This document shows, in pieces, positions 1 through 64,000 of a stretch of DNA of 64,000 nucleotides. The position numbers were made by a program, and so were the translations under genes. This stretch comes from a virus. How positions within the stretch are numbered: position 1 is the first letter of the stretch; every line of letters begins with the position of its first letter. The stretch covers positions 1 to 64,000 of the IMG/VR virus record IMGVR_UViG_3300021185_003522. The stretch is one strand, 5' to 3'. The notes under the pieces were generated by a model. That model was given only the letters and a program-made list of their open reading frames with translations, was not told where the DNA came from and did no database searches.

Positions 1-150
1 GAAGTACATTTGAGAAACAACGAAGACTTTGCTAACAATATAAGTCATTTCATTCCAGTATGGGAAGGTGAGTCAACAGTACCACCTGCAGGTTATGCCT
101 ATAGACAGTATCCTGATGTACATGGGCGTATTGGTGCGTTTATTAAATAA
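1..150 (+). CDS. C-terminal end of an unidentified protein (partial)
   Basis: An open frame runs in from the left edge and ends in TAA at 148-150, giving the last 49 residues of a protein. The tail is rich in Pro, Tyr and Gly and ends in GRIGAFIK. I do not recognise a family. It converges on the next gene, whose stop overlaps this one by 8 bases, which fits the compact packing of the window. Confidence 0.6.
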   Translation, partial: EVHLRNNEDFANNISHFIPVWEGESTVPPAGYAYRQYPDVHGRIGAFIK

Positions 151-1108
151 TTTCTTTTAACTGTTTGCTGGCTCTATCTTCAATTGATTGCATATAATCA
201 TTCATTAAGAAATCATAATTACGTTCGACTTTGTCTGTAGCAACTCCAATATCAAAGTTGGCACTGATAATACTTTCCAAATTCATTTGTATAGCAGCAT
301 CTAATCTAAATTCGCTTTCAATTACATCATAATCAAGATCAAAAATTTCATTGTAATTTTCAAATCCACGTTCAGCAATCTCTTGATGTATATGTTGATG
401 TCCTACGCACATAAAAGGATGCTTGGCGGCTATTGCTAGTAATGTTTTTTCTGTAATAATACCAGGCCCGTCACTGTAAATACTTTCAGTTACAATACTC
501 ACCCATGCTGATTTGTACAATGTTTTAAGTTTTATAAAATTGTCTACATTATCAAAGTTGTACGTAGCATATGGTGCTTTTTTATAATCGTTATGGGTCC
601 GATGTGATACAAATCCTTGTTTTACATGTTTTAATTTTTTGTAAACTTCATTTCGATGCTTGCGTGGATACCCATTAAGGCATAAAAAATTATACTTCTT
701 TTTTCCTTGTGAGTACACACTTTTCCATTTAGAGTGTTGTGCTTTAAGTCCTTCGACTAATTCCCAACTGTGTGATGGAAACTCTACACAGTGTATAACA
801 CCCTCATACGTGTTCCGCAAGTTGTGATCCCAATGTAGGAAAATAATTTGTCTATGATAATCTCTGTCGTAAAATTTTTCTATTTCTATCAACTCTATAC
901 AAAGTTCGTTATTGTACCAGTTGCAGAAATCTTGTGCATGTAATACTAAACGAAAGTTAGGATTTTTCCAGTTGTCCTTGCTTATTTTTGGAAGGTTTAA
1001 AGTCCAACGACCTTGGATTATTGGCCGTTGTAATATACTTGGTACGAATTCATATACTAATCCAAGATCGTTTAGTAACTTGGTAATTTTTTTATTGAAT
1101 CCGCCCAT
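143..1108 (-). CDS. glycosyltransferase-like phage protein (TEK-motif family)
   Basis: About 321 residues. The C-terminal half carries the block VTESIY...ITEKTLLAIAAKHPF, followed by an ERGFENYNEIFDLDYD-like stretch. The same layout (T/VE-T/S-x-n, TEK-T/S-x-x-A/P-I, P-F/W, a 'GF-x-x-F/L' turn, then D-x-SYD) recurs in four other genes here (5627, 6496, 31235, 32335). It resembles the acceptor/donor end of GT10-like fucosyltransferases and exostosin-like enzymes, but the substrate is unknown. A TTG codon lies at 1114 and an ATG at 1108; I prefer the ATG. The start region overlaps the -35 box of the divergent promoter at 1108-1135. The glycosyltransferase assignment is inference from motif shape. 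Confidence 0.6.
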   Translation of the reverse strand: MGGFNKKITKLLNDLGLVYEFVPSILQRPIIQGRWTLNLPKISKDNWKNPNFRLVLHAQDFCNWYNNELCIELIEIEKFYDRDYHRQIIFLHWDHNLRNTYEGVIHCVEFPSHSWELVEGLKAQHSKWKSVYSQGKKKYNFLCLNGYPRKHRNEVYKKLKHVKQGFVSHRTHNDYKKAPYATYNFDNVDNFIKLKTLYKSAWVSIVTESIYSDGPGIITEKTLLAIAAKHPFMCVGHQHIHQEIAERGFENYNEIFDLDYDVIESEFRLDAAIQMNLESIISANFDIGVATDKVERNYDFLMNDYMQSIEDRASKQLKEII

Positions 1109-1135
1109 TGACAATATCCGTATTTGTGTTATAAT
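1108..1135 (+). promoter_or_regulatory. sigma70-like promoter
   Basis: TTGACA at 1108-1113, a 16-base spacer, and TATAAT at 1130-1135, with a 33-base leader before the ATG at 1169. The -35 lies against the start codon of the divergent gene 143-1108. It belongs to the set of eight similar plus-strand promoters in the window, although its leader lacks a clear ACAGTTAGAA box. Confidence 0.75.
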
Positions 1136-1168
1136 ATAGTTATATTTAAAACAACAAGGTGCTGATTA

Positions 1169-1852
1169 ATGTACTTACAAACAAAAGATGTTTCGCTTTA
1201 CACAAAAGTCACTAGTCAACTTAAAAACGGCAGGTACTATAGAAACTTTGAACAAGAACGTGCAGGATTACAACTGCAACAGTTTACAGTTCAAAAAACT
1301 GCAAAGGAACAGAGTCTACAGAACCAAAAAGAAATACTATGGCGTGCAGAAGCACTTTCTATACCTACAGTATTAATAACACCAAGACATATACAGTTCA
1401 TAGGCAATAACAATGTGGTAGCAGATGAAATAATGACAGACGCACAGATAAAAGCATTTGATACCAGTGAAAATCATTGGAGTAGAACTACTTGGAGAAG
1501 TGAAGTAAGTGACGAAGGAACCGAATGTCTTGAACTTAATTTAAACTATGAAAATTACTCTGTGCTAACGAGTGAACAAGGATTTTTTCACTATGTAGAT
1601 GGCAAGTTTACTAGAATAAAAAACAGACATACACAGATTGAAATGCTATGGGACTATGGCTTTGCAAGTAAAAGAGGCAGGCCGTTAACAGTGGGCAGAG
1701 CTACACACAGTGGTACCAAGGTTGAAATTATTGGATTGGTTGCCTGGTTACAAAAACTTAAAATGCTTAACAAAGGTAGCGAAATTCAATATAAAACTCA
1801 ACAGATATATAACACACTTAACCGACATTATGCATGGCCAGAACACTGGTAG
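1169..1852 (+). CDS. hypothetical protein
   Basis: 227 residues, no signal peptide and no membrane segment. The N-terminal 60 residues are Gln- and Lys-rich and likely helical, and the C-terminal part is basic with several Trp and Tyr. I do not recognise a family. The start is well placed 33 bases after a strong promoter. The next gene (peroxiredoxin) follows after 13 bases with its own AGGAGA ribosome binding site, so the two are likely co-transcribed. Confidence 0.7.
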   Translation: MYLQTKDVSLYTKVTSQLKNGRYYRNFEQERAGLQLQQFTVQKTAKEQSLQNQKEILWRAEALSIPTVLITPRHIQFIGNNNVVADEIMTDAQIKAFDTSENHWSRTTWRSEVSDEGTECLELNLNYENYSVLTSEQGFFHYVDGKFTRIKNRHTQIEMLWDYGFASKRGRPLTVGRATHSGTKVEIIGLVAWLQKLKMLNKGSEIQYKTQQIYNTLNRHYAWPEHW

Positions 1853-1865
1853 TAGGAGAATAAAA

Positions 1866-2324
1866 ATGATTATGATAGGAAATAAGTTTCCGTCTGGAAT
1901 TCTATTTAGAAGCAAAAAAGATGAAGTAGACACAGAGTCATATTTTGCAAATAAAAAATTGGTAGTATTTGGTGTGCCAGGTGCATTCGGAGCAACTTGT
2001 TCACAAGAACATCTACCTGGTTTTATTAATTTCACATCAGCATTTAATAGCAAAGGTTACTCTCTTATGTGTATTGCAGTAAATGATCCTAACGTTATGA
2101 AAGCATGGGGCGAATCTGCAGGAGCAGACAATATTGATATGTTATCCGACGGCGATTGTTCAGTAACCAAAGCTCTTGGATTAGATAAAGATTATGGAAG
2201 AAACTTTGGTGTTAGATCAAAACGGTATGCACTCATAGTTGACAACGGAGTTGTTGTAAAGATATTTGTTGACGAATCTGGATTGGATTCTACTTCTGCA
2301 GAGAACCTAATAAACAATTTATAA
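1866..2324 (+). CDS. type-5-like peroxiredoxin (Prx5/thioredoxin fold)
   Basis: 152 residues. GVPGAFGATCSQEHLPGF matches the peroxidatic cysteine block of Prx5-type peroxiredoxins (usual form GAFTPTC..HLPG), with Cys45 as the likely peroxidatic residue. Further family marks are VNDPNVMKAWG and RSKRYALIVDNGVV. Known family role: thiol reduction of peroxides. The conserved Thr/Ser of the PxxxT/SxxC motif is Gly42 here, so activity may be altered. The start ATG at 1866 is chosen for the TAGGAGAATAAAA Shine-Dalgarno region; the frame is open further upstream but would overlap the previous gene. The stop codon is embedded in the TATAAATA box at 2320-2327. Confidence 0.85.
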   Translation: MIMIGNKFPSGILFRSKKDEVDTESYFANKKLVVFGVPGAFGATCSQEHLPGFINFTSAFNSKGYSLMCIAVNDPNVMKAWGESAGADNIDMLSDGDCSVTKALGLDKDYGRNFGVRSKRYALIVDNGVVVKIFVDESGLDSTSAENLINNL

Positions 2325-2335
2325 ATATCTGTATG
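2320..2335 (+). promoter_or_regulatory. TATAAATA-N5-ATG element (candidate late promoter, leaderless)
   Basis: TATAAATA at 2320-2327, five bases, then ATG at 2333. TATAAATA is the T4-type late promoter box, whose start site lies about six bases downstream, which would be the A of the ATG. No Shine-Dalgarno sequence precedes this ATG. Four other genes show the same spacing. Confidence 0.5.
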
Positions 2336-2569
2336 ACAAGAGAATTAAAGTTTACAAGCGAAAGTTTTGGAATTGGTAACGCAGAAGACGATTGCTATTT
2401 GGATCCAAACGATCCTATACATGAATTTCTAATAACAGGCAATGCACATGGACTTAATCGCCCAAAAAGAATAAGTGTTGTTGAGCAGGCTGATAACTAC
2501 CAACGTAAATTACAAATAGCAAAAGCACAAGGAATAAAGCCCGGGTCACCGGCATGGTTTATGTTATAA
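2333..2569 (+). CDS. small hypothetical protein
   Basis: 78 residues, mildly acidic at the N-terminus (AEDDCYLDPNDP) and more basic at the C-terminus, ending GSPAWFML. No known family recognised. Its ATG sits exactly five bases after TATAAATA, and its own TAA is embedded in the next TATAAATA box, so it is placed between two candidate late promoters. Confidence 0.6.
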   Translation: MTRELKFTSESFGIGNAEDDCYLDPNDPIHEFLITGNAHGLNRPKRISVVEQADNYQRKLQIAKAQGIKPGSPAWFML

Positions 2570-2580
2570 ATATTTGTATG
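2565..2580 (+). promoter_or_regulatory. TATAAATA-N5-ATG element (candidate late promoter, leaderless)
   Basis: TATAAATA at 2565-2572, five bases (TTTGT), then ATG at 2578. It has the same geometry as at 2320 and almost the same spacer (TCTGT against TTTGT). The stop codon of the upstream gene lies inside the box. Confidence 0.5.
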
Positions 2581-2820
2581 AAACTATTCGATCAAGACAA
2601 ACTAGTTACTATACAAATAATATACTACATGCCAGACTACCAAAAGTTAATCAACGAATTTGTTTGGCAAACACATGACACCGTACCAGATTATCCTCGC
2701 AGTGAACGTTTCATAAAATACTGGCACACAGACATCGATGCAGTAATTAAAGAAGCATACCTATATCATAAAAATTATTGGGGCGGAACAACCTACAGAG
2801 ACATCACTGTAATCAATTAG
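2578..2820 (+). CDS. small hypothetical protein
   Basis: 80 residues, with YYMPDYQKLINEFVWQTHD in the middle and YWGGTTYRDIT near the end. I do not recognise it. An earlier in-frame ATG exists at 2554, but the start at 2578 is preferred because it stands five bases after a TATAAATA box. The following gene's promoter starts right after its stop codon. Confidence 0.6.
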   Translation: MKLFDQDKLVTIQIIYYMPDYQKLINEFVWQTHDTVPDYPRSERFIKYWHTDIDAVIKEAYLYHKNYWGGTTYRDITVIN

Positions 2821-2821
2821 G

Positions 2822-2850
2822 TTGACAAACTGCTTTTATGATGCTACAAT
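2822..2850 (+). promoter_or_regulatory. sigma70-like promoter with ACAGTTAGAA leader
   Basis: TTGACA at 2822-2827, a 17-base spacer, and TACAAT at 2845-2850. The leader box ACAGTTAG is at 2863-2870, followed by AAAGGAAAAAG as ribosome binding site and ATG at 2888. The same arrangement is seen at 11285, 12290, 19972, 20246 and 22603. Confidence 0.75.
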
Positions 2851-2887
2851 AAGTACATATTCACAGTTAGAACAAAGGAAAAAGAAT

Positions 2888-3097
2888 ATGGCATTAATAG
2901 TACTAGCATTATTATTTTCAATGGGCAATACAGAATTCCATGACACAGTTGCAGAACAAAAAGCAGCAGGTTTCAAATGGTACAACCTAGCAGAATGTAG
3001 AGTTGTTACTGAAGGATTGCCTGCATTAACTATTGACAGTGTTAAAGGCAAAAGAGTTTGTTATAAACTTGCACTAACACGTGATGGTGCAAAATAA
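2888..3097 (+). CDS. small hypothetical protein with hydrophobic N-terminus
   Basis: 69 residues. It starts MALIVLALLFSMG, a short hydrophobic segment that could be a signal peptide or membrane anchor, followed by a soluble part with two Cys (ECRVV and RVCYKL). The start is set by the ribosome binding site AAAGGAAAAAG and by the promoter just upstream; the frame is open further but that part lies in the promoter. No family recognised. Confidence 0.65.
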   Translation: MALIVLALLFSMGNTEFHDTVAEQKAAGFKWYNLAECRVVTEGLPALTIDSVKGKRVCYKLALTRDGAK

Positions 3098-3328
3098 TTG
3101 CTTGAATGGTTTATAGTTGCCTTTATCTCTATGCCCAACGACCGCATAGAGATAAAATTAATGCAAGAAAGTTTTACTAGCGAAGCATCCTGTATTAAAT
3201 ACATGCGAGAAACACCTGGGATTGTCAATGACATTATGATTATTGAACCAAGCAATACAGGAATGTATTTTCAGTGTCTTGACACTGAATCTATTGCTCG
3301 TTACAAAGTAAAACGTAAATCAATTTAA
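3098..3328 (+). CDS. small hypothetical protein, paired with the preceding gene
   Basis: 76 residues beginning with TTG directly after the TAA of the previous gene, with hydrophobic LEWFIVAFIS at the N-terminus. An internal ATG at 3131 is an alternative start that would remove this segment. Two Cys (SCIKY, FQCLD) echo the two Cys of the neighbour. Likely translated by coupling with the gene before it. Function unknown. Confidence 0.55.
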   Translation: MLEWFIVAFISMPNDRIEIKLMQESFTSEASCIKYMRETPGIVNDIMIIEPSNTGMYFQCLDTESIARYKVKRKSI

Positions 3329-3338
3329 GGACAATTAG

Positions 3339-3542
3339 ATGGCTGCTAAGAAGAACAAAGATTCAAAAGCATGGATGATACCTGAAGGCGAGAAACGTGA
3401 AAATGCAACCTATCATTATCTAGCACATAAAACTGTTAGTATGATACGTGAAGGCAAAAAGATACGTGTAAAGAAGTATCATCCTAAATTACAAAAGCAT
3501 GTTTGGTTCATTGAAACTAAAATGCCAAGTCACAGTAAGTAG
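3339..3542 (+). CDS. rpmG-like: ribosomal protein bL33-like protein
   Basis: 67 residues, strongly basic. The C-terminal half, KKIRVKKYHPKLQKHVWFIE, lines up with the bL33 signature (KLELKKYDP-vvrKHVlykEaK), and TYHYLAHK stands where bL33 has its FYTTTKN strand. bL33 is a small zinc-ribbon-type protein of the large ribosomal subunit; no zinc cysteines are present here, as in the Cys-less form of bL33. Phage-encoded ribosomal proteins are known as a class. AAGGACAATTAG precedes the ATG, and the stop TAG overlaps the GTG of the next gene. The assignment rests on motif alignment by eye. Confidence 0.55.
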   Translation: MAAKKNKDSKAWMIPEGEKRENATYHYLAHKTVSMIREGKKIRVKKYHPKLQKHVWFIETKMPSHSK

Positions 3543-4300
3543 TGCAATTCCAAATTCCAGCAGAAACCCTTAGGCGTAGAGGACAATATTTTCCGTACTT
3601 GCTTAAAAATTTTGACTGTAAAATAATCAACAATGCAGAAGAAGTAGAACTAAACAGAATAGTTGTATGGGGTACTCCTTTTGACCAATACATACATGAT
3701 GCTATAAAACTGCACGACTTAGAATACTACTATATGGACAATGGCTACATTGGCAATTGGAACTATAAGAAGCCTTGGTATGTGAGAATATGCCATAACA
3801 ATTTACAAAATGCAAAACTAGGCACACCCGGCAAAAGCCGAATACATACATTAGAACTAGATAGGTTTGAAGATTGGAATGCAGAAGGAGATTATAATCT
3901 GCTTATGACTCCTTTGGATAATAAATTCTTCAGTTGGTTTGGATACAATTACGACACATGGAGAACAGAGACCATAGCACGTTTAGAAGCAACAGGTGTA
4001 CCACTTGTGATACGTGATAAACCAGGTGGTCGTGCAAGCCGTTCGATGCGTTTTGACGAACTGCCAGATATTATGCGAAAAGCAAAGAAAATAATAACAC
4101 ACCATAGTATTGGTGCCGTAGAAGCAATGTGTTTAGGAAAGCCTGTTGAGATACTAGGCGTAAGTGCAGTAGAACATTGGCAGAACCAATTTGGATTTGA
4201 TCGTACTCCAATGCTAGAACATATAGCACATTGTCAGTTCAGCAGAGACGAGCTAGAAGATGGCACTGCTTGGAAAGTAACAATGGAGTATCAACAATGA
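3542..4300 (+). CDS. GT-B-like polysaccharide/capsule biosynthesis protein
   Basis: 252 residues, starting with GTG in a TAGTG overlap with the previous stop. Near residues 190-225 it has IITHHSIGAVEAMCLGKPV, a typical C-terminal nucleotide-sugar-binding loop of GT-B glycosyltransferases and capsule-export-type proteins. PLVIRDKPGGR upstream fits a phosphate-contacting loop. It may transfer or process a sugar on a surface or virion glycan; the substrate is unknown. The family call is inference from the loop motif. It shares four bases (ATGA) with the next small gene. Confidence 0.55.
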   Translation: MQFQIPAETLRRRGQYFPYLLKNFDCKIINNAEEVELNRIVVWGTPFDQYIHDAIKLHDLEYYYMDNGYIGNWNYKKPWYVRICHNNLQNAKLGTPGKSRIHTLELDRFEDWNAEGDYNLLMTPLDNKFFSWFGYNYDTWRTETIARLEATGVPLVIRDKPGGRASRSMRFDELPDIMRKAKKIITHHSIGAVEAMCLGKPVEILGVSAVEHWQNQFGFDRTPMLEHIAHCQFSRDELEDGTAWKVTMEYQQ

Positions 4301-4404
4301 TTTATGCAATGTGGTATGTATTCGGGATACTAACAGTATTAGCCCTGCCTTGGGCCGCACGTAACAGCGAAATGCTACAGTTTTTAAGTACCTGTGTAGG
4401 TTAA
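4297..4404 (+). CDS. 35-residue membrane peptide
   Basis: ATG overlaps the previous stop as ATGA. The product is one hydrophobic helix (MWYVFGILTVLALPWAA, residues 5-21) followed by a short polar tail ending in STCVG. The tight coupling on both sides (next ATG two bases after the stop) supports it as a real gene. Function unknown. Confidence 0.55.
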   Translation: MIYAMWYVFGILTVLALPWAARNSEMLQFLSTCVG

Positions 4405-4405
4405 T

Positions 4406-4942
4406 ATGCGAGCAATAACACACAATACTCCATGGAAACATTGGATCGTTGATGACTTTCTTGACAAGGATACTCTCAATGAAGTTAAGTCTGTTGAACA
4501 TGTTGTTGAACAAGCCAAGCCCGGAAAACGTGTAGACAGTGTAAGATTGTTTATAACTGAAGAGCATGAGTATCAATATCCTCATTTATATCATCTATAT
4601 AGAAGTTTACACAATGGGGCGTATAAAACATTCTTTGAATACTATACTGGTATTGATTATAGTGAAATGTTTCCGCGTGTAGAAGTTATCAGCGATATAG
4701 GAGACTTTTGGTTAGAACCACATTATGATCGCCCGGCAAAGAAACTCAGTGCATTGTTATACACTGATTATACAAAATTATTTCCAGGAACAGGATTAGG
4801 AGACGGTACTAGAGTAGAAAGCAAAGACAATAGATGCTTTTTCTTTGTGGCTGGTGAGCATAGTTTACACGACTATCCGTTAGTGCATTTTCCTACAGTA
4901 CGTCGTTGTTTACAGATCAATTATTGGACTTATCAAGACTAG
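4406..4942 (+). CDS. 2OG-Fe(II) oxygenase-like protein
   Basis: 178 residues with a double-stranded beta-helix pattern. FWLEPHYDRPAKKLSALLY holds the H-x-D iron ligands (His106, Asp108). A distal His (His152 or His155) and Arg166/167 in TVRRCLQINYW fit the third ligand and the 2-oxoglutarate contact. Known chemistry: Fe(II)/2OG-dependent hydroxylation or related oxidation; the substrate cannot be told. It is the last gene of the leftmost plus-strand run and converges with the next gene by 26 bases. A second oxygenase-like gene lies at 14563. Confidence 0.7.
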   Translation: MRAITHNTPWKHWIVDDFLDKDTLNEVKSVEHVVEQAKPGKRVDSVRLFITEEHEYQYPHLYHLYRSLHNGAYKTFFEYYTGIDYSEMFPRVEVISDIGDFWLEPHYDRPAKKLSALLYTDYTKLFPGTGLGDGTRVESKDNRCFFFVAGEHSLHDYPLVHFPTVRRCLQINYWTYQD

Positions 4943-5612
4943 CCCAATCCACTGGCTTATCAAACCAGTTTGGTGTAAACACTTTATTAGGATACTTTTC
5001 TAAATAATTACGCATTACAGTTTCACACCAATCATAGCCCGGAGTCACTGCACGTGTACGGTCGCTATCATATTCAAACCAATACATGCCGTAAGGCGCA
5101 TCTGGATCAGTAAGTGTAAAACTGTGTTGAGTGCCAACGGGTGTGCGTAATATTTCACACCACTGTTCAAAGTTCTCAATGAGTGGCAAGTGTTTGAACT
5201 GATCAGCATGATCCTCATGGGTTGTAATAAAACTCTCAAAAAACTCTAGCTCTGGCAAAAGTTCACTGGCTCGCATACGATTCTCACCAGTATGCCCGCC
5301 AAACTTTTCATTGCCATCATAGTATAATAACATAGGCTTCACCACACCTTGGCGTTTGATATCTTCAACATAGATGTTTAACTTAACCACACTTGCAACC
5401 CTAAAAGGATCTTGCCATATGTCACTGTTGTTCAACCAATCGCATTGTTCTTGTATTGTATTATTATACCGTATCCTTGCTTTATGCACTCCAGGATCAT
5501 AAAACAAAACATGTTTGCCCGAGTGTGAGCTGGCACGTATAGGATCAGTGTCCAAAGGATAAGGCAACACCGTTTGACTGTATTGAATTTTTGGGTTGTT
5601 CCAATATTCCAT
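4917..5612 (-). CDS. unknown protein, possible ParB/sulfiredoxin-like segment
   Basis: 231 residues from the ATG at 5612; an earlier start codon at 5636 would overlap the divergent gene. The stretch IKRQGVVKPMLLYYDG...GGHTGENRMRASELLP (about residues 85-125) resembles the G-x-x-x-P-I/M ... G-x-x-R-x-x-A pattern of the ParB N-terminal fold. The rest is acidic and Trp-rich. ParB-fold domains in phages include DNA-binding and nucleotide-using enzymes; I cannot say which, if any, applies. Only 14 bases separate it from the divergent gene at 5627. Confidence 0.5.
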   Translation of the reverse strand: MEYWNNPKIQYSQTVLPYPLDTDPIRASSHSGKHVLFYDPGVHKARIRYNNTIQEQCDWLNNSDIWQDPFRVASVVKLNIYVEDIKRQGVVKPMLLYYDGNEKFGGHTGENRMRASELLPELEFFESFITTHEDHADQFKHLPLIENFEQWCEILRTPVGTQHSFTLTDPDAPYGMYWFEYDSDRTRAVTPGYDWCETVMRNYLEKYPNKVFTPNWFDKPVDWASLDKSNN

Positions 5613-5626
5613 ATAACTAATTAGTA

Positions 5627-6499
5627 ATGAAAACACATACCGATGGAATTTGGATCAGTGAGCCAAGAGAACAACAAACTGTTAAACAATTAACAGAACA
5701 TATACTCTCCTGCGGTTATTCTGTAGTTACACAAAACTCAGATAATTTTGGTTTTCCATATGAATTTATAAAAGGTGATACAAAATTAAACTGTAGATTA
5801 GTAGATAAAGTTGATTATACAGATGCCACAGTAACAGATAATTATTCTTTAGTGCCTGTAGAAGGTGTAGTACATAGTGTACTTCCTGAATTTTGGAGTC
5901 AATGGAGATTTGATCCTGTATATATTGAACGTCCAGCGATTTACGATTATAACTGCTTTATGGCCAGAGAACGTGGAGATAGAGATAGAATATTTCAAAA
6001 GCTACAGGAAAGAAACATACTTACTCAAGGACTAGTAAGTTATCTTGCCAAAGAATATGATACTGTCAATTCGCATGGCACACTCGAACAATGTATAATT
6101 GATAGCCGGGTAAGTGTAGTAGTTGAAACCTATACCCTTCACACACAAATAGTGTTCAGCGAAAAAGTTTTTAGAGCATTACAATTACCTCGGCCTTGGT
6201 TATTGTATTGTAGTCCTCATAGTATTGCTTTACTTAAAACACATGGATTTGATGTGTTAGAAGACTATGTCGATATTTCCTATGACACTGTGGAGCAACA
6301 TTGGGACAGGATGGATCTTATAATTAATCAACTAGAAACATTTATTAATCGCCAGTATACACGTAGAGACTACGAGCGATTTGAGCAGGCCGCAGTAAGC
6401 AATCAAGTACTGCTTGATCAATTTGCACGAGACTGGCCAATTGAACTCGAAGGCATAAAACTTGAAATATCAACTCCTGGAATGGACTGGTCACTTTGA
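5627..6499 (+). CDS. glycosyltransferase-like phage protein (TEK-motif family)
   Basis: 290 residues. The family block is VVVETYT...VFSEKVFRALQLPRPWL followed by LLKTHGFDVLEDYVDISYD, so the usual TEK is SEK here. The N-terminal half is less conserved. It begins a plus-strand operon with a second paralog and two amidinotransferases. The end overlaps the next gene by four bases (TTGA). A role in glycan transfer is inferred from resemblance to GT10/exostosin-type C-termini. Confidence 0.6.
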   Translation: MKTHTDGIWISEPREQQTVKQLTEHILSCGYSVVTQNSDNFGFPYEFIKGDTKLNCRLVDKVDYTDATVTDNYSLVPVEGVVHSVLPEFWSQWRFDPVYIERPAIYDYNCFMARERGDRDRIFQKLQERNILTQGLVSYLAKEYDTVNSHGTLEQCIIDSRVSVVVETYTLHTQIVFSEKVFRALQLPRPWLLYCSPHSIALLKTHGFDVLEDYVDISYDTVEQHWDRMDLIINQLETFINRQYTRRDYERFEQAAVSNQVLLDQFARDWPIELEGIKLEISTPGMDWSL

Positions 6500-7446
6500 T
6501 TATAGATAGTTACTACCGTTATGGGGGAGAAATACTGTCAGAGCCTACAGTAATACATGTGGTGGACCACCATTATGACGAAACTAATAATGTATGGCCA
6601 TTACAACAATTGTTAGATAACAGTAGAGTTGATCCACAATCTCATACTCTTTTGTTTGATATGAATATACACGATGATATTTTATCTAAGTACAAACCAA
6701 AGTGTGTGCCTGTATTCTGTGCAATGCAAGTTGACGATTTTAAAAATGAACAGATAGAAATTGACTGGAAAAACAAAAACTACAAATTTAATTTTATGAT
6801 TAACAAAGCAAGACCACATAGAATTAAATTATTACAAATGATACATGAACTTGCTTTCAAAAACTTTACCTACAGTTTACCTTGGACTGAAAATCCTTTT
6901 ACTAGTTTGCCGGTCACTCATTATATGATTGGTACCGAGAAACAAATGCCGCAAGGTATACGAAGCGGAAAGATTAGCAATAGCAAAAACTACAAACAAC
7001 TTTTACAAAAGAACGTTTTTGAACCTAGTTCTATAAGCCTAATCACTGAAACTGTCTGTATTGAACGCGAAGCACATATTACTGAGAAAACTGTAATGGC
7101 AATCTATGGAGGAACCATACCAATTTGGGTAGGCGGTTGGCGTTGTGCAGACGCCATGAGCAGTTTAGGATTTGATGTGTTTGAGGATATTGTTGACCAC
7201 AGTTATCAGGCACTTGAAGACCCTTGGCAGAGAGTTGAGAAATCAATCTACCTTAACCAAGACTTACTAAGTAATTTTACAATATCACCTAAGATACTCA
7301 CAAGACTACAATATAATCTTGATCTATTGTTGAGCGGAGTATTTAAAAAACAAGTAGAGCAACAACTTCAGGAAGCATTAGATGACAGTATACCATCATT
7401 GGGATCCACTATTAGAATGTGTTGTAGGGAAGGGCTACCCGCCTGA
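6496..7446 (+). CDS. glycosyltransferase-like phage protein (TEK-motif family)
   Basis: 316 residues starting with TTG in a TTGA overlap. The family block here is LITETVCIEREAHITEKTV, followed by GGTIPIWVGG and LGFDVFEDIVDHSYQ. The TEK and 'P-I-W-V-G-G' parts are the closest in the window to the DYVTEK...VPVVYG signature of GT10 fucosyltransferases, so this is the best candidate for an active transferase. Its end overlaps the next gene by 65 bases, because the amidinotransferase start must lie upstream of its conserved WDPLLE segment. Confidence 0.65.
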   Translation: MIIDSYYRYGGEILSEPTVIHVVDHHYDETNNVWPLQQLLDNSRVDPQSHTLLFDMNIHDDILSKYKPKCVPVFCAMQVDDFKNEQIEIDWKNKNYKFNFMINKARPHRIKLLQMIHELAFKNFTYSLPWTENPFTSLPVTHYMIGTEKQMPQGIRSGKISNSKNYKQLLQKNVFEPSSISLITETVCIEREAHITEKTVMAIYGGTIPIWVGGWRCADAMSSLGFDVFEDIVDHSYQALEDPWQRVEKSIYLNQDLLSNFTISPKILTRLQYNLDLLLSGVFKKQVEQQLQEALDDSIPSLGSTIRMCCREGLPA

Positions 7447-8416
7447 ATACTATTCATGGATTCAAGATGTTCCTACACGTAAGTTGTTTGAACAACTGGC
7501 AATAGAAACAGAAGAAGATTTCCAAAAACTCTGTAAACTGTTAGCACGGTTTGGAGTCGATGTTGTACGTCCGACCATACCAGACTTTGAGAAGTGCATG
7601 GTAAACGGTATATTGGTACCACCGCCAGTGCAACCACGTGATCATTTTATACAGATTAGAGATAAACTTTGGGTATGCACAAAACCAAATGCAAACTTTG
7701 CCCGCAATGCATTTGCTGGTCAAGATATACTAACATGGGACCAGTTTCAAGCACGTGACCAAGAGAAACATGATATCAAACTAAGTTTTTACAAAGATAT
7801 ATTTGAGAACAGACCGATACAGGAAACTGAACTCAGTTACATCAGTGGCTGTTTTGTAAGCAGACTAGGAGAAGACTTGTACTTTGCAACACAGACAATC
7901 TATGATGACTGGGATAAAATACAATCAGAAGTAGACGCACATTTCCCCGATACTTGTAATCACATTGTGGATGCACAAGGACATGGTGATGCAGTGTATT
8001 GTCCAGTATCCGACGGATTGATAATAAGTATCGCAGATGAAGACTATGCCCACACCTTTCCAGGTTGGGAAGTTGTGCATCTAGCAGAAAGCGATTATGC
8101 GAAACACAATCGTTTTATGAGCAGTATGAAACTCAACGCAGGCAAGTGGTATATTCCAGGCTTTGATAAAAATCCAAAGATATTAGAAACTGTTGACCAG
8201 TACTTTAATGAATGGGTTGGTGAAGCCCATGAAACCGTGTTTGGTGTAAACATTCTAATAATTAATACAACAAATGTTGTACTTGCTGAATATAATAAGA
8301 TTGCAGTTGATGCACTCAAACGTTATGGCATCACTGCACATATCTCTCCCTTTCGACACAAATACTTTTGGGATGCCGGAATACACTGTGTCACAAACGA
8401 TTTGAGGCGAAAATGA
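7382..8416 (+). CDS. amidinotransferase family protein
   Basis: 344 residues. It shows the pentein-fold amidinotransferase layout: an N-terminal WDPLLECVVG strand, RPT-x-P and PRDHFIQI, GHGDAVYCPVSDGLII with His201, and DAGIHCVTNDLRR with likely nucleophile Cys336. Known members move an amidino group from arginine to an amine (glycine in creatine synthesis, inosamine in streptomycin synthesis). The neighbours are glycosyltransferase-like, so a guanidino-sugar or guanidinylated surface group is possible; that is inference. It shares ATGA with the next gene, a paralog. Confidence 0.8.
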   Translation: MTVYHHWDPLLECVVGKGYPPEYYSWIQDVPTRKLFEQLAIETEEDFQKLCKLLARFGVDVVRPTIPDFEKCMVNGILVPPPVQPRDHFIQIRDKLWVCTKPNANFARNAFAGQDILTWDQFQARDQEKHDIKLSFYKDIFENRPIQETELSYISGCFVSRLGEDLYFATQTIYDDWDKIQSEVDAHFPDTCNHIVDAQGHGDAVYCPVSDGLIISIADEDYAHTFPGWEVVHLAESDYAKHNRFMSSMKLNAGKWYIPGFDKNPKILETVDQYFNEWVGEAHETVFGVNILIINTTNVVLAEYNKIAVDALKRYGITAHISPFRHKYFWDAGIHCVTNDLRRK

Positions 8417-9366
8417 TTATTAACAGTAGTAATAGCTGGAGTCCTTTAAAAGAGGTCTGGCTTGGTGATGTCTATCCAGCTGATTGGTACGATCATTTAC
8501 CAACACAAGTGAGAGATGCATTTCGTACTATTACTGAAATTACCAAAGAAGACCTAGACATAATACAAACTAAGATTGAATCGTTTGGAGTGCATGTTCG
8601 CAGACCAACCTATGACAATATTGATTCATTCATTGATACATACACAAGACAACTAATTAAGCCTCAAATTACACCAAGAGATCAATTTGTTACACTGGGC
8701 AATAAATTAATTGCACACAAATGGCATACAAAAGCCTGGGAATCGATATTAGAAGAATACAAACTTGATACAGAATGCAGTGTCATTCTAACTGATAATG
8801 TAGCTCTAAATGGTGCAAATGTTGTAAGAATGAACAAAGACCTTATAATTGATACCCCGCACGGTGAACAAATGAATAATGATTTTCTGTCAGATTACAA
8901 TGTAACTATCGTAAACAATGGTGGACACATAGATGGATGCTTTGCTATTCTTAAACCAGGACTATTGATTGCAAACAATTATTTTCCTAGTTACGATGAA
9001 ACTTTTCCTAGATGGACAAAGATCAATCTTAGTAATCCAGAGTTTGGGGAACACACAAAACGTAAAAAAGATTTTGATGAAAACGGAAAATGGTGGATTC
9101 CAGATGTAAACATAAATGACAACAAAAGTTTTGGAAAACATATCGAACAACACGCAGTAGACTGGGTAGGCGATTATACCGAAACGTATTTCGAATTAAA
9201 CTGTTTGGTCATTGACGAACAAAATGTTATAATGTTAGGTAGTAATAAAAACTTAGAATTAGAACTAGCCAAACAAGATATACAAGTTCATTGGGTTCCG
9301 TTTCGTACAAGAAGTTTCTGGGATGGTGGTATGCACTGTTTAACAGTTGATATACATAGAAGATGA
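8413..9366 (+). CDS. amidinotransferase family protein (second copy)
   Basis: 317 residues from the ATG at 8413, which overlaps the previous stop. Motifs follow the first copy: WSPLKEVWLGDVYP, RRPTYDN, TPRDQFVTLGNK, ALNGANVVRM, GGHIDGCFAILKPG and DGGMHCLTVDIHRR with likely nucleophile Cys309. The neighbouring copy has GHGDAV where this one has GGHIDG, so the two probably differ in substrate. It overlaps a small gene by one base at its end. Confidence 0.8.
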   Translation: MIINSSNSWSPLKEVWLGDVYPADWYDHLPTQVRDAFRTITEITKEDLDIIQTKIESFGVHVRRPTYDNIDSFIDTYTRQLIKPQITPRDQFVTLGNKLIAHKWHTKAWESILEEYKLDTECSVILTDNVALNGANVVRMNKDLIIDTPHGEQMNNDFLSDYNVTIVNNGGHIDGCFAILKPGLLIANNYFPSYDETFPRWTKINLSNPEFGEHTKRKKDFDENGKWWIPDVNINDNKSFGKHIEQHAVDWVGDYTETYFELNCLVIDEQNVIMLGSNKNLELELAKQDIQVHWVPFRTRSFWDGGMHCLTVDIHRR

Positions 9367-9515
9367 TGTTAACAGTGTTAAAAGATTACATATGGTGGTA
9401 CAAAAAGCAAGCACCAAAATATGGATACATCAGCAGTATATACACTGCTTACTTTAATGCTCGCCATTTTAAAAGAGACGGAACCTACAGAAAGGCCACA
9501 TATGAAACCAAGTGA
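9366..9515 (+). CDS. 49-residue basic peptide
   Basis: It starts at the last base of the previous stop and encodes a small, Tyr/Lys/Arg-rich peptide (KDYIWWYKKQAPKYG near the start). The next small gene starts within it at 9502. Its support is position and coupling only. Function unknown. Confidence 0.45.
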   Translation: MLTVLKDYIWWYKKQAPKYGYISSIYTAYFNARHFKRDGTYRKATYETK

Positions 9516-9591
9516 ATATCTATTACTATACATCGTTAGTGTTGCAATAATCTATGCTAGTGTTGGCGTCATGATGGAGGCATACAGTTGA
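9502..9591 (+). CDS. 29-residue single-helix membrane peptide
   Basis: The ATG lies in the end of the preceding small gene. The product is nearly all one hydrophobic helix (LLLYIVSVAIIYASVGVM). The stop overlaps the TTG of the next gene (TTGA). Such single-helix peptides recur at 4297, 10235 and 13846. Function unknown. Confidence 0.45.
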   Translation: MKPSEYLLLYIVSVAIIYASVGVMMEAYS

Positions 9592-10181
9592 AAGCAATAG
9601 TTGTAGGTTGCTCGCATGCAGCCGGTGCCAAAATGCATCTTGGTCCTGAATGTACACTCGCAGACCCTGATGCACAAACCAACTGGGAATTACAAAATAG
9701 TTTTCCTATGCAATTTGCCCGTAGAAAAGGCTATACGCCATACAATTATAGCATAAGTGGTGGCAGCAATGATGCTATGTTTCGTATCTGTGCTGAAAAA
9801 ATTCCGGATACAGATGTTGTTATTGCATGTTGGACTGGCAGTGATAGATATGAAGTTGCAGGACACGTTGTACAAGATGGAGAATACTATAAACAAAGAG
9901 TTGCACACGAAACAGTTGAAGATGGTAGATTAAATAAGATTAAAAACATACTCGCAGTCAATTCACTTGCTACCTATTACAATTGTTTAATATTTAACTT
10001 TGATAGTTTTCAAGGTATATATGATTTTGATTGGCCGGCTAATGTGAATCGTCCTATGCTTACACCAGAACAAGAGTTTTGTACATGGAGTTTTGCACAA
10101 GGATTCAAAACCGAATCAACAGGACATTTCTTTTTAGATGCACACGACGCATATGCCAAATATCTGGTTGACTTATTCTAA
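9588..10181 (+). CDS. SGNH/GDSL-like hydrolase
   Basis: 197 residues, TTG start in a TTGA overlap. GCSHAAG near residue 8 stands at the nucleophile block (Ser9), SISGGSNDAMF at the Gly/Asn oxyanion blocks, and HFFLDAHDAYAKYL at the end carries the Asp-x-x-His pair expected of the catalytic dyad. The family contains esterases, acetyl-transferring and deacetylating enzymes, often acting on glycans. Next to glycosyltransferase-like genes it may trim or add acyl groups; that part is inference. The promoter for the next genes lies inside its last codons. Confidence 0.65.
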   Translation: MKAIVVGCSHAAGAKMHLGPECTLADPDAQTNWELQNSFPMQFARRKGYTPYNYSISGGSNDAMFRICAEKIPDTDVVIACWTGSDRYEVAGHVVQDGEYYKQRVAHETVEDGRLNKIKNILAVNSLATYYNCLIFNFDSFQGIYDFDWPANVNRPMLTPEQEFCTWSFAQGFKTESTGHFFLDAHDAYAKYLVDLF

Positions 10182-10195
10182 ATAGGTGTTATACT
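10168..10195 (+). promoter_or_regulatory. sigma70-like promoter
   Basis: TTGACT at 10168-10173, a 16-base spacer, and TATACT at 10190-10195, overlapping the end of the SGNH gene. It is placed to drive the 27-residue peptide at 10235 and the two tRNA genes. Confidence 0.7.
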
Positions 10196-10234
10196 GTATA
10201 CATGTTTTTAAAGAAGCAGTGAGAGGAAAATAAA

Positions 10235-10318
10235 ATGGCACCAAATCCACATTATGTAAATATGTTAATAAACATTGGAATTTTTGCATTATTAGTTTAC
10301 GTAGCAATAAACATATAA
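10235..10318 (+). CDS. 27-residue single-helix membrane peptide
   Basis: The ATG follows GAGAGGAAAATAAA, a good ribosome binding site. The hydrophobic helix is MLINIGIFALLVYVAINI. It is the first gene after the promoter at 10168 and lies just before the tRNA genes. Function unknown. Confidence 0.5.
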   Translation: MAPNPHYVNMLINIGIFALLVYVAINI

Positions 10319-10325
10319 TTATTAA

Positions 10326-10402
10326 GGACTGTTAGCTCAGCTGGATAGAGCATCTGACTACGAATCAGAAGGTCGGGAGTTCGAATCTCTCACAGTTCAC
10401 CA
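10326..10402 (+). tRNA. tRNA-Arg (anticodon ACG)
   Basis: 77 bases with an encoded CCA end. The acceptor stem GGACTGT pairs with ACAGTTC (one G-U). The D arm is GCTC...GAGC, the anticodon stem is TCTGA/TCAGA with loop CTACGAA, giving anticodon ACG, and the T loop is TTCGAAT. All arms fold. Confidence 0.9.
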
Positions 10403-10407
10403 AACAC

Positions 10408-10483
<76 letters not shown>

Positions 10484-10502
10484 CTATACAATAAGTATCG
10501 AT

Positions 10503-10937
10503 ATGGAAACAATAGCAATACAGTTTGATCTAACCTCAGACGACGTACACAGTGGTTTATGTTTAGAAATATCTTTTAACAATCAGCTGTTGCAAAAGAT
10601 AGATGCAACAGAGACAACACAAAAAATACAGTTTGGTATTGATTGTGAACCTGGAGATCAACTGTTAGGTTTCACTCTGAAAAACAAAACTCCGCAACAT
10701 ACTGTAATAGATGACCAAGGAGAGATAGTTAAAGATAGTTCTATTGGTATTGAAAACTTTGTGGTCAACCATGTAGCATTAGAACACACATTTTATGAAC
10801 AATGCAGATATAATCATGACTTCAATGGATCACAGGAATCAATAGATGATGACTTCTTTGGAACTATCGGCTGTAATGGTACTGTTTCACTGAAGTTTAC
10901 CAGTCCTGTTTATCGCTGGTTAGTTGACACTATGTAA
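10503..10937 (+). CDS. hypothetical beta-rich protein
   Basis: 144 residues, acidic, with alternating hydrophobic strands (ETIAIQFDLTSDD..., LCLEISFNNQLLQKIDA, VSLKFTSPVYRWLVDTM), suggesting a beta-sandwich. DDQGEIV and QESIDDDFF could be calcium-type acidic loops as in some carbohydrate-binding modules, but this is only a fold impression. It ends three bases before the stop of a convergent gene. Confidence 0.6.
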   Translation: METIAIQFDLTSDDVHSGLCLEISFNNQLLQKIDATETTQKIQFGIDCEPGDQLLGFTLKNKTPQHTVIDDQGEIVKDSSIGIENFVVNHVALEHTFYEQCRYNHDFNGSQESIDDDFFGTIGCNGTVSLKFTSPVYRWLVDTM

Positions 10938-10939
10938 TA

Positions 10940-11269
10940 CTAATCATTCCAATTGTATTCAAAATACATGTTTACAATTTCTGTAAAAAAATACACTGTT
11001 ATCAGCACAAATGGCAATACAATTAAAAACAATACAAGCAATAATCTACGCACTGGTTTTGAACGCTTCTCCCACCAATGTATAGCAATCTTTATGCCTG
11101 ATTTAATTTTGTTTACTATGTAGTCGCCAATTACATAACGTATGAGTCTTACAATAATCAGCACTGGTGACGCAATAACATCAATCAACAATAGCACAAG
11201 GTCAACTGCTACATCAACACTATGATCCACTGTCCACCGTTCACGCCATTGTTTAAACTTTTTTAACAT
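10940..11269 (-). CDS. small membrane protein
   Basis: 109 residues from the ATG at 11269 (MLKKFKQWRER...). A first hydrophobic stretch is VDLVLLLIDVIASPVLIIV and a second, stronger one is LLLVLFLIVLPFVLITVYFF; between them lies a basic segment. An ATG at 11308 is also in frame, but 11269 is preferred because TATAAATA stands exactly five bases upstream and the longer form would run into the opposing promoter. Function unknown. Confidence 0.6.
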   Translation of the reverse strand: MLKKFKQWRERWTVDHSVDVAVDLVLLLIDVIASPVLIIVRLIRYVIGDYIVNKIKSGIKIAIHWWEKRSKPVRRLLLVLFLIVLPFVLITVYFFTEIVNMYFEYNWND

Positions 11270-11282
11270 AAGCATATTTATA
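11267..11282 (-). promoter_or_regulatory. TATAAATA-N5-ATG element, minus strand
   Basis: Read on the minus strand: TATAAATA (11282-11275), TGCTT, ATG (11269-11267). It has the same spacing as the plus-strand elements at 2320, 2565 and 13833. It abuts the plus-strand promoter at 11285, so early and late-type signals sit back to back. Confidence 0.5.
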
Positions 11283-11284
11283 GG

Positions 11285-11313
11285 TTGACAAAACAAAGAT
11301 TTCGCCATATACT
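11285..11313 (+). promoter_or_regulatory. sigma70-like promoter with GAGTTAGA leader
   Basis: TTGACA at 11285-11290, a 17-base spacer, and TATACT at 11308-11313, followed after six bases by AGAGTTAGAGGATAATTAA, a variant of the conserved ACAGTTAGAA leader, and GTG at 11339. Confidence 0.75.
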
Positions 11314-11338
11314 GTATATAGAGTTAGAGGATAATTAA

Positions 11339-11836
11339 GTGTATAGAGTTACTGGCTATTGGCGTGATACAAAAATTGTACAATATTTTTACAATAGATT
11401 TGATGCAATTGATTTCAAAGACATAGTTGATGCTAATTATCCTTTAAATGTAACATTTGAAAAAGGAGTATATCCAGTGAGAGAATGGATAGTAAGCAGT
11501 TGGAATATAATTATGGATGACCGAAGAAATCCACTAAGTGCTATTCCAGATACCAACGTTAGACATATGGTTATGCAGGTACTTGCATGGATGTGGTGTA
11601 TTATTTTTAGCATGAGCTTGGGCAGTATTACAGTATTTGCATATACCGCAGTAGCACACACATTATTAATTGCAGGAATTGTTGCAACAGTTGTAATATT
11701 CGAAACTGCTAAACGCAAGCCAGGTTTCTTTTTAGATACCTTATACCACACACCAAGCAGAAGCAGAGGCTACATGTGGGTAAATGGCAAAAAAATTAAA
11801 CTAGATAAAAATGATCCAGGAGGGGAACATGAATAA
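11339..11836 (+). CDS. membrane protein with two transmembrane helices
   Basis: 165 residues, GTG start. The N-terminal 70 residues are soluble and aromatic-rich (YRVTGYWRDTKIVQYFYNRF). Two helices follow: VLAWMWCIIFSMSLGSITV and AHTLLIAGIVATVVIF. The basic C-tail ends in KLDKNDPGGEHE. The gene overlaps the start of the next by 8 bases. Function unknown. Confidence 0.65.
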   Translation: MYRVTGYWRDTKIVQYFYNRFDAIDFKDIVDANYPLNVTFEKGVYPVREWIVSSWNIIMDDRRNPLSAIPDTNVRHMVMQVLAWMWCIIFSMSLGSITVFAYTAVAHTLLIAGIVATVVIFETAKRKPGFFLDTLYHTPSRSRGYMWVNGKKIKLDKNDPGGEHE

Positions 11837-12275
11837 GATAGTAATTGGTACCATTGTAGCGGCAATTTTAGTTGCTGTTTTCTTTCAACAGGCACGTGCT
11901 GATAGTGTAAATGCACATATACAAGACCATTACAAAAGTGTTGTGCAACAAAAGCCACACAACCAACAGGTGTGTAGTGAAGTATATGTTCCTAATAGAA
12001 ATACTGTTGGTCCTGACAATATGTTATCAGGTGCAATTATTGGTGGTATAATCGGAAACAATGTTACTAAAAACTTACCAGATGGCGGTACCGCCGGTGC
12101 TATCATTGGAGGACTACTAGGCTTGCAAAATGAACAGAACGCAGGTGGCAACTATCAAACTAGATGCACTACACGTACTTCATATACTGAAACACAAAGC
12201 ACAGTGTATTCGCATAGTACTATTACATTCACAGATAACAACGGTGTAAGACGTAAGTTAAGATTTGTAAAATAA
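11829..12275 (+). CDS. glycine-zipper outer-membrane-type protein
   Basis: 148 residues from the ATG at 11829, chosen for the AGGAGGGGAAC ribosome binding site. A signal-peptide-like helix (VIGTIVAAILVAVFF) ends in ARADS. Residues about 60-95 form a glycine zipper: GAIIGGIIG and GGTAGAIIGGLLG, as in Rick_17kDa/2TM glycine-zipper proteins of alphaproteobacterial envelopes. The C-terminal part is Thr/Ser-rich. It probably sits in or on the envelope of the infected cell. Phage use is unclear. Confidence 0.65.
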   Translation: MNKIVIGTIVAAILVAVFFQQARADSVNAHIQDHYKSVVQQKPHNQQVCSEVYVPNRNTVGPDNMLSGAIIGGIIGNNVTKNLPDGGTAGAIIGGLLGLQNEQNAGGNYQTRCTTRTSYTETQSTVYSHSTITFTDNNGVRRKLRFVK

Positions 12276-12289
12276 TATGCAAATAAAGG

Positions 12290-12318
12290 TTGACAGACAC
12301 AATATGTTGTGTTACTAT
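12290..12318 (+). promoter_or_regulatory. sigma70-like promoter with AAGTTAGAA leader
   Basis: TTGACA at 12290-12295, a 17-base spacer, and TACTAT at 12313-12318. The leader AAAGTTAGAAAATG and the ribosome binding site AAAGGA come before the ATG at 12353. Confidence 0.75.
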
Positions 12319-12352
12319 TAAGTATAAAGTTAGAAAATGAAAGGACTTTAAT

Positions 12353-12568
12353 ATGGAAAAAGTAAAATATATTGTCAAAGGCTTAGGTGCAGTTCTTGCA
12401 GGTGTAGGCTTAATGTTAGCACTAGGATATGGTTTAGTTGCAATTGGTAAACTATTAGGCTTAGAAGCAGAACATGTTACAGGTGGTGTTGTTGTTCTTA
12501 TAGCACTTGGTATGATGGTGTTTTGGTTATCAGAAGATTATGAGCTTAAAAAACTTAAAGACAAGTAA
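12353..12568 (+). CDS. small membrane protein, two helices
   Basis: 71 residues. Helix 1 is AVLAGVGLMLALGYGLVAIG and helix 2 is GVVVLIALGMMVFWL, with a charged C-tail (EDYELKKLKDK). It is the first gene after a strong promoter, so likely made early and in quantity. Function unknown. Confidence 0.65.
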   Translation: MEKVKYIVKGLGAVLAGVGLMLALGYGLVAIGKLLGLEAEHVTGGVVVLIALGMMVFWLSEDYELKKLKDK

Positions 12569-12790
12569 ACTGAATTACAATGCAGAGTGTGTGAATGGTA
12601 ATTAGTGAAATATTTGCAACGGTGTTGCAAGGATTATTACAGCCTAACTGCAAAGAGCACGGGGGCCATAGCCTCTATTAGATATGCATGGTGGGCCTGG
12701 TCGGCGGTGAAACTCAGCACTGCCCGTTTAGATCGTGAGAGGGTCCTTAAACGCGATGCAGTACTCTGTATTGTAACACAAGGAGATAAA
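12569..12790 (+). ncRNA. candidate structured RNA or long leader
   Basis: 222 bases with no convincing gene. It is more GC-rich than its surroundings and contains several stems: TTGCAAC/GTTGCAA (12614-12630), GCCAT/ATGGT around 12665-12695, and CGTTTA/TAAACG (12725-12753). It also holds CTAACTG, complementary to the core of the CAGTTAG leader box. A frame is open from 12605, but its composition and the strong ribosome binding site at 12781 argue that translation starts only at 12791. No known RNA family recognised. Confidence 0.35.
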
Positions 12791-12997
12791 ATGTACTTAG
12801 AAAACAGAGATACAAAGTATAAAAAAGTCGGCAACAAACACTATGTCGAGTTTTACGAGGACAACACGATGATAGGTGTGATTGATTATAGCAAGCACAG
12901 TATGCATTATGTTGAAGATGCTGTGAACAACTTTCGCAGTGGATTAATGAAAACAGAAACAATAAAAGGATATGATATCAATGGCAAGAATCAGTAA
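12791..12997 (+). CDS. small hypothetical protein
   Basis: 68 residues. The start at 12791 is set by AAGGAGATAAA just upstream. It reads MYLENRDTKYKKVGNKHYV, then VIDYSKHSMHYVEDAVNNF. Charged and soluble. It overlaps the omega-like gene by 17 bases, so it is translated together with it. Family not recognised. Confidence 0.6.
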   Translation: MYLENRDTKYKKVGNKHYVEFYEDNTMIGVIDYSKHSMHYVEDAVNNFRSGLMKTETIKGYDINGKNQ

Positions 12998-13247
12998 TAC
13001 CAAAGGAATAAAAGCAACCGGCGGAAGCCAGTTTGAACTAATAATGGCTGCTTCTGGACGTGCTAGAAGTTATAGTGCTGATAATCAGCCTCTAACGCCT
13101 CATTTTAATAAAAGAGGAATGACTGCTCTTAGAGAAATCGAACAAGGCTTAGTTGCATATGATGATATCAAAGAAATGATGATAAACAAAAATCAGACTG
13201 TTAGACCTAAAGAAGAAACAGAAGCAGATTCTATTTTAGATATATAA
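12981..13247 (+). CDS. rpoZ-like: RNA polymerase omega-subunit-like protein
   Basis: 88 residues from the ATG at 12981. QFELIMAASGRARSYS followed by MTALREIEQGLVAYDDIKE matches the core of bacterial omega (FELVLLAAxRARQ ... VALREIxxGL). The first 15 residues, which carry the usual VEDCxxKxxNR segment, diverge (ARISNTKGIKATGGS). The acidic tail RPKEETEADSILDI fits the longer omegas of alphaproteobacteria. Known role: omega binds beta-prime, helps assembly and forms part of the ppGpp site. A phage copy could replace host omega or mark polymerase for phage promoters; that is inference. Confidence 0.7.
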   Translation: MARISNTKGIKATGGSQFELIMAASGRARSYSADNQPLTPHFNKRGMTALREIEQGLVAYDDIKEMMINKNQTVRPKEETEADSILDI

Positions 13248-13263
13248 GGTAAAGGAGGCTTAG

Positions 13264-13830
13264 ATGAAAGCATTATTAATACTGTTAGCTCTACTTTGGA
13301 GCACCTCCGCTTTTGCAAATAAAGGAATAACAATATGCCACGGCCCGTTTGCATTATGTGCCGCTAGTGCTTGTGAACCAACCGGCGGAAGAATAACAAA
13401 CCAAAACGGTGATTCATTTCCAGAAGTAAAATGCACATGTCCGATAGTCTATGGCGATAATGTAGCAGATCTTAATGCAGGTAATATGACTTCATGTGAG
13501 CCAACAGATGACAAGCATGTGTGGAGCACATTTTGGCCACGAACCAACTATCCTCGGCAACAAAATGACTTCTCACACTCAGACGAACTTATGAAAGGCA
13601 ATGTTGTTGAATGTCCTGCTAATCTCAAACAAGGACATGCCGCATCAAATTGTTTTTCATGGAACTGTGAGATAGACAGGAATGGATTGGCCATCTGTTC
13701 TTGCCCAATGGGTCAAGAGCCGCCTGAAACAGACTTTCTGATACAAAGTACAGACACCAGCACAGATCGTTGCTTTCAGCATCCTGTGAGTCTGCCCTTG
13801 GTTGCAGAATTTTTTTGGACTAAAAAATAA
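13264..13830 (+). CDS. secreted cysteine-rich protein
   Basis: 188 residues after an AAAGGAGG ribosome binding site. A clear signal peptide (MKALLILLALLWSTSAFA) is followed by a mature part with about 15 Cys, including CTCP, SCEP, ECPAN, CFSWNC and CSCP, so several disulfides are expected in the periplasm or outside. No family recognised; the spacing does not fit a standard EGF or knottin pattern by eye. It follows the omega-like gene in the same operon. Confidence 0.65.
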   Translation: MKALLILLALLWSTSAFANKGITICHGPFALCAASACEPTGGRITNQNGDSFPEVKCTCPIVYGDNVADLNAGNMTSCEPTDDKHVWSTFWPRTNYPRQQNDFSHSDELMKGNVVECPANLKQGHAASNCFSWNCEIDRNGLAICSCPMGQEPPETDFLIQSTDTSTDRCFQHPVSLPLVAEFFWTKK

Positions 13831-13832
13831 TT

Positions 13833-13848
13833 AATAAATATCTTTATG
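13833..13848 (+). promoter_or_regulatory. AATAAATA-N5-ATG element (candidate late promoter)
   Basis: AATAAATA at 13833-13840, TCTTT, then ATG at 13846. It matches the TATAAATA-N5-ATG pattern with one change in the first base. No Shine-Dalgarno sequence precedes the ATG. Confidence 0.4.
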
Positions 13849-13953
13849 AGTAGAGAAGAATTTAGAGAACTTATGGGGCAAATGTTATTTGCCTTTCTCT
13901 TTGTCATGTTACAACTTTTGGGCGTTTTGATTATTTTTAAGGATCAACTATGA
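13846..13953 (+). CDS. 35-residue single-helix membrane peptide
   Basis: A short polar start (MSREEFRELMGQ) leads into one helix (LFAFLFVMLQLLGVLIIF). The stop overlaps the ATG of the next gene (ATGA). Its start stands five bases after AATAAATA. Function unknown; holin-like roles cannot be judged from one helix. Confidence 0.5.
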   Translation: MSREEFRELMGQMLFAFLFVMLQLLGVLIIFKDQL

Positions 13954-14135
13954 AGTGGGAAGACTTTGAAGAAGGTATAATAGCACTTGACCCTGCTGAA
14001 CGTCCTTGGGAATATGACGGAGACGGCTTACAAATATATAAACTAGAGTGTGGCTTTACTGGCAAAACACTGTGGGACGGTGGTTATGCATTATGGTTAA
14101 AGCAATATGGAAGTGAATGGGATGACAAACGGTAG
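13950..14135 (+). CDS. small acidic hypothetical protein
   Basis: 61 residues, acidic and Trp-rich (KWEDFEEGIIALDPAERPW; LWDGGYALWLKQYGSEW). Coupled to the gene before it by ATGA. Family not recognised. Confidence 0.55.
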   Translation: MKWEDFEEGIIALDPAERPWEYDGDGLQIYKLECGFTGKTLWDGGYALWLKQYGSEWDDKR

Positions 14136-14331
14136 TAAATTTGCAAACGAACTAATGTTTGGAGTAAAAGGACAACTTATACCAGACGAATATACTGCGT
14201 CAGATATCCGTCATATGGAAAACCAATATATCAAAAGACTTTGGGGCAATCACGAACGTCTTCCGCGTTGCGAAGAACGTTTTGAACAAGTATGGAGACA
14301 AGCAAATGGGCAAGAAGAAATCAAGAACTAG
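14122..14331 (+). CDS. small hypothetical protein
   Basis: 69 residues from the ATG at 14122, preceded by GGAAGTG; an in-frame ATG at 14107 is the alternative. It has VKGQLIPDEYTASDIRHMEN and a basic Arg/Trp-rich end. Soluble and helical. It overlaps neighbours on both sides. Family not recognised. Confidence 0.5.
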   Translation: MTNGSKFANELMFGVKGQLIPDEYTASDIRHMENQYIKRLWGNHERLPRCEERFEQVWRQANGQEEIKN

Positions 14332-14563
14332 TCAAACATCAACTGGTACAGTTGGAAGATCAAATCAGTATGCTAGTAAACTAAAACGTAGAGAATATCG
14401 TGGCACTGCTGAACACTCAAGCAATCAATTGGCTGCATTCTACAGAGGTAGAAACGTAGTACTAACAGTTGAAAATCCTAACAAGAACGAAACCAACAAA
14501 CGTTTTATACGTGTAAATGCACGTGATGTTTGGTCAGGTGGCGGCAAAGAAAAGAAACGATAG
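14306..14563 (+). CDS. small basic conserved phage protein
   Basis: 85 residues from the ATG at 14306 (MGKKKSRTSQ...). Very basic, with VVLTVENPNKNETNKRFIRV followed by NARDVW. This type of short basic protein ending in a RFIRV-x-A-x-D-V-W strand is, to my knowledge, common among T4-like marine phages without a known role; it may bind nucleic acid. Its TAG overlaps the GTG of the next gene. Confidence 0.55.
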   Translation: MGKKKSRTSQTSTGTVGRSNQYASKLKRREYRGTAEHSSNQLAAFYRGRNVVLTVENPNKNETNKRFIRVNARDVWSGGGKEKKR

Positions 14564-15132
14564 TGCTTGGTGCATTTCAAGATTATGGAAATGGATTATA
14601 CTATCTCGACCAAGTATTTAAAGACGGCATCAACTTAGCAAATATCAAGAGAACTTACCGGGAGACACCTACACAGTGGCAAATGCTAACGCCGAATAGG
14701 CTGATGGCAATACCAAACAACAATGACTATGATCATTATAACATAGGCAAACAGTTGGTAGAACCAATTTGTGATGTTACTGGCTTTGACAACCTCTCAT
14801 TATCAAATATAGATGTATTCATTGATTTACCCGGACATACACTAAGTTGGCACTTTGATCACGATCATTATAGAGTATTATTGCAGGTATACACTGGTGA
14901 TGTTGCAATACCAGATGGTGGGACGTGTTGGTATATTGGCGAAGAAAACAAAAAATTATTTGAAACTTACGGTACTGACAAACAGGTGAATAAATCTGGT
15001 CTTAGTGTTACAGAAACACAATACAAGCCAGGAGCTGGTTACATAAATGATAATACTCAAAGAAAAGCACATGGCACAAATTGTGTGCGTCCAGGCACGT
15101 TACGTGAAAGTGTGCTATTTACGTTTAATTAA
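14563..15132 (+). CDS. 2OG-Fe(II) oxygenase-like protein
   Basis: 189 residues starting with GTG in a TAGTG overlap. SWHFDHDHYRVLLQVYTGD carries the H-x-D iron ligands (His97, Asp99). RKAHGTNCVRPGTLRESVLF carries the distal His170 and a 2OG-binding Arg (181 or 176). The spacing fits the prolyl/aspartyl hydroxylase-like branch. Substrate unknown. It converges with the minus-strand operon, overlapping by 8 bases. Confidence 0.7.
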   Translation: MLGAFQDYGNGLYYLDQVFKDGINLANIKRTYRETPTQWQMLTPNRLMAIPNNNDYDHYNIGKQLVEPICDVTGFDNLSLSNIDVFIDLPGHTLSWHFDHDHYRVLLQVYTGDVAIPDGGTCWYIGEENKKLFETYGTDKQVNKSGLSVTETQYKPGAGYINDNTQRKAHGTNCVRPGTLRESVLFTFN

Positions 15133-16255
15133 TAAATCCATTTGGTATTAGTTCTTGTTGTGTGAATACTTCCAAGCTGTCTATATCAATAAACCATGCA
15201 AATTTTCCTGGAATATTTTTGTTAGCATAATCTGGTAACAATTCGTTACACTTTTTCATTGCAGTAAAATAATTTAACAGCAGATCCATTCTTCCTGCTG
15301 ATAGAGCATCGTGCATTCTTTGCAATCCTTTAGTGGTAGGCAAATTATGCTTACCGCTAGAGCTTGTCTTCTTTAACAATTGTTTGTCATAATTAGGTAC
15401 CTTGCTTCTACCTAATACGTTATTAAGTTGTATATCTTGACTTGGTTTAAAAAACTGTAAATTAGTTTGGTCGACTCTATTGGATTCCAGCAAATGTTTT
15501 CTGTACAGTATAGAATCTTTTACATAACTTTTAATATTCTCAGCATCTAACCAAAATGCTTTCACATTTGAATATCTCCAATCTCCCTGGGAGCCAGTGT
15601 CCTGATGAACTGTGTACCAACTGTTTTTATACCTTATCAACTGTGGTTTATCGACACCTTTGATGTAACATGCATTATCTTTTATTTTGTAGTTAGGATG
15701 TTGGGATAAACTAGCAGGAGTAAAAGGTAAAGTATGCAAACCTGGACGTCGAAAAAAGGACATTTCATCTGCAAACATCTCATTTTGTTCATCCCAGGTG
15801 ACAGTAGCAATCTCATATGATCCATACTTGCCTTTGTATTTTTCAATTATTGGTAAAGCACAGTGTTTGAATTCTCTATTGTTTTCTAGTTCAATATCAT
15901 CACATGCGAAATAAATCAGCTTATCCAAAACAATATTATTTCTTACGGCAGTATCCAAGATAGTTAGACTGTCTGCACCGCCGCTAAAACAAAGGTTCAC
16001 CTCATTATAGTTTGCTTTCAAATATTCAAGGTAATTTTTGTTGTAATCTTGATTCATATCAATTGAAATATCACTGAGTTGGTTACGTATTTCTTCTAGT
16101 TGTGTATCTACAAAAGTAACAAAATTATTTGTGCTGATTTCATACCATAAGGCTAATAGTTTGTTATCAAACTTATAGCCATTTGCGGTCCAATAGCAAG
16201 TATGCTTTTCTTCTTCTACACGTTTTGTTGAATCTAATATTATGTTTATGTCCAT
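15125..16255 (-). CDS. PP-loop ATP-pyrophosphatase (asparagine-synthase-C-like)
   Basis: 376 residues. NEVNLCFSGGADSLTIL has an intact SGG-x-DS PP-loop (residues 91-96) that binds the ATP pyrophosphate. No glutaminase domain is present. It starts in a TAATG overlap with the asparagine-synthase-like gene upstream, whose own PP-loop is degenerate. The two may act together, one supplying ammonia and the other the adenylating site; this is inference. The target for amidation or condensation is unknown. Confidence 0.65.
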   Translation of the reverse strand: MDINIILDSTKRVEEEKHTCYWTANGYKFDNKLLALWYEISTNNFVTFVDTQLEEIRNQLSDISIDMNQDYNKNYLEYLKANYNEVNLCFSGGADSLTILDTAVRNNIVLDKLIYFACDDIELENNREFKHCALPIIEKYKGKYGSYEIATVTWDEQNEMFADEMSFFRRPGLHTLPFTPASLSQHPNYKIKDNACYIKGVDKPQLIRYKNSWYTVHQDTGSQGDWRYSNVKAFWLDAENIKSYVKDSILYRKHLLESNRVDQTNLQFFKPSQDIQLNNVLGRSKVPNYDKQLLKKTSSSGKHNLPTTKGLQRMHDALSAGRMDLLLNYFTAMKKCNELLPDYANKNIPGKFAWFIDIDSLEVFTQQELIPNGFIN

Positions 16256-17508
16256 TAACTTGCAAACCTAGTTTTGTTAAGTGTTATAGGGTAGTCATGC
16301 TCTTGCATGTATGAAACCTGCCAATGTTTATACCCTGAATTTTTTAATTTGGCAGTTGTGTTTAAAAAACATTGAAATAGTCTTTGATCTGTAAGAGGGT
16401 ACCTGCCTTCAATTCCGTGATGCCCGCATATCATATCGCTTCTGTGTATTTGCCTATGTAGTTTACTGTCTGCATAATCATGCCATGGGTATATAGTCCG
16501 TAGATCAGCAGGCCATCCACCTATTATTTTTCCTATTCTGCCAAAAGCAGTTTTGTCCGGCTGATAGTCATCATATAACTCATCTCCTCCTATACCGCTT
16601 ATGCAAATTTTTTGACTACGAGGCAAAAAATGATTTTGAAGTATACTAGTAAGTGCTTGAGCATTCTGTCCTTTGGTGTATTCAAAATTATAAAGTTTAA
16701 ACATAGCCAATGTGACAGGAATGACTGCACTGTCATCTGCCCGATCAATCAATGGTTTCAATTGTAAACTCATTCTCTCTGACAGTACATCAGGATCTTC
16801 TCTACCAATTTTGCTAACAGTATACATATCTGCGTTGAAGAATTTTCTTGCACTGCATACAATAACACCTGCATCTATACCAGAACTAAGCATATACGTA
16901 GAACGTCCTGGTTCATGTCTATCTTTGATGGCTTGTTCAAAGGCGTCAAATACTTTATCATAGTTGTCTACCGTTTGACTTAGATTCCATTCAGTGGTTG
17001 TTTGTATATCTAATTCAAAGGTGTGTTTATCTATAGTATAAATTCTATTTTCTTGTGCTCTAACTGCACTAGGCGCATGGCTCAGTACAAAGTCGACTGT
17101 GCTACCTGCTATAAAACTTCTAGTTTCTCTATCATAATAAAAGAAAAGATTTTTTGAACTCCATTGATCTACTGCAAAGACAATGTGGGTATCAGTTACG
17201 TATGTAAGGCTGTATTCTCCAATGAGACTTTTAATTAGATCTACAGTAGTATCTAAATGACGGTCAAGATTGTTTACAATCCAATCAGTATCGTTACCGT
17301 TGCTATTGTACGTGCTACCGTTGTATACCAAGGTGCCGTGTTTATTCTGTATTGGTTGCGGTGGGCTAGTGCCTTGAGTGCTGAGAAGAGCATGTCCGAA
17401 ATGCTCATTCTCAACATCAAGTCGATTAAATTGCTCAGGGCCTCTGAGCAGGATACTATTGGTTACCGTTTTGATCGGTATGTTATAAGAATAATAGTAT
17501 CCACACAT
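16255..17508 (-). CDS. asnB-like: asparagine-synthase-like amidotransferase with degenerate PP-loop
   Basis: 417 residues, shorter than typical AsnB (about 550). Met-Cys2 begins a class II glutaminase domain, with RGPE and LVYNGSTYN where AsnB has the glutamine-binding loops. The synthetase part shows LSSGIDAGV (residues 207-215) in place of SGGLDS, then SGIGGDELYDDY and GIEGRYPLTDQRLFQ as in AsnB. Ammonia release from glutamine looks possible; ATP binding is doubtful given the changed loop. Third gene of the minus-strand operon after TctA and TctC. Confidence 0.75.
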   Translation of the reverse strand: MCGYYYSYNIPIKTVTNSILLRGPEQFNRLDVENEHFGHALLSTQGTSPPQPIQNKHGTLVYNGSTYNSNGNDTDWIVNNLDRHLDTTVDLIKSLIGEYSLTYVTDTHIVFAVDQWSSKNLFFYYDRETRSFIAGSTVDFVLSHAPSAVRAQENRIYTIDKHTFELDIQTTTEWNLSQTVDNYDKVFDAFEQAIKDRHEPGRSTYMLSSGIDAGVIVCSARKFFNADMYTVSKIGREDPDVLSERMSLQLKPLIDRADDSAVIPVTLAMFKLYNFEYTKGQNAQALTSILQNHFLPRSQKICISGIGGDELYDDYQPDKTAFGRIGKIIGGWPADLRTIYPWHDYADSKLHRQIHRSDMICGHHGIEGRYPLTDQRLFQCFLNTTAKLKNSGYKHWQVSYMQEHDYPITLNKTRFAS

Positions 17509-17510
17509 TT

Positions 17511-18398
17511 TTATTTAGAAGCTAATTTGTTTCCGGTTAATGTGCTAACAATATCCCAAAATGCTTTCTTTTGGTCTTTGATTTCAGTTCCTGGAATCAT
17601 GAAAGCCTTTTTAAGATAATTTGCTACAGTTTCGCTTTCTATAACTCTGTTAAGATCAGCTTTAACTGTTGCACGTTGATCTGCAGGAATGTTTACTGCA
17701 TGCCAATACTTTAATGTACCAGTTTTGTTTAGGTGCCATGTTGGGAATACAACACTTAATGGTTGCTTTCCGCCAACTTCTACTGGCGAACTTACTGCTA
17801 AACATTTAATATGCTTGTTACTGATCTCACGTTTTGTAAATCCAGTGTACATCATGTCAACATCGCCAGCAACTAAACCTTTAAGTGTTTTTTTACTGCC
17901 TTTAAAGTCAACTCTTACAAATTTGATTCCTGTGTCTTTTGATAAGTCATCATAGATACCATCAATTAATGTAGCAGTGTTACCAACAGTAACTTTCTTT
18001 TTACCTTTTAAAAATTCTGGAATACTGTTTGCAGCTTCATCAGCTCTGATACACATTGTTTGGTTTCTATTGTAGAACACACTTATGAAACTATCATCAT
18101 TGACTTCAACATGGCAACCTCTTGATTCATCTTTAACATATCTACCTGTGTCACGTAAAAATACTCCAGGTCTGCCTGTGTCTTTGGCCATGTATACTTT
18201 GTTGTTTACACAGTTTCTTGTTACTACTACTTCACTGTCATAACCTAATCCTTTAAGAGCGTCGCTTATAAGGTTACTTTCTGCGAAAGCATTTCCACTA
18301 GTACCACTTGGTACTATTACATCTAATACTGGCTTAGCATATGCACTAGATGTTATTGCAAAGAATATTGCAATTATCGTCAACTTAATTTTTGTCAT
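17511..18398 (-). CDS. tctC-like: TctC-like periplasmic substrate-binding protein
   Basis: 295 residues with a signal peptide (IKLTIIAIFFAITSSAYA). The order of elements fits the Bug/TctC family: LDVIVPSGTSGNAFAES, an LKGLGYDSEVVV strand, KKTLKGLVAGDVDMMYTGF and a C-terminal helix with VANYLKKAFMIPG. The usual G-G-x-T-D loop is changed. It lies directly after the TctA gene. Known role: capture of carboxylates such as tricarboxylates or other small organic acids in the periplasm. Substrate unknown. Confidence 0.65.
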   Translation of the reverse strand: MTKIKLTIIAIFFAITSSAYAKPVLDVIVPSGTSGNAFAESNLISDALKGLGYDSEVVVTRNCVNNKVYMAKDTGRPGVFLRDTGRYVKDESRGCHVEVNDDSFISVFYNRNQTMCIRADEAANSIPEFLKGKKKVTVGNTATLIDGIYDDLSKDTGIKFVRVDFKGSKKTLKGLVAGDVDMMYTGFTKREISNKHIKCLAVSSPVEVGGKQPLSVVFPTWHLNKTGTLKYWHAVNIPADQRATVKADLNRVIESETVANYLKKAFMIPGTEIKDQKKAFWDIVSTLTGNKLASK

Positions 18399-18408
18399 TT
18401 TTAATCCT

Positions 18409-19770
18409 CTATGAAAAATGTATTTGATAAAATATTCCTAAACTTTCGCTTAGTTTGTCTTGTAGTACGAACGCAATGATTAAACACATTGGTTCTGTTT
18501 TCCTTAGCAAGTATCCTAACGGAGCCAGTACTAATAGAATGGTCATATAGTAACGTGCTTCATGACCCATTGCACCTAGATAGTATGTTAAGCAAACTAG
18601 AAAAATACCAGTGCCCCACAACATGTGTTTGACACTTATTTTCTTAAGTACGTTTACATATCTAACTAGTGGCCAGGCCATTAAAAAACATGTTGCATTT
18701 ATGATTATAAACCATAGTGCAATCTGTTCAAACATTCCTACTTCAACAGTTGTTTCATAACTGATGTGGTAGCTCTTTATATCCATGAAACTTAAAAGCA
18801 CAGCTTCACTTACACTAATAGGTATTCCTATCAACATCAATGGCAATAAACTTACAAGTCCTGTACTGTTGTTAGCAGTCTCTGCACTCACTAAACTTTT
18901 AATGTCACCTTTGTCGTCGTAGGAGCCTTGTTTAACACGCATCTTCTTCTCAATTGCATAGCTGATATTCGAACTTACGTTGCTACCAATATGAGGTACT
19001 AATCCTATAAATGCTCCAAATGCACTACCACGAAGACTGCTTGGAAGATGTTTTAAAAACTCTTTAAGGTGTTCATAAAAACTATTCTTATCTTCATATT
19101 CAAGATTGCTGGTATAATTGTTAAACATACCAGCTGTCTGTAACAGTGTAGGAAACACATACAGTGCAACAATTACCGGAAACAATGGTATTTGATGCAT
19201 TAGTAATGGAAAGGTTTCGTAAGGAATAACTTCAGGAAGAAACACAAAGTAGGGGCTCCAATTTGTGCCAATTAATCCTAAAAGTATACCAATACTAAAC
19301 ACAAGAATATTCTGTATAATACTCTTGCCTAATAGAAAACATATGCTTGTACTTGCTAAGAACAAAATTATAATTTGTACATTGTTGTTGTAAAAATTTT
19401 TAATCAAGTCTATAGCAAAAGGCATTACCATGTACACACTAATCAGTGCAACAAATGATCCTAGTACACTGCCCAAGGCCGCATTTGAAATAGCAAAGTT
19501 ACCTACTCCGCGATTGAACATTCTATTGCCTTCAACCACTGCGGGTAAACTTGAACTTTCTCCTGGCACACCAAACACTGTGGCAACAATACTTCCTGAA
19601 AACTGACTACTGCTTATCACAGCAAGATAGTACAGTAACATTTGCAACATACTAGCATCTTTTAACAGAGGGTAGCTCATCACAATCATTATGGTATTGC
19701 CTACACCAGGCACAAACCCAGAAATAAATCCAAGCAGTGTTCCTAGTACAACAAAAAGTGTATCGTCCAT
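18409..19770 (-). CDS. tctA-like: TctA-like large membrane subunit of a tripartite tricarboxylate transporter
   Basis: 453 residues from the ATG at 19770, chosen for GGAAAG seven bases upstream; GTG at 19788 and ATG at 19785 are alternatives. About 11-12 hydrophobic segments are visible. LGFISGFVPGVGNTIMIV and SQFSGSIVATVFGVPGESSS match the TctA glycine-rich and GvPGe signature loops. Together with TctC it would import organic acids. No TctB-type small subunit is seen, so it would need a host TctB or work without one. Transporter genes of this size are rare in phages. Confidence 0.8.
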   Translation of the reverse strand: MDDTLFVVLGTLLGFISGFVPGVGNTIMIVMSYPLLKDASMLQMLLYYLAVISSSQFSGSIVATVFGVPGESSSLPAVVEGNRMFNRGVGNFAISNAALGSVLGSFVALISVYMVMPFAIDLIKNFYNNNVQIIILFLASTSICFLLGKSIIQNILVFSIGILLGLIGTNWSPYFVFLPEVIPYETFPLLMHQIPLFPVIVALYVFPTLLQTAGMFNNYTSNLEYEDKNSFYEHLKEFLKHLPSSLRGSAFGAFIGLVPHIGSNVSSNISYAIEKKMRVKQGSYDDKGDIKSLVSAETANNSTGLVSLLPLMLIGIPISVSEAVLLSFMDIKSYHISYETTVEVGMFEQIALWFIIINATCFLMAWPLVRYVNVLKKISVKHMLWGTGIFLVCLTYYLGAMGHEARYYMTILLVLAPLGYLLRKTEPMCLIIAFVLQDKLSESLGIFYQIHFS

Positions 19771-19790
19771 CAATATGCTTTCCATCACTA

Positions 19791-19819
19791 ATGATATAAT
19801 ACATTATTCAAACTGTCAA
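19791..19819 (-). promoter_or_regulatory. promoter for the tctA operon with inverted repeat
   Basis: On the minus strand TTGACA (19819-19814), a 17-base spacer, and TATCAT (19796-19791). The -35 box lies in the inverted repeat CAAACTG-TCAAA-CAGTTTG (19809-19827), an operator-like arrangement. Confidence 0.5.
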
Positions 19820-19827
19820 ACAGTTTG

Positions 19828-19971
19828 GTAAAAGTATTAGGTTTATTTTAAATTAAAAACTAGGCGGTATGCCGTACGGTGGGCGTTCTGTTAAGTAAAG
19901 GGTTTCCCCTGGCGTCCATTTAGTCCGAAGTCACTGAATGTGGCTTTGTTACATCTATTTACACAAAAAGG
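19828..19971 (+). other. intergenic region with small hairpins, no gene
   Basis: Divergent gap between the tctA promoter and the plus-strand promoter at 19972. Stems visible by eye include AAGTCAC-TGAAT-GTGGCTT (19929-19947) and the GGGTTTCCCC turn near 19900. The middle is more GC-rich than its surroundings. It could be a structured RNA on either strand or a protein-binding region. I see no open frame worth calling. Confidence 0.3.
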
Positions 19972-19999
19972 TTGACAGGTTGTAATTTTGTGTTATACT
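19972..19999 (+). promoter_or_regulatory. sigma70-like promoter with ACAGTTAGAAAA leader
   Basis: TTGACA at 19972-19977, a 16-base spacer, and TATACT at 19994-19999. Six bases later comes ACAGTTAGAAAATAGGAG, which joins the leader box to the ribosome binding site of the gene at 20031. Confidence 0.85.
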
Positions 20000-20030
20000 G
20001 TATGTACAGTTAGAAAATAGGAGATAGTAT

Positions 20031-20249
20031 ATGACAAATCCAATTAGTATAAATTCACTTAAAAAAATTATTGAGAAGTCGCCTAATAGAATTGCTTTAT
20101 TATGCAGGACACTTCCTTATACAATTGAAGTGGAACAAGCACGTGATGAGCCTAACAAAAAGGTTATTGATGGACTTATTCAAAAATTGTTAATGGTTAG
20201 ATCATTAGCAAGAAAAAATAATATTCCAACACACGGATTAATAGGTTGA
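20031..20249 (+). CDS. small basic hypothetical protein
   Basis: 72 residues, basic and helical (INSLKKIIEKSPNRIALL; VIDGLIQKLLMVRSLARK). It is the only gene between two strong promoters, so it probably has its own short transcript. Family not recognised. Confidence 0.6.
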   Translation: MTNPISINSLKKIIEKSPNRIALLCRTLPYTIEVEQARDEPNKKVIDGLIQKLLMVRSLARKNNIPTHGLIG

Positions 20250-20273
20250 CATATACTAAAAGTATGTTATTAT
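20246..20273 (+). promoter_or_regulatory. sigma70-like promoter with ACAGTTAGAAAAC leader
   Basis: TTGACA at 20246-20251, a 16-base spacer, and TATTAT at 20268-20273. The leader ACAGTTAGAAAAC is at 20280-20292. It drives the MoxR-like gene. The leader has a perfect 13-nt complement at 21424-21436, after the end of that gene. Confidence 0.8.
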
Positions 20274-20311
20274 AAAGACACAGTTAGAAAACAAACAGAA
20301 GGATATAGCCC

Positions 20312-21406
20312 ATGTCAAGTTCAAGTCAAGTAGAATATAGAACAGTTACTACTGCTGGTGCAAAAAGTGCAATTAAAGTAGCATTCAAAAAACAAAGACC
20401 AATATTTTTATGGGGCCCTCCAGGTGTTGGTAAGTCAGATATAGTTCAGCAGATCACAGATGATGCTGGTGGTTATATGTTTGATTTACGTTTAGGTCAA
20501 ATGGATCCAACAGACCTTAGAGGTATGCCTTACTTTAACAAAGAAGATGGTGTAATGGACTGGGCTCCGCCTGTTGATCTTCCAACACCTGAGTTTGCTA
20601 AAGACTATCCAATGATCACAGTGTTCTTGGATGAGATGAATTCAGCTCCAGCAAGTGTGCAAGCGGCCGCTTATCAGTTGGTGCTTAACAGAAGACTAGG
20701 CAAGTATGTGTTGCCGGACAATGTGGTTATTATTGCCGCTGGTAATAGAGAGTCAGACAAAGGTGTTACGTTCCGTATGCCTACTCCGCTTGCAAATAGA
20801 TTTGTACATGTTGAAATACGTGCAGATTTTGAGGCTTGGTTAGATTGGGCAGTGGATAAAAACATTCATCCTGATGTAGTAGGTTACTTGAGTTTTGCCA
20901 AGCAGGACCTGTATGACTTTGATGCTAAGAGTGCTTCAAGAGCTTTTGCTACTCCAAGATCATGGAGTTTTGTAAGTGAGCTTATTGAAGAAGACATGAG
21001 TGATACTACTGCAACTGATCTTATTGCAGGTACTGTGGGTGAAGGCTTAGCAGTAAAGTTTCAAGCACACAGAAAGATTGCTGGTAAACTTCCTAATCCA
21101 ACTGATGTACTTGCTGGTAAGGTAAGCAAATTAGATGTACAAGAAGTTAGTGCAATGTATTCACTTACTATTAGTATGTGCTATGAGCTTAAAGAAGCAT
21201 TAGCAACTGTTAAAGATGCTGAGTTTCACAAGATGAGTGATAACTTCTTTAGGTTTATGATGGATAACTTTGAAACTGAGTTAGTTGTTATGGGTGCAAG
21301 GATTGCATTGACAACATATGCTATTCCGTTTCAACCTACTAAACTTAAAAACTTTGATGAGTTTCATCAACGTTATGGAAAATATATCCTTGCAAGTCAA
21401 GGGTAA
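20312..21406 (+). CDS. MoxR-like AAA+ ATPase
   Basis: 364 residues. Walker A is GPPGVGKS (residues 35-42), Walker B is TVFLDEMNSAP (about 104-114), and sensor and arginine regions follow (IIAAGNRESDKG; MPTPLANRFVH). MoxR ATPases act as chaperone-like partners of VWA-domain proteins, loading metals or remodelling complexes. Here the VWA partner is at 22661, four small genes further on, with its own promoter of the same class. MoxR/VWA pairs occur in large phages, but the target is unknown. Confidence 0.85.
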   Translation: MSSSSQVEYRTVTTAGAKSAIKVAFKKQRPIFLWGPPGVGKSDIVQQITDDAGGYMFDLRLGQMDPTDLRGMPYFNKEDGVMDWAPPVDLPTPEFAKDYPMITVFLDEMNSAPASVQAAAYQLVLNRRLGKYVLPDNVVIIAAGNRESDKGVTFRMPTPLANRFVHVEIRADFEAWLDWAVDKNIHPDVVGYLSFAKQDLYDFDAKSASRAFATPRSWSFVSELIEEDMSDTTATDLIAGTVGEGLAVKFQAHRKIAGKLPNPTDVLAGKVSKLDVQEVSAMYSLTISMCYELKEALATVKDAEFHKMSDNFFRFMMDNFETELVVMGARIALTTYAIPFQPTKLKNFDEFHQRYGKYILASQG

Positions 21407-21410
21407 GGCA

Positions 21411-21474
21411 TTGGTTGAGGGCCGTTTTCTAACTGTAAATCGAAAAGCATAGGGCTATGCAGGCCCTCAACCAA
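21411..21474 (+). promoter_or_regulatory. long inverted repeat enclosing an anti-leader sequence
   Basis: A perfect 13-bp inverted repeat (TTGGTTGAGGGCC at 21411-21423; its complement at 21462-21474) encloses GTTTTCTAACTGT (21424-21436), complementary to the ACAGTTAGAAAAC leader of this same transcript, and a small inner hairpin GCATA-GGGC-TATGC (21447-21460). The inner hairpin contains the ATG of the next gene and the outer 3' arm covers its first codons. It looks like a structure that could control translation or pair with the promoter leaders. Confidence 0.5.
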
Positions 21475-21768
21475 ATCACAGGCGCTATGGATGACATAGA
21501 CACAATACTACAGAAGCACTTGAGAAATTATACTCAAGTGTTTCGTCGTTATACACCGTATGATCCTCGAGAATGGACCGAATTACTGAAACGTGTTCAC
21601 CGAGACTTTGGCCGACCCAGTGAACGTTGGGCTTGGATGATTGATCATGAGTGGCAAAAACAAATGATGGAAGATCCAGAATGGCGTGGTGTTGCAGTTA
21701 ATGAATGGCATGTGATATTTTACTTCAAAGAAGAATCAGACGCTGTGATGTTTGGACTTAAATACTAG
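21457..21768 (+). CDS. hypothetical protein under a hairpin-covered start
   Basis: 103 residues, Trp-rich (RKYTPYDPREW-like centre, SERWAWMIDHEWQKQMM, VAVNEWHVIFYF). The ATG at 21457 lies in the hairpin described at 21411-21474; a later ATG at 21487 would start outside it. Family not recognised. Confidence 0.55.
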   Translation: MQALNQITGAMDDIDTILQKHLRNYTQVFRRYTPYDPREWTELLKRVHRDFGRPSERWAWMIDHEWQKQMMEDPEWRGVAVNEWHVIFYFKEESDAVMFGLKY

Positions 21769-21769
21769 C

Positions 21770-22111
21770 ATGAAATATTTTGTTAAACAATTAGATGGCC
21801 GTTATGCACACAATAATTATTTTGATTATTGTATTGACTTTCCTCGCAATCAATTTGGTCCAATGGAGTTTCACACTGTTATGGGTTGGCTGATTGAAAC
21901 CTATGGCTATAGTGCAGAAGTACGTGACTTTATGTGGATACGAGGCATGCTACAAAAACGGCAACAGTTTAATGTTCCTGATTCAGACGCACCTCCTTTT
22001 GTTAATAGACAGTGGAGTTGGACAAATGGAACAAACAATCTAAGAGTATACTTAAAATCAGAAAAAGAATTAAGTTTTTTTAAACTAAAGTGGCCACATG
22101 AGAACAATTGA
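21770..22111 (+). CDS. hypothetical protein
   Basis: 113 residues, starting two bases after the previous stop. Aromatic-rich (MKYFVKQLDGRYAHNNYFDY), with RVYLKSEKELSFFKLKWP at the end. The pattern LRVYLKSEKELSFFKLKW (strand, charged helix, strand) ends in a fashion similar to VIFYFKEESDAVMFGLKY of the preceding protein, so the two neighbours may share a small domain. Role unknown. Confidence 0.6.
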   Translation: MKYFVKQLDGRYAHNNYFDYCIDFPRNQFGPMEFHTVMGWLIETYGYSAEVRDFMWIRGMLQKRQQFNVPDSDAPPFVNRQWSWTNGTNNLRVYLKSEKELSFFKLKWPHENN

Positions 22112-22322
22112 TTTACATGGCAAAACCATACACGATGCATGGAAGGTATTCATAGCATTTGCATATGAGAAATGGCTGGATAAAGAAAAAGAAATACGTG
22201 TTATTACTGGACATGGTGCAATACAAAAAGAATTCCCTAGTTGGTGTGATGCTTGTCAACATGTGAAACGTTATGAAACAGAACCATATAACAGAGGAAG
22301 TTTTAAGGTGAGATTACGATGA
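22098..22322 (+). CDS. Smr-domain protein
   Basis: 74 residues forming little more than one Smr domain: IDLHGKTIHDAWKVFIAF at the start (LDLHG motif), IRVITGHG near residues 38-45 (the GHG motif), and NRGSFKVRLR as the last strand. Smr domains occur at the C-terminus of MutS2 and alone, and can have endonuclease activity on RNA or branched DNA. It overlaps the genes on both sides. Confidence 0.75.
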   Translation: MRTIDLHGKTIHDAWKVFIAFAYEKWLDKEKEIRVITGHGAIQKEFPSWCDACQHVKRYETEPYNRGSFKVRLR

Positions 22323-22525
22323 CACAGAGTATCTATGTGGTTGAAAAATGCAGTGCCAACACTTCCTATCGAGAATTGGTAGGAGTTTATAGCACCAGGG
22401 AATTAGCAGACCGTGGTGGTGAAGAAAGTTTAGAATTTAATGAACCTACAAATTGGAACATTACTATTACAATAGTGCCTCTTGATGGCAAATTAGTTTC
22501 TTGTGTCTCAGGAGAGGGTAACTGA
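22319..22525 (+). CDS. small hypothetical protein
   Basis: 68 residues, ATGA overlap with the Smr gene. IYVVEKCSANTSYRELVGVY followed by STRELADRGGEE resembles the short 'YVV...GVYST-x-E-LA' fold of small phage proteins, but no function follows from it. Last gene before the hairpin region and promoter at 22526-22630. Confidence 0.55.
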   Translation: MTQSIYVVEKCSANTSYRELVGVYSTRELADRGGEESLEFNEPTNWNITITIVPLDGKLVSCVSGEGN

Positions 22526-22600
22526 GAGTCGGGGTGCAACGTTCTGTGTTGCACATGATAGTGGGCGAGGTTAGGTGGCAGCTATCTTTTCTGTTAAAAA
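22526..22600 (+). terminator. hairpins before a promoter, possible terminator
   Basis: GTGCAAC-GTTCTGT-GTTGCAC (22534-22554) is a perfect 7-bp hairpin. A second stem GATAG...CTATC (22557-22586) runs into CTTTTCTGTT. The position, between a stop codon and a new promoter, suits termination of the upstream transcript. The T-run is short, so a regulatory RNA end is also possible. Confidence 0.4.
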
Positions 22601-22602
22601 GG

Positions 22603-22630
22603 TTGACACAGTTCATATATGTGTTATACT
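22603..22630 (+). promoter_or_regulatory. sigma70-like promoter with ACAGTTAGAAA leader
   Basis: TTGACA at 22603-22608, a 16-base spacer, and TATACT at 22625-22630, then six bases and ACAGTTAGAAATTAGGAG before the ATG at 22661. The -10 to leader segment is identical to that of the promoter at 19972. Confidence 0.85.
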
Positions 22631-22660
22631 GTATGTACAGTTAGAAATTAGGAGTGGCAC

Positions 22661-23920
22661 ATGGCAGATACAGTAAACAAGGATATTGCAGATAAGTTCA
22701 AGGACATACTAGGTCCAATGGATCCTGCACGTGATAGAGAAGTACGTGAAATATTAATTACTGCAAGGGTTGGTATGCTGTTACGTGCTAGTTTCTTTGG
22801 TAACCTAGCAACACGTTTGAAACTTGTTAATGCTGATGAATGGTGTTCTACTGCAGCAACTGATGGTAGAAACTTTTACTACAATTCAAAGTTTATTAAA
22901 ATGCTACGTCCTAAAGAAGTTGAATTCTTGTTTGGACATGAAGTATTACATTGTGTATATGATCATATGGGCAGACGTGGTGACAGAGATCCACAGTTGC
23001 ATAACATAGCCGCTGACTATTGTGTTAATGCTGATCTATCAAAGCACAGAGTAGGTGAGTTTATTAAAACTGTTCCATGTTTGTATGATTCTAAATATGA
23101 AGGTTGGAGTTCAGAAGAAGTATATGATGACCTTTATGAGAATGCTGATAAGATTGATATGGACGAACTTGTTAAGCAGATGATTGATCAGCACTTGGAT
23201 GGTAAAGAAGGTGAAGGCGATGAGGGAGAAGATGGCAAGAGTGGACCAGCAAAGTTCAGCAAAGAAGAACGTGAAAAGATCAAAGAAGAAATAAAAGAAG
23301 CAATGCTAAGTGCCGCACAGGCATCGGATCCAGGCAATGTACCAGCAGGTGTTAAACGTATTGTTGCACAACTTACTGAGCCTAAGATGAACTGGAGAGA
23401 CTTGCTACGTATGCAGATGCAAAGCACTATCAAATCAGACTATACATTTAAACGTATGCACCGTAAGGGTTGGCACATGGATGCTATACTTCCGGGTATG
23501 GACAATGATGAATATGTTGATATCTTTTGTGCATTGGACATGAGTGGTTCAATTGGCTCTGAACAGGGTAGAGACTTTATGAGTGAAGTCAAAGGCATTA
23601 TGGAAGAATATGGACAGTTCCGTGTTACCATTTGTTGTTTTGATACTGATGTTTATAATGTGCAGGTGTTTACAGATGACAACATAGATGAGATCGACGA
23701 GTATGAAATCAAAGGTGGTGGCGGTACTGACTTTGATTGTGTGTTCAATTACCTAAAAGAAGAAGGCATTGATCCTAAAAGATTGGTTATGTTTACAGAT
23801 GGTTATCCTTATGATAGTTGGGGTGATCCTAACTACTGTGATACAGTGTTTATTATACATGGCGATAAGAATCCTAATCCGCCCTTTGGTACTTGGGCAA
23901 TATATGAAGATGATTCATGA
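22661..23920 (+). CDS. VWA-domain protein with metallopeptidase-like N-terminus
   Basis: 419 residues. FLFGHEVLHCVYDHMGRR has an HExxH zinc-type motif (His93-His97) as in DUF2201-type putative metallopeptidases. A Glu/Gly/Asp-rich linker lies around residues 175-200. The C-terminal VWA-like domain carries CALDMSGSIGS (about 290-300), the DxSxS metal-site motif, and GGGGTDFDCVF. These proteins work with MoxR ATPases; the partner is at 20312. Cytoplasmic. The end overlaps the next small gene by 17 bases. Confidence 0.8.
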   Translation: MADTVNKDIADKFKDILGPMDPARDREVREILITARVGMLLRASFFGNLATRLKLVNADEWCSTAATDGRNFYYNSKFIKMLRPKEVEFLFGHEVLHCVYDHMGRRGDRDPQLHNIAADYCVNADLSKHRVGEFIKTVPCLYDSKYEGWSSEEVYDDLYENADKIDMDELVKQMIDQHLDGKEGEGDEGEDGKSGPAKFSKEEREKIKEEIKEAMLSAAQASDPGNVPAGVKRIVAQLTEPKMNWRDLLRMQMQSTIKSDYTFKRMHRKGWHMDAILPGMDNDEYVDIFCALDMSGSIGSEQGRDFMSEVKGIMEEYGQFRVTICCFDTDVYNVQVFTDDNIDEIDEYEIKGGGGTDFDCVFNYLKEEGIDPKRLVMFTDGYPYDSWGDPNYCDTVFIIHGDKNPNPPFGTWAIYEDDS

Positions 23921-24092
23921 TCCTGAACATTTAGACCTCGAAGAAACTACTTGTTTAGAAGAAGTAACCAATCATGACTATAGCGATGCACCAGAATGGG
24001 CATGTCCAAGAGATTGGTTTATACGTAGCAAGTATGAATTAGAATGGAATGATCCTGAAACTGCTTGTTTTATGGAACGACCGGACTACTAA
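23904..24092 (+). CDS. small acidic hypothetical protein
   Basis: 62 residues, very acidic, with four Cys (TCLEE, WACPRDW, ETACFM) and many Trp and Tyr. The frame is open further upstream inside the VWA gene, but ATG at 23904 (or 23910) gives a short overlap typical here. Family not recognised. Confidence 0.5.
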   Translation: MKMIHDPEHLDLEETTCLEEVTNHDYSDAPEWACPRDWFIRSKYELEWNDPETACFMERPDY

Positions 24093-24160
24093 TTTTACCT
24101 AAACCCGCTAAAACCAGTAAATAAACTACGTAGTTAACTCACAATAGGATAATTAAAAGT
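24093..24160 (+). other. intergenic gap with palindrome and TAAATA box
   Basis: It contains the perfect 12-base palindrome AACTACGTAGTT (24124-24135), overlapping AGTAAATA (24117-24124), a possible weak late box, and AGGATAATTAAAAGT as ribosome binding site for the gene at 24161. Confidence 0.35.
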
Positions 24161-24415
24161 ATGACAGATACTAAAGAAAACAAAGAAATTCCCTTGCCTA
24201 AAACAGAGGCACCAGAAGAGGTTCAACTTACCATTGGTGATATTTCAACAGTGAAAACAATAATTGAAATTGCATCCTCTAAAGGTGCATTCAAAGCAGA
24301 AGAGCTACATGTGGTAGGTTTAACCTACGATAGAATAACTAAATGGCTCTTAGCTAACCAACCCCCAAAAGATGCAGAAGAGACGTCTACTGCTAAAGGA
24401 GATGAAAATGATTAA
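24161..24415 (+). CDS. conserved T4-like phage protein of unknown function
   Basis: 84 residues. An acidic start (TDTKENKEIPLPKTEAPEE) is followed by QLTIGDISTVKTIIEIASSK, GAFKAEELHVVG and a short helix. From memory, this 'TI-x-D-l-x-x-V-x-x-II-E-x-A-S-x-x-GAF-A-E-E' pattern is common in T4-like cyanophage and related genomes just upstream of the next gene. Function unknown. Confidence 0.6.
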   Translation: MTDTKENKEIPLPKTEAPEEVQLTIGDISTVKTIIEIASSKGAFKAEELHVVGLTYDRITKWLLANQPPKDAEETSTAKGDEND

Positions 24416-25145
24416 ACACGTAGGAAAACACGCCGATCGCAAAATAGTAATTGTGTTCAATGAAGTACCAAATGAAGAACATATGTGTATTGCACTTTAT
24501 CCAGACTTACTACAAAAAAATATGCATGACGATATAATGGCTGCTATTGAAAGTACTGAAGGACAAGCGGCTGAAAATTTAGGCGACGCATTGGGCAGTA
24601 AGTATTTCAGTGATGGTACAGTAATATTGAACAGACTACATTCTGAGAATCTTCTTAAGAAGATACAATGTGAGCAAGTTATATTAACTCCAACACCGAA
24701 CAGTAGTGTGTATTTGGATCAAATGAATAAAATTCTTAAAGAAATGAAGACTGGCAAAGAAGCAGTTGAGAGATTAGCAAAGATTGATAGTGAAACAGGT
24801 ATGTCTGGTCAACAGGTACCAAGAGATGCTATGGGTAGACGCATGGATGGCAAAGGAATGGACATTGGTGGACCTGGTGCTAATGTTCCATTACCAGGAG
24901 CATTAAATGAGTCATCGCACAAAGGTATAGTCAATGAAAATACAATGGCTGCACCACAAACAGGTGCACTTAGTGATGACGTAATTGCTAATAACATGAA
25001 AGCTCAAGCTGATAAAATGGCTGCTGAAGCACAAGGAATGATTGCAGAAGCACAGCGTATGCAGGACGAAGCAAACGCCATGATGGGTGTACCAGCAACA
25101 CCTGCTAAAAAGAAACGTGGAAGACCTGCTAAAGCAAAAGCATAA
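24408..25145 (+). CDS. conserved T4-like phage protein with basic C-terminal tail
   Basis: 245 residues from the ATG at 24408, set by AAGGAGATGAAA. The N-terminal 120 residues are conserved in related marine phages (KIVIVFNEVPNEEHMCIALY; CEQVILTPTPNSSVYLDQMN). The middle is Gly/Met-rich, then an Ala/Gln helical segment (AQADKMAAEAQGMIAEAQRM) and a basic KKKRGRPAKAKA tail with an AT-hook-like GRP core. It may bind DNA. Role unknown. Confidence 0.65.
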   Translation: MIKHVGKHADRKIVIVFNEVPNEEHMCIALYPDLLQKNMHDDIMAAIESTEGQAAENLGDALGSKYFSDGTVILNRLHSENLLKKIQCEQVILTPTPNSSVYLDQMNKILKEMKTGKEAVERLAKIDSETGMSGQQVPRDAMGRRMDGKGMDIGGPGANVPLPGALNESSHKGIVNENTMAAPQTGALSDDVIANNMKAQADKMAAEAQGMIAEAQRMQDEANAMMGVPATPAKKKRGRPAKAKA

Positions 25146-25451
25146 ATGTATCTACCATTAACAAAACTTGATAAATGGAAACAGGTAATTGACTCTATCG
25201 ATCAAGAGATAATTCCTATTGATGTTGTTAAAAAAGTTGTTTTCAAACTTGAAGATGGTAAGCAAAAAACAATTAACCTAAGTACACTGCGTAAACAAGG
25301 CTTAGATATCGAAGACATCGAAGTTGTTGTAAACAAAAACATGACTGCTATTACCGATTCAGGCATAGTAAAACTGGACTTTGTTGTTGATGTAAACGCA
25401 GTGGCTGATCGTATAGAACCATTCACAAAAAGGTATTTAGAAAAAATATGA
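25146..25451 (+). CDS. conserved T4-like phage protein of unknown function
   Basis: 101 residues, starting right after the previous stop. DSIDQEIIPIDVVKKVVFKL, then GKQKTINLSTLRKQGLD and LDFVVDVNAVADRIEPFT. This pattern is familiar from T4-like cyanophage genomes, in the same order with the two preceding genes, so the three probably act together. Function unknown. Confidence 0.65.
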   Translation: MYLPLTKLDKWKQVIDSIDQEIIPIDVVKKVVFKLEDGKQKTINLSTLRKQGLDIEDIEVVVNKNMTAITDSGIVKLDFVVDVNAVADRIEPFTKRYLEKI

Positions 25452-26128
25452 AAGTAAGATTAGTATCATATAGCAAGCCAAGTGAGTTTGAAGCATATGA
25501 CGAACCACTTAAAAGCACACAGGATCTAATTGCCTATTGTGCAAAAGTTTCCAATCCTAATCATCAAATAAACACTGCTACTCACGAAAGGTTGCTCAAT
25601 TATTTGGTTAAGCACAAACATTGGAGCCCTTTCGAAATGGCAAGTGCTTGTTTAGAAATTCAAACCACTCGTGATATTGCACATCAAATAGTGCGACATA
25701 GAAGTTTTAGTTTCCAAGAGTTTTCGCAACGATATGCCAATCCTGAAGAACAAGGCGACATGTTTGAATATTCAGAAGCCCGACTACAGGATCCAAAGAA
25801 CAGGCAAAACAGTATCAAAACGGATGATGGAAAACTCCAACAGGAATGGGAACAGGCACAAAGACGGGTTGCAGACCTTGCCAAAAAAGAATACAACTGG
25901 GCAATAGACAACGGCATTGCCAAAGAACAAGCACGTAAGGTACTACCTGAAGGCATAACAAAGACCACACTGTATATGAATGGCACCATACGTAGTTGGA
26001 TACACTATGTTGAACTACGTGGTGCAAATGGCACACAACAGGAACACATGGATATTGCACATGCCTGTGCTGATGCAATAGCAAAAATATTCCCAAATAT
26101 AGAGGCCTATGCAAATGACAACAACTAA
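25448..26128 (+). CDS. thyX: flavin-dependent thymidylate synthase
   Basis: 226 residues, the normal ThyX length. The ThyX signature RHR-x7-S is present as RHRSFSFQEFSQRY (Arg83-Tyr96). HWSPFEMASACLEIQTTRDIAHQIV before it and RSWIHYVELR after it are typical. It makes dTMP from dUMP using FAD, NADPH and methylene-tetrahydrofolate, supporting phage DNA synthesis. ATGA overlap with the previous gene. Confidence 0.95.
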   Translation: MKVRLVSYSKPSEFEAYDEPLKSTQDLIAYCAKVSNPNHQINTATHERLLNYLVKHKHWSPFEMASACLEIQTTRDIAHQIVRHRSFSFQEFSQRYANPEEQGDMFEYSEARLQDPKNRQNSIKTDDGKLQQEWEQAQRRVADLAKKEYNWAIDNGIAKEQARKVLPEGITKTTLYMNGTIRSWIHYVELRGANGTQQEHMDIAHACADAIAKIFPNIEAYANDNN

Positions 26129-27089
26129 AAAGAAAAAGATACTTGTAACAGGCGGGCTAGGAAATATTGGACACCATGTTGTAAAGAAATTACAAGCAAT
26201 GAAACATGAAGTCCAGGTAATAGATGCTTTAACCACATACGGCATAACACCTGCAGACGAACTTGAAGATTTAATTAATCAAAGACTTTTGCAAATTAAT
26301 AAAAAAACACCAATCTATAAAGAAGACATTTGCACACCAGCAGTTGATCAAGTATTTGATCTTTTCAAACCAGATGTTGTAGTTCATCTAGCAGGTTTTC
26401 CAGGACCTTACTATGTAGAGAAAAACCCTATTGAAGCAAGCCGAACAATGTGTGTTGGCGTAGCAAACGTTTTAGATTGTTGTACTAGACATAAAACAGA
26501 TAGGTTTGTGTACATAAGCTCAGATAGCGTATATGGCGACTTTGATCATGCACTAGAAGATGATAAACTAGATCCAAATGGTCAATTCAGTATTTGGAAA
26601 ATAGCCGGAGAAGAATTAGTAAAAAACTATACCAATGAAACTGGACAGTCACATGTAATTTTACGTCCAAGTGTAGTCTATGGAGAACGTGAACAGTCAG
26701 ATCGAATGATTGGAGATTATTTTAAACGTGCTATAGCAAACACTACATTATATGTAAAAGGCAAAGATCAAATGCTTGATTTTACCTATGTCAAAGACCT
26801 TGCTGATGGCATTGCGTTGGCGAGTACTACAGAAAATGTAGCCGGCATATACAACATCAGCCGTGGAAAAAAAGAAAAAATTGTTGACGTTGCAAATTTG
26901 ATAGTAAAACTAGTAGGTAAAGGAAAAGTCAAAACCATTGATAAGAAGAAAAACTTTATTAACTATGGCACCTTAGACTGTTCAAAGGCAGAAGACGAAT
27001 TTAAATTCAAACCAAAAACAAACATTGAAAAAGGCTTAGACCTTTATTATAATTGGCTTAAGAAAACAAAAAGAACATGGCCAGAGTAA
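26109..27089 (+). CDS. NAD-dependent epimerase/dehydratase family protein with altered active site
   Basis: 326 residues. The Rossmann motif is TGGLGNIG (residues 14-21). VVHLAGFPGPYYVEKNP, YISSDSVYGD and VILRPSVVYGERE are typical of extended SDR sugar epimerases and dehydratases. The catalytic YxxxK is FSIWK (Phe160, Lys164), so the proton-transfer tyrosine is missing. Activity may be lost or changed. First gene of a four-gene sugar cassette; ATG at 26115 is an alternative start. Confidence 0.8.
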   Translation: MQMTTTKKKKILVTGGLGNIGHHVVKKLQAMKHEVQVIDALTTYGITPADELEDLINQRLLQINKKTPIYKEDICTPAVDQVFDLFKPDVVVHLAGFPGPYYVEKNPIEASRTMCVGVANVLDCCTRHKTDRFVYISSDSVYGDFDHALEDDKLDPNGQFSIWKIAGEELVKNYTNETGQSHVILRPSVVYGEREQSDRMIGDYFKRAIANTTLYVKGKDQMLDFTYVKDLADGIALASTTENVAGIYNISRGKKEKIVDVANLIVKLVGKGKVKTIDKKKNFINYGTLDCSKAEDEFKFKPKTNIEKGLDLYYNWLKKTKRTWPE

Positions 27090-27697
27090 TTGTTGTATCT
27101 GCACATCCTGATGACGTTGAGATTGGTTGTGCCGGAACATTACAAAAACACTTTTTAAAAGGCGCTGATATAACCAGTGTTATAACTGTACGTCCTAGTG
27201 CTGAAATTCGCACTGGTAGAGATTCGCTTACTGTAAAGATGGAACTTGGAGACAGTTACAAACACAGTAAATGGACACTTAAAGTTCATCATACCGCAGA
27301 ACATGCAAATGGCAGACCTAATCTCGTATGTAATAATAATACAATGACAGCCATTGCAGAACATTTACACACTGCTGATATTGCTATACTGCCTAATCCA
27401 GAAGACTATCATCAAGACCATAGAAACACCTACGCACTAGCACTGCCATTGGTTAGACACTGCAACGAAATATGGTTGCAACATTCTTATCCGTATAATG
27501 AATTCTATAAGACCATGCCAAACATGTTAGTTGATATATCAGACACTTGGAAATTTAAAAAAGAATTGCTAAAATGCTATCCAAGTTATATTGATAATGA
27601 TTACATAGACAAAATTCGACGTACAAACAGTGCATGGGGTGCTCAAAGAAATTGTGAGTATGCTGAAGCATTTACTGTGATTAAAAGACATGCATAA
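27077..27697 (+). CDS. PIG-L/LmbE-family N-deacetylase
   Basis: 206 residues. VIVVSAHPDDVEIGCAGTL carries the AHPDD zinc and catalytic motif (residues 9-13). PEDYHQDHRNTYALAL carries the H-x-D-H zinc motif (112-115). Family members remove N-acetyl groups from GlcNAc-type sugars. Between an epimerase and an aminotransferase, it probably trims an N-acetylated sugar intermediate (inference). It overlaps both neighbours. Confidence 0.85.
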   Translation: MARVIVVSAHPDDVEIGCAGTLQKHFLKGADITSVITVRPSAEIRTGRDSLTVKMELGDSYKHSKWTLKVHHTAEHANGRPNLVCNNNTMTAIAEHLHTADIAILPNPEDYHQDHRNTYALALPLVRHCNEIWLQHSYPYNEFYKTMPNMLVDISDTWKFKKELLKCYPSYIDNDYIDKIRRTNSAWGAQRNCEYAEAFTVIKRHA

Positions 27698-28733
27698 TAT
27701 TGGTTTATTCCAAAATCAACGCAATTGGCAAACTATTAAAGAACAAGTATTAGATCTTGTAAATGAAGATCACACCATTGGACGAGCACAAAATGGCACA
27801 CTAATGAATCGTCTTGAAACTGTATTGGCAGAACGTTTTAAAAGGCAGTATTGTGTTACAGTCGCAAGTTGTACAGATGCACTGGTAATCAGCATGTTAG
27901 CAATGGATTTAAAGCCCAACAGTAAGGTTGCAGTACCAAACTATACATTTACTGCATCAGCACACGCAGTGGCACGTGCTGGGCATACAGTTGTGCCTGT
28001 TGATGTAGGCGCTAACTATTGCTATGATCCCATAGCAGAGGCACCCATTGTAGATGCTATTGTTGGTGTTGATATGTTTGGTAATATGTGCGATTGGGAA
28101 GTAATACAACACCTCGGGTTGCCTATTGTAAATGATGCAGCTCAAAGTATTGAATCACACAATGGAAAGAAACACAGTGCAGAATATGGAGATGTTGCGT
28201 GTTTAAGTTTTTCACCAACTAAAACAATCAGCAGTTGGGGAAGTGGCGGTGCAATATTAACCAATGATAAACGTATTGCTGATAAAGCTCGCAAACTAAG
28301 ACTACACGGAAAAGAAACCAACAATGCTACTGCAATACATGCAGGAATGAATTCCATGATGAGTTCGTTTGAGTGTGCTTGTGTGCTTGTAGGCTTAGAG
28401 CACAGTGAGGAATGGCAAACACGTAGACATCGTATCAGTGAGTATCTAATTGAAAAGTCCACATACGAATCTGCTTGTGAAAAATTACCAAAGCATACAT
28501 ATAGTAAACTTGTGTTTCAAAGTGATAATCGTCAACAAACTCTTGAACACTTACACAAACAAGGCATAGGTACTGCAATCCACTATAACATGATGCTAAC
28601 TGATGAAGCACTTTATAGAGGTGGCAAAACACTACCGCTAAGTATTCAATTAAAAGCAAAAAGTTTTACAGTGCCGAATCAACACACACTTACAGATGCT
28701 GAAGTGGAACACATAGGAAAGAATTTACAATGA
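27690..28733 (+). CDS. DegT/DnrJ/EryC1/StrS-type sugar aminotransferase
   Basis: 347 residues. VASCTDALVISMLAM, VPNYTFTASAHAVARAG and DAAQSIESH are the PLP-binding blocks. CLSFSPTKTISSWGSGGAIL has the PLP lysine Lys178. KLRLHGKE and GMNSMMSSFECACVLVGLE follow the family pattern. These enzymes transaminate NDP-keto sugars to amino sugars. Here the product may feed the glycosyltransferase-like or amidinotransferase genes (inference). Confidence 0.9.
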   Translation: MHNIGLFQNQRNWQTIKEQVLDLVNEDHTIGRAQNGTLMNRLETVLAERFKRQYCVTVASCTDALVISMLAMDLKPNSKVAVPNYTFTASAHAVARAGHTVVPVDVGANYCYDPIAEAPIVDAIVGVDMFGNMCDWEVIQHLGLPIVNDAAQSIESHNGKKHSAEYGDVACLSFSPTKTISSWGSGGAILTNDKRIADKARKLRLHGKETNNATAIHAGMNSMMSSFECACVLVGLEHSEEWQTRRHRISEYLIEKSTYESACEKLPKHTYSKLVFQSDNRQQTLEHLHKQGIGTAIHYNMMLTDEALYRGGKTLPLSIQLKAKSFTVPNQHTLTDAEVEHIGKNLQ

Positions 28734-29707
28734 GAGTATTAATACTAGGCGGACATGGCTTTATTGGCAGCCATATAAGCAACATACTAAGACAACAAGG
28801 ACATGTAGTTGGAGTTGTAGACTGTTATCATCAGTATCATACATTTCCAGATGATGAATATTCTTGTGTACTAGCACAAAGACAGGCACACTGCGGTGCT
28901 GACGAAGTCTATGTTGGCAAAATAGAAGATGGTGAATTCTTAAACAGGGCTTTTGATACATTTAATCCAAATACTGTTATACATGTTGCAACCTATCCAA
29001 ACGCATATATGGTAAAACGTAATGTTGTAGATGCGACGGGTAACATGATAACAGCAACTGCACTCGTACTAGATGCGTGTGTTAAACACAACGTAGAGAA
29101 AATAGTATTTGCCAGTTCTAGTATGGCATATGGAAACTTTCTAGTGTCAGCACCAGATGAAACTGCACCAACCAATCCACTTACACTATATGGTAGTTAC
29201 AAACTACAAGGTGAACGCATGTGTAAAATATGGCACAAAGAACATGGATTGAACTACAGTATTCTACGCCCTAGTGCATTGTACGGAACAAGAGATATGA
29301 TTACACGGGTGCTTAGTCAGTTAGTACGTGCTAGATTTACAACTGGTACAATGCGAGTGCAAGGGCCAGAAAACAAACTGGACTTCAGTAATGTTTTAGA
29401 TGTTGCAAGTGCGTTTGCAATTTGTGCAACTGACCCACAAACAATAAATGAAATTTTCAATTGTACTCGAGGACAAGGTAGACCAATACTAGAAGCCGCT
29501 GAAATGATACAAGCACGTATCGGCGGTGATATAGAAACACTACCACATGATGAATTCTATCCTAACAGAGATACACTGAACAGTGACAAGTTGCAAGAAT
29601 ATACTCACTGGCGTCCTAGTATAGACATCGAACAAGGAATACCTGCATACCTAGATTGGGTACTAGAACAACCTTATATAAAGAACATGCCGCTTTACCA
29701 AAGTTGA
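28730..29707 (+). CDS. NAD-dependent epimerase/dehydratase family protein
   Basis: 325 residues. GGHGFIGS (7-14) is the NAD loop, IVFASSSMAYGN has the Ser region, and LYGSYKLQGERM has an intact YxxxK (Tyr154, Lys158). YSILRPSALYGTRD is typical. In contrast to the paralog at 26109, the active site is complete. Likely 4,6-dehydratase or 4-epimerase on an NDP-sugar. ATGA overlap with the aminotransferase. Last gene of the cassette. Confidence 0.85.
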   Translation: MRVLILGGHGFIGSHISNILRQQGHVVGVVDCYHQYHTFPDDEYSCVLAQRQAHCGADEVYVGKIEDGEFLNRAFDTFNPNTVIHVATYPNAYMVKRNVVDATGNMITATALVLDACVKHNVEKIVFASSSMAYGNFLVSAPDETAPTNPLTLYGSYKLQGERMCKIWHKEHGLNYSILRPSALYGTRDMITRVLSQLVRARFTTGTMRVQGPENKLDFSNVLDVASAFAICATDPQTINEIFNCTRGQGRPILEAAEMIQARIGGDIETLPHDEFYPNRDTLNSDKLQEYTHWRPSIDIEQGIPAYLDWVLEQPYIKNMPLYQS

Positions 29708-31236
29708 ACGCCATGCTTGTCCAAATAGAACTGTTGTAACCAAGGCCAATCAAAACTAAGTTTTAGCATTTCATAATCGCCGTCTACACTTATATAATAT
29801 TCAAGAGCATCATTTGCTCCTTGTAAACAGTAGTCTGCATTTTCACCTTCAGCACGTTCACACCATACTTTGAGTCTATGTTGCAGTTCAAACCCAGCAC
29901 CTTGATCAACTTCAAGTTTCAGTTTAAGTACTTCACGGAATGCACTACGCCATGTTATCCATGGATCAGTATTGAATCTACTGATACTGGCAACTTCCGG
30001 AACAACAGTATGTAATTGACTAAGTGTAAAGTCCAAACCAGGTTTGGTATCAAGTACTAATTGTACATTGTACAAATTAATATTCATTGCACCGTATTCT
30101 AAACCATTCAGTGGATTCCTACTGTGAAAAATGTAATGTTTAGGTGCTTGTAGTCTATCAGGTTGAAATTCAAAAGTGAAATCTTTTAACACTTCTGTTT
30201 TAGCAAATACTGCAAAAAACCAATCAGTATCACTGAGTGAAGCTGCAGTCTTGTAGGCCTCTTCACGTCCATTCACACCATCACTACGTTTTGCACGTGG
30301 ACAGATTGATCGAAGCAGTTGCCAATTCTCTTCAGCCATTGGTTCGCCATTGCTTATAAAAACTACATCTTGCGATTCGCTTTCTGATTGAGGATGCTTC
30401 TTATTAATATATGGATAGTCATAGACTTGCGTATTCAGTTTATTTTTTACTTCTCTTGGAATCAATACACTAGTTGCACCTGTACGCAGTGGCACAACAG
30501 TTTTAGTCTGCTCCTGCCATAAACTTATAGTAGGAGGTACAACATGTTCATGTCTACTAAAAACTGCTAAAGGATTTTTAAATTCGTGTGTCCATATTGC
30601 ATTTACAACACTGTCGCTTTCATAAGGTACATAATCAACTCCGTATCGTGGTACTTGTGCATCTATAAAATGTAAGGTTTCAAACCATTCTAATATCTTT
30701 AGTTCTTTAGTCTTTTCTAAGAAACTTGGTACATGTACATAAAAGGTATCACCAAACTTTTGTTCACGTGAACTAAACACATGCAACATGTCATGTTGAT
30801 ATTCACTTGGGTGCCATGAAAAATCAAAGTGTTGATAACTGCAAACATCAGTGGTTACCCAACAATACTCCCAGGATTGCTTTGCTAGTACTCTACGCAT
30901 TGTTCCTAAGTAATCACTTATATAACGTGTGTTCACATCTCCTTGATCTTGACTATTAGGATTGTGCTTAATATGCAGTCTAGGCACACTAATTTTACGT
31001 TGCACAATACTGTGATTGTAATTGCGAATTTTGGCTCCTGCCTTTGGAAACAACATAGTGCCTGAATTTTCTTGGTGCTGACTTGGCCAGATGTGAATTT
31101 GTTCTGCTTCCCATGGTGCAGGTTCCCATGTAAAATCAAAGTCAGAATAATCACAGTGCTTATCTAGTACCCATAAGTACCTAGTCTTGCATTTTGCAAG
31201 TGAATAATTATCTATAGAGTATGTTTTATCAAACAT
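29695..31236 (-). CDS. large GT-A-like phage protein, unknown role
   Basis: 513 residues. Two similar N-terminal blocks (CDYSDFDFTWEPAPWEAEQI; CSYQHFDFSWHPSEYQHDML) show an internal duplication. The middle segment CPRAKRSDGVNGREEAYKTA is homologous to VPWAKRVDGVKGSDAAHKAA of the gene at 46932, where it precedes a DGDN motif; here that position reads VFAKTE, so the DxD is lost. NPLNGLEYGAMNINLY follows in both. It may be a non-catalytic relative of a glycosyltransferase. The ATG overlaps the ATG of the divergent gene (CATG). Confidence 0.55.
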   Translation of the reverse strand: MFDKTYSIDNYSLAKCKTRYLWVLDKHCDYSDFDFTWEPAPWEAEQIHIWPSQHQENSGTMLFPKAGAKIRNYNHSIVQRKISVPRLHIKHNPNSQDQGDVNTRYISDYLGTMRRVLAKQSWEYCWVTTDVCSYQHFDFSWHPSEYQHDMLHVFSSREQKFGDTFYVHVPSFLEKTKELKILEWFETLHFIDAQVPRYGVDYVPYESDSVVNAIWTHEFKNPLAVFSRHEHVVPPTISLWQEQTKTVVPLRTGATSVLIPREVKNKLNTQVYDYPYINKKHPQSESESQDVVFISNGEPMAEENWQLLRSICPRAKRSDGVNGREEAYKTAASLSDTDWFFAVFAKTEVLKDFTFEFQPDRLQAPKHYIFHSRNPLNGLEYGAMNINLYNVQLVLDTKPGLDFTLSQLHTVVPEVASISRFNTDPWITWRSAFREVLKLKLEVDQGAGFELQHRLKVWCERAEGENADYCLQGANDALEYYISVDGDYEMLKLSFDWPWLQQFYLDKHGVQLW

Positions 31237-32341
31237 GATTAGAATTGACGAAATTTACGATGGTGTTTTTGTACCACGTATTATAAATTACACTTTGGAA
31301 GATCAGAATAACAATACCTATAAAGTTGGGTTGCATTGGTTTGACCCGTTTGGCAGTACAGATTTCAAAAATATGTGTAATAAACCTCCAGTAGTGTGGA
31401 TGAATCCTGACGGGAGAGGTCCAAAAGGTAGCACCAGAGTTATAATGTGGGATCAGGAACCTTTGCATCGTTATCGGTTTACTCCTTTTTTTAAGCAGTT
31501 TCTTGAACGGCCTTATCGAGCAGAAACCTACAGACTTGTTACCAGTGAATGGCAAAGTGAAGACGTTGCCTGGGCCACTGATACTTATGGACTAGAGTCA
31601 GACTACTATTTCTTTCATGGTTGGGCAGCTCTTGACTGGTACCGTGGTTATAATCGTACTAGTTTAGCACAACCTTTTAAAGAACGCAAGCCTTTTAATA
31701 CTTTTCTTTGTCCTAATAATATAATTGGTGGTGAACGTAGACACAGAATAGAAATGCTTCAACAGTTTGTTGGGCGTGATTTGCTAGATAAAAACCTTAT
31801 ATCTTTTCCTGACGTATGTCCATATGAAGGACAAAGTTTACAATTGCTATGTGTAAAATATGATTTAGATTGTCCTCAAGTAAAACTACCATTAATGATT
31901 GATAACGGTTCAGGACATGCGGCACAGAGTCATCAAATTGATCTATGGGACCAAGCAAATAACAGTTTAATTCATGTTGTAACTGAAACTGTTTACAAAG
32001 GCCGTAAAAATCATTTAACTGAAAAATCATTTAAGCCTATTGTAATGCAACAACCATTTATAATACAAAGTTGTAAGGGCAGTTTAGAGTATCTGCGTAG
32101 GTATGGATTTCGTACATTTGGCGACTTTTGGGACGAATCATACGATGAAGCAGATGATTCAGTACGCACATATGAGATAGGTAAACTGCTACAAGACATT
32201 AACACTATGAGTCAAAAAGAAAAGGCCCAACTACAAACCGCAGTAAATAGTACTGTAGAGCACAATTACAATTGGTTTTACGGAGAAGAGTTTGAAAAGC
32301 AGTTATGGAACGAATTAACTACGATGACAAATAAATGGTAA
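31235..32341 (+). CDS. glycosyltransferase-like phage protein (TEK-motif family)
   Basis: 368 residues. The N-terminal half contains VIMWDQEPLHRYRFTPF and VTSEWQSEDV. The family block is VVTETVYKGRKNHLTEKSF, followed by KPIVMQQPFIIQS, LRRYGFRTFGDF and DESYDEADD. It starts on a CATG shared with the divergent gene. With the next paralog and the amidinotransferase at 33498 it repeats the module found at 5627-9366. Confidence 0.6.
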   Translation: MIRIDEIYDGVFVPRIINYTLEDQNNNTYKVGLHWFDPFGSTDFKNMCNKPPVVWMNPDGRGPKGSTRVIMWDQEPLHRYRFTPFFKQFLERPYRAETYRLVTSEWQSEDVAWATDTYGLESDYYFFHGWAALDWYRGYNRTSLAQPFKERKPFNTFLCPNNIIGGERRHRIEMLQQFVGRDLLDKNLISFPDVCPYEGQSLQLLCVKYDLDCPQVKLPLMIDNGSGHAAQSHQIDLWDQANNSLIHVVTETVYKGRKNHLTEKSFKPIVMQQPFIIQSCKGSLEYLRRYGFRTFGDFWDESYDEADDSVRTYEIGKLLQDINTMSQKEKAQLQTAVNSTVEHNYNWFYGEEFEKQLWNELTTMTNKW

Positions 32342-33510
32342 ATTTTTGTGCAGATAAATTTGTAAATGGAAAGCCCTACCCAAACTGTGCTACATGGGAA
32401 GCAGAGCCGTATACACCTGAATGGAAACAATTTAGTGTTAATGCTCCGTTTAGTGAGCCTGTACATTTTTATGAGTATTTAGATAAAGAAGGCATAGACT
32501 ATCTGGTACATGATAGTGTCCTGGCACCTTGGGATAGCATTTACCCTATAAGTCTAAGTTTCTTTGATTTTAATGTGGAGTGGGATAAAATTATCCCAAT
32601 GGAAGTACAAAATAGAGTACGTAGGAACGAGCTAAAAATTTGGTTTTTGTACAGCGAAGGCGACAACCCTTTTCGCATACAAAAAACCCTTAATAAACAG
32701 TTAGTTAAAGCTGGTATTCCGCTGGAAAATGTCCATTTTACCAGTGCAAACACTAAAAGTCGTGATCTTACAGGCTTTGGCTACATGTGTGACGATGAAT
32801 TATTGTACCGGCTCCGTAATGAGTCTTTAGCATTACCGTATCACGAGAACATCCGAAGTAAAAACTTTACTGCATTAGTGCGTACACATAAAAGTTGGCG
32901 TGCAAATACAATGGCACGTTTGTGGAGTAAAGGATTACACGAACGTGGGTATTTCAGTTATAATAATAAAATTAGTGTTGAAGAAACACCAGAAGACAAC
33001 CCAATTGAAATAGATAGTTTTGGTAGTCTAAAACATCATACTGAATTCTTTTTAAAATTATGTCCTTTCCATGCAGATCTACTATCTAGCAACGAACACA
33101 ATATGTATCATCATACAGTACAAGCTCACCACGACGATGCCTACTTTAACTTTGTGCTTGAAACACATCTAGACACGGACCAAAGTGGTGGTGTATTTTT
33201 AACAGAAAAAACTTTTAAACCTATAAAACATTGTCAACCCTTTCTAATTGCCGGAGCGAAAGGTAGCATTGAACAACTTCGCATTATGGGATATAGAACA
33301 TTTGATCATGTAGTAAATCACGACTATGACAGCATTGAAAATAACACACAACGCTGGAATGCAGTTTGCACCGAAGTTGAACGTATTGTTAAATCAAAAA
33401 AGATACATGAAATGTTTATAGAATGCAAAGATGATTTATTACATAATCAAGAATTATTTTTAAGTAATAAAAAGGCAACATTAGAAAGCATTTTAGAATG
33501 GGCAAAGTAA
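32335..33510 (+). CDS. glycosyltransferase-like phage protein (TEK-motif family)
   Basis: 391 residues. FNFVLETHLDTDQSGGVFLT leads into TEKTFKPIKHCQPFLIAGAK, then LRIMGYRTFDHVVNHDYDS. VRTHKSWRANTMARLWSKGL in the middle is a segment common in related phage proteins. It overlaps the previous gene by 7 bases and the amidinotransferase by 13. Function inferred only from the motif family. Confidence 0.6.
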   Translation: MVNFCADKFVNGKPYPNCATWEAEPYTPEWKQFSVNAPFSEPVHFYEYLDKEGIDYLVHDSVLAPWDSIYPISLSFFDFNVEWDKIIPMEVQNRVRRNELKIWFLYSEGDNPFRIQKTLNKQLVKAGIPLENVHFTSANTKSRDLTGFGYMCDDELLYRLRNESLALPYHENIRSKNFTALVRTHKSWRANTMARLWSKGLHERGYFSYNNKISVEETPEDNPIEIDSFGSLKHHTEFFLKLCPFHADLLSSNEHNMYHHTVQAHHDDAYFNFVLETHLDTDQSGGVFLTEKTFKPIKHCQPFLIAGAKGSIEQLRIMGYRTFDHVVNHDYDSIENNTQRWNAVCTEVERIVKSKKIHEMFIECKDDLLHNQELFLSNKKATLESILEWAK

Positions 33511-34523
33511 GTAGTTACACAAGTTGGCAACCACTAGAAGAAGTTATTGTTGGAAGAGCATATACTCCAGATTACTTTGACTTCATAGAAGATGCACAAG
33601 TTAGAAATCAACTACAACAGATACTTGCTGAAACAAACGAAGACTTAAACAACTTACAAAAAACTTGCGAACAGTATGGCGCAGTCGTAAAACGGCCTTC
33701 TTTACCAGATAAAGACCAATTCATGAAATGGCAAACAACAGACGGAGGTGCACCATTACCCCCACTTACTCCAAGAGACTGGCAAATCAGTCTGGGCGAT
33801 AAACTGCTAAGAGTGTTACCAGTTGCGGAACTAAATGACATATGCGATGGATATGAAAACCAAGTGATAAATCCTCATGGAGAATACTTTGATCCTGCCT
33901 GTATACTAAATGGTGCTAGTGCAAGTTGCATCGTGCGTGTAGGCACTGATATATTTTTTGATAATAGCGACCACCTGCAACCTAATCAAAGTCGTTGGAT
34001 ACAAGAAAATTGTTTAGACAGCAGATATAGATTTCATGAAGCAATTACAGATGGACATGGCGATGCAGTGTTTGCAATCCTAAAGCCAGGCGTACTGCTT
34101 AGTAGCAAATGGGATGATCAATTGGATTTAGCAGGTGATTTTCCTGGATGGGACATTTGTAAAATATGGGATAGTAGCATTTGGGCCGCCATGGAAGTTG
34201 GAAAGTTTAAAGAACAAAACTTTAATGGTGCGTGGTATGTACAAGGACAAACTCCTACACAAGAGTTTACACAATTTGTTGACACTTATTTAAAGAAATG
34301 GGTTGGCTTTGTAAGTGATACTGTTTTTGATGTCAATTGTCTTGTACTAGATGAAGAGAATGTTATTTTCAGTGCCTATAACAAACAAGTATTCGACTAC
34401 TGCAAAAAACACAAGATAAATCCAATTATAGCAGAACTTAGACACAGTTACTTCTGGGATGGTGGTGTAAGTTGTTGTACACAAGATATACGTCGTAAAG
34501 GTGGTTTGGAAACTTATCTCTAA
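33498..34523 (+). CDS. amidinotransferase family protein (third copy)
   Basis: 341 residues. WQPLEEVIVGRAYTPDYF, KRPSLPD, LTPRDWQISLGDK, CILNGASASCIVR, TDGHGDAVFAILKPGVLL and DGGVSCCTQDIRR with likely nucleophile Cys326. In place of the usual His-Cys this copy has Ser-Cys. It follows two glycosyltransferase-like genes, as the copies at 7382 and 8413 do. Converges with the minus-strand block, overlapping by 4 bases. Confidence 0.8.
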   Translation: MGKVSSYTSWQPLEEVIVGRAYTPDYFDFIEDAQVRNQLQQILAETNEDLNNLQKTCEQYGAVVKRPSLPDKDQFMKWQTTDGGAPLPPLTPRDWQISLGDKLLRVLPVAELNDICDGYENQVINPHGEYFDPACILNGASASCIVRVGTDIFFDNSDHLQPNQSRWIQENCLDSRYRFHEAITDGHGDAVFAILKPGVLLSSKWDDQLDLAGDFPGWDICKIWDSSIWAAMEVGKFKEQNFNGAWYVQGQTPTQEFTQFVDTYLKKWVGFVSDTVFDVNCLVLDEENVIFSAYNKQVFDYCKKHKINPIIAELRHSYFWDGGVSCCTQDIRRKGGLETYL

Positions 34524-34837
34524 TACCAACCCATAATTAATTTGGTTTCTTCTGGAACCATTTCCATTGTAAACTGCGGTTCGAATACCAACTGTCTATC
34601 TATAGCACGCACACCTTCAGTATTAATCATTGCTTGTTCAATGTCATTACAGATTTGATCAGCAAACGGACATGCCATTGATGTTAGTGTGTGCTCCACC
34701 CGACACCTATCGCCATCTATTTCAATTTTGTAAATTAACCCTAAGTCGTATACACTAACACTGGGCATTTCTGGGTCATAGACTTTTTGTAATGATTCAA
34801 TCACACGTTGTCTAAGATCATTTTCTTCTAACTGCAT
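34520..34837 (-). CDS. sufT-like: SufT/PaaD/MIP18-family Fe-S assembly protein
   Basis: 105 residues, the whole being one MIP18-type domain: VYDPEMPSVSVYDLGLIYKI, then TLTSMACPFADQI with the conserved Cys56. Known members help insert or mature Fe-S clusters (SufT, PaaD, MIP18/CIAO2). It lies downstream of metK and carbamoyltransferase, in the same minus-strand block as the five radical SAM enzymes, which need 4Fe-4S clusters, so a maturation role is a reasonable inference. It overlaps the carbamoyltransferase stop by 10 bases. Confidence 0.8.
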   Translation of the reverse strand: MQLEENDLRQRVIESLQKVYDPEMPSVSVYDLGLIYKIEIDGDRCRVEHTLTSMACPFADQICNDIEQAMINTEGVRAIDRQLVFEPQFTMEMVPEETKLIMGWY

Positions 34838-36333
34838 ACTGTTACGCCGTATTCTTTTTCAAAGCGATTAGCATCAGACCTGTCATCAACCATTGGCTCG
34901 CCTCTTATGTTAAGGCTAGTATTTAACAACATGGGACAACCTGTCTTTCTATACCATGCACTCAATAACCGCCTTATGCCACTATCATTATCTGGAACTG
35001 TTTGTACTCTGCTTGTTCCATCCACATGTATAATAGCCGGAAACTCTTCTGGCTTGGTGCAACGAGCAACCACCTGCATGTAACGACTTGTGGGTTGATA
35101 AAGAGGCATTGCAAAATAGTCATGTACATGCTCTTCAAGTATTACAGGAGCAAAAGGTCTAAACTTTTGTCTACGTTTAATTTCATTTACTCGATCTTTA
35201 ATGTCTGCTCCGCGTGGATCAGCAAGTAAACTTCTATTGCCCAGTGCTCTTGGACCAAATTCTGCACGTCCATTTGCAACTCCAACAATTTGATTTGTTT
35301 CTAATTCTTTCAACAGTTCGTCTACTGGATATTCTCCTGAGATATTTGAGCCCAGATAAGGTGTTGTAAAGTTTATGTCTCTACCATATGCATAAGCGGC
35401 CGCACCTAAACTGCTTCCTGCATCGCCTGGGTTTGGCATTATCCATATTTTGTTAAACAGTTCTCCCAATCGTCGATTGATAACACAGTTAAGAGCAACA
35501 CCGCCCATGTAAACTAGATTTTTACTAGTGCCAAGAGCCTTTGCTCTACGCATCACACCCATAACCATTTCTTCGCATAACCGTTGTCCTGCGGCGGCAA
35601 TATCCTCTACTGTAACATCAGCTGCAAACTCAACGTCATCAATGCCAAGGTGTAGATTATCTTTGAACAGTGGAATATCTGTAAATCGCACAGTTGCACG
35701 TTTTAATGTATTGTATGCCTTGTCAGCATCGCCGTAAGCAGCCATACCCATTGTGATGTATTCTTCATCCATTGGCTTTAATCCGCAACGTTTGGTTACT
35801 GCACTGTAGAACATACCAATACTGTGTGGATATGATTGCTTGTATAACAGTTTGTAATTTGCTTTAGCGTGTTCGCCTGCTAGGCATGCACCGTTGTAGT
35901 ATGCATGGTATATGCTGATTGTATCTGATTCACCAATAGCATCTATTACCACAACTGTTGCATCATCAAATGGTGATGTTTGAAAGCCTGCGGCCGCATG
36001 AGATAGATGATGTCCAACACTGCTGATTTCTGCAGATGTTTCATTCATTATATAAGGAATAGTACGTAGTAGTTCAGTTTGTGTACGCCAAGCACCGCCC
36101 CAACTTTCTCCGCTTTTGATTTTACGCAGTTGTCGTAGATGTGGCTTTTCATAGTATACTATCTTATCAAAAGGTCCGTATTCTTTTGCCTTCTGTTGTA
36201 GACTTACTGGAATAGTGCTATCGTTTTTGATCTTGCTGTAACGTTCTGCATGTCCTGCAAACAATACTCGGTGATTGTGCAGTACAGTTAAAGCCGCGTC
36301 GTGAAATCCTGCACTAACTCCTAGTATTCTCAT
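34828..36333 (-). CDS. carbamoyltransferase (NodU/CmcH/TobZ family)
   Basis: 501 residues, somewhat shorter than NodU or TobZ (about 560-570). MRILGVSAGFHDAALTVL is the N-terminal Kae1-like start. VGHHLSHAAAGF (about 106-117) gives the metal-binding histidines. EFGPRALGNRSLLADPR and LNTSLNIRGEPMV belong to the C-terminal YrdC-like-linked domain. Known reaction: transfer of a carbamoyl group from carbamoyl phosphate through carbamoyl-AMP to a hydroxyl of a sugar or antibiotic. Such genes occur in other marine phages; the acceptor is unknown. Confidence 0.9.
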   Translation of the reverse strand: MRILGVSAGFHDAALTVLHNHRVLFAGHAERYSKIKNDSTIPVSLQQKAKEYGPFDKIVYYEKPHLRQLRKIKSGESWGGAWRTQTELLRTIPYIMNETSAEISSVGHHLSHAAAGFQTSPFDDATVVVIDAIGESDTISIYHAYYNGACLAGEHAKANYKLLYKQSYPHSIGMFYSAVTKRCGLKPMDEEYITMGMAAYGDADKAYNTLKRATVRFTDIPLFKDNLHLGIDDVEFAADVTVEDIAAAGQRLCEEMVMGVMRRAKALGTSKNLVYMGGVALNCVINRRLGELFNKIWIMPNPGDAGSSLGAAAYAYGRDINFTTPYLGSNISGEYPVDELLKELETNQIVGVANGRAEFGPRALGNRSLLADPRGADIKDRVNEIKRRQKFRPFAPVILEEHVHDYFAMPLYQPTSRYMQVVARCTKPEEFPAIIHVDGTSRVQTVPDNDSGIRRLLSAWYRKTGCPMLLNTSLNIRGEPMVDDRSDANRFEKEYGVTVCS

Positions 36334-36863
36334 TATAACCTGTCTTCGTATTCAGATACCGGAGGTATTTCACCGGTAGTCATTTCAGTATCTTGTGTGG
36401 AAAATGTTATTGTAGCAACATAGTCGCATTTGTTGTTGCATATTGGATCTACTATTGGTGTGAATACCATGCCTTCTTCATAGGTCCAGTTGCCTGTTTG
36501 CCATCCAGTTTTGTTCTCACTAGTACCTGAGGTCTGACTGGTAGCAGTAACATCAAAATACATTTTTATATTTTGATCATCTGCAGGTAAGTCACCTCTG
36601 TTTACTGTATAGCCATTGTTGCCATCCGCAGTAATCTCAGCAGTCATCCATACAGGATCTGTGCCTTGAAAAAAGTCTAGCCAATCTTTTAAGGTTTTTT
36701 TCCAATCTTTGTCAACAGTGTTGGTAATTGTGCCACCATTGGGATCAACAGTATGAATGTGATGTTTGGTACGCACTGCACTACTGCGATCCTCTATCCA
36801 ATTAATTGTGTAGGGAGTATTGTTTACAATTGTTAATACATTAGACCAATGATTTTTACTCAT
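36333..36863 (-). CDS. hypothetical beta-rich protein
   Basis: 176 residues, acidic, Thr/Asn-rich, all-beta in appearance (NVLTIVNNTPYTINWIEDRS; KMYFDVTATSQTSG; YVATITFSTQD). Two Cys lie close together (ICNNKCDY). The start resembles lipid-binding cytolysins such as aegerolysins only superficially. It shares one base with the carbamoyltransferase start and abuts the metK stop, so it is part of the metK operon. Family not recognised. Confidence 0.6.
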   Translation of the reverse strand: MSKNHWSNVLTIVNNTPYTINWIEDRSSAVRTKHHIHTVDPNGGTITNTVDKDWKKTLKDWLDFFQGTDPVWMTAEITADGNNGYTVNRGDLPADDQNIKMYFDVTATSQTSGTSENKTGWQTGNWTYEEGMVFTPIVDPICNNKCDYVATITFSTQDTEMTTGEIPPVSEYEDRL

Positions 36864-37967
36864 TTACCAACCTATCTTCTCCCAAGGAACATCTTTGTTG
36901 CCAAAGTGTCCGTATGTGCAATTTGCACTGTAGTTGTAAAAGTTGAAAAGATCAAATCTATCAATTATACCTTTAGGTGTGAGATCAATGTTTTCACGTA
37001 TAAACTTTTGTATACTGCGATTGTGTCCATTTGAATCTATGTAGACACTGGTAGGTTCTTTTACACCAATGGCATATGATATCTGTATTTGACACCAGTC
37101 TGCCATGTCGTCTGCTACAACGTTCTTTGCTAACCAACGTGCCATATATGCTGCCGTTCTATCTACTTTTGTAGGATCTTTTCCTGAGAAAGCACCACCA
37201 CCATGAGGAGCAAAGCCGCCATAGGTATCAACGATAATTTTGCGTCCTGTAAGGCCAGTGTCACCATCAGGACCACCAATGACAAAATTGCCAGTTGGAT
37301 TAAGATGGAATACAGTCTTGTCATCTATTAAATCTCCTAGTACTTCTTCGCATGCCGATCTTGTAGCCATACGTGCGGGTTCATAAAAGCTCTCATCTTT
37401 GTGTTGTTGACTTACCACAACTTGATCAATACGTTTTACCTTACCGCCGTCATACTCTACACTAACTTGACTCTTAGCATCAGGTCCAAGATATTTGTAT
37501 CCATCTACACGTTTTTCTTTTATATTTTTTAATATTTCATGAGAATAGTAAATTGGGGCGGGCAGATACGCATCATTCCCATTGCATGCGTAACCAAACA
37601 TAATACCTTGATCACCTGCACCAAAATCGTCTGTGCCCAGTGCAATGTCGGCACTTTGTGAGTGCAATTGATTGTTGATTGTTTTATTATCAACTGTCAG
37701 TTTATCCCAATGAAATCCCGCTTGCTCGTAGCCAATCTCTTTTACTTTGTCTCTTATAATTTGTTCAACTTGTTCATCAGAGATATTAAAGTTTTTAACT
37801 TCACCTGCTAGTACAACATAGTTTGTTGTGACCATTGTTTCAACTGCTACTCTGGTTGTTTCATCACCGGCTTTGAGTCCAGCGTCAACCAATGCATCTG
37901 ATATTTGGTCTGCTATTTTGTCAGGATGCCCTTCGCTCACTGACTCTGATGTAAAAATATAACTCAT
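36864..37967 (-). CDS. metK: S-adenosylmethionine synthetase
   Basis: 367 residues (bacterial enzymes about 384). TSESVSEGHPDKIADQISDA is the N-terminal signature, GAGDQGIMFGYACN is signature 1, and GGAFSGKDPTKVDRTAAYMA is signature 2. GGPDGDTGLTGRKIIVDTYG is intact. It makes SAM from methionine and ATP. The five radical SAM genes upstream in the same direction use SAM, which explains its presence. Preceded by a perfect TTGACA-17-TATAAT promoter at 38067-38095. Confidence 0.95.
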   Translation of the reverse strand: MSYIFTSESVSEGHPDKIADQISDALVDAGLKAGDETTRVAVETMVTTNYVVLAGEVKNFNISDEQVEQIIRDKVKEIGYEQAGFHWDKLTVDNKTINNQLHSQSADIALGTDDFGAGDQGIMFGYACNGNDAYLPAPIYYSHEILKNIKEKRVDGYKYLGPDAKSQVSVEYDGGKVKRIDQVVVSQQHKDESFYEPARMATRSACEEVLGDLIDDKTVFHLNPTGNFVIGGPDGDTGLTGRKIIVDTYGGFAPHGGGAFSGKDPTKVDRTAAYMARWLAKNVVADDMADWCQIQISYAIGVKEPTSVYIDSNGHNRSIQKFIRENIDLTPKGIIDRFDLFNFYNYSANCTYGHFGNKDVPWEKIGW

Positions 37968-38068
37968 TTGTATATAAAAGGATCCCTTTTCCGTAGTTCT
38001 TTAAGTTTCTTACGATATCGTATTTCTAGTTTTATCTTATTAAAAAGATTCTTAATCCATGTTATCAT
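37964..38068 (-). CDS. 34-residue basic peptide before metK
   Basis: ATG at 38068, stop overlapping the metK ATG (ATGA). Highly basic, helical sequence (ITWIKNLFNKIKLEIRYRKK). Overlaps the upstream gene by 17 bases. It may serve as a leader for translational coupling to metK, or be a membrane-active or nucleic-acid-binding peptide. Its ATG lies in the -10 box of the promoter at 38067, so a transcript from that promoter would lack this start codon; a second ATG two codons on could serve. Confidence 0.45.
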   Translation of the reverse strand: MITWIKNLFNKIKLEIRYRKKLKELRKRDPFIYK

Positions 38069-38738
38069 TATACACACCTTTTGTCTGTTTGTCAAGTAGT
38101 TCTGGATCAAATAATGGAACTGCACAAAAAGTTAAAGTACCTTTGTTTATCTTTGATACAGAACGCTTATAAGCAATTACAGTTTCTAAGTTATAGTAAT
38201 TATACTCAGGATCAATAGGGGTTGTCCATTTTAAACTGCTGCCAATTTGTGTTCCATGTTGAACATCATAGTTTGGTTCAACAGTACCTGCAAATTCATT
38301 GAAGTCAGTGTTCCAGTCTAGTAAGTATGGCAGTATTAGCAGGCGCCATCCTTTTGACATTTTTGCACGCCAAGGATAGTTAAGAATTTTAAATCTATAT
38401 TCATATAGACTGTAATCATCATCTGCCCAAGGTTTATCTCCTTTATTACCAAATATTGTGCCGTCAACCATTGGGGCTGATACTCTGCCCCTTGCAAAAT
38501 ATGTGTCGTATCCATCTAAGTCTTCTGGTAATGGAATAGTATAACCAATACTTGCAAGTCCTCTAAAACCTAAACAATTTCTTATTGTTTGTTGTTCAGC
38601 AAATGTAACTTCATCTCTTTTTCCTTTAAGTTTTTTAAACCATTCAGGCATGTGGTTACGCATAGGTGTAGGTGCTGGACATTTAAGGTACTGTATTTCT
38701 GGATCATCACAGTATTCCCACTCAAGAAAATTATTCAT
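38052..38738 (-). CDS. conserved phage protein, possibly DUF6065-like
   Basis: 228 residues. Features: YLKCPAPTPMRNHMPEWFKK, CLGFRGLASIGYTIPLPEDL, YEYRFKILNYPWRAKMSKGW and LKWTTPIDPEYNYYNLETVI. The order 'P-x-P-x-R ... PxWf-K ... C ... GY-x-IPLP' resembles the DUF6065 group, whose function is unknown. It comes last in a run with three other biosynthetic genes, so it may be a partner or substrate-handling enzyme of the radical SAM set (inference). Confidence 0.55.
   Translation of the reverse strand: MNNFLEWEYCDDPEIQYLKCPAPTPMRNHMPEWFKKLKGKRDEVTFAEQQTIRNCLGFRGLASIGYTIPLPEDLDGYDTYFARGRVSAPMVDGTIFGNKGDKPWADDDYSLYEYRFKILNYPWRAKMSKGWRLLILPYLLDWNTDFNEFAGTVEPNYDVQHGTQIGSSLKWTTPIDPEYNYYNLETVIAYKRSVSKINKGTLTFCAVPLFDPELLDKQTKGVYNDNMD
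38067..38095 (-). promoter_or_regulatory. consensus sigma70-like promoter for metK
   Basis: On the minus strand TTGACA (38095-38090), a 17-base spacer, and TATAAT (38072-38067): a perfect consensus lying in the last codons of the gene at 38052-38738. The start site would fall near 38061, giving metK a leader of about 90 bases. Confidence 0.65.
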
Positions 38739-39787
38739 ATCAAAGGTACCTGCAGTTGTTTACTATCTGCCCAAGTGTAATCATATTCAGCATATGAATC
38801 ACTGGTTTTAATACTATATACATCAAGATGATTAGTTAATATACTTAAAACTCCTTGAAAATCTTTACAAGCAAAACTTTTCTCCAGATCAACCTGTCCA
38901 ATTTTTGGGTGTCCTATTGTTAAACTTGGATCGTCAGGATCAAAATTATTAGCAACTAGCCATTTCCTAAACTCGTTTAGTTTAGTTTGCATAAAAGGCC
39001 TATCACGGGTATCTTGTCCCCATTCTATGTCAAAGTCACCAGCAGCCTCTGTTTGTGGTTTTAATGTTGTAGTTGTTAATTCATCAATACGACTGTCTGC
39101 ACCTTCATCCTGGAACACTTCATAATGGTGTTTACCAACTGCTTTGTTAACTCCAACATACACACCGCCGTGGTCTCTTGCTATAGAATCAATTCCAAAC
39201 AGGTTGTAGTCTTCGTCGTCTAGTATAAACCGCGGTGCATGTAACCAACACATTACGTTACTCGGACGTACCCATTCTGGAGCACTGGTTACTTTACCTA
39301 AGCTCATGATTAAACATTCTGCCTCGTGACATAGTAAGTTCAATTGTCTTATGTGCCATCGTGTTTCTGCATCTGCATTTGTGTAATGTTTGCTCATTGC
39401 ACCACTTACTCCTTGTGTTTCTTCAAAGTATAAATGCAACTGGTTAAGTTTGTCATGATTGAGGCCAATAATTTCGCAATTTCCTAATTTGCTCCAACGC
39501 TTAGTTGTCATGTTTGCAACTGTAAAATAGTCTTTTATTTCGTAGTCAATGCTACTACCGTTTATAGCCGCAATGGTTTGATTTATTTGCGTTACAATCA
39601 CATCAAGATCACGTTCGCAATTTGGAAAGCCCATAAAACAGTAATTCTTTTCGAGATGTAGTTTATTATCTAAAACATCATTGAATGCATTTAACCATTT
39701 TTTACTTAGACTGTTATCATAAACATCAAAGTATACGTGTAATAAACCATCTGCTCCACGCAGTTTCATTTCTATTCTATCCAGCAT
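38735..39787 (-). CDS. hypothetical protein linked to the radical SAM genes
   Basis: 350 residues, soluble. VYFDVYDNSLSKKWLNAFND, LLCHEAECLIMSLGK, FDIEWGQDTRDRPFMQTKLN and GHPKIGQVDLEKSF stand out. ATGA overlap downstream and 11-base overlap with the radical SAM gene upstream, so it is translationally coupled to it. I recall similar proteins next to radical SAM genes in marine phages, but no function. It could be a partner or a modification target. Confidence 0.55.
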   Translation of the reverse strand: MLDRIEMKLRGADGLLHVYFDVYDNSLSKKWLNAFNDVLDNKLHLEKNYCFMGFPNCERDLDVIVTQINQTIAAINGSSIDYEIKDYFTVANMTTKRWSKLGNCEIIGLNHDKLNQLHLYFEETQGVSGAMSKHYTNADAETRWHIRQLNLLCHEAECLIMSLGKVTSAPEWVRPSNVMCWLHAPRFILDDEDYNLFGIDSIARDHGGVYVGVNKAVGKHHYEVFQDEGADSRIDELTTTTLKPQTEAAGDFDIEWGQDTRDRPFMQTKLNEFRKWLVANNFDPDDPSLTIGHPKIGQVDLEKSFACKDFQGVLSILTNHLDVYSIKTSDSYAEYDYTWADSKQLQVPLI

Positions 39788-41105
39788 CGATTCTATCCCA
39801 CCATTCTAATGTTTCTTCGCATCCTTGCGGGCCAGCAAATATATCTCTCATGCATAGTGCATTAGGACGTATATTTTCTAAAGTAAGTATTCTGCGTTTA
39901 CCTTTACGCATACCTCTCCAGTATTCTTCTTCGCTATACTGCTCTTGAAGGGTAGGTCTATTTTTAAGTTGCAGTAGTACATCACGCAGTGCGTTTCCAA
40001 GTATAAATTTATTTACTATGCTATCAATCTTGCGGTCAAGTAAATCACGTGGCAGTGCAAGTGGCGACATTATAACATCAGGCGTAAAAGTGAATATTAC
40101 TTTTGCTAATATATCCACATCCAAATCATCAGCCAGTGCCTGCATATTACTTACGTCCTGCATACCTGGCAGTGTAAGAGTGTAGTCTAAACGCATCATA
40201 CGTCTATTATGAGCTAATGGTAAAAGCACTTTAAAATTATCAACAAATTCTTTATACTTCAATCCTGTACGTATGTATTCGCCGATTGCACCTGTACCAT
40301 CTAAACTAGCACATATTTGCCAGTCACGTATATTTTTTAGTATATCATGGCCTAAGTGTATACCTTTGTATTTTATTCTACTCAAGTTTGTATTATACCT
40401 TGCATACAACTTTGGACCATCACCAAGTTCCACTATACGTTTCATGTACCGCCAGTGCTGTTCGTACATCAGTGGTTCGCCACCTACCCAATATATCTCT
40501 TCGACCCTGTGTTCCTCAACTGCATCTGAAAACTCTTTTTCAATTTGTGTGTCTTGAAATTTGCTTATTTCTTTACGAACCTCTGGACGCATCCAGTTGT
40601 TTTTTGGGTTGTCTAAATTAACCATGTTGTGTTTTTTCTGTTCTGTTTCCCAACTTGAACTTAGCATATCACCGCAGGTACGACACTTAAAGTTACACAA
40701 GTTTGAAAATCTATAATCCCAACTGATTGGCTTCATGCTGGTCCAACCTGTATCGTCTGTACTGGTCCACAGTTCATCATAACGGTGTTGAAACAAATGC
40801 CAAAAGTATGTTCTATATACATCAGTGTTTAACAGTTTGTCTGTACAGACTTCGCACTCGCTAAGTTTTTCGCCTGCCATCATTCTGCGTCTAACACTAC
40901 GCATGTGTTCGCTATTCCAATGTTCTTCTAATGTATTTGGGTTGTACTTTCCTGTGCCTGATGCAGTATCAATATACTGTTCAAAGCTCTGTGCTGGTTC
41001 ACGTGATGCACAACACATTCTACGTTCAGTCTGGGGAGACAGATAGGTATGTGTCCAAGGAGCCATGCACAATGTTTCAGGCTTTTGTTCAGGCCTGTCT
41101 ACCAT
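39777..41105 (-). CDS. radical SAM protein with N-terminal SPASM/twitch-like domain (1)
   Basis: 442 residues. The radical SAM motif is LCNFKCRTC (Cys137, 141, 144), with WVGGEPLMY as the GGE SAM-binding motif. The N-terminal part has TLCMAPW...MCCASRE and SECEVC (Cys13, 31, 32, 84, 87), the cysteine pattern of a SPASM/twitch auxiliary cluster, here before the radical SAM core instead of after it. Known chemistry: reductive SAM cleavage to a 5'-deoxyadenosyl radical. Substrate unknown. One of five paralogs. Confidence 0.85.
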   Translation of the reverse strand: MVDRPEQKPETLCMAPWTHTYLSPQTERRMCCASREPAQSFEQYIDTASGTGKYNPNTLEEHWNSEHMRSVRRRMMAGEKLSECEVCTDKLLNTDVYRTYFWHLFQHRYDELWTSTDDTGWTSMKPISWDYRFSNLCNFKCRTCGDMLSSSWETEQKKHNMVNLDNPKNNWMRPEVRKEISKFQDTQIEKEFSDAVEEHRVEEIYWVGGEPLMYEQHWRYMKRIVELGDGPKLYARYNTNLSRIKYKGIHLGHDILKNIRDWQICASLDGTGAIGEYIRTGLKYKEFVDNFKVLLPLAHNRRMMRLDYTLTLPGMQDVSNMQALADDLDVDILAKVIFTFTPDVIMSPLALPRDLLDRKIDSIVNKFILGNALRDVLLQLKNRPTLQEQYSEEEYWRGMRKGKRRILTLENIRPNALCMRDIFAGPQGCEETLEWWDRIDAG

Positions 41106-41665
41106 ACAAATGCTATCTGTTCTTGTTCAGTGAGTATTGTTTTTTTAAACAGTTCTGCACCTTTGTGAACATTCTCACGCCATTCATTGCCCTGTGCATC
41201 GCCATCTGAATCACTATCTGAAATATACTTGTAACAGTCAAACGGAATCATAAACTTTGTTGCAACCTTGGCAAGTGCATATGCTTCCATTTCGCATATC
41301 TGATAGTTAATATGTGGTACACTAAAACTATCACCTGTGCCACAAACAAATAAACTGTCGTGCTTTGTTTGGCAAACGATCATCTGTTCTTCGTCTCCTG
41401 GGCTTACATACAGAGGCAGTCCCAATGGTGTGCAATCCATGTCTCTTTCTATCACTGCACTTATACCTACTAGTTCGCCTTTAATTTCTTTACTACCGCC
41501 TGCTGAACCATAATTTATTATTTTGCTATATCTATCATTATAACACAATTCTGCAGTAAGAGCAATACTAGCGTTTACTTTTCCTACACCTGTAACTAGC
41601 TTTTTATATCCACTTGGCAAAGTTCCCGGCAGTTCTTCTTCTAATGCGATAACAACTAGTATCAT
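41099..41665 (-). CDS. mtnN-like: MTA/SAH-nucleosidase-like protein (PNP/UDP phosphorylase family)
   Basis: 188 residues (typical MTAN about 230). ALEEEL at the start, TGVGKVNASIALTAELC, NYGSAGG, RDMDCTPLG, CGTGDSF, and ICEMEAYALAKVATKF with the catalytic-site EME. ISDSDSDGDA stands where the catalytic Asp is found. Known role: hydrolysis of the N-glycosidic bond of methylthioadenosine, S-adenosylhomocysteine and 5'-deoxyadenosine. It lies between radical SAM genes, overlapping both, so clearing 5'-deoxyadenosine is the likely job (inference). Confidence 0.8.
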   Translation of the reverse strand: MILVVIALEEELPGTLPSGYKKLVTGVGKVNASIALTAELCYNDRYSKIINYGSAGGSKEIKGELVGISAVIERDMDCTPLGLPLYVSPGDEEQMIVCQTKHDSLFVCGTGDSFSVPHINYQICEMEAYALAKVATKFMIPFDCYKYISDSDSDGDAQGNEWRENVHKGAELFKKTILTEQEQIAFVW

Positions 41666-42867
41666 GTGTTTGGTCCTTTGTATTCTATAGCTTCTGCTAA
41701 TTCAGCATGATGTGTACATAAATCTTGTTTCCTACGCCAATCTACATCAGCAACTTTCATGCGTAAAATGTTTCCATCTAAACTTGCACCACCATTTATA
41801 AAGTCAATTATGTTGTTGAATTCTTTTCTGTGATATTCTGTTACTTTTGCGTTTTTTAATTTTCCTATTGCAACTTTTTTTGCACGGTCTGGTAATGTTC
41901 CAACACTATGATAATACGCTTCGTGCAACATGTTCCAATATACAAAGTCAAAATTGCGTTGATCAATCCAATTTGCAAGTCCTTCTAAATACATTACATT
42001 AAAAACGTTTACTGTGGAGCAAACCTGTAACTGTATGTTTGTATTACGATCACGCATCGCCTCAAACCGATCCATGTTAGTGTTCACTTCTTCCCATATA
42101 GCATTAGCACGTTGATATTCAAAACGTTCACCAACATCATCAATACTAAATGCTATCTCAATTAACTTAAAATGTTTCCATATCTCTTCTGCATGTTCTG
42201 GAAACTGTGTTCCATTAGTATTATAGTGTATTTCAACATTATGTGCAATACCTTTATCAACCATTCTTTGTAGTAAATCAAAATGTTCTTGTATCATGAA
42301 AGGTTCGCCACCGGTAAACTCTAAGTACCGGACTTGCTCCATTAGTTTGTCAATCTCTGTCCAAAACTTTTGATTGCGTCTTGGCCATGCTCCATCTTTA
42401 AGCATTTGGTAATGAAAGCTGTCTTTGCCCTCAAACTTAACTTCTTCAGCCGCAAACGTACTTGAACTCCAACTACCGCATATACGGCATTTTAGGTTAC
42501 AAATGTTGCCCAGTTTAAAATCTATAAACACCAGTGGCTTTGCATCAGCAGTCCATTCAGTATCGGTAACAATATGTTCTAATCTGTTAAGAGTGTGCAT
42601 ACGTTTTGATGTACGCCCTGAACGTTCTTCATTCCAGCACTTACGGCATGTTTGTGGCTTCTTGCCATCTAAAAATTCTTGACGTAGTTTTTGCATGTAT
42701 TTGCTAGTATGAACTTCGTTAAGATCTGTTGTTAATAGGCTATACTTGTTTCCATCTGTATCTGTAATCTCATCCTCTGCTAAACAACAAGGCCTGGTAG
42801 TGCCAATAGGTGACGTTTCTAAACTTACCCAAGGCAAGACACAAAATGTTTCATGTGGTAATTTCAC
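41662..42867 (-). CDS. radical SAM protein with N-terminal SPASM/twitch-like domain (2)
   Basis: 401 residues. NICNLKCRICGSW carries Cys123, 127 and 130. FTGGEPFMIQEHF is the GGE motif. The N-terminal cysteines are TFCVLPW (Cys9), RPCCLAED (Cys27, 28) and TCRKCWNEE (Cys74, 77). VEIHYNTNGTQ and IAFSIDDVGERFEY follow the usual TIM-barrel order. ATGA overlaps couple it to the nucleosidase downstream and the next radical SAM gene upstream. Confidence 0.85.
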   Translation of the reverse strand: MKLPHETFCVLPWVSLETSPIGTTRPCCLAEDEITDTDGNKYSLLTTDLNEVHTSKYMQKLRQEFLDGKKPQTCRKCWNEERSGRTSKRMHTLNRLEHIVTDTEWTADAKPLVFIDFKLGNICNLKCRICGSWSSSTFAAEEVKFEGKDSFHYQMLKDGAWPRRNQKFWTEIDKLMEQVRYLEFTGGEPFMIQEHFDLLQRMVDKGIAHNVEIHYNTNGTQFPEHAEEIWKHFKLIEIAFSIDDVGERFEYQRANAIWEEVNTNMDRFEAMRDRNTNIQLQVCSTVNVFNVMYLEGLANWIDQRNFDFVYWNMLHEAYYHSVGTLPDRAKKVAIGKLKNAKVTEYHRKEFNNIIDFINGGASLDGNILRMKVADVDWRRKQDLCTHHAELAEAIEYKGPNT

Positions 42868-44147
42868 TTTAATGCTCCAAGTTCTGGTATTACATCTAGT
42901 ATATTCTCATTTCGTATACCATCAAGTTGATTGGTCTTTTGCCAAAACTTTTCTAGTAAATGTGTATTGTCTGTTTTGAGATATTGTATTGCACTTTCAA
43001 ACCCTACAGTTGCTCTGTTTAATTGGTCAAGTGGTCGTAACCATTCAAGATGTTTTTCATACTTTGAGATAATCTGATCTTTATACTCTTGTGGTGCAAT
43101 ATCTATTCTGTAATAATCTGGATCTTGAAGTATGTTTATATTAAGATCTTGTGCTCTTATCAAACCTTTACCAGCCCATTCTCTATGAAAGTGAGGAATG
43201 TGCAGTGCATTCATTATGCTTAACGTCGGGCTGATATAAAAGTCAACCTGTGGACATATCTCCATCATCTGTCGTCTGTTCTCTTCAACAACACTCCATT
43301 TGGTACCTTTGCGTATGTATTCAGCACGTGTACCCATTGCATCTAAACTTGCACCAACTGCAACACTGTCAAACTTTTTCCAGTAGTCAAATACGAGTCT
43401 ATCTTTTAATTGTACATGTGTAAAATTTGTATTGTAAATCAGTCTGACATCAAATCTGCCTCTGCGTTCCAGTTCTTCTAAGATAACATAGTGTTCATCC
43501 ATCATGCAAGGTTCGCCGCCAGCAAAGTATATCTGCTCAACATGATCTAAATGTTCCATTAGTTGGTCCATCATGTCAGTTTTGAAACGTCCAGCATAGT
43601 TTAACACATTGTTGTTCTTTGCCCATTCAGGACCTGCTAGTGCAGTTTGGTCTTTATACCAACTGCTGGAAAATATATGTCCACAACTTCTGCAACTTAG
43701 GTTACAAAGATTTGAAAAACGTATGTCCCAATAGGTCATTTCAAAATCTTTGTATTCACCGTCTGGTGTTGTGTCTTTTGTTCTGTGTATGTGATGTCCG
43801 TGATGCTTGTTAGCACTTTGTCTACCTGAGAAGAAGCCTGACTTCTCCTGTTCGTAACAACGTCCGCATGCACTGTTCTCTGTTTCTGTTAGCATGTCTT
43901 TACGTAGTTGCTTTTGTTCTGCACTATTCCATATTTCAGTCATGGTGTTTGTTTTACAGTTGCCTACCTGTCCTACGCCCATTTCAGCATGACAACAAGG
44001 ATATGCTTCGCCTGTTGGATATGCGTGTAGATGTATCCAAGGATACATACAAAATGTTTTGCTTTCACTAAGCAAAAACTGTTCGCGTTGCTCTAGGTCG
44101 CTTAACTTTATCTTAATAGGATCACTGCTATTATAATTATAACTCAC
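42864..44147 (-). CDS. radical SAM protein with N-terminal SPASM/twitch-like domain (3)
   Basis: 427 residues. LCNLSCRSC carries Cys148, 152 and 155; YFAGGEPCMMDEHY is the GGE motif. The N-terminal segment TFCMYPWIHLHAYPTGEAYP with CC after it, TEIWNSAEQKQLRKDM and ACGRCYEQEKSG is the clearest SPASM-like pattern of the set. SVAVGASLDAMGTRAEYIRK lies near the SAM site. Coupled to the neighbours by short overlaps. Confidence 0.85.
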   Translation of the reverse strand: MSYNYNSSDPIKIKLSDLEQREQFLLSESKTFCMYPWIHLHAYPTGEAYPCCHAEMGVGQVGNCKTNTMTEIWNSAEQKQLRKDMLTETENSACGRCYEQEKSGFFSGRQSANKHHGHHIHRTKDTTPDGEYKDFEMTYWDIRFSNLCNLSCRSCGHIFSSSWYKDQTALAGPEWAKNNNVLNYAGRFKTDMMDQLMEHLDHVEQIYFAGGEPCMMDEHYVILEELERRGRFDVRLIYNTNFTHVQLKDRLVFDYWKKFDSVAVGASLDAMGTRAEYIRKGTKWSVVEENRRQMMEICPQVDFYISPTLSIMNALHIPHFHREWAGKGLIRAQDLNINILQDPDYYRIDIAPQEYKDQIISKYEKHLEWLRPLDQLNRATVGFESAIQYLKTDNTHLLEKFWQKTNQLDGIRNENILDVIPELGALK

Positions 44148-45489
44148 TGAACCACTCTTTCATGCTTGGAAATGCTTTGTTAAAATTTTTGTTGCGACGT
44201 ATATCATATTGATTATAAAACTGTTTAAAATCATTGTGCAACTTTGGAGTTTCAAATGCTTCACTGTGAGGTGTTTTTACAACATCTAAATAGTCGAGCA
44301 ATCTCTGTGTTTGATTTAATTCGTGTTCATGAAGAAATTTATTATCTGCATTTTCATCATACCATTCTTGTAATCTATTCTTATGCAATGTGCGTAAATG
44401 ATCAGGTAAAGCAAGTGCAGATTGAAAACTAGGAAAACGTAATATATTCAATGTAAAACTTGGATAGTCTCTACCGTACATTTCTTTAAACTTTAATAGG
44501 TAACCTAAAAATTCTGGTAATGTTTCTAAGCACAGTGCATTCACTGTACACATATTATGTAAACCACGTAACTTGCCACTGCCTGCTAACAAATGCATGT
44601 TTCTTGCCCATGTACTCCATTCTAAGCCATCACGTATATACTCAGCTTGATGTACTAAACTTTCGTTTGATGTATAGATATCAAGTGGAGCACTATCAGC
44701 TCTATCAAGTAATTTATAAATTTGCGAATCGTCGCATTGTAAGTTACTATTAATTGCGATGCGAGTCTTGCTTGCACCTTTGTTCTCTTTAAACCAGTCT
44801 AACAGTTTCCACAAGTGTCCACTCATCATCGGTTCGCCACCAGTAATACGTAGCTCGTCTAGGGTATAGTGCAAATCACTTTCCCACCATTTGAAGAATG
44901 CTTCAATGTAGGGGTTAGTTTCATTAAACTTATACAATTGACTACTATCATGTGGATGTGTAAAATGATTACGCCCATCGCTGATTAAATTTTCATATGA
45001 ACCATTCTTCTTAATGTCTTTTACCCATGTGGTTGAGAAAGCAGGATTGCAATAGCTACACGCAAGTTGACAAGTTCTATCAAATGCAATTTCTAGTGTC
45101 TTAAGATTAACGTCAATTTGATGATCACGTTCATATGCGGCCTGCAGTGCATTATCCTCATAGATTACACTTTTATAGACTCTATCACTGATATTATCTC
45201 TGCCTATGTCTTCTACTTTCCAACAGTATTCGCAACCCTTAGGACGCTCACCACACTGCATTTGTCTACGTTCTTCTTTTTTCTCAGGTGTGTTGTGTAG
45301 TGCCTTTGGATTAGCAATCACATCTTCCACACTTACTTTATGTGGCAGTGGATGATGGCAACTTGTAGTCATACCAGACCCTAGCCAGATGGTTGCATTG
45401 TACCATTTGGCGCCACACATACTTGAACTTAGTGGATCAAGCACTCGTTGTTTATAATTTAGGTCAGTTTCATTTGCTTGTTTGGGCAT
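44137..45489 (-). CDS. radical SAM protein, second subtype (4)
   Basis: 450 residues. RTCQLACSYCNPAFSTTWVK carries Cys140, 144 and 147; RITGGEPMMSGHLW is the GGE motif. The N-terminal cysteines differ from copies 1-3: MCGAKWYN, TTSCHHPLPH and GCEYCWKVED, with His replacing the second Cys of the CC pair. With copy 5 it forms a second subtype. The ATG at 45489 stands five bases after TATAATTA, in an 18-base gap. Confidence 0.85.
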   Translation of the reverse strand: MPKQANETDLNYKQRVLDPLSSSMCGAKWYNATIWLGSGMTTSCHHPLPHKVSVEDVIANPKALHNTPEKKEERRQMQCGERPKGCEYCWKVEDIGRDNISDRVYKSVIYEDNALQAAYERDHQIDVNLKTLEIAFDRTCQLACSYCNPAFSTTWVKDIKKNGSYENLISDGRNHFTHPHDSSQLYKFNETNPYIEAFFKWWESDLHYTLDELRITGGEPMMSGHLWKLLDWFKENKGASKTRIAINSNLQCDDSQIYKLLDRADSAPLDIYTSNESLVHQAEYIRDGLEWSTWARNMHLLAGSGKLRGLHNMCTVNALCLETLPEFLGYLLKFKEMYGRDYPSFTLNILRFPSFQSALALPDHLRTLHKNRLQEWYDENADNKFLHEHELNQTQRLLDYLDVVKTPHSEAFETPKLHNDFKQFYNQYDIRRNKNFNKAFPSMKEWFSEL

Positions 45490-45502
45490 ATGTATAATTA
45501 TA
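45487..45502 (-). promoter_or_regulatory. TATAATTA-N5-ATG element, minus strand
   Basis: On the minus strand TATAATTA (45502-45495), TACAT, ATG (45489-45487). One base differs from the TATAAATA-N5-ATG pattern. It lies in one of the few gaps in this block and no Shine-Dalgarno sequence is seen. Confidence 0.35.
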
Positions 45503-45507
45503 CAGAT

Positions 45508-46938
45508 TTAGATGTTAGCAAGATATTTGCACTCTTCCCACCATGTAGACATTTCAGGAAAAGTTTTTAAAAAATTTGTATTACGGCGTCTATCATGTTC
45601 GTTAAAGAATCTGTAGAAGTCTGCTTTGTTCTGTTTTATATATTCTGGATCTAGATTTTGTCCGCTACGCATCCATGCAATGTCTCTATCAAGTCTAGCA
45701 ACTTCGTAATCTTTGAATCCTTTAAAACGGTTCTCTTCTGTTTCTAAATTATCTTGCATCCATTTTTTACTTATTTCAAGTTCGTGGACATAGCTTTCAG
45801 GAAGTATCTGTAAACTTTGCCATGTGGGTGTACGGAGCACAGGCGTATCAAACCATATACGTTGGTAAGTGTTACTGTATATTTGACGCAACCCCAGTAT
45901 TGAAGTAAAAAGTTTTTGTAAACTTGTGATGCTTAAATTATTCATTGTAATAATAAACGTTAAACTGCTACGTTCTGGTACATCTATTAGAAACTGATTT
46001 ACTCTGTCCCAAAGCAAGTTAAAGTCCAATCCATGACGCATGTATTCTGCTGGTTCAAACATGCCATCGAGGCTTACATACTGCATAAAGTGTTCAACTG
46101 TTCCTTGCTTTTCACAAAGCATTGTTACATAAGCCTTGTACTTTTGCCAAAGTTTCTCTTCAACACTGAAGTTGGATGTAGTACTAAGATGTAACTTTGG
46201 TGATGGGTTCATTAGAACATGATCGAATACTCTGTATGTGTTTTTATCCATCATTGGTTCACCACCAGTCATTCTAAAATGTTCAAGCTCAGGATATAAT
46301 GTTGGCCACCATTTCCAAAATGCTTCAACATAAGGATTGTGTTCTCTTGCGGGTATGGGCCTGCGTTCTCCTACAAAGTGACTAGGATCATTGTGTGGTG
46401 TTGAAGTTGGCCATGCACCTTCACGTTGTGTTTCTTTCATCCAACTACTACTATACTGAGGTGAACAATAACTACAACTTAGATTACAAGCACTGTTAAA
46501 GTCAACCTCAACATAACTAGGAACTATATCCTGATCCCACGGTGCATTCTTAATAGTTTCAAAGTCTTTCATTGCCCACGGCTCGCCTGAACGATAGTGT
46601 CTATCACTGAGTTTGTTGTTGTCTTCCATAGCCCAACAATAACTACACTCTGGCGGTCTAGTGCCTTCAAGCATAAGTTTACGTTGTTGCTTCTTGTGTT
46701 CTGTGTTGTGCAATGCACTTGGATTAGTTTTTATTGCTTCAGCATCTGCTCTGTGCAGTGGAGGATGATAACAACTGTTGTTCATACCAGTTGTTAAATG
46801 CAAACTCAGTTGTTTCCATTTTGCCAAACAGAAACTAGGCGACACAGTATCTAGTTTCTGTTGTGCCCGTTCAGCATCACTTAGAAACTTACTTTTAAAG
46901 TCTTTGCTAACTTCATCACCTTTATTTTGAGTTACCAA
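45508..46938 (-). CDS. radical SAM protein, second subtype (5)
   Basis: 476 residues from TTG at 46938, which overlaps the upstream stop and follows AGAAGG; a longer start (TTG at 46995) is possible. SACNLSCSYCSPQYSSSWMK carries the three cluster Cys; FRMTGGEPMMDKNTY is the GGE motif. The N-terminal cysteines are SFCLAKW, NNSCYHPPLHR and PECSYCWAMED, as in copy 4. The C-terminal NEHDRRRNTNFLKTFPEM matches the end of copy 4, confirming close paralogy. Confidence 0.85.
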   Translation of the reverse strand: MVTQNKGDEVSKDFKSKFLSDAERAQQKLDTVSPSFCLAKWKQLSLHLTTGMNNSCYHPPLHRADAEAIKTNPSALHNTEHKKQQRKLMLEGTRPPECSYCWAMEDNNKLSDRHYRSGEPWAMKDFETIKNAPWDQDIVPSYVEVDFNSACNLSCSYCSPQYSSSWMKETQREGAWPTSTPHNDPSHFVGERRPIPAREHNPYVEAFWKWWPTLYPELEHFRMTGGEPMMDKNTYRVFDHVLMNPSPKLHLSTTSNFSVEEKLWQKYKAYVTMLCEKQGTVEHFMQYVSLDGMFEPAEYMRHGLDFNLLWDRVNQFLIDVPERSSLTFIITMNNLSITSLQKLFTSILGLRQIYSNTYQRIWFDTPVLRTPTWQSLQILPESYVHELEISKKWMQDNLETEENRFKGFKDYEVARLDRDIAWMRSGQNLDPEYIKQNKADFYRFFNEHDRRRNTNFLKTFPEMSTWWEECKYLANI

Positions 46939-47852
46939 CCTTCTTGACTCCGGATCACATCTATTTCTCTTGTCATAATTGATTGATTGTGCCAATTACT
47001 ACGATAGTGATGTTTGAAAAATTTGCTTTGCTCAGGATTGTAGGTATTCATTGGTAGACCTAGTTGACGTTCTAAGTCTTGTTCTTTATCAGTGACTAAT
47101 TCATTGGATGAACGGTCTTTGACTTCGTTCCATATGTCTTCTAATAGATTAAAATCTTGAACTTTTTTGTAGTCCCAATCGCTTAACATTGTTTTCCAAG
47201 TTCCTAGTCTTGCGCCTGCAATTGCCCATAGTCCATGTTCTGTGTCTGCACCAATGTTGTGCCATATGGTTAGATGGTCTAGGTTTCTATTGTGTACACT
47301 TTCTCTAAATTCACTTACACTTGGTTTTGAACCTCTGTCAAGACACATTTTTACGCCTTCTCTAAAGCCTGCACGGAACGCATGTTTTGCACTTTCTCCA
47401 GGATAGGTAGTTGAATAACAGTTGTACATTGGCCAATATAGATCATCAAAGCAAAACTCTACGTCAGTGTCATCTGCGCCTTCAGAGGCTTCGTGTGTAC
47501 GCATGTTTTGTACAAATGTTTTTGTCCATGAGCTTATTCCGCCGTTGCCGTACATTAGTCCATTTATATCGTTCCTTGCACGCCATCTGTAAACTGCTTG
47601 TTCATACTGTTCTGTTTTATATTCTATAGTTTCGTTAAAAAAACTTTCTTGCGGCAAGTTATCACCGTCAATCAAGATAAAACGTTCAGTATCGCTGGCA
47701 TCAGCAGCCGCTTTGTGTGCAGCATCAGAACCTTTGACTCCGTCTACACGTTTTGCCCACGGAACCATATTGCGTATCTTTATCCAAAACTCTTCTTTTT
47801 TAGGTTCATCATAGCTCAGGTATATGCAATCTAAATCAGCAACATCAATCAT
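46932..47852 (-). CDS. GT-A-like glycosyltransferase-like protein
   Basis: 306 residues from the ATG at 47852 after AGGAGAG; TTG at 47900 is a longer option. VPWAKRVDGVKGSDAAHKAA followed by RFILIDGDNLP gives a GT-A-like nucleotide-sugar site with DGDN as the DxD-type motif. NDINGLMYGNGGISSWTKTF and VEFCFDD follow. The gene at 29695 shares this core but lacks the DxD. Coupled to the radical SAM gene downstream. Substrate unknown. Confidence 0.6.
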   Translation of the reverse strand: MIDVADLDCIYLSYDEPKKEEFWIKIRNMVPWAKRVDGVKGSDAAHKAAADASDTERFILIDGDNLPQESFFNETIEYKTEQYEQAVYRWRARNDINGLMYGNGGISSWTKTFVQNMRTHEASEGADDTDVEFCFDDLYWPMYNCYSTTYPGESAKHAFRAGFREGVKMCLDRGSKPSVSEFRESVHNRNLDHLTIWHNIGADTEHGLWAIAGARLGTWKTMLSDWDYKKVQDFNLLEDIWNEVKDRSSNELVTDKEQDLERQLGLPMNTYNPEQSKFFKHHYRSNWHNQSIMTREIDVIRSQEGW

Positions 47853-48225
47853 TCTTTCTATACTCTCCTGAGAATGGTGTAAAATCAGTACCGCCAGCAA
47901 TTACGCAGGCAACGTTAAAGCCATTAACTTTTTGATAACTGAAAATGGTAAATGTCCTTGTTTTTGGATTCACATACATAAGCAAATCAACAGTGACCAT
48001 ATCAGGTTTCATAAGTGGTTTAATTGCAAATACTCCACTTGCAAACTCTTGTTCGCCATGCTTGTTTACTATATCTGAAAGATAGTCAATGCCTTGCTCA
48101 CTGCATGGTACCTGCATGTTTAACAATAGCTGTGTTCTGTCTGGCTTTGGCTTTGGTTTTGGTATTTCTTGAGCGTTGGTGTTAAATGCGGTAAGCAGTA
48201 ACACCAGTATAATTAGGTGTTTCAT
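47845..48225 (-). CDS. secreted or periplasmic hypothetical protein
   Basis: 126 residues with a signal peptide (MKHLIILVLLLTAFNTNAQ). The mature part begins with a Pro/Lys-rich stretch (EIPKPKPKPDR), then a small beta-rich domain with two Cys (VPCSEQG, VACVIAGG) and TRTFTIFSYQKVNG. The ribosome binding site is GGAAAAAC. Similar short secreted proteins are common in marine T4-like phages; no function known. Confidence 0.6.
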   Translation of the reverse strand: MKHLIILVLLLTAFNTNAQEIPKPKPKPDRTQLLLNMQVPCSEQGIDYLSDIVNKHGEQEFASGVFAIKPLMKPDMVTVDLLMYVNPKTRTFTIFSYQKVNGFNVACVIAGGTDFTPFSGEYRKND

Positions 48226-48242
48226 TGTTTTTCCAATCTATT

Positions 48243-48590
48243 TTAATCAGCATAATAGGTTTTGACTTTCCATTTTACTGAACTATTAGTATCAACAATC
48301 ATTACATTGTCAACTGCACAAGCAACTCCTTCATTTCCAGGTACTAACTTTCGCCACCGAACTGCATCTATAATGCTTGTCAACTTACCATTTAGTACAA
48401 TGCTATCGTAACGACTTTCAGCATACTGTTGTTTGGTAATCTCAATATAATCACCGTCTAGATCCTCAGTTGAATACTGTAAGGCCTTACCTGTTTGTTT
48501 ATTATAGTATAATTTATATTTTTTGTCAACCTGTTTTACTGGTTTTCCATGTTCTTCAAATATTTTGAAGAAGTCTACTGACTCAGTCAT
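48243..48590 (-). CDS. hypothetical protein
   Basis: 115 residues. A charged N-terminus (DFFKIFEEHGKPVKQVDKKY) leads into a beta-rich rest (DYIEITKQQYAESRYDSIVL). The region encoding residues 20-30 also forms a perfect TTGACA-17-TATAAT promoter in the same direction. Overlaps the next upstream gene by 8 bases. Family not recognised. Confidence 0.6.
   Translation of the reverse strand: MTESVDFFKIFEEHGKPVKQVDKKYKLYYNKQTGKALQYSTEDLDGDYIEITKQQYAESRYDSIVLNGKLTSIIDAVRWRKLVPGNEGVACAVDNVMIVDTNSSVKWKVKTYYAD
48501..48529 (-). promoter_or_regulatory. consensus sigma70-like promoter inside a gene
   Basis: On the minus strand TTGACA (48529-48524), a 17-base spacer, and TATAAT (48506-48501), preceded by GG as in the plus-strand set. 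It lies inside 48243-48590 and could drive the secreted protein, the GT-A gene and the radical SAM block downstream. Confidence 0.55.
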
Positions 48591-49347
48591 AACAATTCCC
48601 TAGTTCTGTTGCAAGATATTTTTGATGATAATGTACAAACCCATATTGATTATGCCCATTTATACGCATTACACCATTGGCGATTTCCCAGATCAGTTCC
48701 TTGTTCCAATCTTCTGCAGTAGTTCCAAGTATTGCTGGTTTCATATGAACAATCTGTGGGCCATAACCAGGTGTACAATAATTATCTTCGCATAAAGCAT
48801 AAATTAAATCAGTGTTAGCTACTTCATCGTGTCCACCTTGTATTATATCTTTTGCACTATCCCAGTTTTCAAACGTTTTTTGTACTTCTGTAAAAAATTG
48901 TTTTGCTTCAACACTCATACGCCAATACGTAATAGCATTATAAACATCTGTCAATTTATTTTTATCAAATATTTTTCTATACTTTCTTACTTTACTTGGA
49001 ATATTATGAAAGTTTCTACAACCAGTTGATATCCAAACTGGCTTTGTTCTATACAAGTTCCACCAATGATCCACCGGACCGCTTACAATCATATCTGCTT
49101 CTAACTTTACAGTTTCGTGAAAAGGACTAGCGTGAAAAACTTGCCAATCAGTTGTCCATCCACCTGTATTACCATAAGGAAACTGTTTAACATAATCAAA
49201 TAATGCATTAGTGTATTCAACATCAGTGAGTAAACATATTTTTACATCTGGGTGCCAATAACGCAGACTTTTTGCTAGTGTTTCAGCACATACAATATAA
49301 TCTTTACTACCAACTATTAAGTACCCTCTATCTGCTTCATACGGCAT
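48583..49347 (-). CDS. GT-A-like glycosyltransferase-like protein
   Basis: 254 residues from the ATG at 49347 (MPYEADRGYLIVGS); the frame extends to 49398 but would overlap the upstream gene by 62 bases. ETLAKSLRYWHPDVKICLLT and ETVKLEADMIVSGPVDHWW show a GT8-like donor site with EADMI in the DxD position. HMKPAILG lies near the end. The order fits a small nucleotide-sugar transferase. Acceptor unknown. Confidence 0.55.
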   Translation of the reverse strand: MPYEADRGYLIVGSKDYIVCAETLAKSLRYWHPDVKICLLTDVEYTNALFDYVKQFPYGNTGGWTTDWQVFHASPFHETVKLEADMIVSGPVDHWWNLYRTKPVWISTGCRNFHNIPSKVRKYRKIFDKNKLTDVYNAITYWRMSVEAKQFFTEVQKTFENWDSAKDIIQGGHDEVANTDLIYALCEDNYCTPGYGPQIVHMKPAILGTTAEDWNKELIWEIANGVMRINGHNQYGFVHYHQKYLATELGNCYD

Positions 49348-50083
49348 AGAGCTTCTCCAGATATTCTTTGCCCATAATATGCAGGTCGTTGTGTTCAATA
49401 CATAAACGTCTGGTGGTGTGTTCTAACCACCATTTTCCGTCATATGTGACTTTGATTTTTGGGTCAACATTAAATAATGGCCAAGGTATATCACATTGTT
49501 CAGTGCCTGTACCATTACATATGAGTAATGCAATACTCAAAGCAAAATCATTACGGAACTGTCTTGGGTCAAATTCAAATATACTTGCATAATGGTAGTA
49601 ATTCTGCTCAACCATTTTCCAACAGTCAAATACATCATTGCTGAATGTGCTTTTGTCAAAAACAACAACAGTAGCCCACCACATGTGGGTATCTCTAATA
49701 CCAAATTTTTCAATATGTTTATTCTTAAACACAGGTTGAACAGTTTTATGTGCAAAAAAAGACTGGGTAGAGTTAATGCAAGTTAATAAATTACTGCCAT
49801 TCAACATATAGTCGGTATCTAGTATTATAGTTCTTTGATATGGTGTATAATCAAATGCATGACTACGTCTGCCATTGTACCATATTCGTGATTGGTGACG
49901 ATTTTTATTAGTTGGTTTCTCAACAATTACTTGTTGGTCGTATAAATCTGTATCTAGTTTTATATCAGTCACAAGGCTAACTGGAATATTGAGATACCTT
50001 TTAATTCTTTTTGCACATTCATTTGCGAGTAATGTATATTTTACTTCGCTATCAAATGCAAATAGTAAAGCACCAGTGGTCAT
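49337..50083 (-). CDS. GT-A-like glycosyltransferase-like protein
   Basis: 248 residues. LANECAKRIKRYLNIPVSLV, then YQRTIILDTDYMLNGSNLL with a clear DTD metal motif, and WWATVVVFDKSTF followed by an FRNDFALSIAL segment, as in GT8-like and related phage proteins. Similar genes occur in T4-like cyanophages to my knowledge. It overlaps both neighbours by a few bases. Substrate unknown. Confidence 0.6.
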   Translation of the reverse strand: MTTGALLFAFDSEVKYTLLANECAKRIKRYLNIPVSLVTDIKLDTDLYDQQVIVEKPTNKNRHQSRIWYNGRRSHAFDYTPYQRTIILDTDYMLNGSNLLTCINSTQSFFAHKTVQPVFKNKHIEKFGIRDTHMWWATVVVFDKSTFSNDVFDCWKMVEQNYYHYASIFEFDPRQFRNDFALSIALLICNGTGTEQCDIPWPLFNVDPKIKVTYDGKWWLEHTTRRLCIEHNDLHIMGKEYLEKLYAV

Positions 50084-50382
50084 CTGTTTTGGGACACTGC
50101 GTCGTATTCATCTAGCCAAGCGTTCATTTGTTCTTGCCATAGTTCCATTGCATAATTATACAAAAGTCCTGTATCTACTTTCACAGGCGTATCATAGATA
50201 TCTTGTAGTACTGCTTCGCCGGCACATAGTTTACATATGTTTAAAAGCTCTGGTCCAGCACGCCACATGCCGCCATTGTGTGCAAATATCATTTTTGCTT
50301 GATAGGTTTCTTTTAGCACAAGCCTTGCCTGTTTATGGTCAAATCTTGTACGGATTCTTTGTCTCAAGGATTCTGTGTTCAT
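50080..50382 (-). CDS. conserved T4-like phage protein of unknown function
   Basis: 100 residues from the ATG at 50382 (MNTESLRQRIRTRFDHKQAR). MIFAHNGGMWRAGPELLNIC, then YDTPVKVDTGLLYNYAMELW and QEQMNAWLDEYDAV. The pattern 'F-A/a-x-x-GGM-x-x-A/a-PELL ... P-vKV ... EQMNAWL-x-EYd' is familiar from T4-like cyanophages. It begins right after the terminator of the structural operon. Function unknown. Confidence 0.65.
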   Translation of the reverse strand: MNTESLRQRIRTRFDHKQARLVLKETYQAKMIFAHNGGMWRAGPELLNICKLCAGEAVLQDIYDTPVKVDTGLLYNYAMELWQEQMNAWLDEYDAVSQNR

Positions 50383-50400
50383 ATTTTTACTTAGCCACAA

Positions 50401-50432
50401 AAAAACCCTAGTTAATAAAAACTAGAGTTTTT
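50401..50432 (-). terminator. intrinsic terminator at the end of the structural operon
   Basis: Arms AAAAACCCTAGTT (50401-50413) and AACTAGAGTTTTT (50420-50432) pair with one mismatch around a six-base loop. Read on the minus strand the hairpin ends in GGGTTTTTTT, a good rho-independent signal 20 bases after the stop at 50454. The A/T-rich flanks may let it act in both directions. Confidence 0.75.
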
Positions 50433-50453
50433 TAGGTTTTCTATATTAAAATA

Positions 50454-51407
50454 TTATGACTGTGCCCAACTTGGTGTGTTTTGTGTAATAGTGCCCCAAG
50501 TGTCTGAAATATTTGACGTACTTGGTGGACGTACAGTTGTAATTTGTGATAGTGTTCCATCAACGTTATCCGGTGATGCTGGATCTGGCGGAGTATAGTC
50601 ATCTGATAAGTCTGTGTAAATTGTTAATACTGCACCTGACACACTGTATGAAACTTCAATTTCGTTTGCACCATATGTACCTGATGGTATTTGTTTAAAG
50701 TTTAAACTTGGTGTTCCGTCTAGTGCATAGTAACCTTCAGTTGTTGTAAGCGTAGTTGGTGTACCTGATCCACCTATTTTTGTTAGTCCTGTGTATGCAA
50801 CACTATTAATGGTTTTACTTGCGGCTGCACCTGTAAGTACTAATGTACCTGAAGCAGTTAACAAGTTGGTCCATGTAGTGTTCTGTGTACTTGTAGTACC
50901 ACCTGATCTACTCCATGACAATCTAATTTGTCCACCTGCGTTAAAAAAATATCGTGCAGCATTGGCACTTGCAAAAGTAATTGTTTTTGATAGTGTTGAA
51001 CTAGTATTCCAACCTGATGTTGAACTTGATGTTACAGATGCGTCACTTCCTTCTGCGGCAGCATTGTTTCTGGCATTAAATACTGCGGTAATATTCGCAC
51101 TGAGTGCCGCATATGCACTGATTGTGTCGCCAGCACTTGGAGCACTTATTGCCGTAATAGATGTTCCTTGATGTGATGCTAATGAAGCATTTCTAGCAAC
51201 TAGGTTTGCCCAACTTGTAGCTGATACTGTTGCTCCAGCCGCTACTGCGGGCAACGTACTTGATTGTCCGTAGCCTTTATCGCCTGTACCACTGCCCCAA
51301 ATTGTGTTAATATTTGCAACTGAGTCATCGCCAGAGCCTGCGGCGTTACCTGTAGCGAAAATGTTGTAGTCGTCGTCTACAATGGTGTTGCCTGCTGAAT
51401 ATGTCAT
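50454..51407 (-). CDS. phage structural protein, fibre-like
   Basis: 317 residues, rich in Ser, Thr, Ala and Gly (SDASVTSSSTSGWNTSSTLS), with a low-charge beta pattern typical of virion fibre or baseplate-associated proteins. The N-terminus MTYSAGNTIVDDDYNIFATG starts with a motif I have seen in T4-like marine phage structural proteins. The C-terminus is Thr/Pro-rich and Trp-containing. Ends before the terminator at 50401. Confidence 0.65.
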   Translation of the reverse strand: MTYSAGNTIVDDDYNIFATGNAAGSGDDSVANINTIWGSGTGDKGYGQSSTLPAVAAGATVSATSWANLVARNASLASHQGTSITAISAPSAGDTISAYAALSANITAVFNARNNAAAEGSDASVTSSSTSGWNTSSTLSKTITFASANAARYFFNAGGQIRLSWSRSGGTTSTQNTTWTNLLTASGTLVLTGAAASKTINSVAYTGLTKIGGSGTPTTLTTTEGYYALDGTPSLNFKQIPSGTYGANEIEVSYSVSGAVLTIYTDLSDDYTPPDPASPDNVDGTLSQITTVRPPSTSNISDTWGTITQNTPSWAQS

Positions 51408-51543
51408 CCTAATTTTATCCTTTGTATTAGTATTTCTACGCTATAGTTTACGGCGTTCTCTTACGAGTCAGTTTTTATACCTTAGTTACCCACGTCGTGT
51501 GCTTTTACCATAGCTGGTTATCTTATAATCATATTTATTTTAC
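51408..51543 (-). other. intergenic leader with TAAATA box
   Basis: 136 bases between two structural genes. On the minus strand AATAAATA (51539-51532) lies at the upstream end and could be a late promoter, leaving a leader of about 120 bases before the ATG at 51407, with CAAAGGATAAAATTAGG as ribosome binding site. A 9-codon frame inside it is not called. Confidence 0.35.
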
Positions 51544-52896
51544 TTAGACGATCTTCACAATCGCTTCTATACTACCAATTCCTTCGTCTGTTTTGCTCTG
51601 TAGAGCACGGCCAATTACGTTAAAACTTGTAATCTCATCCAAGTTTGCTGATCTTGCAGTTCCGTTTCCGGCACTTACAAGTCTGTCACCTTTAGTAACA
51701 AATCCCATTACGTTAACAGGCACTCTTCCACTCATCGCAATTGGTGGATGTGTAGCATTTGATCCTGCATTGCCGTTCATCAAGTATGCTGGTTGTGTTG
51801 AAACAACACCAAATACTTTAGCACTTAATTCTTCTACGCAAAGTGTAACTTCGTTTACACCGCCTAGTTCGACAATTGTTCCTGGAGAATATTCTGCATC
51901 TGCATGAAAACGCTCAGCCATATCAGCGTATTGTGCTGATGTTGCTTTAGCATGTACTGTGTTAAAAGCAGTTGTTGATGTTCCGATATTTCCAACACCG
52001 TCTGCTTGTAAATTTGTTATATCTCTAACACCTACAGTTGAAGTTGCTCCGTCAATTTGAATTACTGTTGTAGTTACACCACCATCATTTACTGTGAATA
52101 GTGTATCGCCATCTGATGTTTGATTCGAAACATAAACATCTGATCCTGAAACAAACAATCTTCCATCACTATCAGCACCAACATACAATCCTGTATCAGC
52201 AAGTACGCTTATACTTGTGTTGTTACTTGTGGCAGCATCTGATCTCATAAACGAAGTTGAGTTTAGTGTATCTAGTGTGTCAGCATTAGTTGCAGTTCCG
52301 TTAAACACTGCGTTTGATACTGTTGTACTCATGTTCAAACCTGGACCAATCGTAGCAAATCCTGATATAGCTGATGCCGGAGTAAAAGTTGCATCTTTTG
52401 AGAATATACTTACAATTGTATTGTTAACAAACATTTGTACCACAACGTGATCTGTTGCACCGTTATCTGTGATAGTTGTTACAATAGCGCCTGATGTTCC
52501 TTCACCTGATGTAAAAGCAGGACCGATTGTAATAAAACTAGATCCATTATAAACTTTAAGTTGATCGTTTGTTGTATCAAACCATAAATCACCAGCAATA
52601 TTAGAAGTTGGTTGACTAGTTGATGCAGTCGCTGCAGAAATAACTTTAAAAGTTGTTCCGTTGTACACTTTCATCACGTTGTTTGTTTTATCGTACCAAA
52701 GTTGACCTGTTAATGGTGCACCCGGTGCAGATGTGTTTGCGGCATTTTCAAGCAAACGAATGAAGTTCTCATCTAAGAACTCACCGTAACCAGCGTAGTT
52801 TTTTCCTACTAGCGTTTGGCTCGAATCGTTATTGATAGTACCATCCGCAACTACTGCAAAAATTGTACCATCTGTTAGGTTAATGGTATATGACAT
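51544..52896 (-). CDS. tail-fibre-like structural protein with repeats and C-terminal peptidase-like domain
   Basis: 450 residues. Two near-repeats, GQLWYDKTNNVMKVYNGTTF and GDLWFDTTNDQLKVYNGSSF (about residues 60-125), are the short beta repeats of phage fibres. The C-terminal part (HAKATSAQYADMAERF; DAEYSPGTIVELGG; VFGVVSTQPAYLMN) is the domain often found at the end of phage fibre and structural proteins. Ribosome binding site CGGAG. A CATAAATA box (52929-52922) lies about 25 bases before the start. Confidence 0.7.
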   Translation of the reverse strand: MSYTINLTDGTIFAVVADGTINNDSSQTLVGKNYAGYGEFLDENFIRLLENAANTSAPGAPLTGQLWYDKTNNVMKVYNGTTFKVISAATASTSQPTSNIAGDLWFDTTNDQLKVYNGSSFITIGPAFTSGEGTSGAIVTTITDNGATDHVVVQMFVNNTIVSIFSKDATFTPASAISGFATIGPGLNMSTTVSNAVFNGTATNADTLDTLNSTSFMRSDAATSNNTSISVLADTGLYVGADSDGRLFVSGSDVYVSNQTSDGDTLFTVNDGGVTTTVIQIDGATSTVGVRDITNLQADGVGNIGTSTTAFNTVHAKATSAQYADMAERFHADAEYSPGTIVELGGVNEVTLCVEELSAKVFGVVSTQPAYLMNGNAGSNATHPPIAMSGRVPVNVMGFVTKGDRLVSAGNGTARSANLDEITSFNVIGRALQSKTDEGIGSIEAIVKIV

Positions 52897-52921
52897 TTTG
52901 TTTTACTCCGTTTTCTAAGTG

Positions 52922-52929
52922 TATTTATG
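52922..52929 (-). promoter_or_regulatory. CATAAATA box, candidate late promoter
   Basis: On the minus strand CATAAATA, then CACTT and AGAAAACGGAGTAAAACAAA before the ATG at 52896. With T4-late geometry the start site falls at AGAAAACGGAG, giving a short leader with a normal Shine-Dalgarno. It overlaps the stop of the upstream gene. Confidence 0.35.
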
Positions 52930-53584
52930 TTGCACTAAGATTAGTTAATGTTTGTATACGAACTGTATAATCAATTTGTATCTGTCTGTTCAATGATTTT
53001 TGAACAGGATGAAAGATAACATGTGTTATCAATCTAAGGTCTGTTGCACTTCCGTTCCAAGTTTTTAATCCTAGTTCATCAAATACATAATCACCGTTAA
53101 AATCTGTTGAATTATCAAATGCTTGTTGCCCTGATGGCTCACCATAATCTAATAAACAACTTACAAGTATATCAGTATAAACTTTACCTGTTGAATGAGT
53201 AACCGTTAAATTATTTCTGCTTGTATCAGTATTTGCTGAGCTATTGTCGTCTACTACTTTTGAGTAGGTTGGATTGTACAAATTAGCATTCTGTCCGGTT
53301 GTGTTTGGTGGCAAGTATGTAATTACACCTGTAGGGTCTACACTGCTACCGCCGTTACCAAATGCCATTTCATAAATTTGCCCGATCGTTTTATTGGCCA
53401 AGCTGTTTGCCAATGCTTCACTGATATTTTCATAATGAATAGCGTTTCTTTTATCAACAATCACTTCTTCCGTGTTTGGATCAAAGATTTTTATGTGCCC
53501 ACTTATAGCAAGTTGTCCAGCTTCATTTGGACGTTTTTCTTCTTCTTGATCCACTATGGCCTCATTGTTTGTTTTTTGTTCCAT
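52925..53584 (-). CDS. phage structural protein (tail/baseplate-like)
   Basis: 219 residues. The N-terminus is acidic and charged (MEQKTNNEAIVDQEEEKRPN), followed by GHIKIFDPNTEEVIVDKRNA and SLANKTIGQIYEMAFGNGGS, then DYVFDELGLKTWNG and IDYTVRIQTLTNLSA at the end. The 'K-I/f-D-p-n-T-g/e-E-v-I-x-x-K-x-N-A-I-h' start is common in marine T4-like phage virion genes. It lies between the fibre-like gene and the giant gene, suggesting a baseplate or fibre-junction role (inference). Confidence 0.65.
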   Translation of the reverse strand: MEQKTNNEAIVDQEEEKRPNEAGQLAISGHIKIFDPNTEEVIVDKRNAIHYENISEALANSLANKTIGQIYEMAFGNGGSSVDPTGVITYLPPNTTGQNANLYNPTYSKVVDDNSSANTDTSRNNLTVTHSTGKVYTDILVSCLLDYGEPSGQQAFDNSTDFNGDYVFDELGLKTWNGSATDLRLITHVIFHPVQKSLNRQIQIDYTVRIQTLTNLSAT

Positions 53585-53615
53585 ACTGTATTTACCTTAT
53601 TACTTAACCTGGGTT

Positions 53616-56600
53616 TTAACTCTTTAAGAATTTTACTGCTGGGGTAGTTTGATCTTGCAATGCAATGCCGTTACTTGCAGTATTTGTGCCTTGAGCGTAC
53701 ATAACATTTGCAGTAACCTGGCTAAACCAAACTTCCACATTAGCCTCTGGTGCAGTTGTTAGAGTTATTTCAGTAAACGTACTATCTGTTGCAGTAACAG
53801 TGTAATCTGTGTCTGGTACAAGCACTGTACCAGCAACTGTAACTGTGACTGATTCAGCAAGTTCAGTACTGTCTAATCCAGTTGGTACTATTATACTTGT
53901 TGTAAATCTAGTAGTTGTACCATCACCAACATTTGTTTTATCAGTTGTTGTTTTTTGCTGATATGTACTTGGCAACTGCTCGCCTGGACCAACGTCACTT
54001 GCCTGCGTAGAAATCACATGTGACATTGCACTTGTTCCAGCAACACCCCTACGTAATCCACTAATTGAATTACTACCGGTATCTCTTGTTCTATATGTAA
54101 TTCTTTCTGCACCCACCATTACTTGGCCAAACAGGTTAGCAGATAGATTTGGTTCACTGAGCTTTGTTACATCTGTAAAGTAGATTGTATCTGCATCAGC
54201 AGTTATATCTTGTAATAATTCTGTTGTATTATTTGAATTCAGCCTTAGTAATTTTTGATTTCCTAACATGTCTTGAAATATTCTGAAGTTTAAACTATTA
54301 GGAACTATTGTGTTAGTAAACATTGTAACTACTAAAACATCAGACCCATTTATTGTATTTCTATCTAAAGTTAATGTTGTAATGTTGTTTGTAGAATTAC
54401 TTAAATTATATTCTGTTTGTTGTATGTACACTCCGTTAAGTGTTACAATCAGTCTTTCCGGACTTGTTATAAGTCTACCAAGATTAAAGTCATTTGTATC
54501 AATAGTTGTTCCAATTGTTTTGTCGAACTCCGAACTATCGTATGGTACTTCATCATATGCGTCTCCAGTTGTAACACCACTGGTTGTTGGACCAACAAAT
54601 ACTTTTGTTAATATATTCTGCTGAGCAGTATCGTTGTAGGTAAACACTCCAAAAACTGCATTGGCAGCTGCACCAACACGAAGTTCAATTTGATCTCCCA
54701 TAACAATATAATCTGCTTCAGTAGTTGTGAAAATCTTAATATCACTATTAGCAGGAGGCATACTACCTACAGTAAATTCAATGTATCTATCGCTTGATCC
54801 ATCCCATGCACTTAGGTTATAATCAACTGCGAGGTTTTGTTTTACATTATCAACATATACTAGCATATCGTTATCAGAGACCAATGCTTGATTGCTTATA
54901 CCTGTTGTGCTAATATAATATGGACCTGCACTTGATCCATCACCTGTGTATTCGATACCCTCTGGCGGACGTAATCTTAGTCCTTCGCGATTAACAACTA
55001 GGTTAGCAATGTTTGTACCTTGTAAACTATTTGTTAGAGAATCGAGTAGACTTGATCCATCATATGTCATATATTGTACTAGAGGGGTACTCCAACTATA
55101 CTGTGTTGGTGTTGTTGTTCCTAAAGCAACTATTGTTATCCATGCAGTACTCGGAATTGTTGAACCAAATGTTATTTTAGTAAAAAAACTGCCACTCGCC
55201 GCATAAGTGTAATCTGTGGTAACAACACCATTATTGAAAATAACCATTTGATTAATTTCACTAAATGTAACAGGAATGGTTTGTGTGTTAGATGCAATTT
55301 CTGTACCAGCAAAACTTTCTTTATAAAGTTGCGAACCTCCACCTAATCCAAAAACCTTGACACCAATTGTATTTCCAACTGCACTAGGCATTGTTGCTCC
55401 AAGAGTTACAATTTTGCTGATCCAATTAATTGTATACGCAGTGTTTACTATGGCTTGTCCTGTAGTAAAATCAACAATTTCAATACCAACTGGATGTAGC
55501 ATTGTGTTTGTAAAATCTATTACGGTTCCAGCACCAAGGAACTCAATTGTTGTAGTAGCAATATTAAATCCGTGTCCGTCACTGCTCCAATCACTTCCAG
55601 GGCGTGTATATACTTTTAGATCAAGTGTGTCAAATTCACTGCCTGGAATTAACTCTTCTGGAGCATGCGAACTATATAGGTCGATGAATTCTCCGCCTTC
55701 GACGTTGATGTCTGTTGACCTTGTGCCTAAGTAGGTGTCGGAAAATACACTTTCATATATTACATCTAATATTCCTGGATCATAAGTTGGCAATCCTTCT
55801 GGACCAAAATCAATATTATCAAATGGATTGATATCAAAGTTGCCAACATCATATCCAGTATTTTGATTGAAATCTGGACCTTGAACTTGTACGCCAGGAT
55901 AGTCTATTCCGCTCATTACTTGAGCAAGTTCTCTTCCTGGCTCGTTTGGTTCAGGAGTGTATAGGCCAATAGTTCTGTCTGCACCATCAAGAGTACTTTG
56001 ATCAACTTTTGTATAACTTTCCGGGTCAAATGTCGCACCACTTGTTAAATTTGTGTCAACACTGTATACTTCAGGTAGCGTTGCTGAAACTACACCAACA
56101 GTTGGCACCGGAAATCGAATTAATTGTCCTGCGAGATAAAACGTATTCTCAGTCCAATCCACTACCTTACTAGTATATGTAATTCTGTCGTATGCTATAG
56201 TTGTTGTAAAATCACGCACCTGTTGCGGTTCTAGAACTGCTATTGCAGTTGCGCCAGTGCCATTGCCACCTGTAATACTAATTGTTGGAGTGCTAATATA
56301 TCCACTTCCTTGTGTGATTAAGTTTACTCTTACTAGCACACCAGCAGTATTGACCGTTGCAGTCATTGTTGCTTGTGTTGTTGCATCGCCGGTGATAGTA
56401 ACCTGCGGTGGCACTGTGTACCCTGAACCGCCATTGGTAACTGTTACACTTTTAATTTGTAATTTATAATTGTTAAACCACTGACTCCAAGGAAACGTTT
56501 GCCACACAACACTTGTGCTTGGCAATGCACTTAGCGATTTAGGATTTTCACTATCGTCAAGTATTGGAGAAACAAATTGCCCACGTAGACTATCATAGTA

Positions 56601-59600
56601 GGCTGGAAGATCAAAGTCTGTAATACTACCGTTATAGGTATCCTCGCCTTCATAGCGTAGATTAAATTCTCTTACCTGTACATGGTATGGTTTAACTTCT
56701 TGTATGTATTGACTTACAAAATCCTGATTGTCTCTTCTAAAAATTGGATATTCTATTAGGTCACGTATTTTATGATTTACATCAATAAGACTTGTTTTGA
56801 ACAACCAATCTGGAGCAGCTTGTTCAGTCATAATAAATTCAAACGTTAGTATAAGCAATTCATTTCTAAATTTTTGTAGATCAGTAGTAAAAATTTCTTC
56901 GTTCAGAGCCTTAAGTATTTGACGGGTTTCAATATTTGGTGCTTGATCAAAACGTTGTGCATCAAATACTTCAACATCAAATCCAAAATTTCCATCTGCA
57001 TAATTGTAGACTGTGCTATCAATTGCTATTGTACCATCTTGAAGAAATACTCTTGTCCATTCTGTAGTAGATGTACTATACTGATAAACTTCTTGCTTGC
57101 CAAAACTGTTTGCTTCCACAGTTGCCCATTCACCATTTTTTACATTTGGTAAGGCTAATAAATCACTATAAACTTTTACATCATATGAACTTTCATTTAC
57201 ACTACTATAAGTGGTAAAATCAGCATTTGTTCCGTTCCAATCAATATAACTCCAGTAGAGTTTTGTATCATAGTTTTGTACTCTTGATAACATCAGTGTT
57301 TGATCTGCTTGGACTGTATAGATTGTCCATAATCCTTCTTGTGTACTATCACTAGCAACAAGATATTTGTAACCTACTGCCACCTGTCGCAAATCTTGAT
57401 AGGTAAGCTCGGCATAGGTTAATACACGCTTGTTCCATTCCCCACTTGCAGAAGTTGGCTCAGGCTCTTGGCTGTTCAATAACTTTAAACTTTTGCTATC
57501 AGATATAGGATATAGTTTCATTATTGCATTTGCACGTTTTATATAATTTTCAAGTGCTAGAAATCTGTTTGTGAAGAAGCTCTGTCTAGGTCGAAAACTT
57601 ACTCCATACTTGTCTGCTATACTCAATGTTGCATCTGGTACTAGATTTCCAAGAGTATCCTCTCCGCAAAAACTATCTAAAAATTTTCTGTAGAGTCCAT
57701 CGCCCAAGAAGCTCTTATTATCGCCTACAGTAATTAAATCATATTCACTGTGAACATTGTCATTGTTCGCAATCTTATCAAATTCTATGTGTAAGATTGT
57801 ATCACTAGCTGAAAACAGATTTCTACAATTATACAAACTTACTGTGCTTTGACTTATGGCAGCACTATATGCAACTCCACTTGAACGAGGACTTTCAATG
57901 TATTGTGCAATTCCACTTGCACTCAAAGTCTTATCAGAACTTACCGCAGTTAATCCTTTAACCCAATAGTAGTAATAGGTAACAAATGTTCCTGCACTAT
58001 CAAGCTCACTGGTGATTACATAACTTGTAGTACTGAATACAGTACCGTTGCCTGTGTAGTTTGCTGGTTCAACTGTGTTCTTAGTCCATTGATAAACATC
58101 AACCGACGAACCTGGAAACAGTTGCCCCCAACGTCTGGCTTTGTACTCTATTGTGTCTTGATGATAATCAATAAATCTTACTGTGCTTAAATCCCACCAT
58201 ATTTTGCCAAGATAGCTTGATGTCCATTGTGTACCATAATTATTCACGTCTCCAGTGTTGTATGCCGCTGGATCAATTCCACCTGTGTAGTCAATGTTTG
58301 CTTGTGCAGCTCCTAGTATTTTTCCTTGTAATGGATCTATAAAGTCAAGATAGGTTGTCACTTCGTTGTTGATTTTATTATATGTAAATACACTGTTTAA
58401 CAGTGTAGCATCAACTATTGGTTGCTGGTTGTATCTTATCTTCCATGCTGATTCTTTGTTTGGATTTACAAGTTGTGTGACTCGTCCAAAATCACCTGAA
58501 CTATCATTTAAATCATCGTTAGGAGCACCAACTAATAGTACACCATCATAATAGTCAACTGCACTACCAAACTTATCAAAGCTCATTATACTTGTATCAA
58601 AAATCTGTTGTCCAAACGCAAACTTTCCTGGATTTGTTGCACTTGCATTTGCACTTGGCAGGAAGTTATACGTGTACGCTACACCAGACTGATCCAATGG
58701 ATCAGTAAGAGAAGTACTCTTACTATCAAAGTAAGTTGTATTGCTATCAAAAGTTGTTGGCAAATTAGCAGTGGAATCAGGTGCACCTACGACCAACGTG
58801 GTAGCAGAGTTATCAATTTTAATACTTGTTCCAAAGTGTCCATAATCGTTTGGAATAGGTGCAACAATAGTTTGTGAATATACAATTGGTTTTAACCCAA
58901 GATCTGCAAACGCAGACCCGGCTCCAGGTGCTACTTGTAGTTTTATAAATTCTTCACCTGCTTGTATGTCTACCAGTGTTAGTTGTAATGCTCCGCCTAC
59001 GTTGGTTGCGGTAATGTTTGGTATATCAGCAGTTGTAATATCTGTAACTAGACTATCAACAGTTGTTCCTGTTAATGTCACATAATAATTGTTAATCCTA
59101 ATACTATCAGTAGCAGTCAAGACAGGATTTGTTACAGTGCCTGTAATTGTGCCAAATAATCTTGATTGGTTAATCCATCTGTCAACACTTCCGCCCTCTG
59201 GAACTATTAAACTATCATTTGGTTCTGCAATATATATGCTACAATTTGTTGAACAAACATCAACTACACTTCCAAATTTATAATTTCCGCCAACTGTTGT
59301 AGCATTTACTGTTTGTGCCAATCTAAAAGTATTTGTTTCAATCTCTACTATATCACCAACATTAAGTGTATATGGATTAGTAGAAGTTCCAATTGTAATT
59401 GTAGTTCCACTGTTTGTAAATTGTGCGTCATTTGCATTATCACTTGGTACTAAGTAAGTGCCGTTGACAGTTACCGCTGGCGTTCCAACTGGTGTATCTA
59501 CAGTAGTGAAACTTTGTGTGGTAGTTGATGCAGTTGTTACTTGAAAACGTTCAACGCTTCTATCATAGAAATGAACACTACCTGCATCTGTTGAAGTTAC

Positions 59601-62600
59601 AGAACCAACTGTAACCTCTGCATTAGGAGCTCCAATTACTAACTGTCTACCATCAGTTGTAGTGCTGATACTTTGTCCTGCTAAGTCACCTGCACTAGCA
59701 CCTGATACTGCGATGCTAGATACAAAGTCCCAATGGTCTTTTGAATCAATCAGCAGTGTACCGCTGTTGATAGCTACTAATAAAGTGACCGTGGAACCTG
59801 CAAAGGTGTAATCAAATGTAGGACGTAAAAGAGCACCATTATAAAACACTGAAAAACTATAAATGTCGTTCACGGTAAAAAGTTTAGCTGTACTAAATGT
59901 TGTTGTTGGTACACTCGGTAGGTATGTAATGCCTTGACGTCTTGTTATAACAATAGTATCATTTTCATTTGGTGCACTCGCAAATCTTACCACTTGATTT
60001 GTACCTGAAGTTTGTACAGTAAAATCACCACCATCAGTTTGTGAAATGTTGTTTCTAGTCACTGCAATCTGGGTTTGTGCAGTTGCATTTACTGCACTAA
60101 CAACAATAGTGCCTGTGATAATAAAGTCTTTTGTTGTAGCATCGCCAACAAATTTAAGTGTTTGACTTTGCACACCAACTTTGTTATAGGCGTAAATTTT
60201 ATTATCTTCAGGAGCACTAATGTACAACCAACGCTCGTCGTCACTGACTGCAACATCTTGTCCAAACTTATCAGCATCAACAGTTCCTGTATTAAAAAGT
60301 TGTGTTTGTCGAAATTGGCCATTGCTACTATCACGATTTATTGCTACTGCATAACCTTTATTACTATCACTAGCTGGTGCACCGCTGACAATCCATTCAG
60401 TGTTTCCTACGCTTAAACTTGTACCAAACCCAGAAAACCCAGTTGCAGTTGGTTTCATTATTGAAACTTGTTTGTAGGTGTTAGTATCAGATTTACCAAA
60501 ACAGTATACAGCACCTGCTCCACTTACATGACCTGGAGCACCAACTGCTAAGCCTTGTCCAAGCAATCCTTGTTCAACTGTTGTGCCAAAAAGATCATCT
60601 TCTAAAGGTTGATCAGCATCAAGTTCTGTTGCAGTTCCAAAAGGATTTACTTTTTCTAGAACGGCCCAGTTCCCATCACCATAATCATCAACCCATACTT
60701 GGTTACCTGAAGCTATATTATTTGCAAAACTTAAACTTGCAACATCACTGGCTTGAGCTAGACGCACACTTTCAAGCGTAAAACATCTTCCGTCACCGGT
60801 AAGTGTTACTGTCTCTCCTGGAAGACTCAATGCAATGGTCAAGGTTTTCAGGCTAGGTACTGTGCTTACTATATAAGAACCGTCTACTAGTGTATTAAAA
60901 AATTTAATTATTATTCTAGCATTAGCCAACAATCCATGATTGGTATCAAAAGTCACTGTTAAAGTGTCGTTTAGATTATCAGTTACTGAAATTATTGTTG
61001 CATTTACTAAATTGGTACGATAAATGTTCCAATCGTAGCTGTTTGCTTTTGCAACCCAGATATTTGTACCTAAAGAAATATCATCAAGATTAGCAAGGAC
61101 ATTTGTTAGGTCATTATAATTAAAAACCTTAATATTTACATCGTCGTAATTTACATATCCTGCACTTGGTAATGCTACATCTTCTGGAATCTGCCCAACT
61201 GTTGGCAATATGTTTTTGCTTGTAATTTTATAACTTTGTTTCCATATGTTATCAACTAAAACAGTTTGATTAGCAGTTGATACTTCTTGTGTATCAATTA
61301 CTGCAATTGTGCTTGGATTAGATAAAAGTTTGCTTTCATCTGTTCTTAATTCAAAATAACTTCTATTTGCATTGGCACCATAGATACCACGTTGTATCGC
61401 CCAGTTTTCTCTGATTTCATATTCGGCTTCTTCTTTGCCAAGATAGGCACTCTTGAATTGCTCTGCGGCACCTAATGTGCCTTTTGTGCCTAGAAACTGT
61501 GAATACAATCCTGCTTGTGAAATGTCATCTAAGTTTAGATTCTGCATGTACTGTCTTGGACGGAAACCAATTAGTCCTAATCCTAGTAGTGTTGCATCGC
61601 TTTCTAAATTAGCAGTATGTATATCATAGTTCTCACGTAGTGCATTTGCTTTAGTAGCAAGGTTTGGTAACAAGCCAGTTTGTATTTGTGAATAGTCGCT
61701 TTTAATCCAATCTGCAAATACAAATGTTCCGCTTGGAGCTAGTAGTGTGGTAGCACTCCAATATGCATTTTTATAAAGAACTATCTGTCCTTTTGTATAA
61801 GATTGATTTGGCACCCATTCTCTAATGTTATCTTGGTTAAGTATAAAACCCTGAGCGTCTAAGGTACCATTCCAGTCAAAGACAGTATTGCCATTCACTA
61901 AAAGTCTATTTTGCCTTGCTCCTGTGATTGGCTGATATATTAAATCGTTGAATATACTTACATTGTCAAATACAATTATATGTTCATATGCAGTAAATCT
62001 TGCTAAAAGCAAACTGAAAGTATTATTATTCAATCCAATTAGTTTTAATTCGTTGCCCAGTCTTTCAACTGCATAATCTTTAGTTGTCATCGGAAGAAAG
62101 TTTTGATTTAGAATAATATCATTGATATTTTCATTTGTTAAACTTTCAACAACTGTATTTGGTTGTTCTAATTTTAGGATATTAGCGGCTGGATTTAAGT
62201 TTATAATACTTCCTTCAGTCCAACTCTGGTTTACCCAGTATAGAAACTCTTGCGACATCTGTGTCCAATTTATGATATATTCATTTTCTACAGTGTCAAA
62301 AGTTAAGCCTTTCTTAGTCAGTAATGCCCCATAGCTCACTAAAAAGTCAACTACAGCACTTGCATTTGTAAACACATAACCGTATGGTACTTGTCTCACA
62401 TTCTCGGTAAAACTTTCGGCTATACGAGTTGTTTGTCCAGCAACTGTTATTGTGCTAAATGTACCAGCATTGGCGCTTTGTAGTATTTCAAAATAAGGCT
62501 TTGCAGTTGAGTACCCTGCTACTGCATAACCACCGCTGACTCTTTGAACTGTCACTGCCGAATATTGTATTTCTGCTATACTAGGATTTTTATAGAGAAA

Positions 62601-64000
62601 TAGTTCATAACTTTCATCAGGTAATAAAAGACTGCTGTTTAGACTGTTAGGCGAAGATTTTTCTGAAAATATTTTTAAATAGTTTTGGTCGCTGAATGCC
62701 GCCATTCTGTAACATAATCTGACATCCATGTTGGACAAAGTATCACTTAACAATGTTGTACTATCTAAACCTGTTACTCTATTATAATCAATTATAAAAT
62801 TTATGTAACTTTTCTTAATTGTATTGTTGCCATAAATTTCTATAGTATCAGGATCAATACGGAATCTATTGTTATACAAATATTGACTAAAATCATTATT
62901 GTACTTGTATAAATCTCTATCAGCGAATAAACTAAAATATTGTGCAGGTTTTGTTAACGCTAATAATCTTTGTATAGCAAATGGATATGCACTACTTCTG
63001 CGCCACGCAGTTTCGGTTGGTCCCATATCGCCTGCTACCCAGGATTTAACAAAACTATTTCTGTCATAAGATCCAACTATTGAATCCATCGGCGGTAGTA
63101 AATTGCCTTGAGAGTCTGTTGGTAGTGCGTCGAGTAGTTGTGGTCTTACGTATTCTTTTCTTGTTACATTGCCTGTTGGGTATGCTACAATACCGTTGGC
63201 CATATCGCTCCATAATACTGTATTGCCTGATGTATATGGTGCTGGACCATAAATTGTTTGCCACCAGGAAGGTTCTTCGGTCAACCCAACCATTTCCCAT
63301 GGGCGAGTGTGCGGCGAATCAGTATCGTAGAGGTCAAAGTATATGCCTCTCCAAAATCCAAGCAAGGGTTTTTCAGATAATTTGTTTTCACTTTGACTGT
63401 AGTTCCATGTAAATTCGTTATCAGCAATATAGGTTTGATCTTTATATGGAACTCTATTTTCGCCAACCCACGTTAGAAAACTTGTATTGAGTATTGTCGT
63501 TACTTCGCCTAATGTATAATCTGTAGTTCGAAACTGCCCAGGTATAACATCAACGGCTTGTAATGGTAATGCATATCGATCATCTGCACTTACCTTGATG
63601 TTGTTATAAATTCGTTTTTCAAATTCTAAGAGAACATCGTTTCGATAATCACCTTGTTCGAAAGCAACAGTTAAACTTCCGTCGTGACCTTGAATCACGT
63701 TGGTTGGCGTCACATAGGTGTTATCTAAAAATTCGTATGGACGATATATTCCATACAGTCCCATCATACTAGGTGTAGCAGGTACATAACTTCCATAGGT
63801 AGTTGCGTACTCATTGATTGTGATAATATCACCATCAGCTAGTGTTATTCGATTTGTGTTAATTGTAATACGTGGACCATCTGTAGCAACAGTGTACTCA
63901 TATCCGTCACCGGTGAGTATTGTTTGTACTCCAGTGCTTATAGGTGTATAATAAACAAGTATACCTTTATAGTTTGCAGTTGTTAAATCGTAACTGAACA
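53616..64000 (-). CDS. giant virion structural protein with FG-GAP-like repeats (partial)
   Basis: The frame is open without stop from 53616 to the right edge, at least 3460 residues; the N-terminus is outside the window. ATG at 63767 is in frame, but coding-like sequence continues upstream (for example GDGYEYTVATDGPRITINT). About 1060-1760 residues after that ATG lie several FG-GAP-type blade motifs (LAVGAPGHVSGAGAVY, WIVSGAPASDSN, LYISAPEDN, TLVVGAPDST, VLLVGAPNDD), a beta-propeller as in integrins. Two GGSGY/GSGY repeats follow at about 2440-2510. The C-terminal region is Thr/Asn-rich beta. Likely a baseplate or long fibre protein that binds the host surface. Confidence 0.8.
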   Translation of the reverse strand, partial: FSYDLTTANYKGILVYYTPISTGVQTILTGDGYEYTVATDGPRITINTNRITLADGDIITINEYATTYGSYVPATPSMMGLYGIYRPYEFLDNTYVTPTNVIQGHDGSLTVAFEQGDYRNDVLLEFEKRIYNNIKVSADDRYALPLQAVDVIPGQFRTTDYTLGEVTTILNTSFLTWVGENRVPYKDQTYIADNEFTWNYSQSENKLSEKPLLGFWRGIYFDLYDTDSPHTRPWEMVGLTEEPSWWQTIYGPAPYTSGNTVLWSDMANGIVAYPTGNVTRKEYVRPQLLDALPTDSQGNLLPPMDSIVGSYDRNSFVKSWVAGDMGPTETAWRRSSAYPFAIQRLLALTKPAQYFSLFADRDLYKYNNDFSQYLYNNRFRIDPDTIEIYGNNTIKKSYINFIIDYNRVTGLDSTTLLSDTLSNMDVRLCYRMAAFSDQNYLKIFSEKSSPNSLNSSLLLPDESYELFLYKNPSIAEIQYSAVTVQRVSGGYAVAGYSTAKPYFEILQSANAGTFSTITVAGQTTRIAESFTENVRQVPYGYVFTNASAVVDFLVSYGALLTKKGLTFDTVENEYIINWTQMSQEFLYWVNQSWTEGSIINLNPAANILKLEQPNTVVESLTNENINDIILNQNFLPMTTKDYAVERLGNELKLIGLNNNTFSLLLARFTAYEHIIVFDNVSIFNDLIYQPITGARQNRLLVNGNTVFDWNGTLDAQGFILNQDNIREWVPNQSYTKGQIVLYKNAYWSATTLLAPSGTFVFADWIKSDYSQIQTGLLPNLATKANALRENYDIHTANLESDATLLGLGLIGFRPRQYMQNLNLDDISQAGLYSQFLGTKGTLGAAEQFKSAYLGKEEAEYEIRENWAIQRGIYGANANRSYFELRTDESKLLSNPSTIAVIDTQEVSTANQTVLVDNIWKQSYKITSKNILPTVGQIPEDVALPSAGYVNYDDVNIKVFNYNDLTNVLANLDDISLGTNIWVAKANSYDWNIYRTNLVNATIISVTDNLNDTLTVTFDTNHGLLANARIIIKFFNTLVDGSYIVSTVPSLKTLTIALSLPGETVTLTGDGRCFTLESVRLAQASDVASLSFANNIASGNQVWVDDYGDGNWAVLEKVNPFGTATELDADQPLEDDLFGTTVEQGLLGQGLAVGAPGHVSGAGAVYCFGKSDTNTYKQVSIMKPTATGFSGFGTSLSVGNTEWIVSGAPASDSNKGYAVAINRDSSNGQFRQTQLFNTGTVDADKFGQDVAVSDDERWLYISAPEDNKIYAYNKVGVQSQTLKFVGDATTKDFIITGTIVVSAVNATAQTQIAVTRNNISQTDGGDFTVQTSGTNQVVRFASAPNENDTIVITRRQGITYLPSVPTTTFSTAKLFTVNDIYSFSVFYNGALLRPTFDYTFAGSTVTLLVAINSGTLLIDSKDHWDFVSSIAVSGASAGDLAGQSISTTTDGRQLVIGAPNAEVTVGSVTSTDAGSVHFYDRSVERFQVTTASTTTQSFTTVDTPVGTPAVTVNGTYLVPSDNANDAQFTNSGTTITIGTSTNPYTLNVGDIVEIETNTFRLAQTVNATTVGGNYKFGSVVDVCSTNCSIYIAEPNDSLIVPEGGSVDRWINQSRLFGTITGTVTNPVLTATDSIRINNYYVTLTGTTVDSLVTDITTADIPNITATNVGGALQLTLVDIQAGEEFIKLQVAPGAGSAFADLGLKPIVYSQTIVAPIPNDYGHFGTSIKIDNSATTLVVGAPDSTANLPTTFDSNTTYFDSKSTSLTDPLDQSGVAYTYNFLPSANASATNPGKFAFGQQIFDTSIMSFDKFGSAVDYYDGVLLVGAPNDDLNDSSGDFGRVTQLVNPNKESAWKIRYNQQPIVDATLLNSVFTYNKINNEVTTYLDFIDPLQGKILGAAQANIDYTGGIDPAAYNTGDVNNYGTQWTSSYLGKIWWDLSTVRFIDYHQDTIEYKARRWGQLFPGSSVDVYQWTKNTVEPANYTGNGTVFSTTSYVITSELDSAGTFVTYYYYWVKGLTAVSSDKTLSASGIAQYIESPRSSGVAYSAAISQSTVSLYNCRNLFSASDTILHIEFDKIANNDNVHSEYDLITVGDNKSFLGDGLYRKFLDSFCGEDTLGNLVPDATLSIADKYGVSFRPRQSFFTNRFLALENYIKRANAIMKLYPISDSKSLKLLNSQEPEPTSASGEWNKRVLTYAELTYQDLRQVAVGYKYLVASDSTQEGLWTIYTVQADQTLMLSRVQNYDTKLYWSYIDWNGTNADFTTYSSVNESSYDVKVYSDLLALPNVKNGEWATVEANSFGKQEVYQYSTSTTEWTRVFLQDGTIAIDSTVYNYADGNFGFDVEVFDAQRFDQAPNIETRQILKALNEEIFTTDLQKFRNELLILTFEFIMTEQAAPDWLFKTSLIDVNHKIRDLIEYPIFRRDNQDFVSQYIQEVKPYHVQVREFNLRYEGEDTYNGSITDFDLPAYYDSLRGQFVSPILDDSENPKSLSALPSTSVVWQTFPWSQWFNNYKLQIKSVTVTNGGSGYTVPPQVTITGDATTQATMTATVNTAGVLVRVNLITQGSGYISTPTISITGGNGTGATAIAVLEPQQVRDFTTTIAYDRITYTSKVVDWTENTFYLAGQLIRFPVPTVGVVSATLPEVYSVDTNLTSGATFDPESYTKVDQSTLDGADRTIGLYTPEPNEPGRELAQVMSGIDYPGVQVQGPDFNQNTGYDVGNFDINPFDNIDFGPEGLPTYDPGILDVIYESVFSDTYLGTRSTDINVEGGEFIDLYSSHAPEELIPGSEFDTLDLKVYTRPGSDWSSDGHGFNIATTTIEFLGAGTVIDFTNTMLHPVGIEIVDFTTGQAIVNTAYTINWISKIVTLGATMPSAVGNTIGVKVFGLGGGSQLYKESFAGTEIASNTQTIPVTFSEINQMVIFNNGVVTTDYTYAASGSFFTKITFGSTIPSTAWITIVALGTTTPTQYSWSTPLVQYMTYDGSSLLDSLTNSLQGTNIANLVVNREGLRLRPPEGIEYTGDGSSAGPYYISTTGISNQALVSDNDMLVYVDNVKQNLAVDYNLSAWDGSSDRYIEFTVGSMPPANSDIKIFTTTEADYIVMGDQIELRVGAAANAVFGVFTYNDTAQQNILTKVFVGPTTSGVTTGDAYDEVPYDSSEFDKTIGTTIDTNDFNLGRLITSPERLIVTLNGVYIQQTEYNLSNSTNNITTLTLDRNTINGSDVLVVTMFTNTIVPNSLNFRIFQDMLGNQKLLRLNSNNTTELLQDITADADTIYFTDVTKLSEPNLSANLFGQVMVGAERITYRTRDTGSNSISGLRRGVAGTSAMSHVISTQASDVGPGEQLPSTYQQKTTTDKTNVGDGTTTRFTTSIIVPTGLDSTELAESVTVTVAGTVLVPDTDYTVTATDSTFTEITLTTAPEANVEVWFSQVTANVMYAQGTNTASNGIALQDQTTPAVKFLKS

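Follow-up and report, generated by a model that had tools for sequence, protein, structure and literature searches.

The analysed window, a stretch of 64,000 nt spanning positions 1 to 64,000 of the IMG/VR virus record IMGVR_UViG_3300021185_003522 (125,233 bases; G000), carries four closely spaced open reading frames on the minus strand in the order tctA, tctC-like, asnB-like, and PP-loop, at the positions given in an earlier note made from the letters of the DNA. The gap between tctA and the tctC-like gene is 10 nt and that between the tctC-like and asnB-like genes 2 nt, the asnB-like and PP-loop genes overlap by 1 nt, and the PP-loop gene stands tail to tail with a plus-strand gene at 14530-15132. 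The note had taken the four for a single operon joining a TTT-type transporter to an AsnB/PP-loop pair, a reading that is supported. The genes and the features upstream of them are the following, in window coordinates:

15125..16255, minus strand: stand-alone PP-loop (ATP pyrophosphatase-type) protein with an SGGADS motif; assigned to no known family
16255..17508, minus strand: AsnB-like amidotransferase, with an N-terminal Ntn glutaminase domain with Cys1 and a shortened synthetase domain; from PF00733, TIGR01536, and alignment with E. coli AsnB
17511..18398, minus strand: TctC-like periplasmic solute-binding protein; weak PF03401 match, retrieval of bacterial TctC by the viral profile, kept in three viruses
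18409..19788, minus strand: TctA-type permease, 459 aa; PF01970 (209 bits), profile match to bacterial TctA, TM1/TM7 motifs
19791..19819, minus strand: operon promoter TTGACA-17-TATCAT; 11 of 12 consensus matches
19809..19827, no strand assigned: operator-like inverted repeat CAAACTGT-CAA-ACAGTTTG over the -35 box; no mismatch, identical in the related virus G002
19862..19950, plus strand: conserved non-coding element; found once in each genome fragment, in every case directly ahead of the cassette

The promoter with an operator-like repeat described in the note was recovered: the promoter is strong and sigma-70-like, with its -35 box inside a perfect 8-bp inverted repeat, the sole exact copy of that repeat in the window. 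Because the -10 box ends at 19791, only 3 nt ahead of the listed GTG start of tctA, the ATG at 19770, which is preceded by GGAAAG, is the likely translation start. The promoter position is kept in G002, and a second relative, G001, has a different promoter (TTGACA/TATAAT) at the same place; the inverted repeat is not conserved in G001, where ACATG-TTTTTT-CATGT is found instead.

That the operon belongs to a phage, as the note had held, follows from a record that is catalogued as viral and encodes a T4-type portal (phrog_213), a major head protein (phrog_138), a 1103-aa tail sheath, and a tail fibre. Host-type metabolic genes and virion genes occur on the same 125-kb record, as in a phage auxiliary metabolic gene set. 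The virus is a T4-like, jumbo-type myovirus, and the record is probably a fragment of a larger genome. Among cultured phages, its portal and a neighbouring MoxR-like ATPase are closest, at about 42-52% identity, to those of jumbo myoviruses, namely Sinorhizobium phage Phosso (469 kb), Agrobacterium phage Atu_ph07 (490 kb; for the MoxR-like ATPase only), and PA5oct-like phages (287 kb); the helicase of G001 likewise points to Phosso and Atu_ph07. DsrC, sought as a hint of a SUP05 host, was not found.

The same four-gene order, which the note had suggested looking for in relatives, was present in both relatives found. IMGVR_UViG_3300028115_000070 (G001; L002) has the order TctA-TctC-AsnB-PP, and IMGVR_UViG_3300025120_000183 (G002; L005) the order TctA-TctC-AsnB-AsnB-PP, in which AsnB is duplicated. 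G002 is a close relative of G000, collinear with it over about 32 kb (most of the length of G002), and in both the block lies between a MoxR-like gene and the gene of a 93-97-aa protein. G001 is a distant relative in which the cassette occupies another locus, next to other genes and with rpiB following it; outside the block, the comparison of G000 with G001, which covers shared genes only since both records are partial, revealed little in common, the best other matches being a 90-aa protein (68%) and a ClpP-like protein (45%).

Identity between G000 and G001 versus that between G000 and G002 was 84% versus 70% for TctA, 68% versus 51% for the TctC-like protein, 66% versus 60-62% for AsnB, and 48% versus 56% for the PP-loop protein; gene relationships within the cassette are thus not fully concordant, the PP-loop protein being closer between G000 and G002 and TctA/TctC between G000 and G001. 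Because TctA is closer between G000 and G001, although G002 and not G001 is collinear with G000, phage lineages have probably exchanged the cassette, whose genes were to some extent reshuffled. The cassette genes had dN values of 0.13-0.45 with dS saturated, and this low nonsynonymous divergence at saturated synonymous sites points to purifying selection. The cassette was rejected as a dS outlier between G000 and G002, the flanking genes also having dS of 0.3 to saturation. A recent acquisition from a host was likewise unsupported (GC content 35.5%, against 37-39% for the genome; at most about 29% identity to the bacterial TctA proteins found).

When TctA and the PP-loop protein were used as queries against 2.9 million viral contigs, in scans seeded with short peptide patterns, by which distant relatives can be missed, no contig beyond the three carriers was recovered, and a first TctA scan of genome contigs gave no relative. 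A broader AsnB scan yielded 33 further viral loci, none of which had TctA, TctC, or the cassette PP-loop protein nearby by HMM search. The TctA and PP-loop genes were never apart in the viral scans, and the four genes therefore form one unit, a character that is well supported; the separate gathering of the four genes in relatives, which the note had named as the finding that would speak against it, was not seen in these scans.

Within the importer, TctA is by sequence a true family member, scoring 209 bits against PF01970 (cut-off 28.9) and matching bacterial TctA in a profile-profile comparison with E=4e-28 over 423 columns. The motif G-x3-G-x3-G-x2-PGxG occurs in both TM1 and TM7 of TctA in TTT systems (PMC5812351). 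In the viral protein the TM1 motif GxxxGxxxGxxPGxG is intact (GTLLGFISGFVPGVG), and in the TM7 repeat (GSAFGAFIGLVPHIG) all three viruses have PHxG where the motif has PGxG. The highest identity to a bacterial TctA was 27-29% in a search of 395 genomes from a single phylum and 28% in plasmids, and the viral TctAs formed their own long branch in a quick tree that carried long-branch warnings. For these two reasons no donor of TctA can be named, and the phylogeny that the note had proposed for finding one did not yield it.

The TctC-like protein alone scored 17.3 bits against PF03401, below the cut-off of 27, and its homologue in G001 matched NMT1 with 22.5 bits. A profile of the three viral homologues retrieved TctC from the 395 bacterial genomes, mostly encoded beside TctA or TctB, which supports a binding protein of TctC type. 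The protein has a signal peptide (SSAYA/KP, assigned by eye) and four Cys conserved in the three viruses; its AlphaFold model, made from a three-sequence alignment, had a pLDDT of 37. The absence of the small TctB subunit, remarked on in the note, was confirmed inasmuch as no TctB-like ORF lies in the operon of any of the three viruses and a crude hydropathy search of the 125-kb record gave no convincing small candidate with four transmembrane segments. A protein with four transmembrane segments near the G002 cassette is PsiE, not TctB. In the literature TctA is considered the core of the transporter and perhaps able to work in the absence of TctB or TctC, as may be the case in archaea, and findings that challenge its acting alone are noted in the same review literature (PMC5898192, PMC5812351).

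The viral pair resembles the TTT system of Salmonella (TctCBA) in having a TctA with the repeat motif intact in TM1 and an exported TctC-type binding protein encoded by adjacent genes. It differs in lacking TctB, in the gene order A-C rather than the common C-B-A, in being phage-borne, in the PHxG of the TM7 repeat, in a TctA identity of at most about 29%, and in the four conserved Cys of the binding protein; the viral TctA is also shorter than that of Salmonella (459 vs about 504 aa), its C-terminal segment being missing. The phage likely makes its host take up a small anion, and the imported molecule is probably carboxylic.

The AsnB-like protein scored 35.8 bits against the PF00733 synthetase domain (cut-off 21) and has an N-terminal Cys1 Ntn domain, as do members of this superfamily, but it reached 58-59 bits against the asparagine synthetase equivalog TIGR01536, whose cut-off is 267. 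It is no ordinary asparagine synthetase and falls in a shortened, virus-rich subfamily with altered glutamine and ATP motifs. Aligned with E. coli AsnB, from which it differs at all but about 18-22% of positions and than which it is about 100 C-terminal residues shorter, the protein keeps the equivalents of the Ntn Cys1, the oxyanion Asn74-Gly75, Asp98, GxGxD[ED], and Lys449. It lacks the equivalents of the glutamine-binding residues Arg49 (Leu) and Glu76 (Ser), and where E. coli AsnB reads SGGLDS it reads S[SA]GxD[ASV], so that SGG of the ATP motif, SGGxDS, is changed to S[SA]G. Because of these losses and this alteration, its use of glutamine and its ATP chemistry are uncertain. In the tree, the cassette protein falls in a viral clade (L064-L070) outside the branch of glycan-cluster proteins. 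The latter (Synechococcus phage S-SCSM1, L020, L076-L088) belong to the same shortened subfamily and share the S-S-G-x-D motif; unlike the cassette protein, to which they are 24-30% identical, they lie in glycosyltransferase clusters and have no TctA, TctC, or cassette PP-loop partner. Members with S-S-G-x-D-S occur amid glycosyltransferases and methyltransferases in S-SCSM1, in Margulisbacteria, on a phage-like contig, and on many viral contigs.

The PP-loop protein carries the SGGxDS motif of its superfamily as SGGADS, invariant in the three homologues near residue 91, and blocks in its C-terminal part are strongly conserved among them. No known family was matched significantly; weak scores were obtained for LarE (E=0.014-0.07), a QueC-like family (0.21), and PAPS reductase (0.15), PP-loop ATPases that share SGGxDS with the viral protein and from which it differs in a C-terminal half without known relatives. 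It was found only in the three cassette-bearing viruses. Its profile gave only chance LOV-domain matches in the PDB and showed no relation to AsnB beyond the motif, and about 530 bacterial genomes yielded one short match in a frame with stops, taken as chance; the AlphaFold model from the three-sequence alignment had a pLDDT of 42.

All three viruses share, immediately ahead of the operon promoter, a non-coding element composed of GGGCGTTCT..TTAAGTAAAG, a hairpin, GGCGTCC.., and a second hairpin. Between G000 and G002 the element hardly differs, and it can still be recognised in G001 despite different flanking genes. In 1.17 Mb of fetched DNA, in which loci overlap, it occurred only upstream of the cassette, apart from two degenerate chance matches. 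No Rfam match was found. When the strand opposite to the operon was folded and compared with shuffled sequences, z was -3.2 in G000 (19875-19950) and -0.5 in G001, and the alignment of the three sequences contained one compensatory pair and several broken ones. These comparisons suggest, without proving it, that the strand opposite to the operon gives a structured RNA.

In the working that we propose, the TctC-like protein, exported to the host periplasm, would capture a small anion (judging by the protein family, most likely a mono-, di- or tricarboxylate), and TctA, a secondary permease, would bring it in without a phage-encoded TctB, which may be dispensable here or supplied by the host. 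The AsnB-like protein would supply ammonia in the cytosol via its Cys1 Ntn domain, and the PP-loop ATPase and the AsnB-like protein would together activate a carboxyl group with ATP, giving an amide or a similar C-N product. The motif pattern fits such a split, in which ammonia would come from the AsnB-like protein and the PP-loop protein would carry out the activation with ATP. The amidated substrate would most simply be the imported solute, and it is plausible that the enzymes act on it; it need not be so, because more distant AsnB relatives sit in glycan clusters. A metabolic operon whose genes travel and are selected together, importing a small anion and forming a C-N bond on it, is accordingly a reading that we put forward tentatively, at somewhat less than an even chance. 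A more specific version seems doubtful: a dedicated 'import and amidate' pathway, made up of a TTT importer lacking TctB and an amidotransferase split between the AsnB-like and PP-loop proteins, that passes between lineages of jumbo phages as one mobile unit and brings along a conserved, structured non-coding RNA of its own. The observation in the earlier note is thus confirmed as real, and its interpretation, a joint role in taking up a carboxylate and amidating or condensing it, is partly supported.

The main competing explanation, that the block combines two functions, TctA/TctC importing a nutrient carboxylate for energy or carbon and the enzymes modifying an unrelated target, for instance a glycan on the surface of phage or host, a nucleotide sugar, or a tRNA, is rather unlikely. 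It draws on the setting of the AsnB subfamily among glycosyltransferases and methyltransferases, and carbamoyltransferase and radical-SAM genes lie in the window at about 34-47 kb; yet in neither G000 nor G002 does the cassette adjoin an evident glycan cluster, the AsnB clade nearest to it is outside the glycan-cluster branch, and TctA/TctC and the PP-loop protein are always found with this AsnB type. Improbable, in our view, is the reverse direction, in which the enzymes would build an amide-type compound, siderophore-like or signalling, that TctA/TctC retrieves or moves across the inner membrane. Secondary metabolites are commonly tailored by AsnB-like and PP-loop enzymes, and there were weak matches to lasso-peptide cyclase and N-acetylglutaminylglutamine amidotransferase models, but TTT systems that use a binding protein work in uptake, and the operon has no other biosynthetic genes.

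A chance neighbourhood of independently acquired host genes is very improbable. G000 and G002 are related and so provide one observation of the gene order, leaving only two independent locations known, but at the second of these, in G001, the whole set recurs together with the upstream element, and neither TctA nor the PP-loop protein was ever seen singly in the viral scans. Slighter still is the prospect that insertion of TctA/TctC serves to alter the host membrane or block superinfection, with transport incidental; phages do use membrane proteins for exclusion, but the TctA motifs and the binding protein are under purifying selection, which exclusion alone would not require, and no defence-system match was found.

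Phages carry single nutrient-uptake genes, such as pstS. If the import of an anion and its C-N bonding by one mobile operon is correct, this phage would bring a whole uptake-and-conversion step, a binding-protein-dependent secondary importer and two ATP-using enzymes in one operon, which would also bear on the need for TctB in TTT transport and give a testable role to viral tctA, noted in 2014. The cassette further adds an unassigned PP-loop family and a conserved non-coding element. In the literature searched, no report was found of the four-gene block, a TctB-less viral TTT pair, the cassette PP-loop family, or the upstream element.

The relevant portion of Roux et al. (2014, PMC4164917) describes a tctA domain match, of a function then not known, on a putative marine SUP05 viral contig, with a 2OG-Fe(II) oxygenase match in the same contig set. 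By that description, rather than by its sequence, the contig is set apart from the present virus by having a domain match only and no hallmark genes, and that portion of the report mentions no operon, TctC, or AsnB/PP-loop genes. Besides this single precedent, viral tctA is listed in a review (PMC6359870). In an annotated phage collection, the TctC-like and PP-loop queries had no match and TctA had seven weak ones; the one inspected, H1, comes from Salmonella and has an ordinary tctCBA locus, and the other six look like bacterial contamination too.

Upstream of the cassette (TctA, TctC-like, AsnB-like and PP-loop genes) lies a conserved non-coding element, possibly structured, with the layout GGGCGTTCT..TTAAGTAAAG-hairpin-GGCGTCC-hairpin; each virus carries one copy, at this position only, and an Rfam search with the element returned no matches.

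Window 19862-19950 (+), locus L052 ~10855-10931 (-) and locus L051 12195-12295 (+): conserved non-coding element

Genes in the neighbourhood of the cassette in the window include these.

Window 14530-15132 (+): HxD...H-like-pattern protein
Window 22661-23920 and 20312-21406 (+): MoxR-like ATPase and DUF2201/VWA metallopeptidase-like protein

The first is convergent with the cassette and missing from the corresponding place in the close relative G002; its sequence pattern is reminiscent of 2OG-Fe(II) oxygenases, and Pfam gave no match for the protein. The other two are 93-96% identical between the window's virus and G002, with far greater divergence in other genes. Additional genes occur in G002 and in the distant relative G001, where the RpiB gene follows the cassette immediately.

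L052 18272-18667 (-), G002: PsiE (phosphate-starvation-inducible E), four transmembrane segments, phage-encoded
L005 4174-4593 (-), G002: SufE-like, Fe-S metabolism
L002 9833-10342, G001: RpiB (ribose/galactose isomerase)

In G002 the AsnB-like gene is duplicated in tandem (L005 10272-12849), the copies sharing 59% identity. At two viral loci with AsnB-like genes of the clade nearest that of the cassette, three neighbours lie on the opposite strand (Pfam check covering L066 only), the symporter being another case of a transporter close to an AsnB-like gene.

L066 5004-7901 and L067 3133-6023: SSF sodium:solute symporter, APS-kinase-like and cytidylyltransferase-like genes

Elsewhere, the window holds a probable modification island and the gene of a giant protein with a probable role in the tail or in adhesion.

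Window 34828-46995 (-): Nol-like carbamoyltransferase and several radical-SAM/SPASM proteins (island)
Window 53616-63767 (-): 3383-aa protein with FG-GAP repeat
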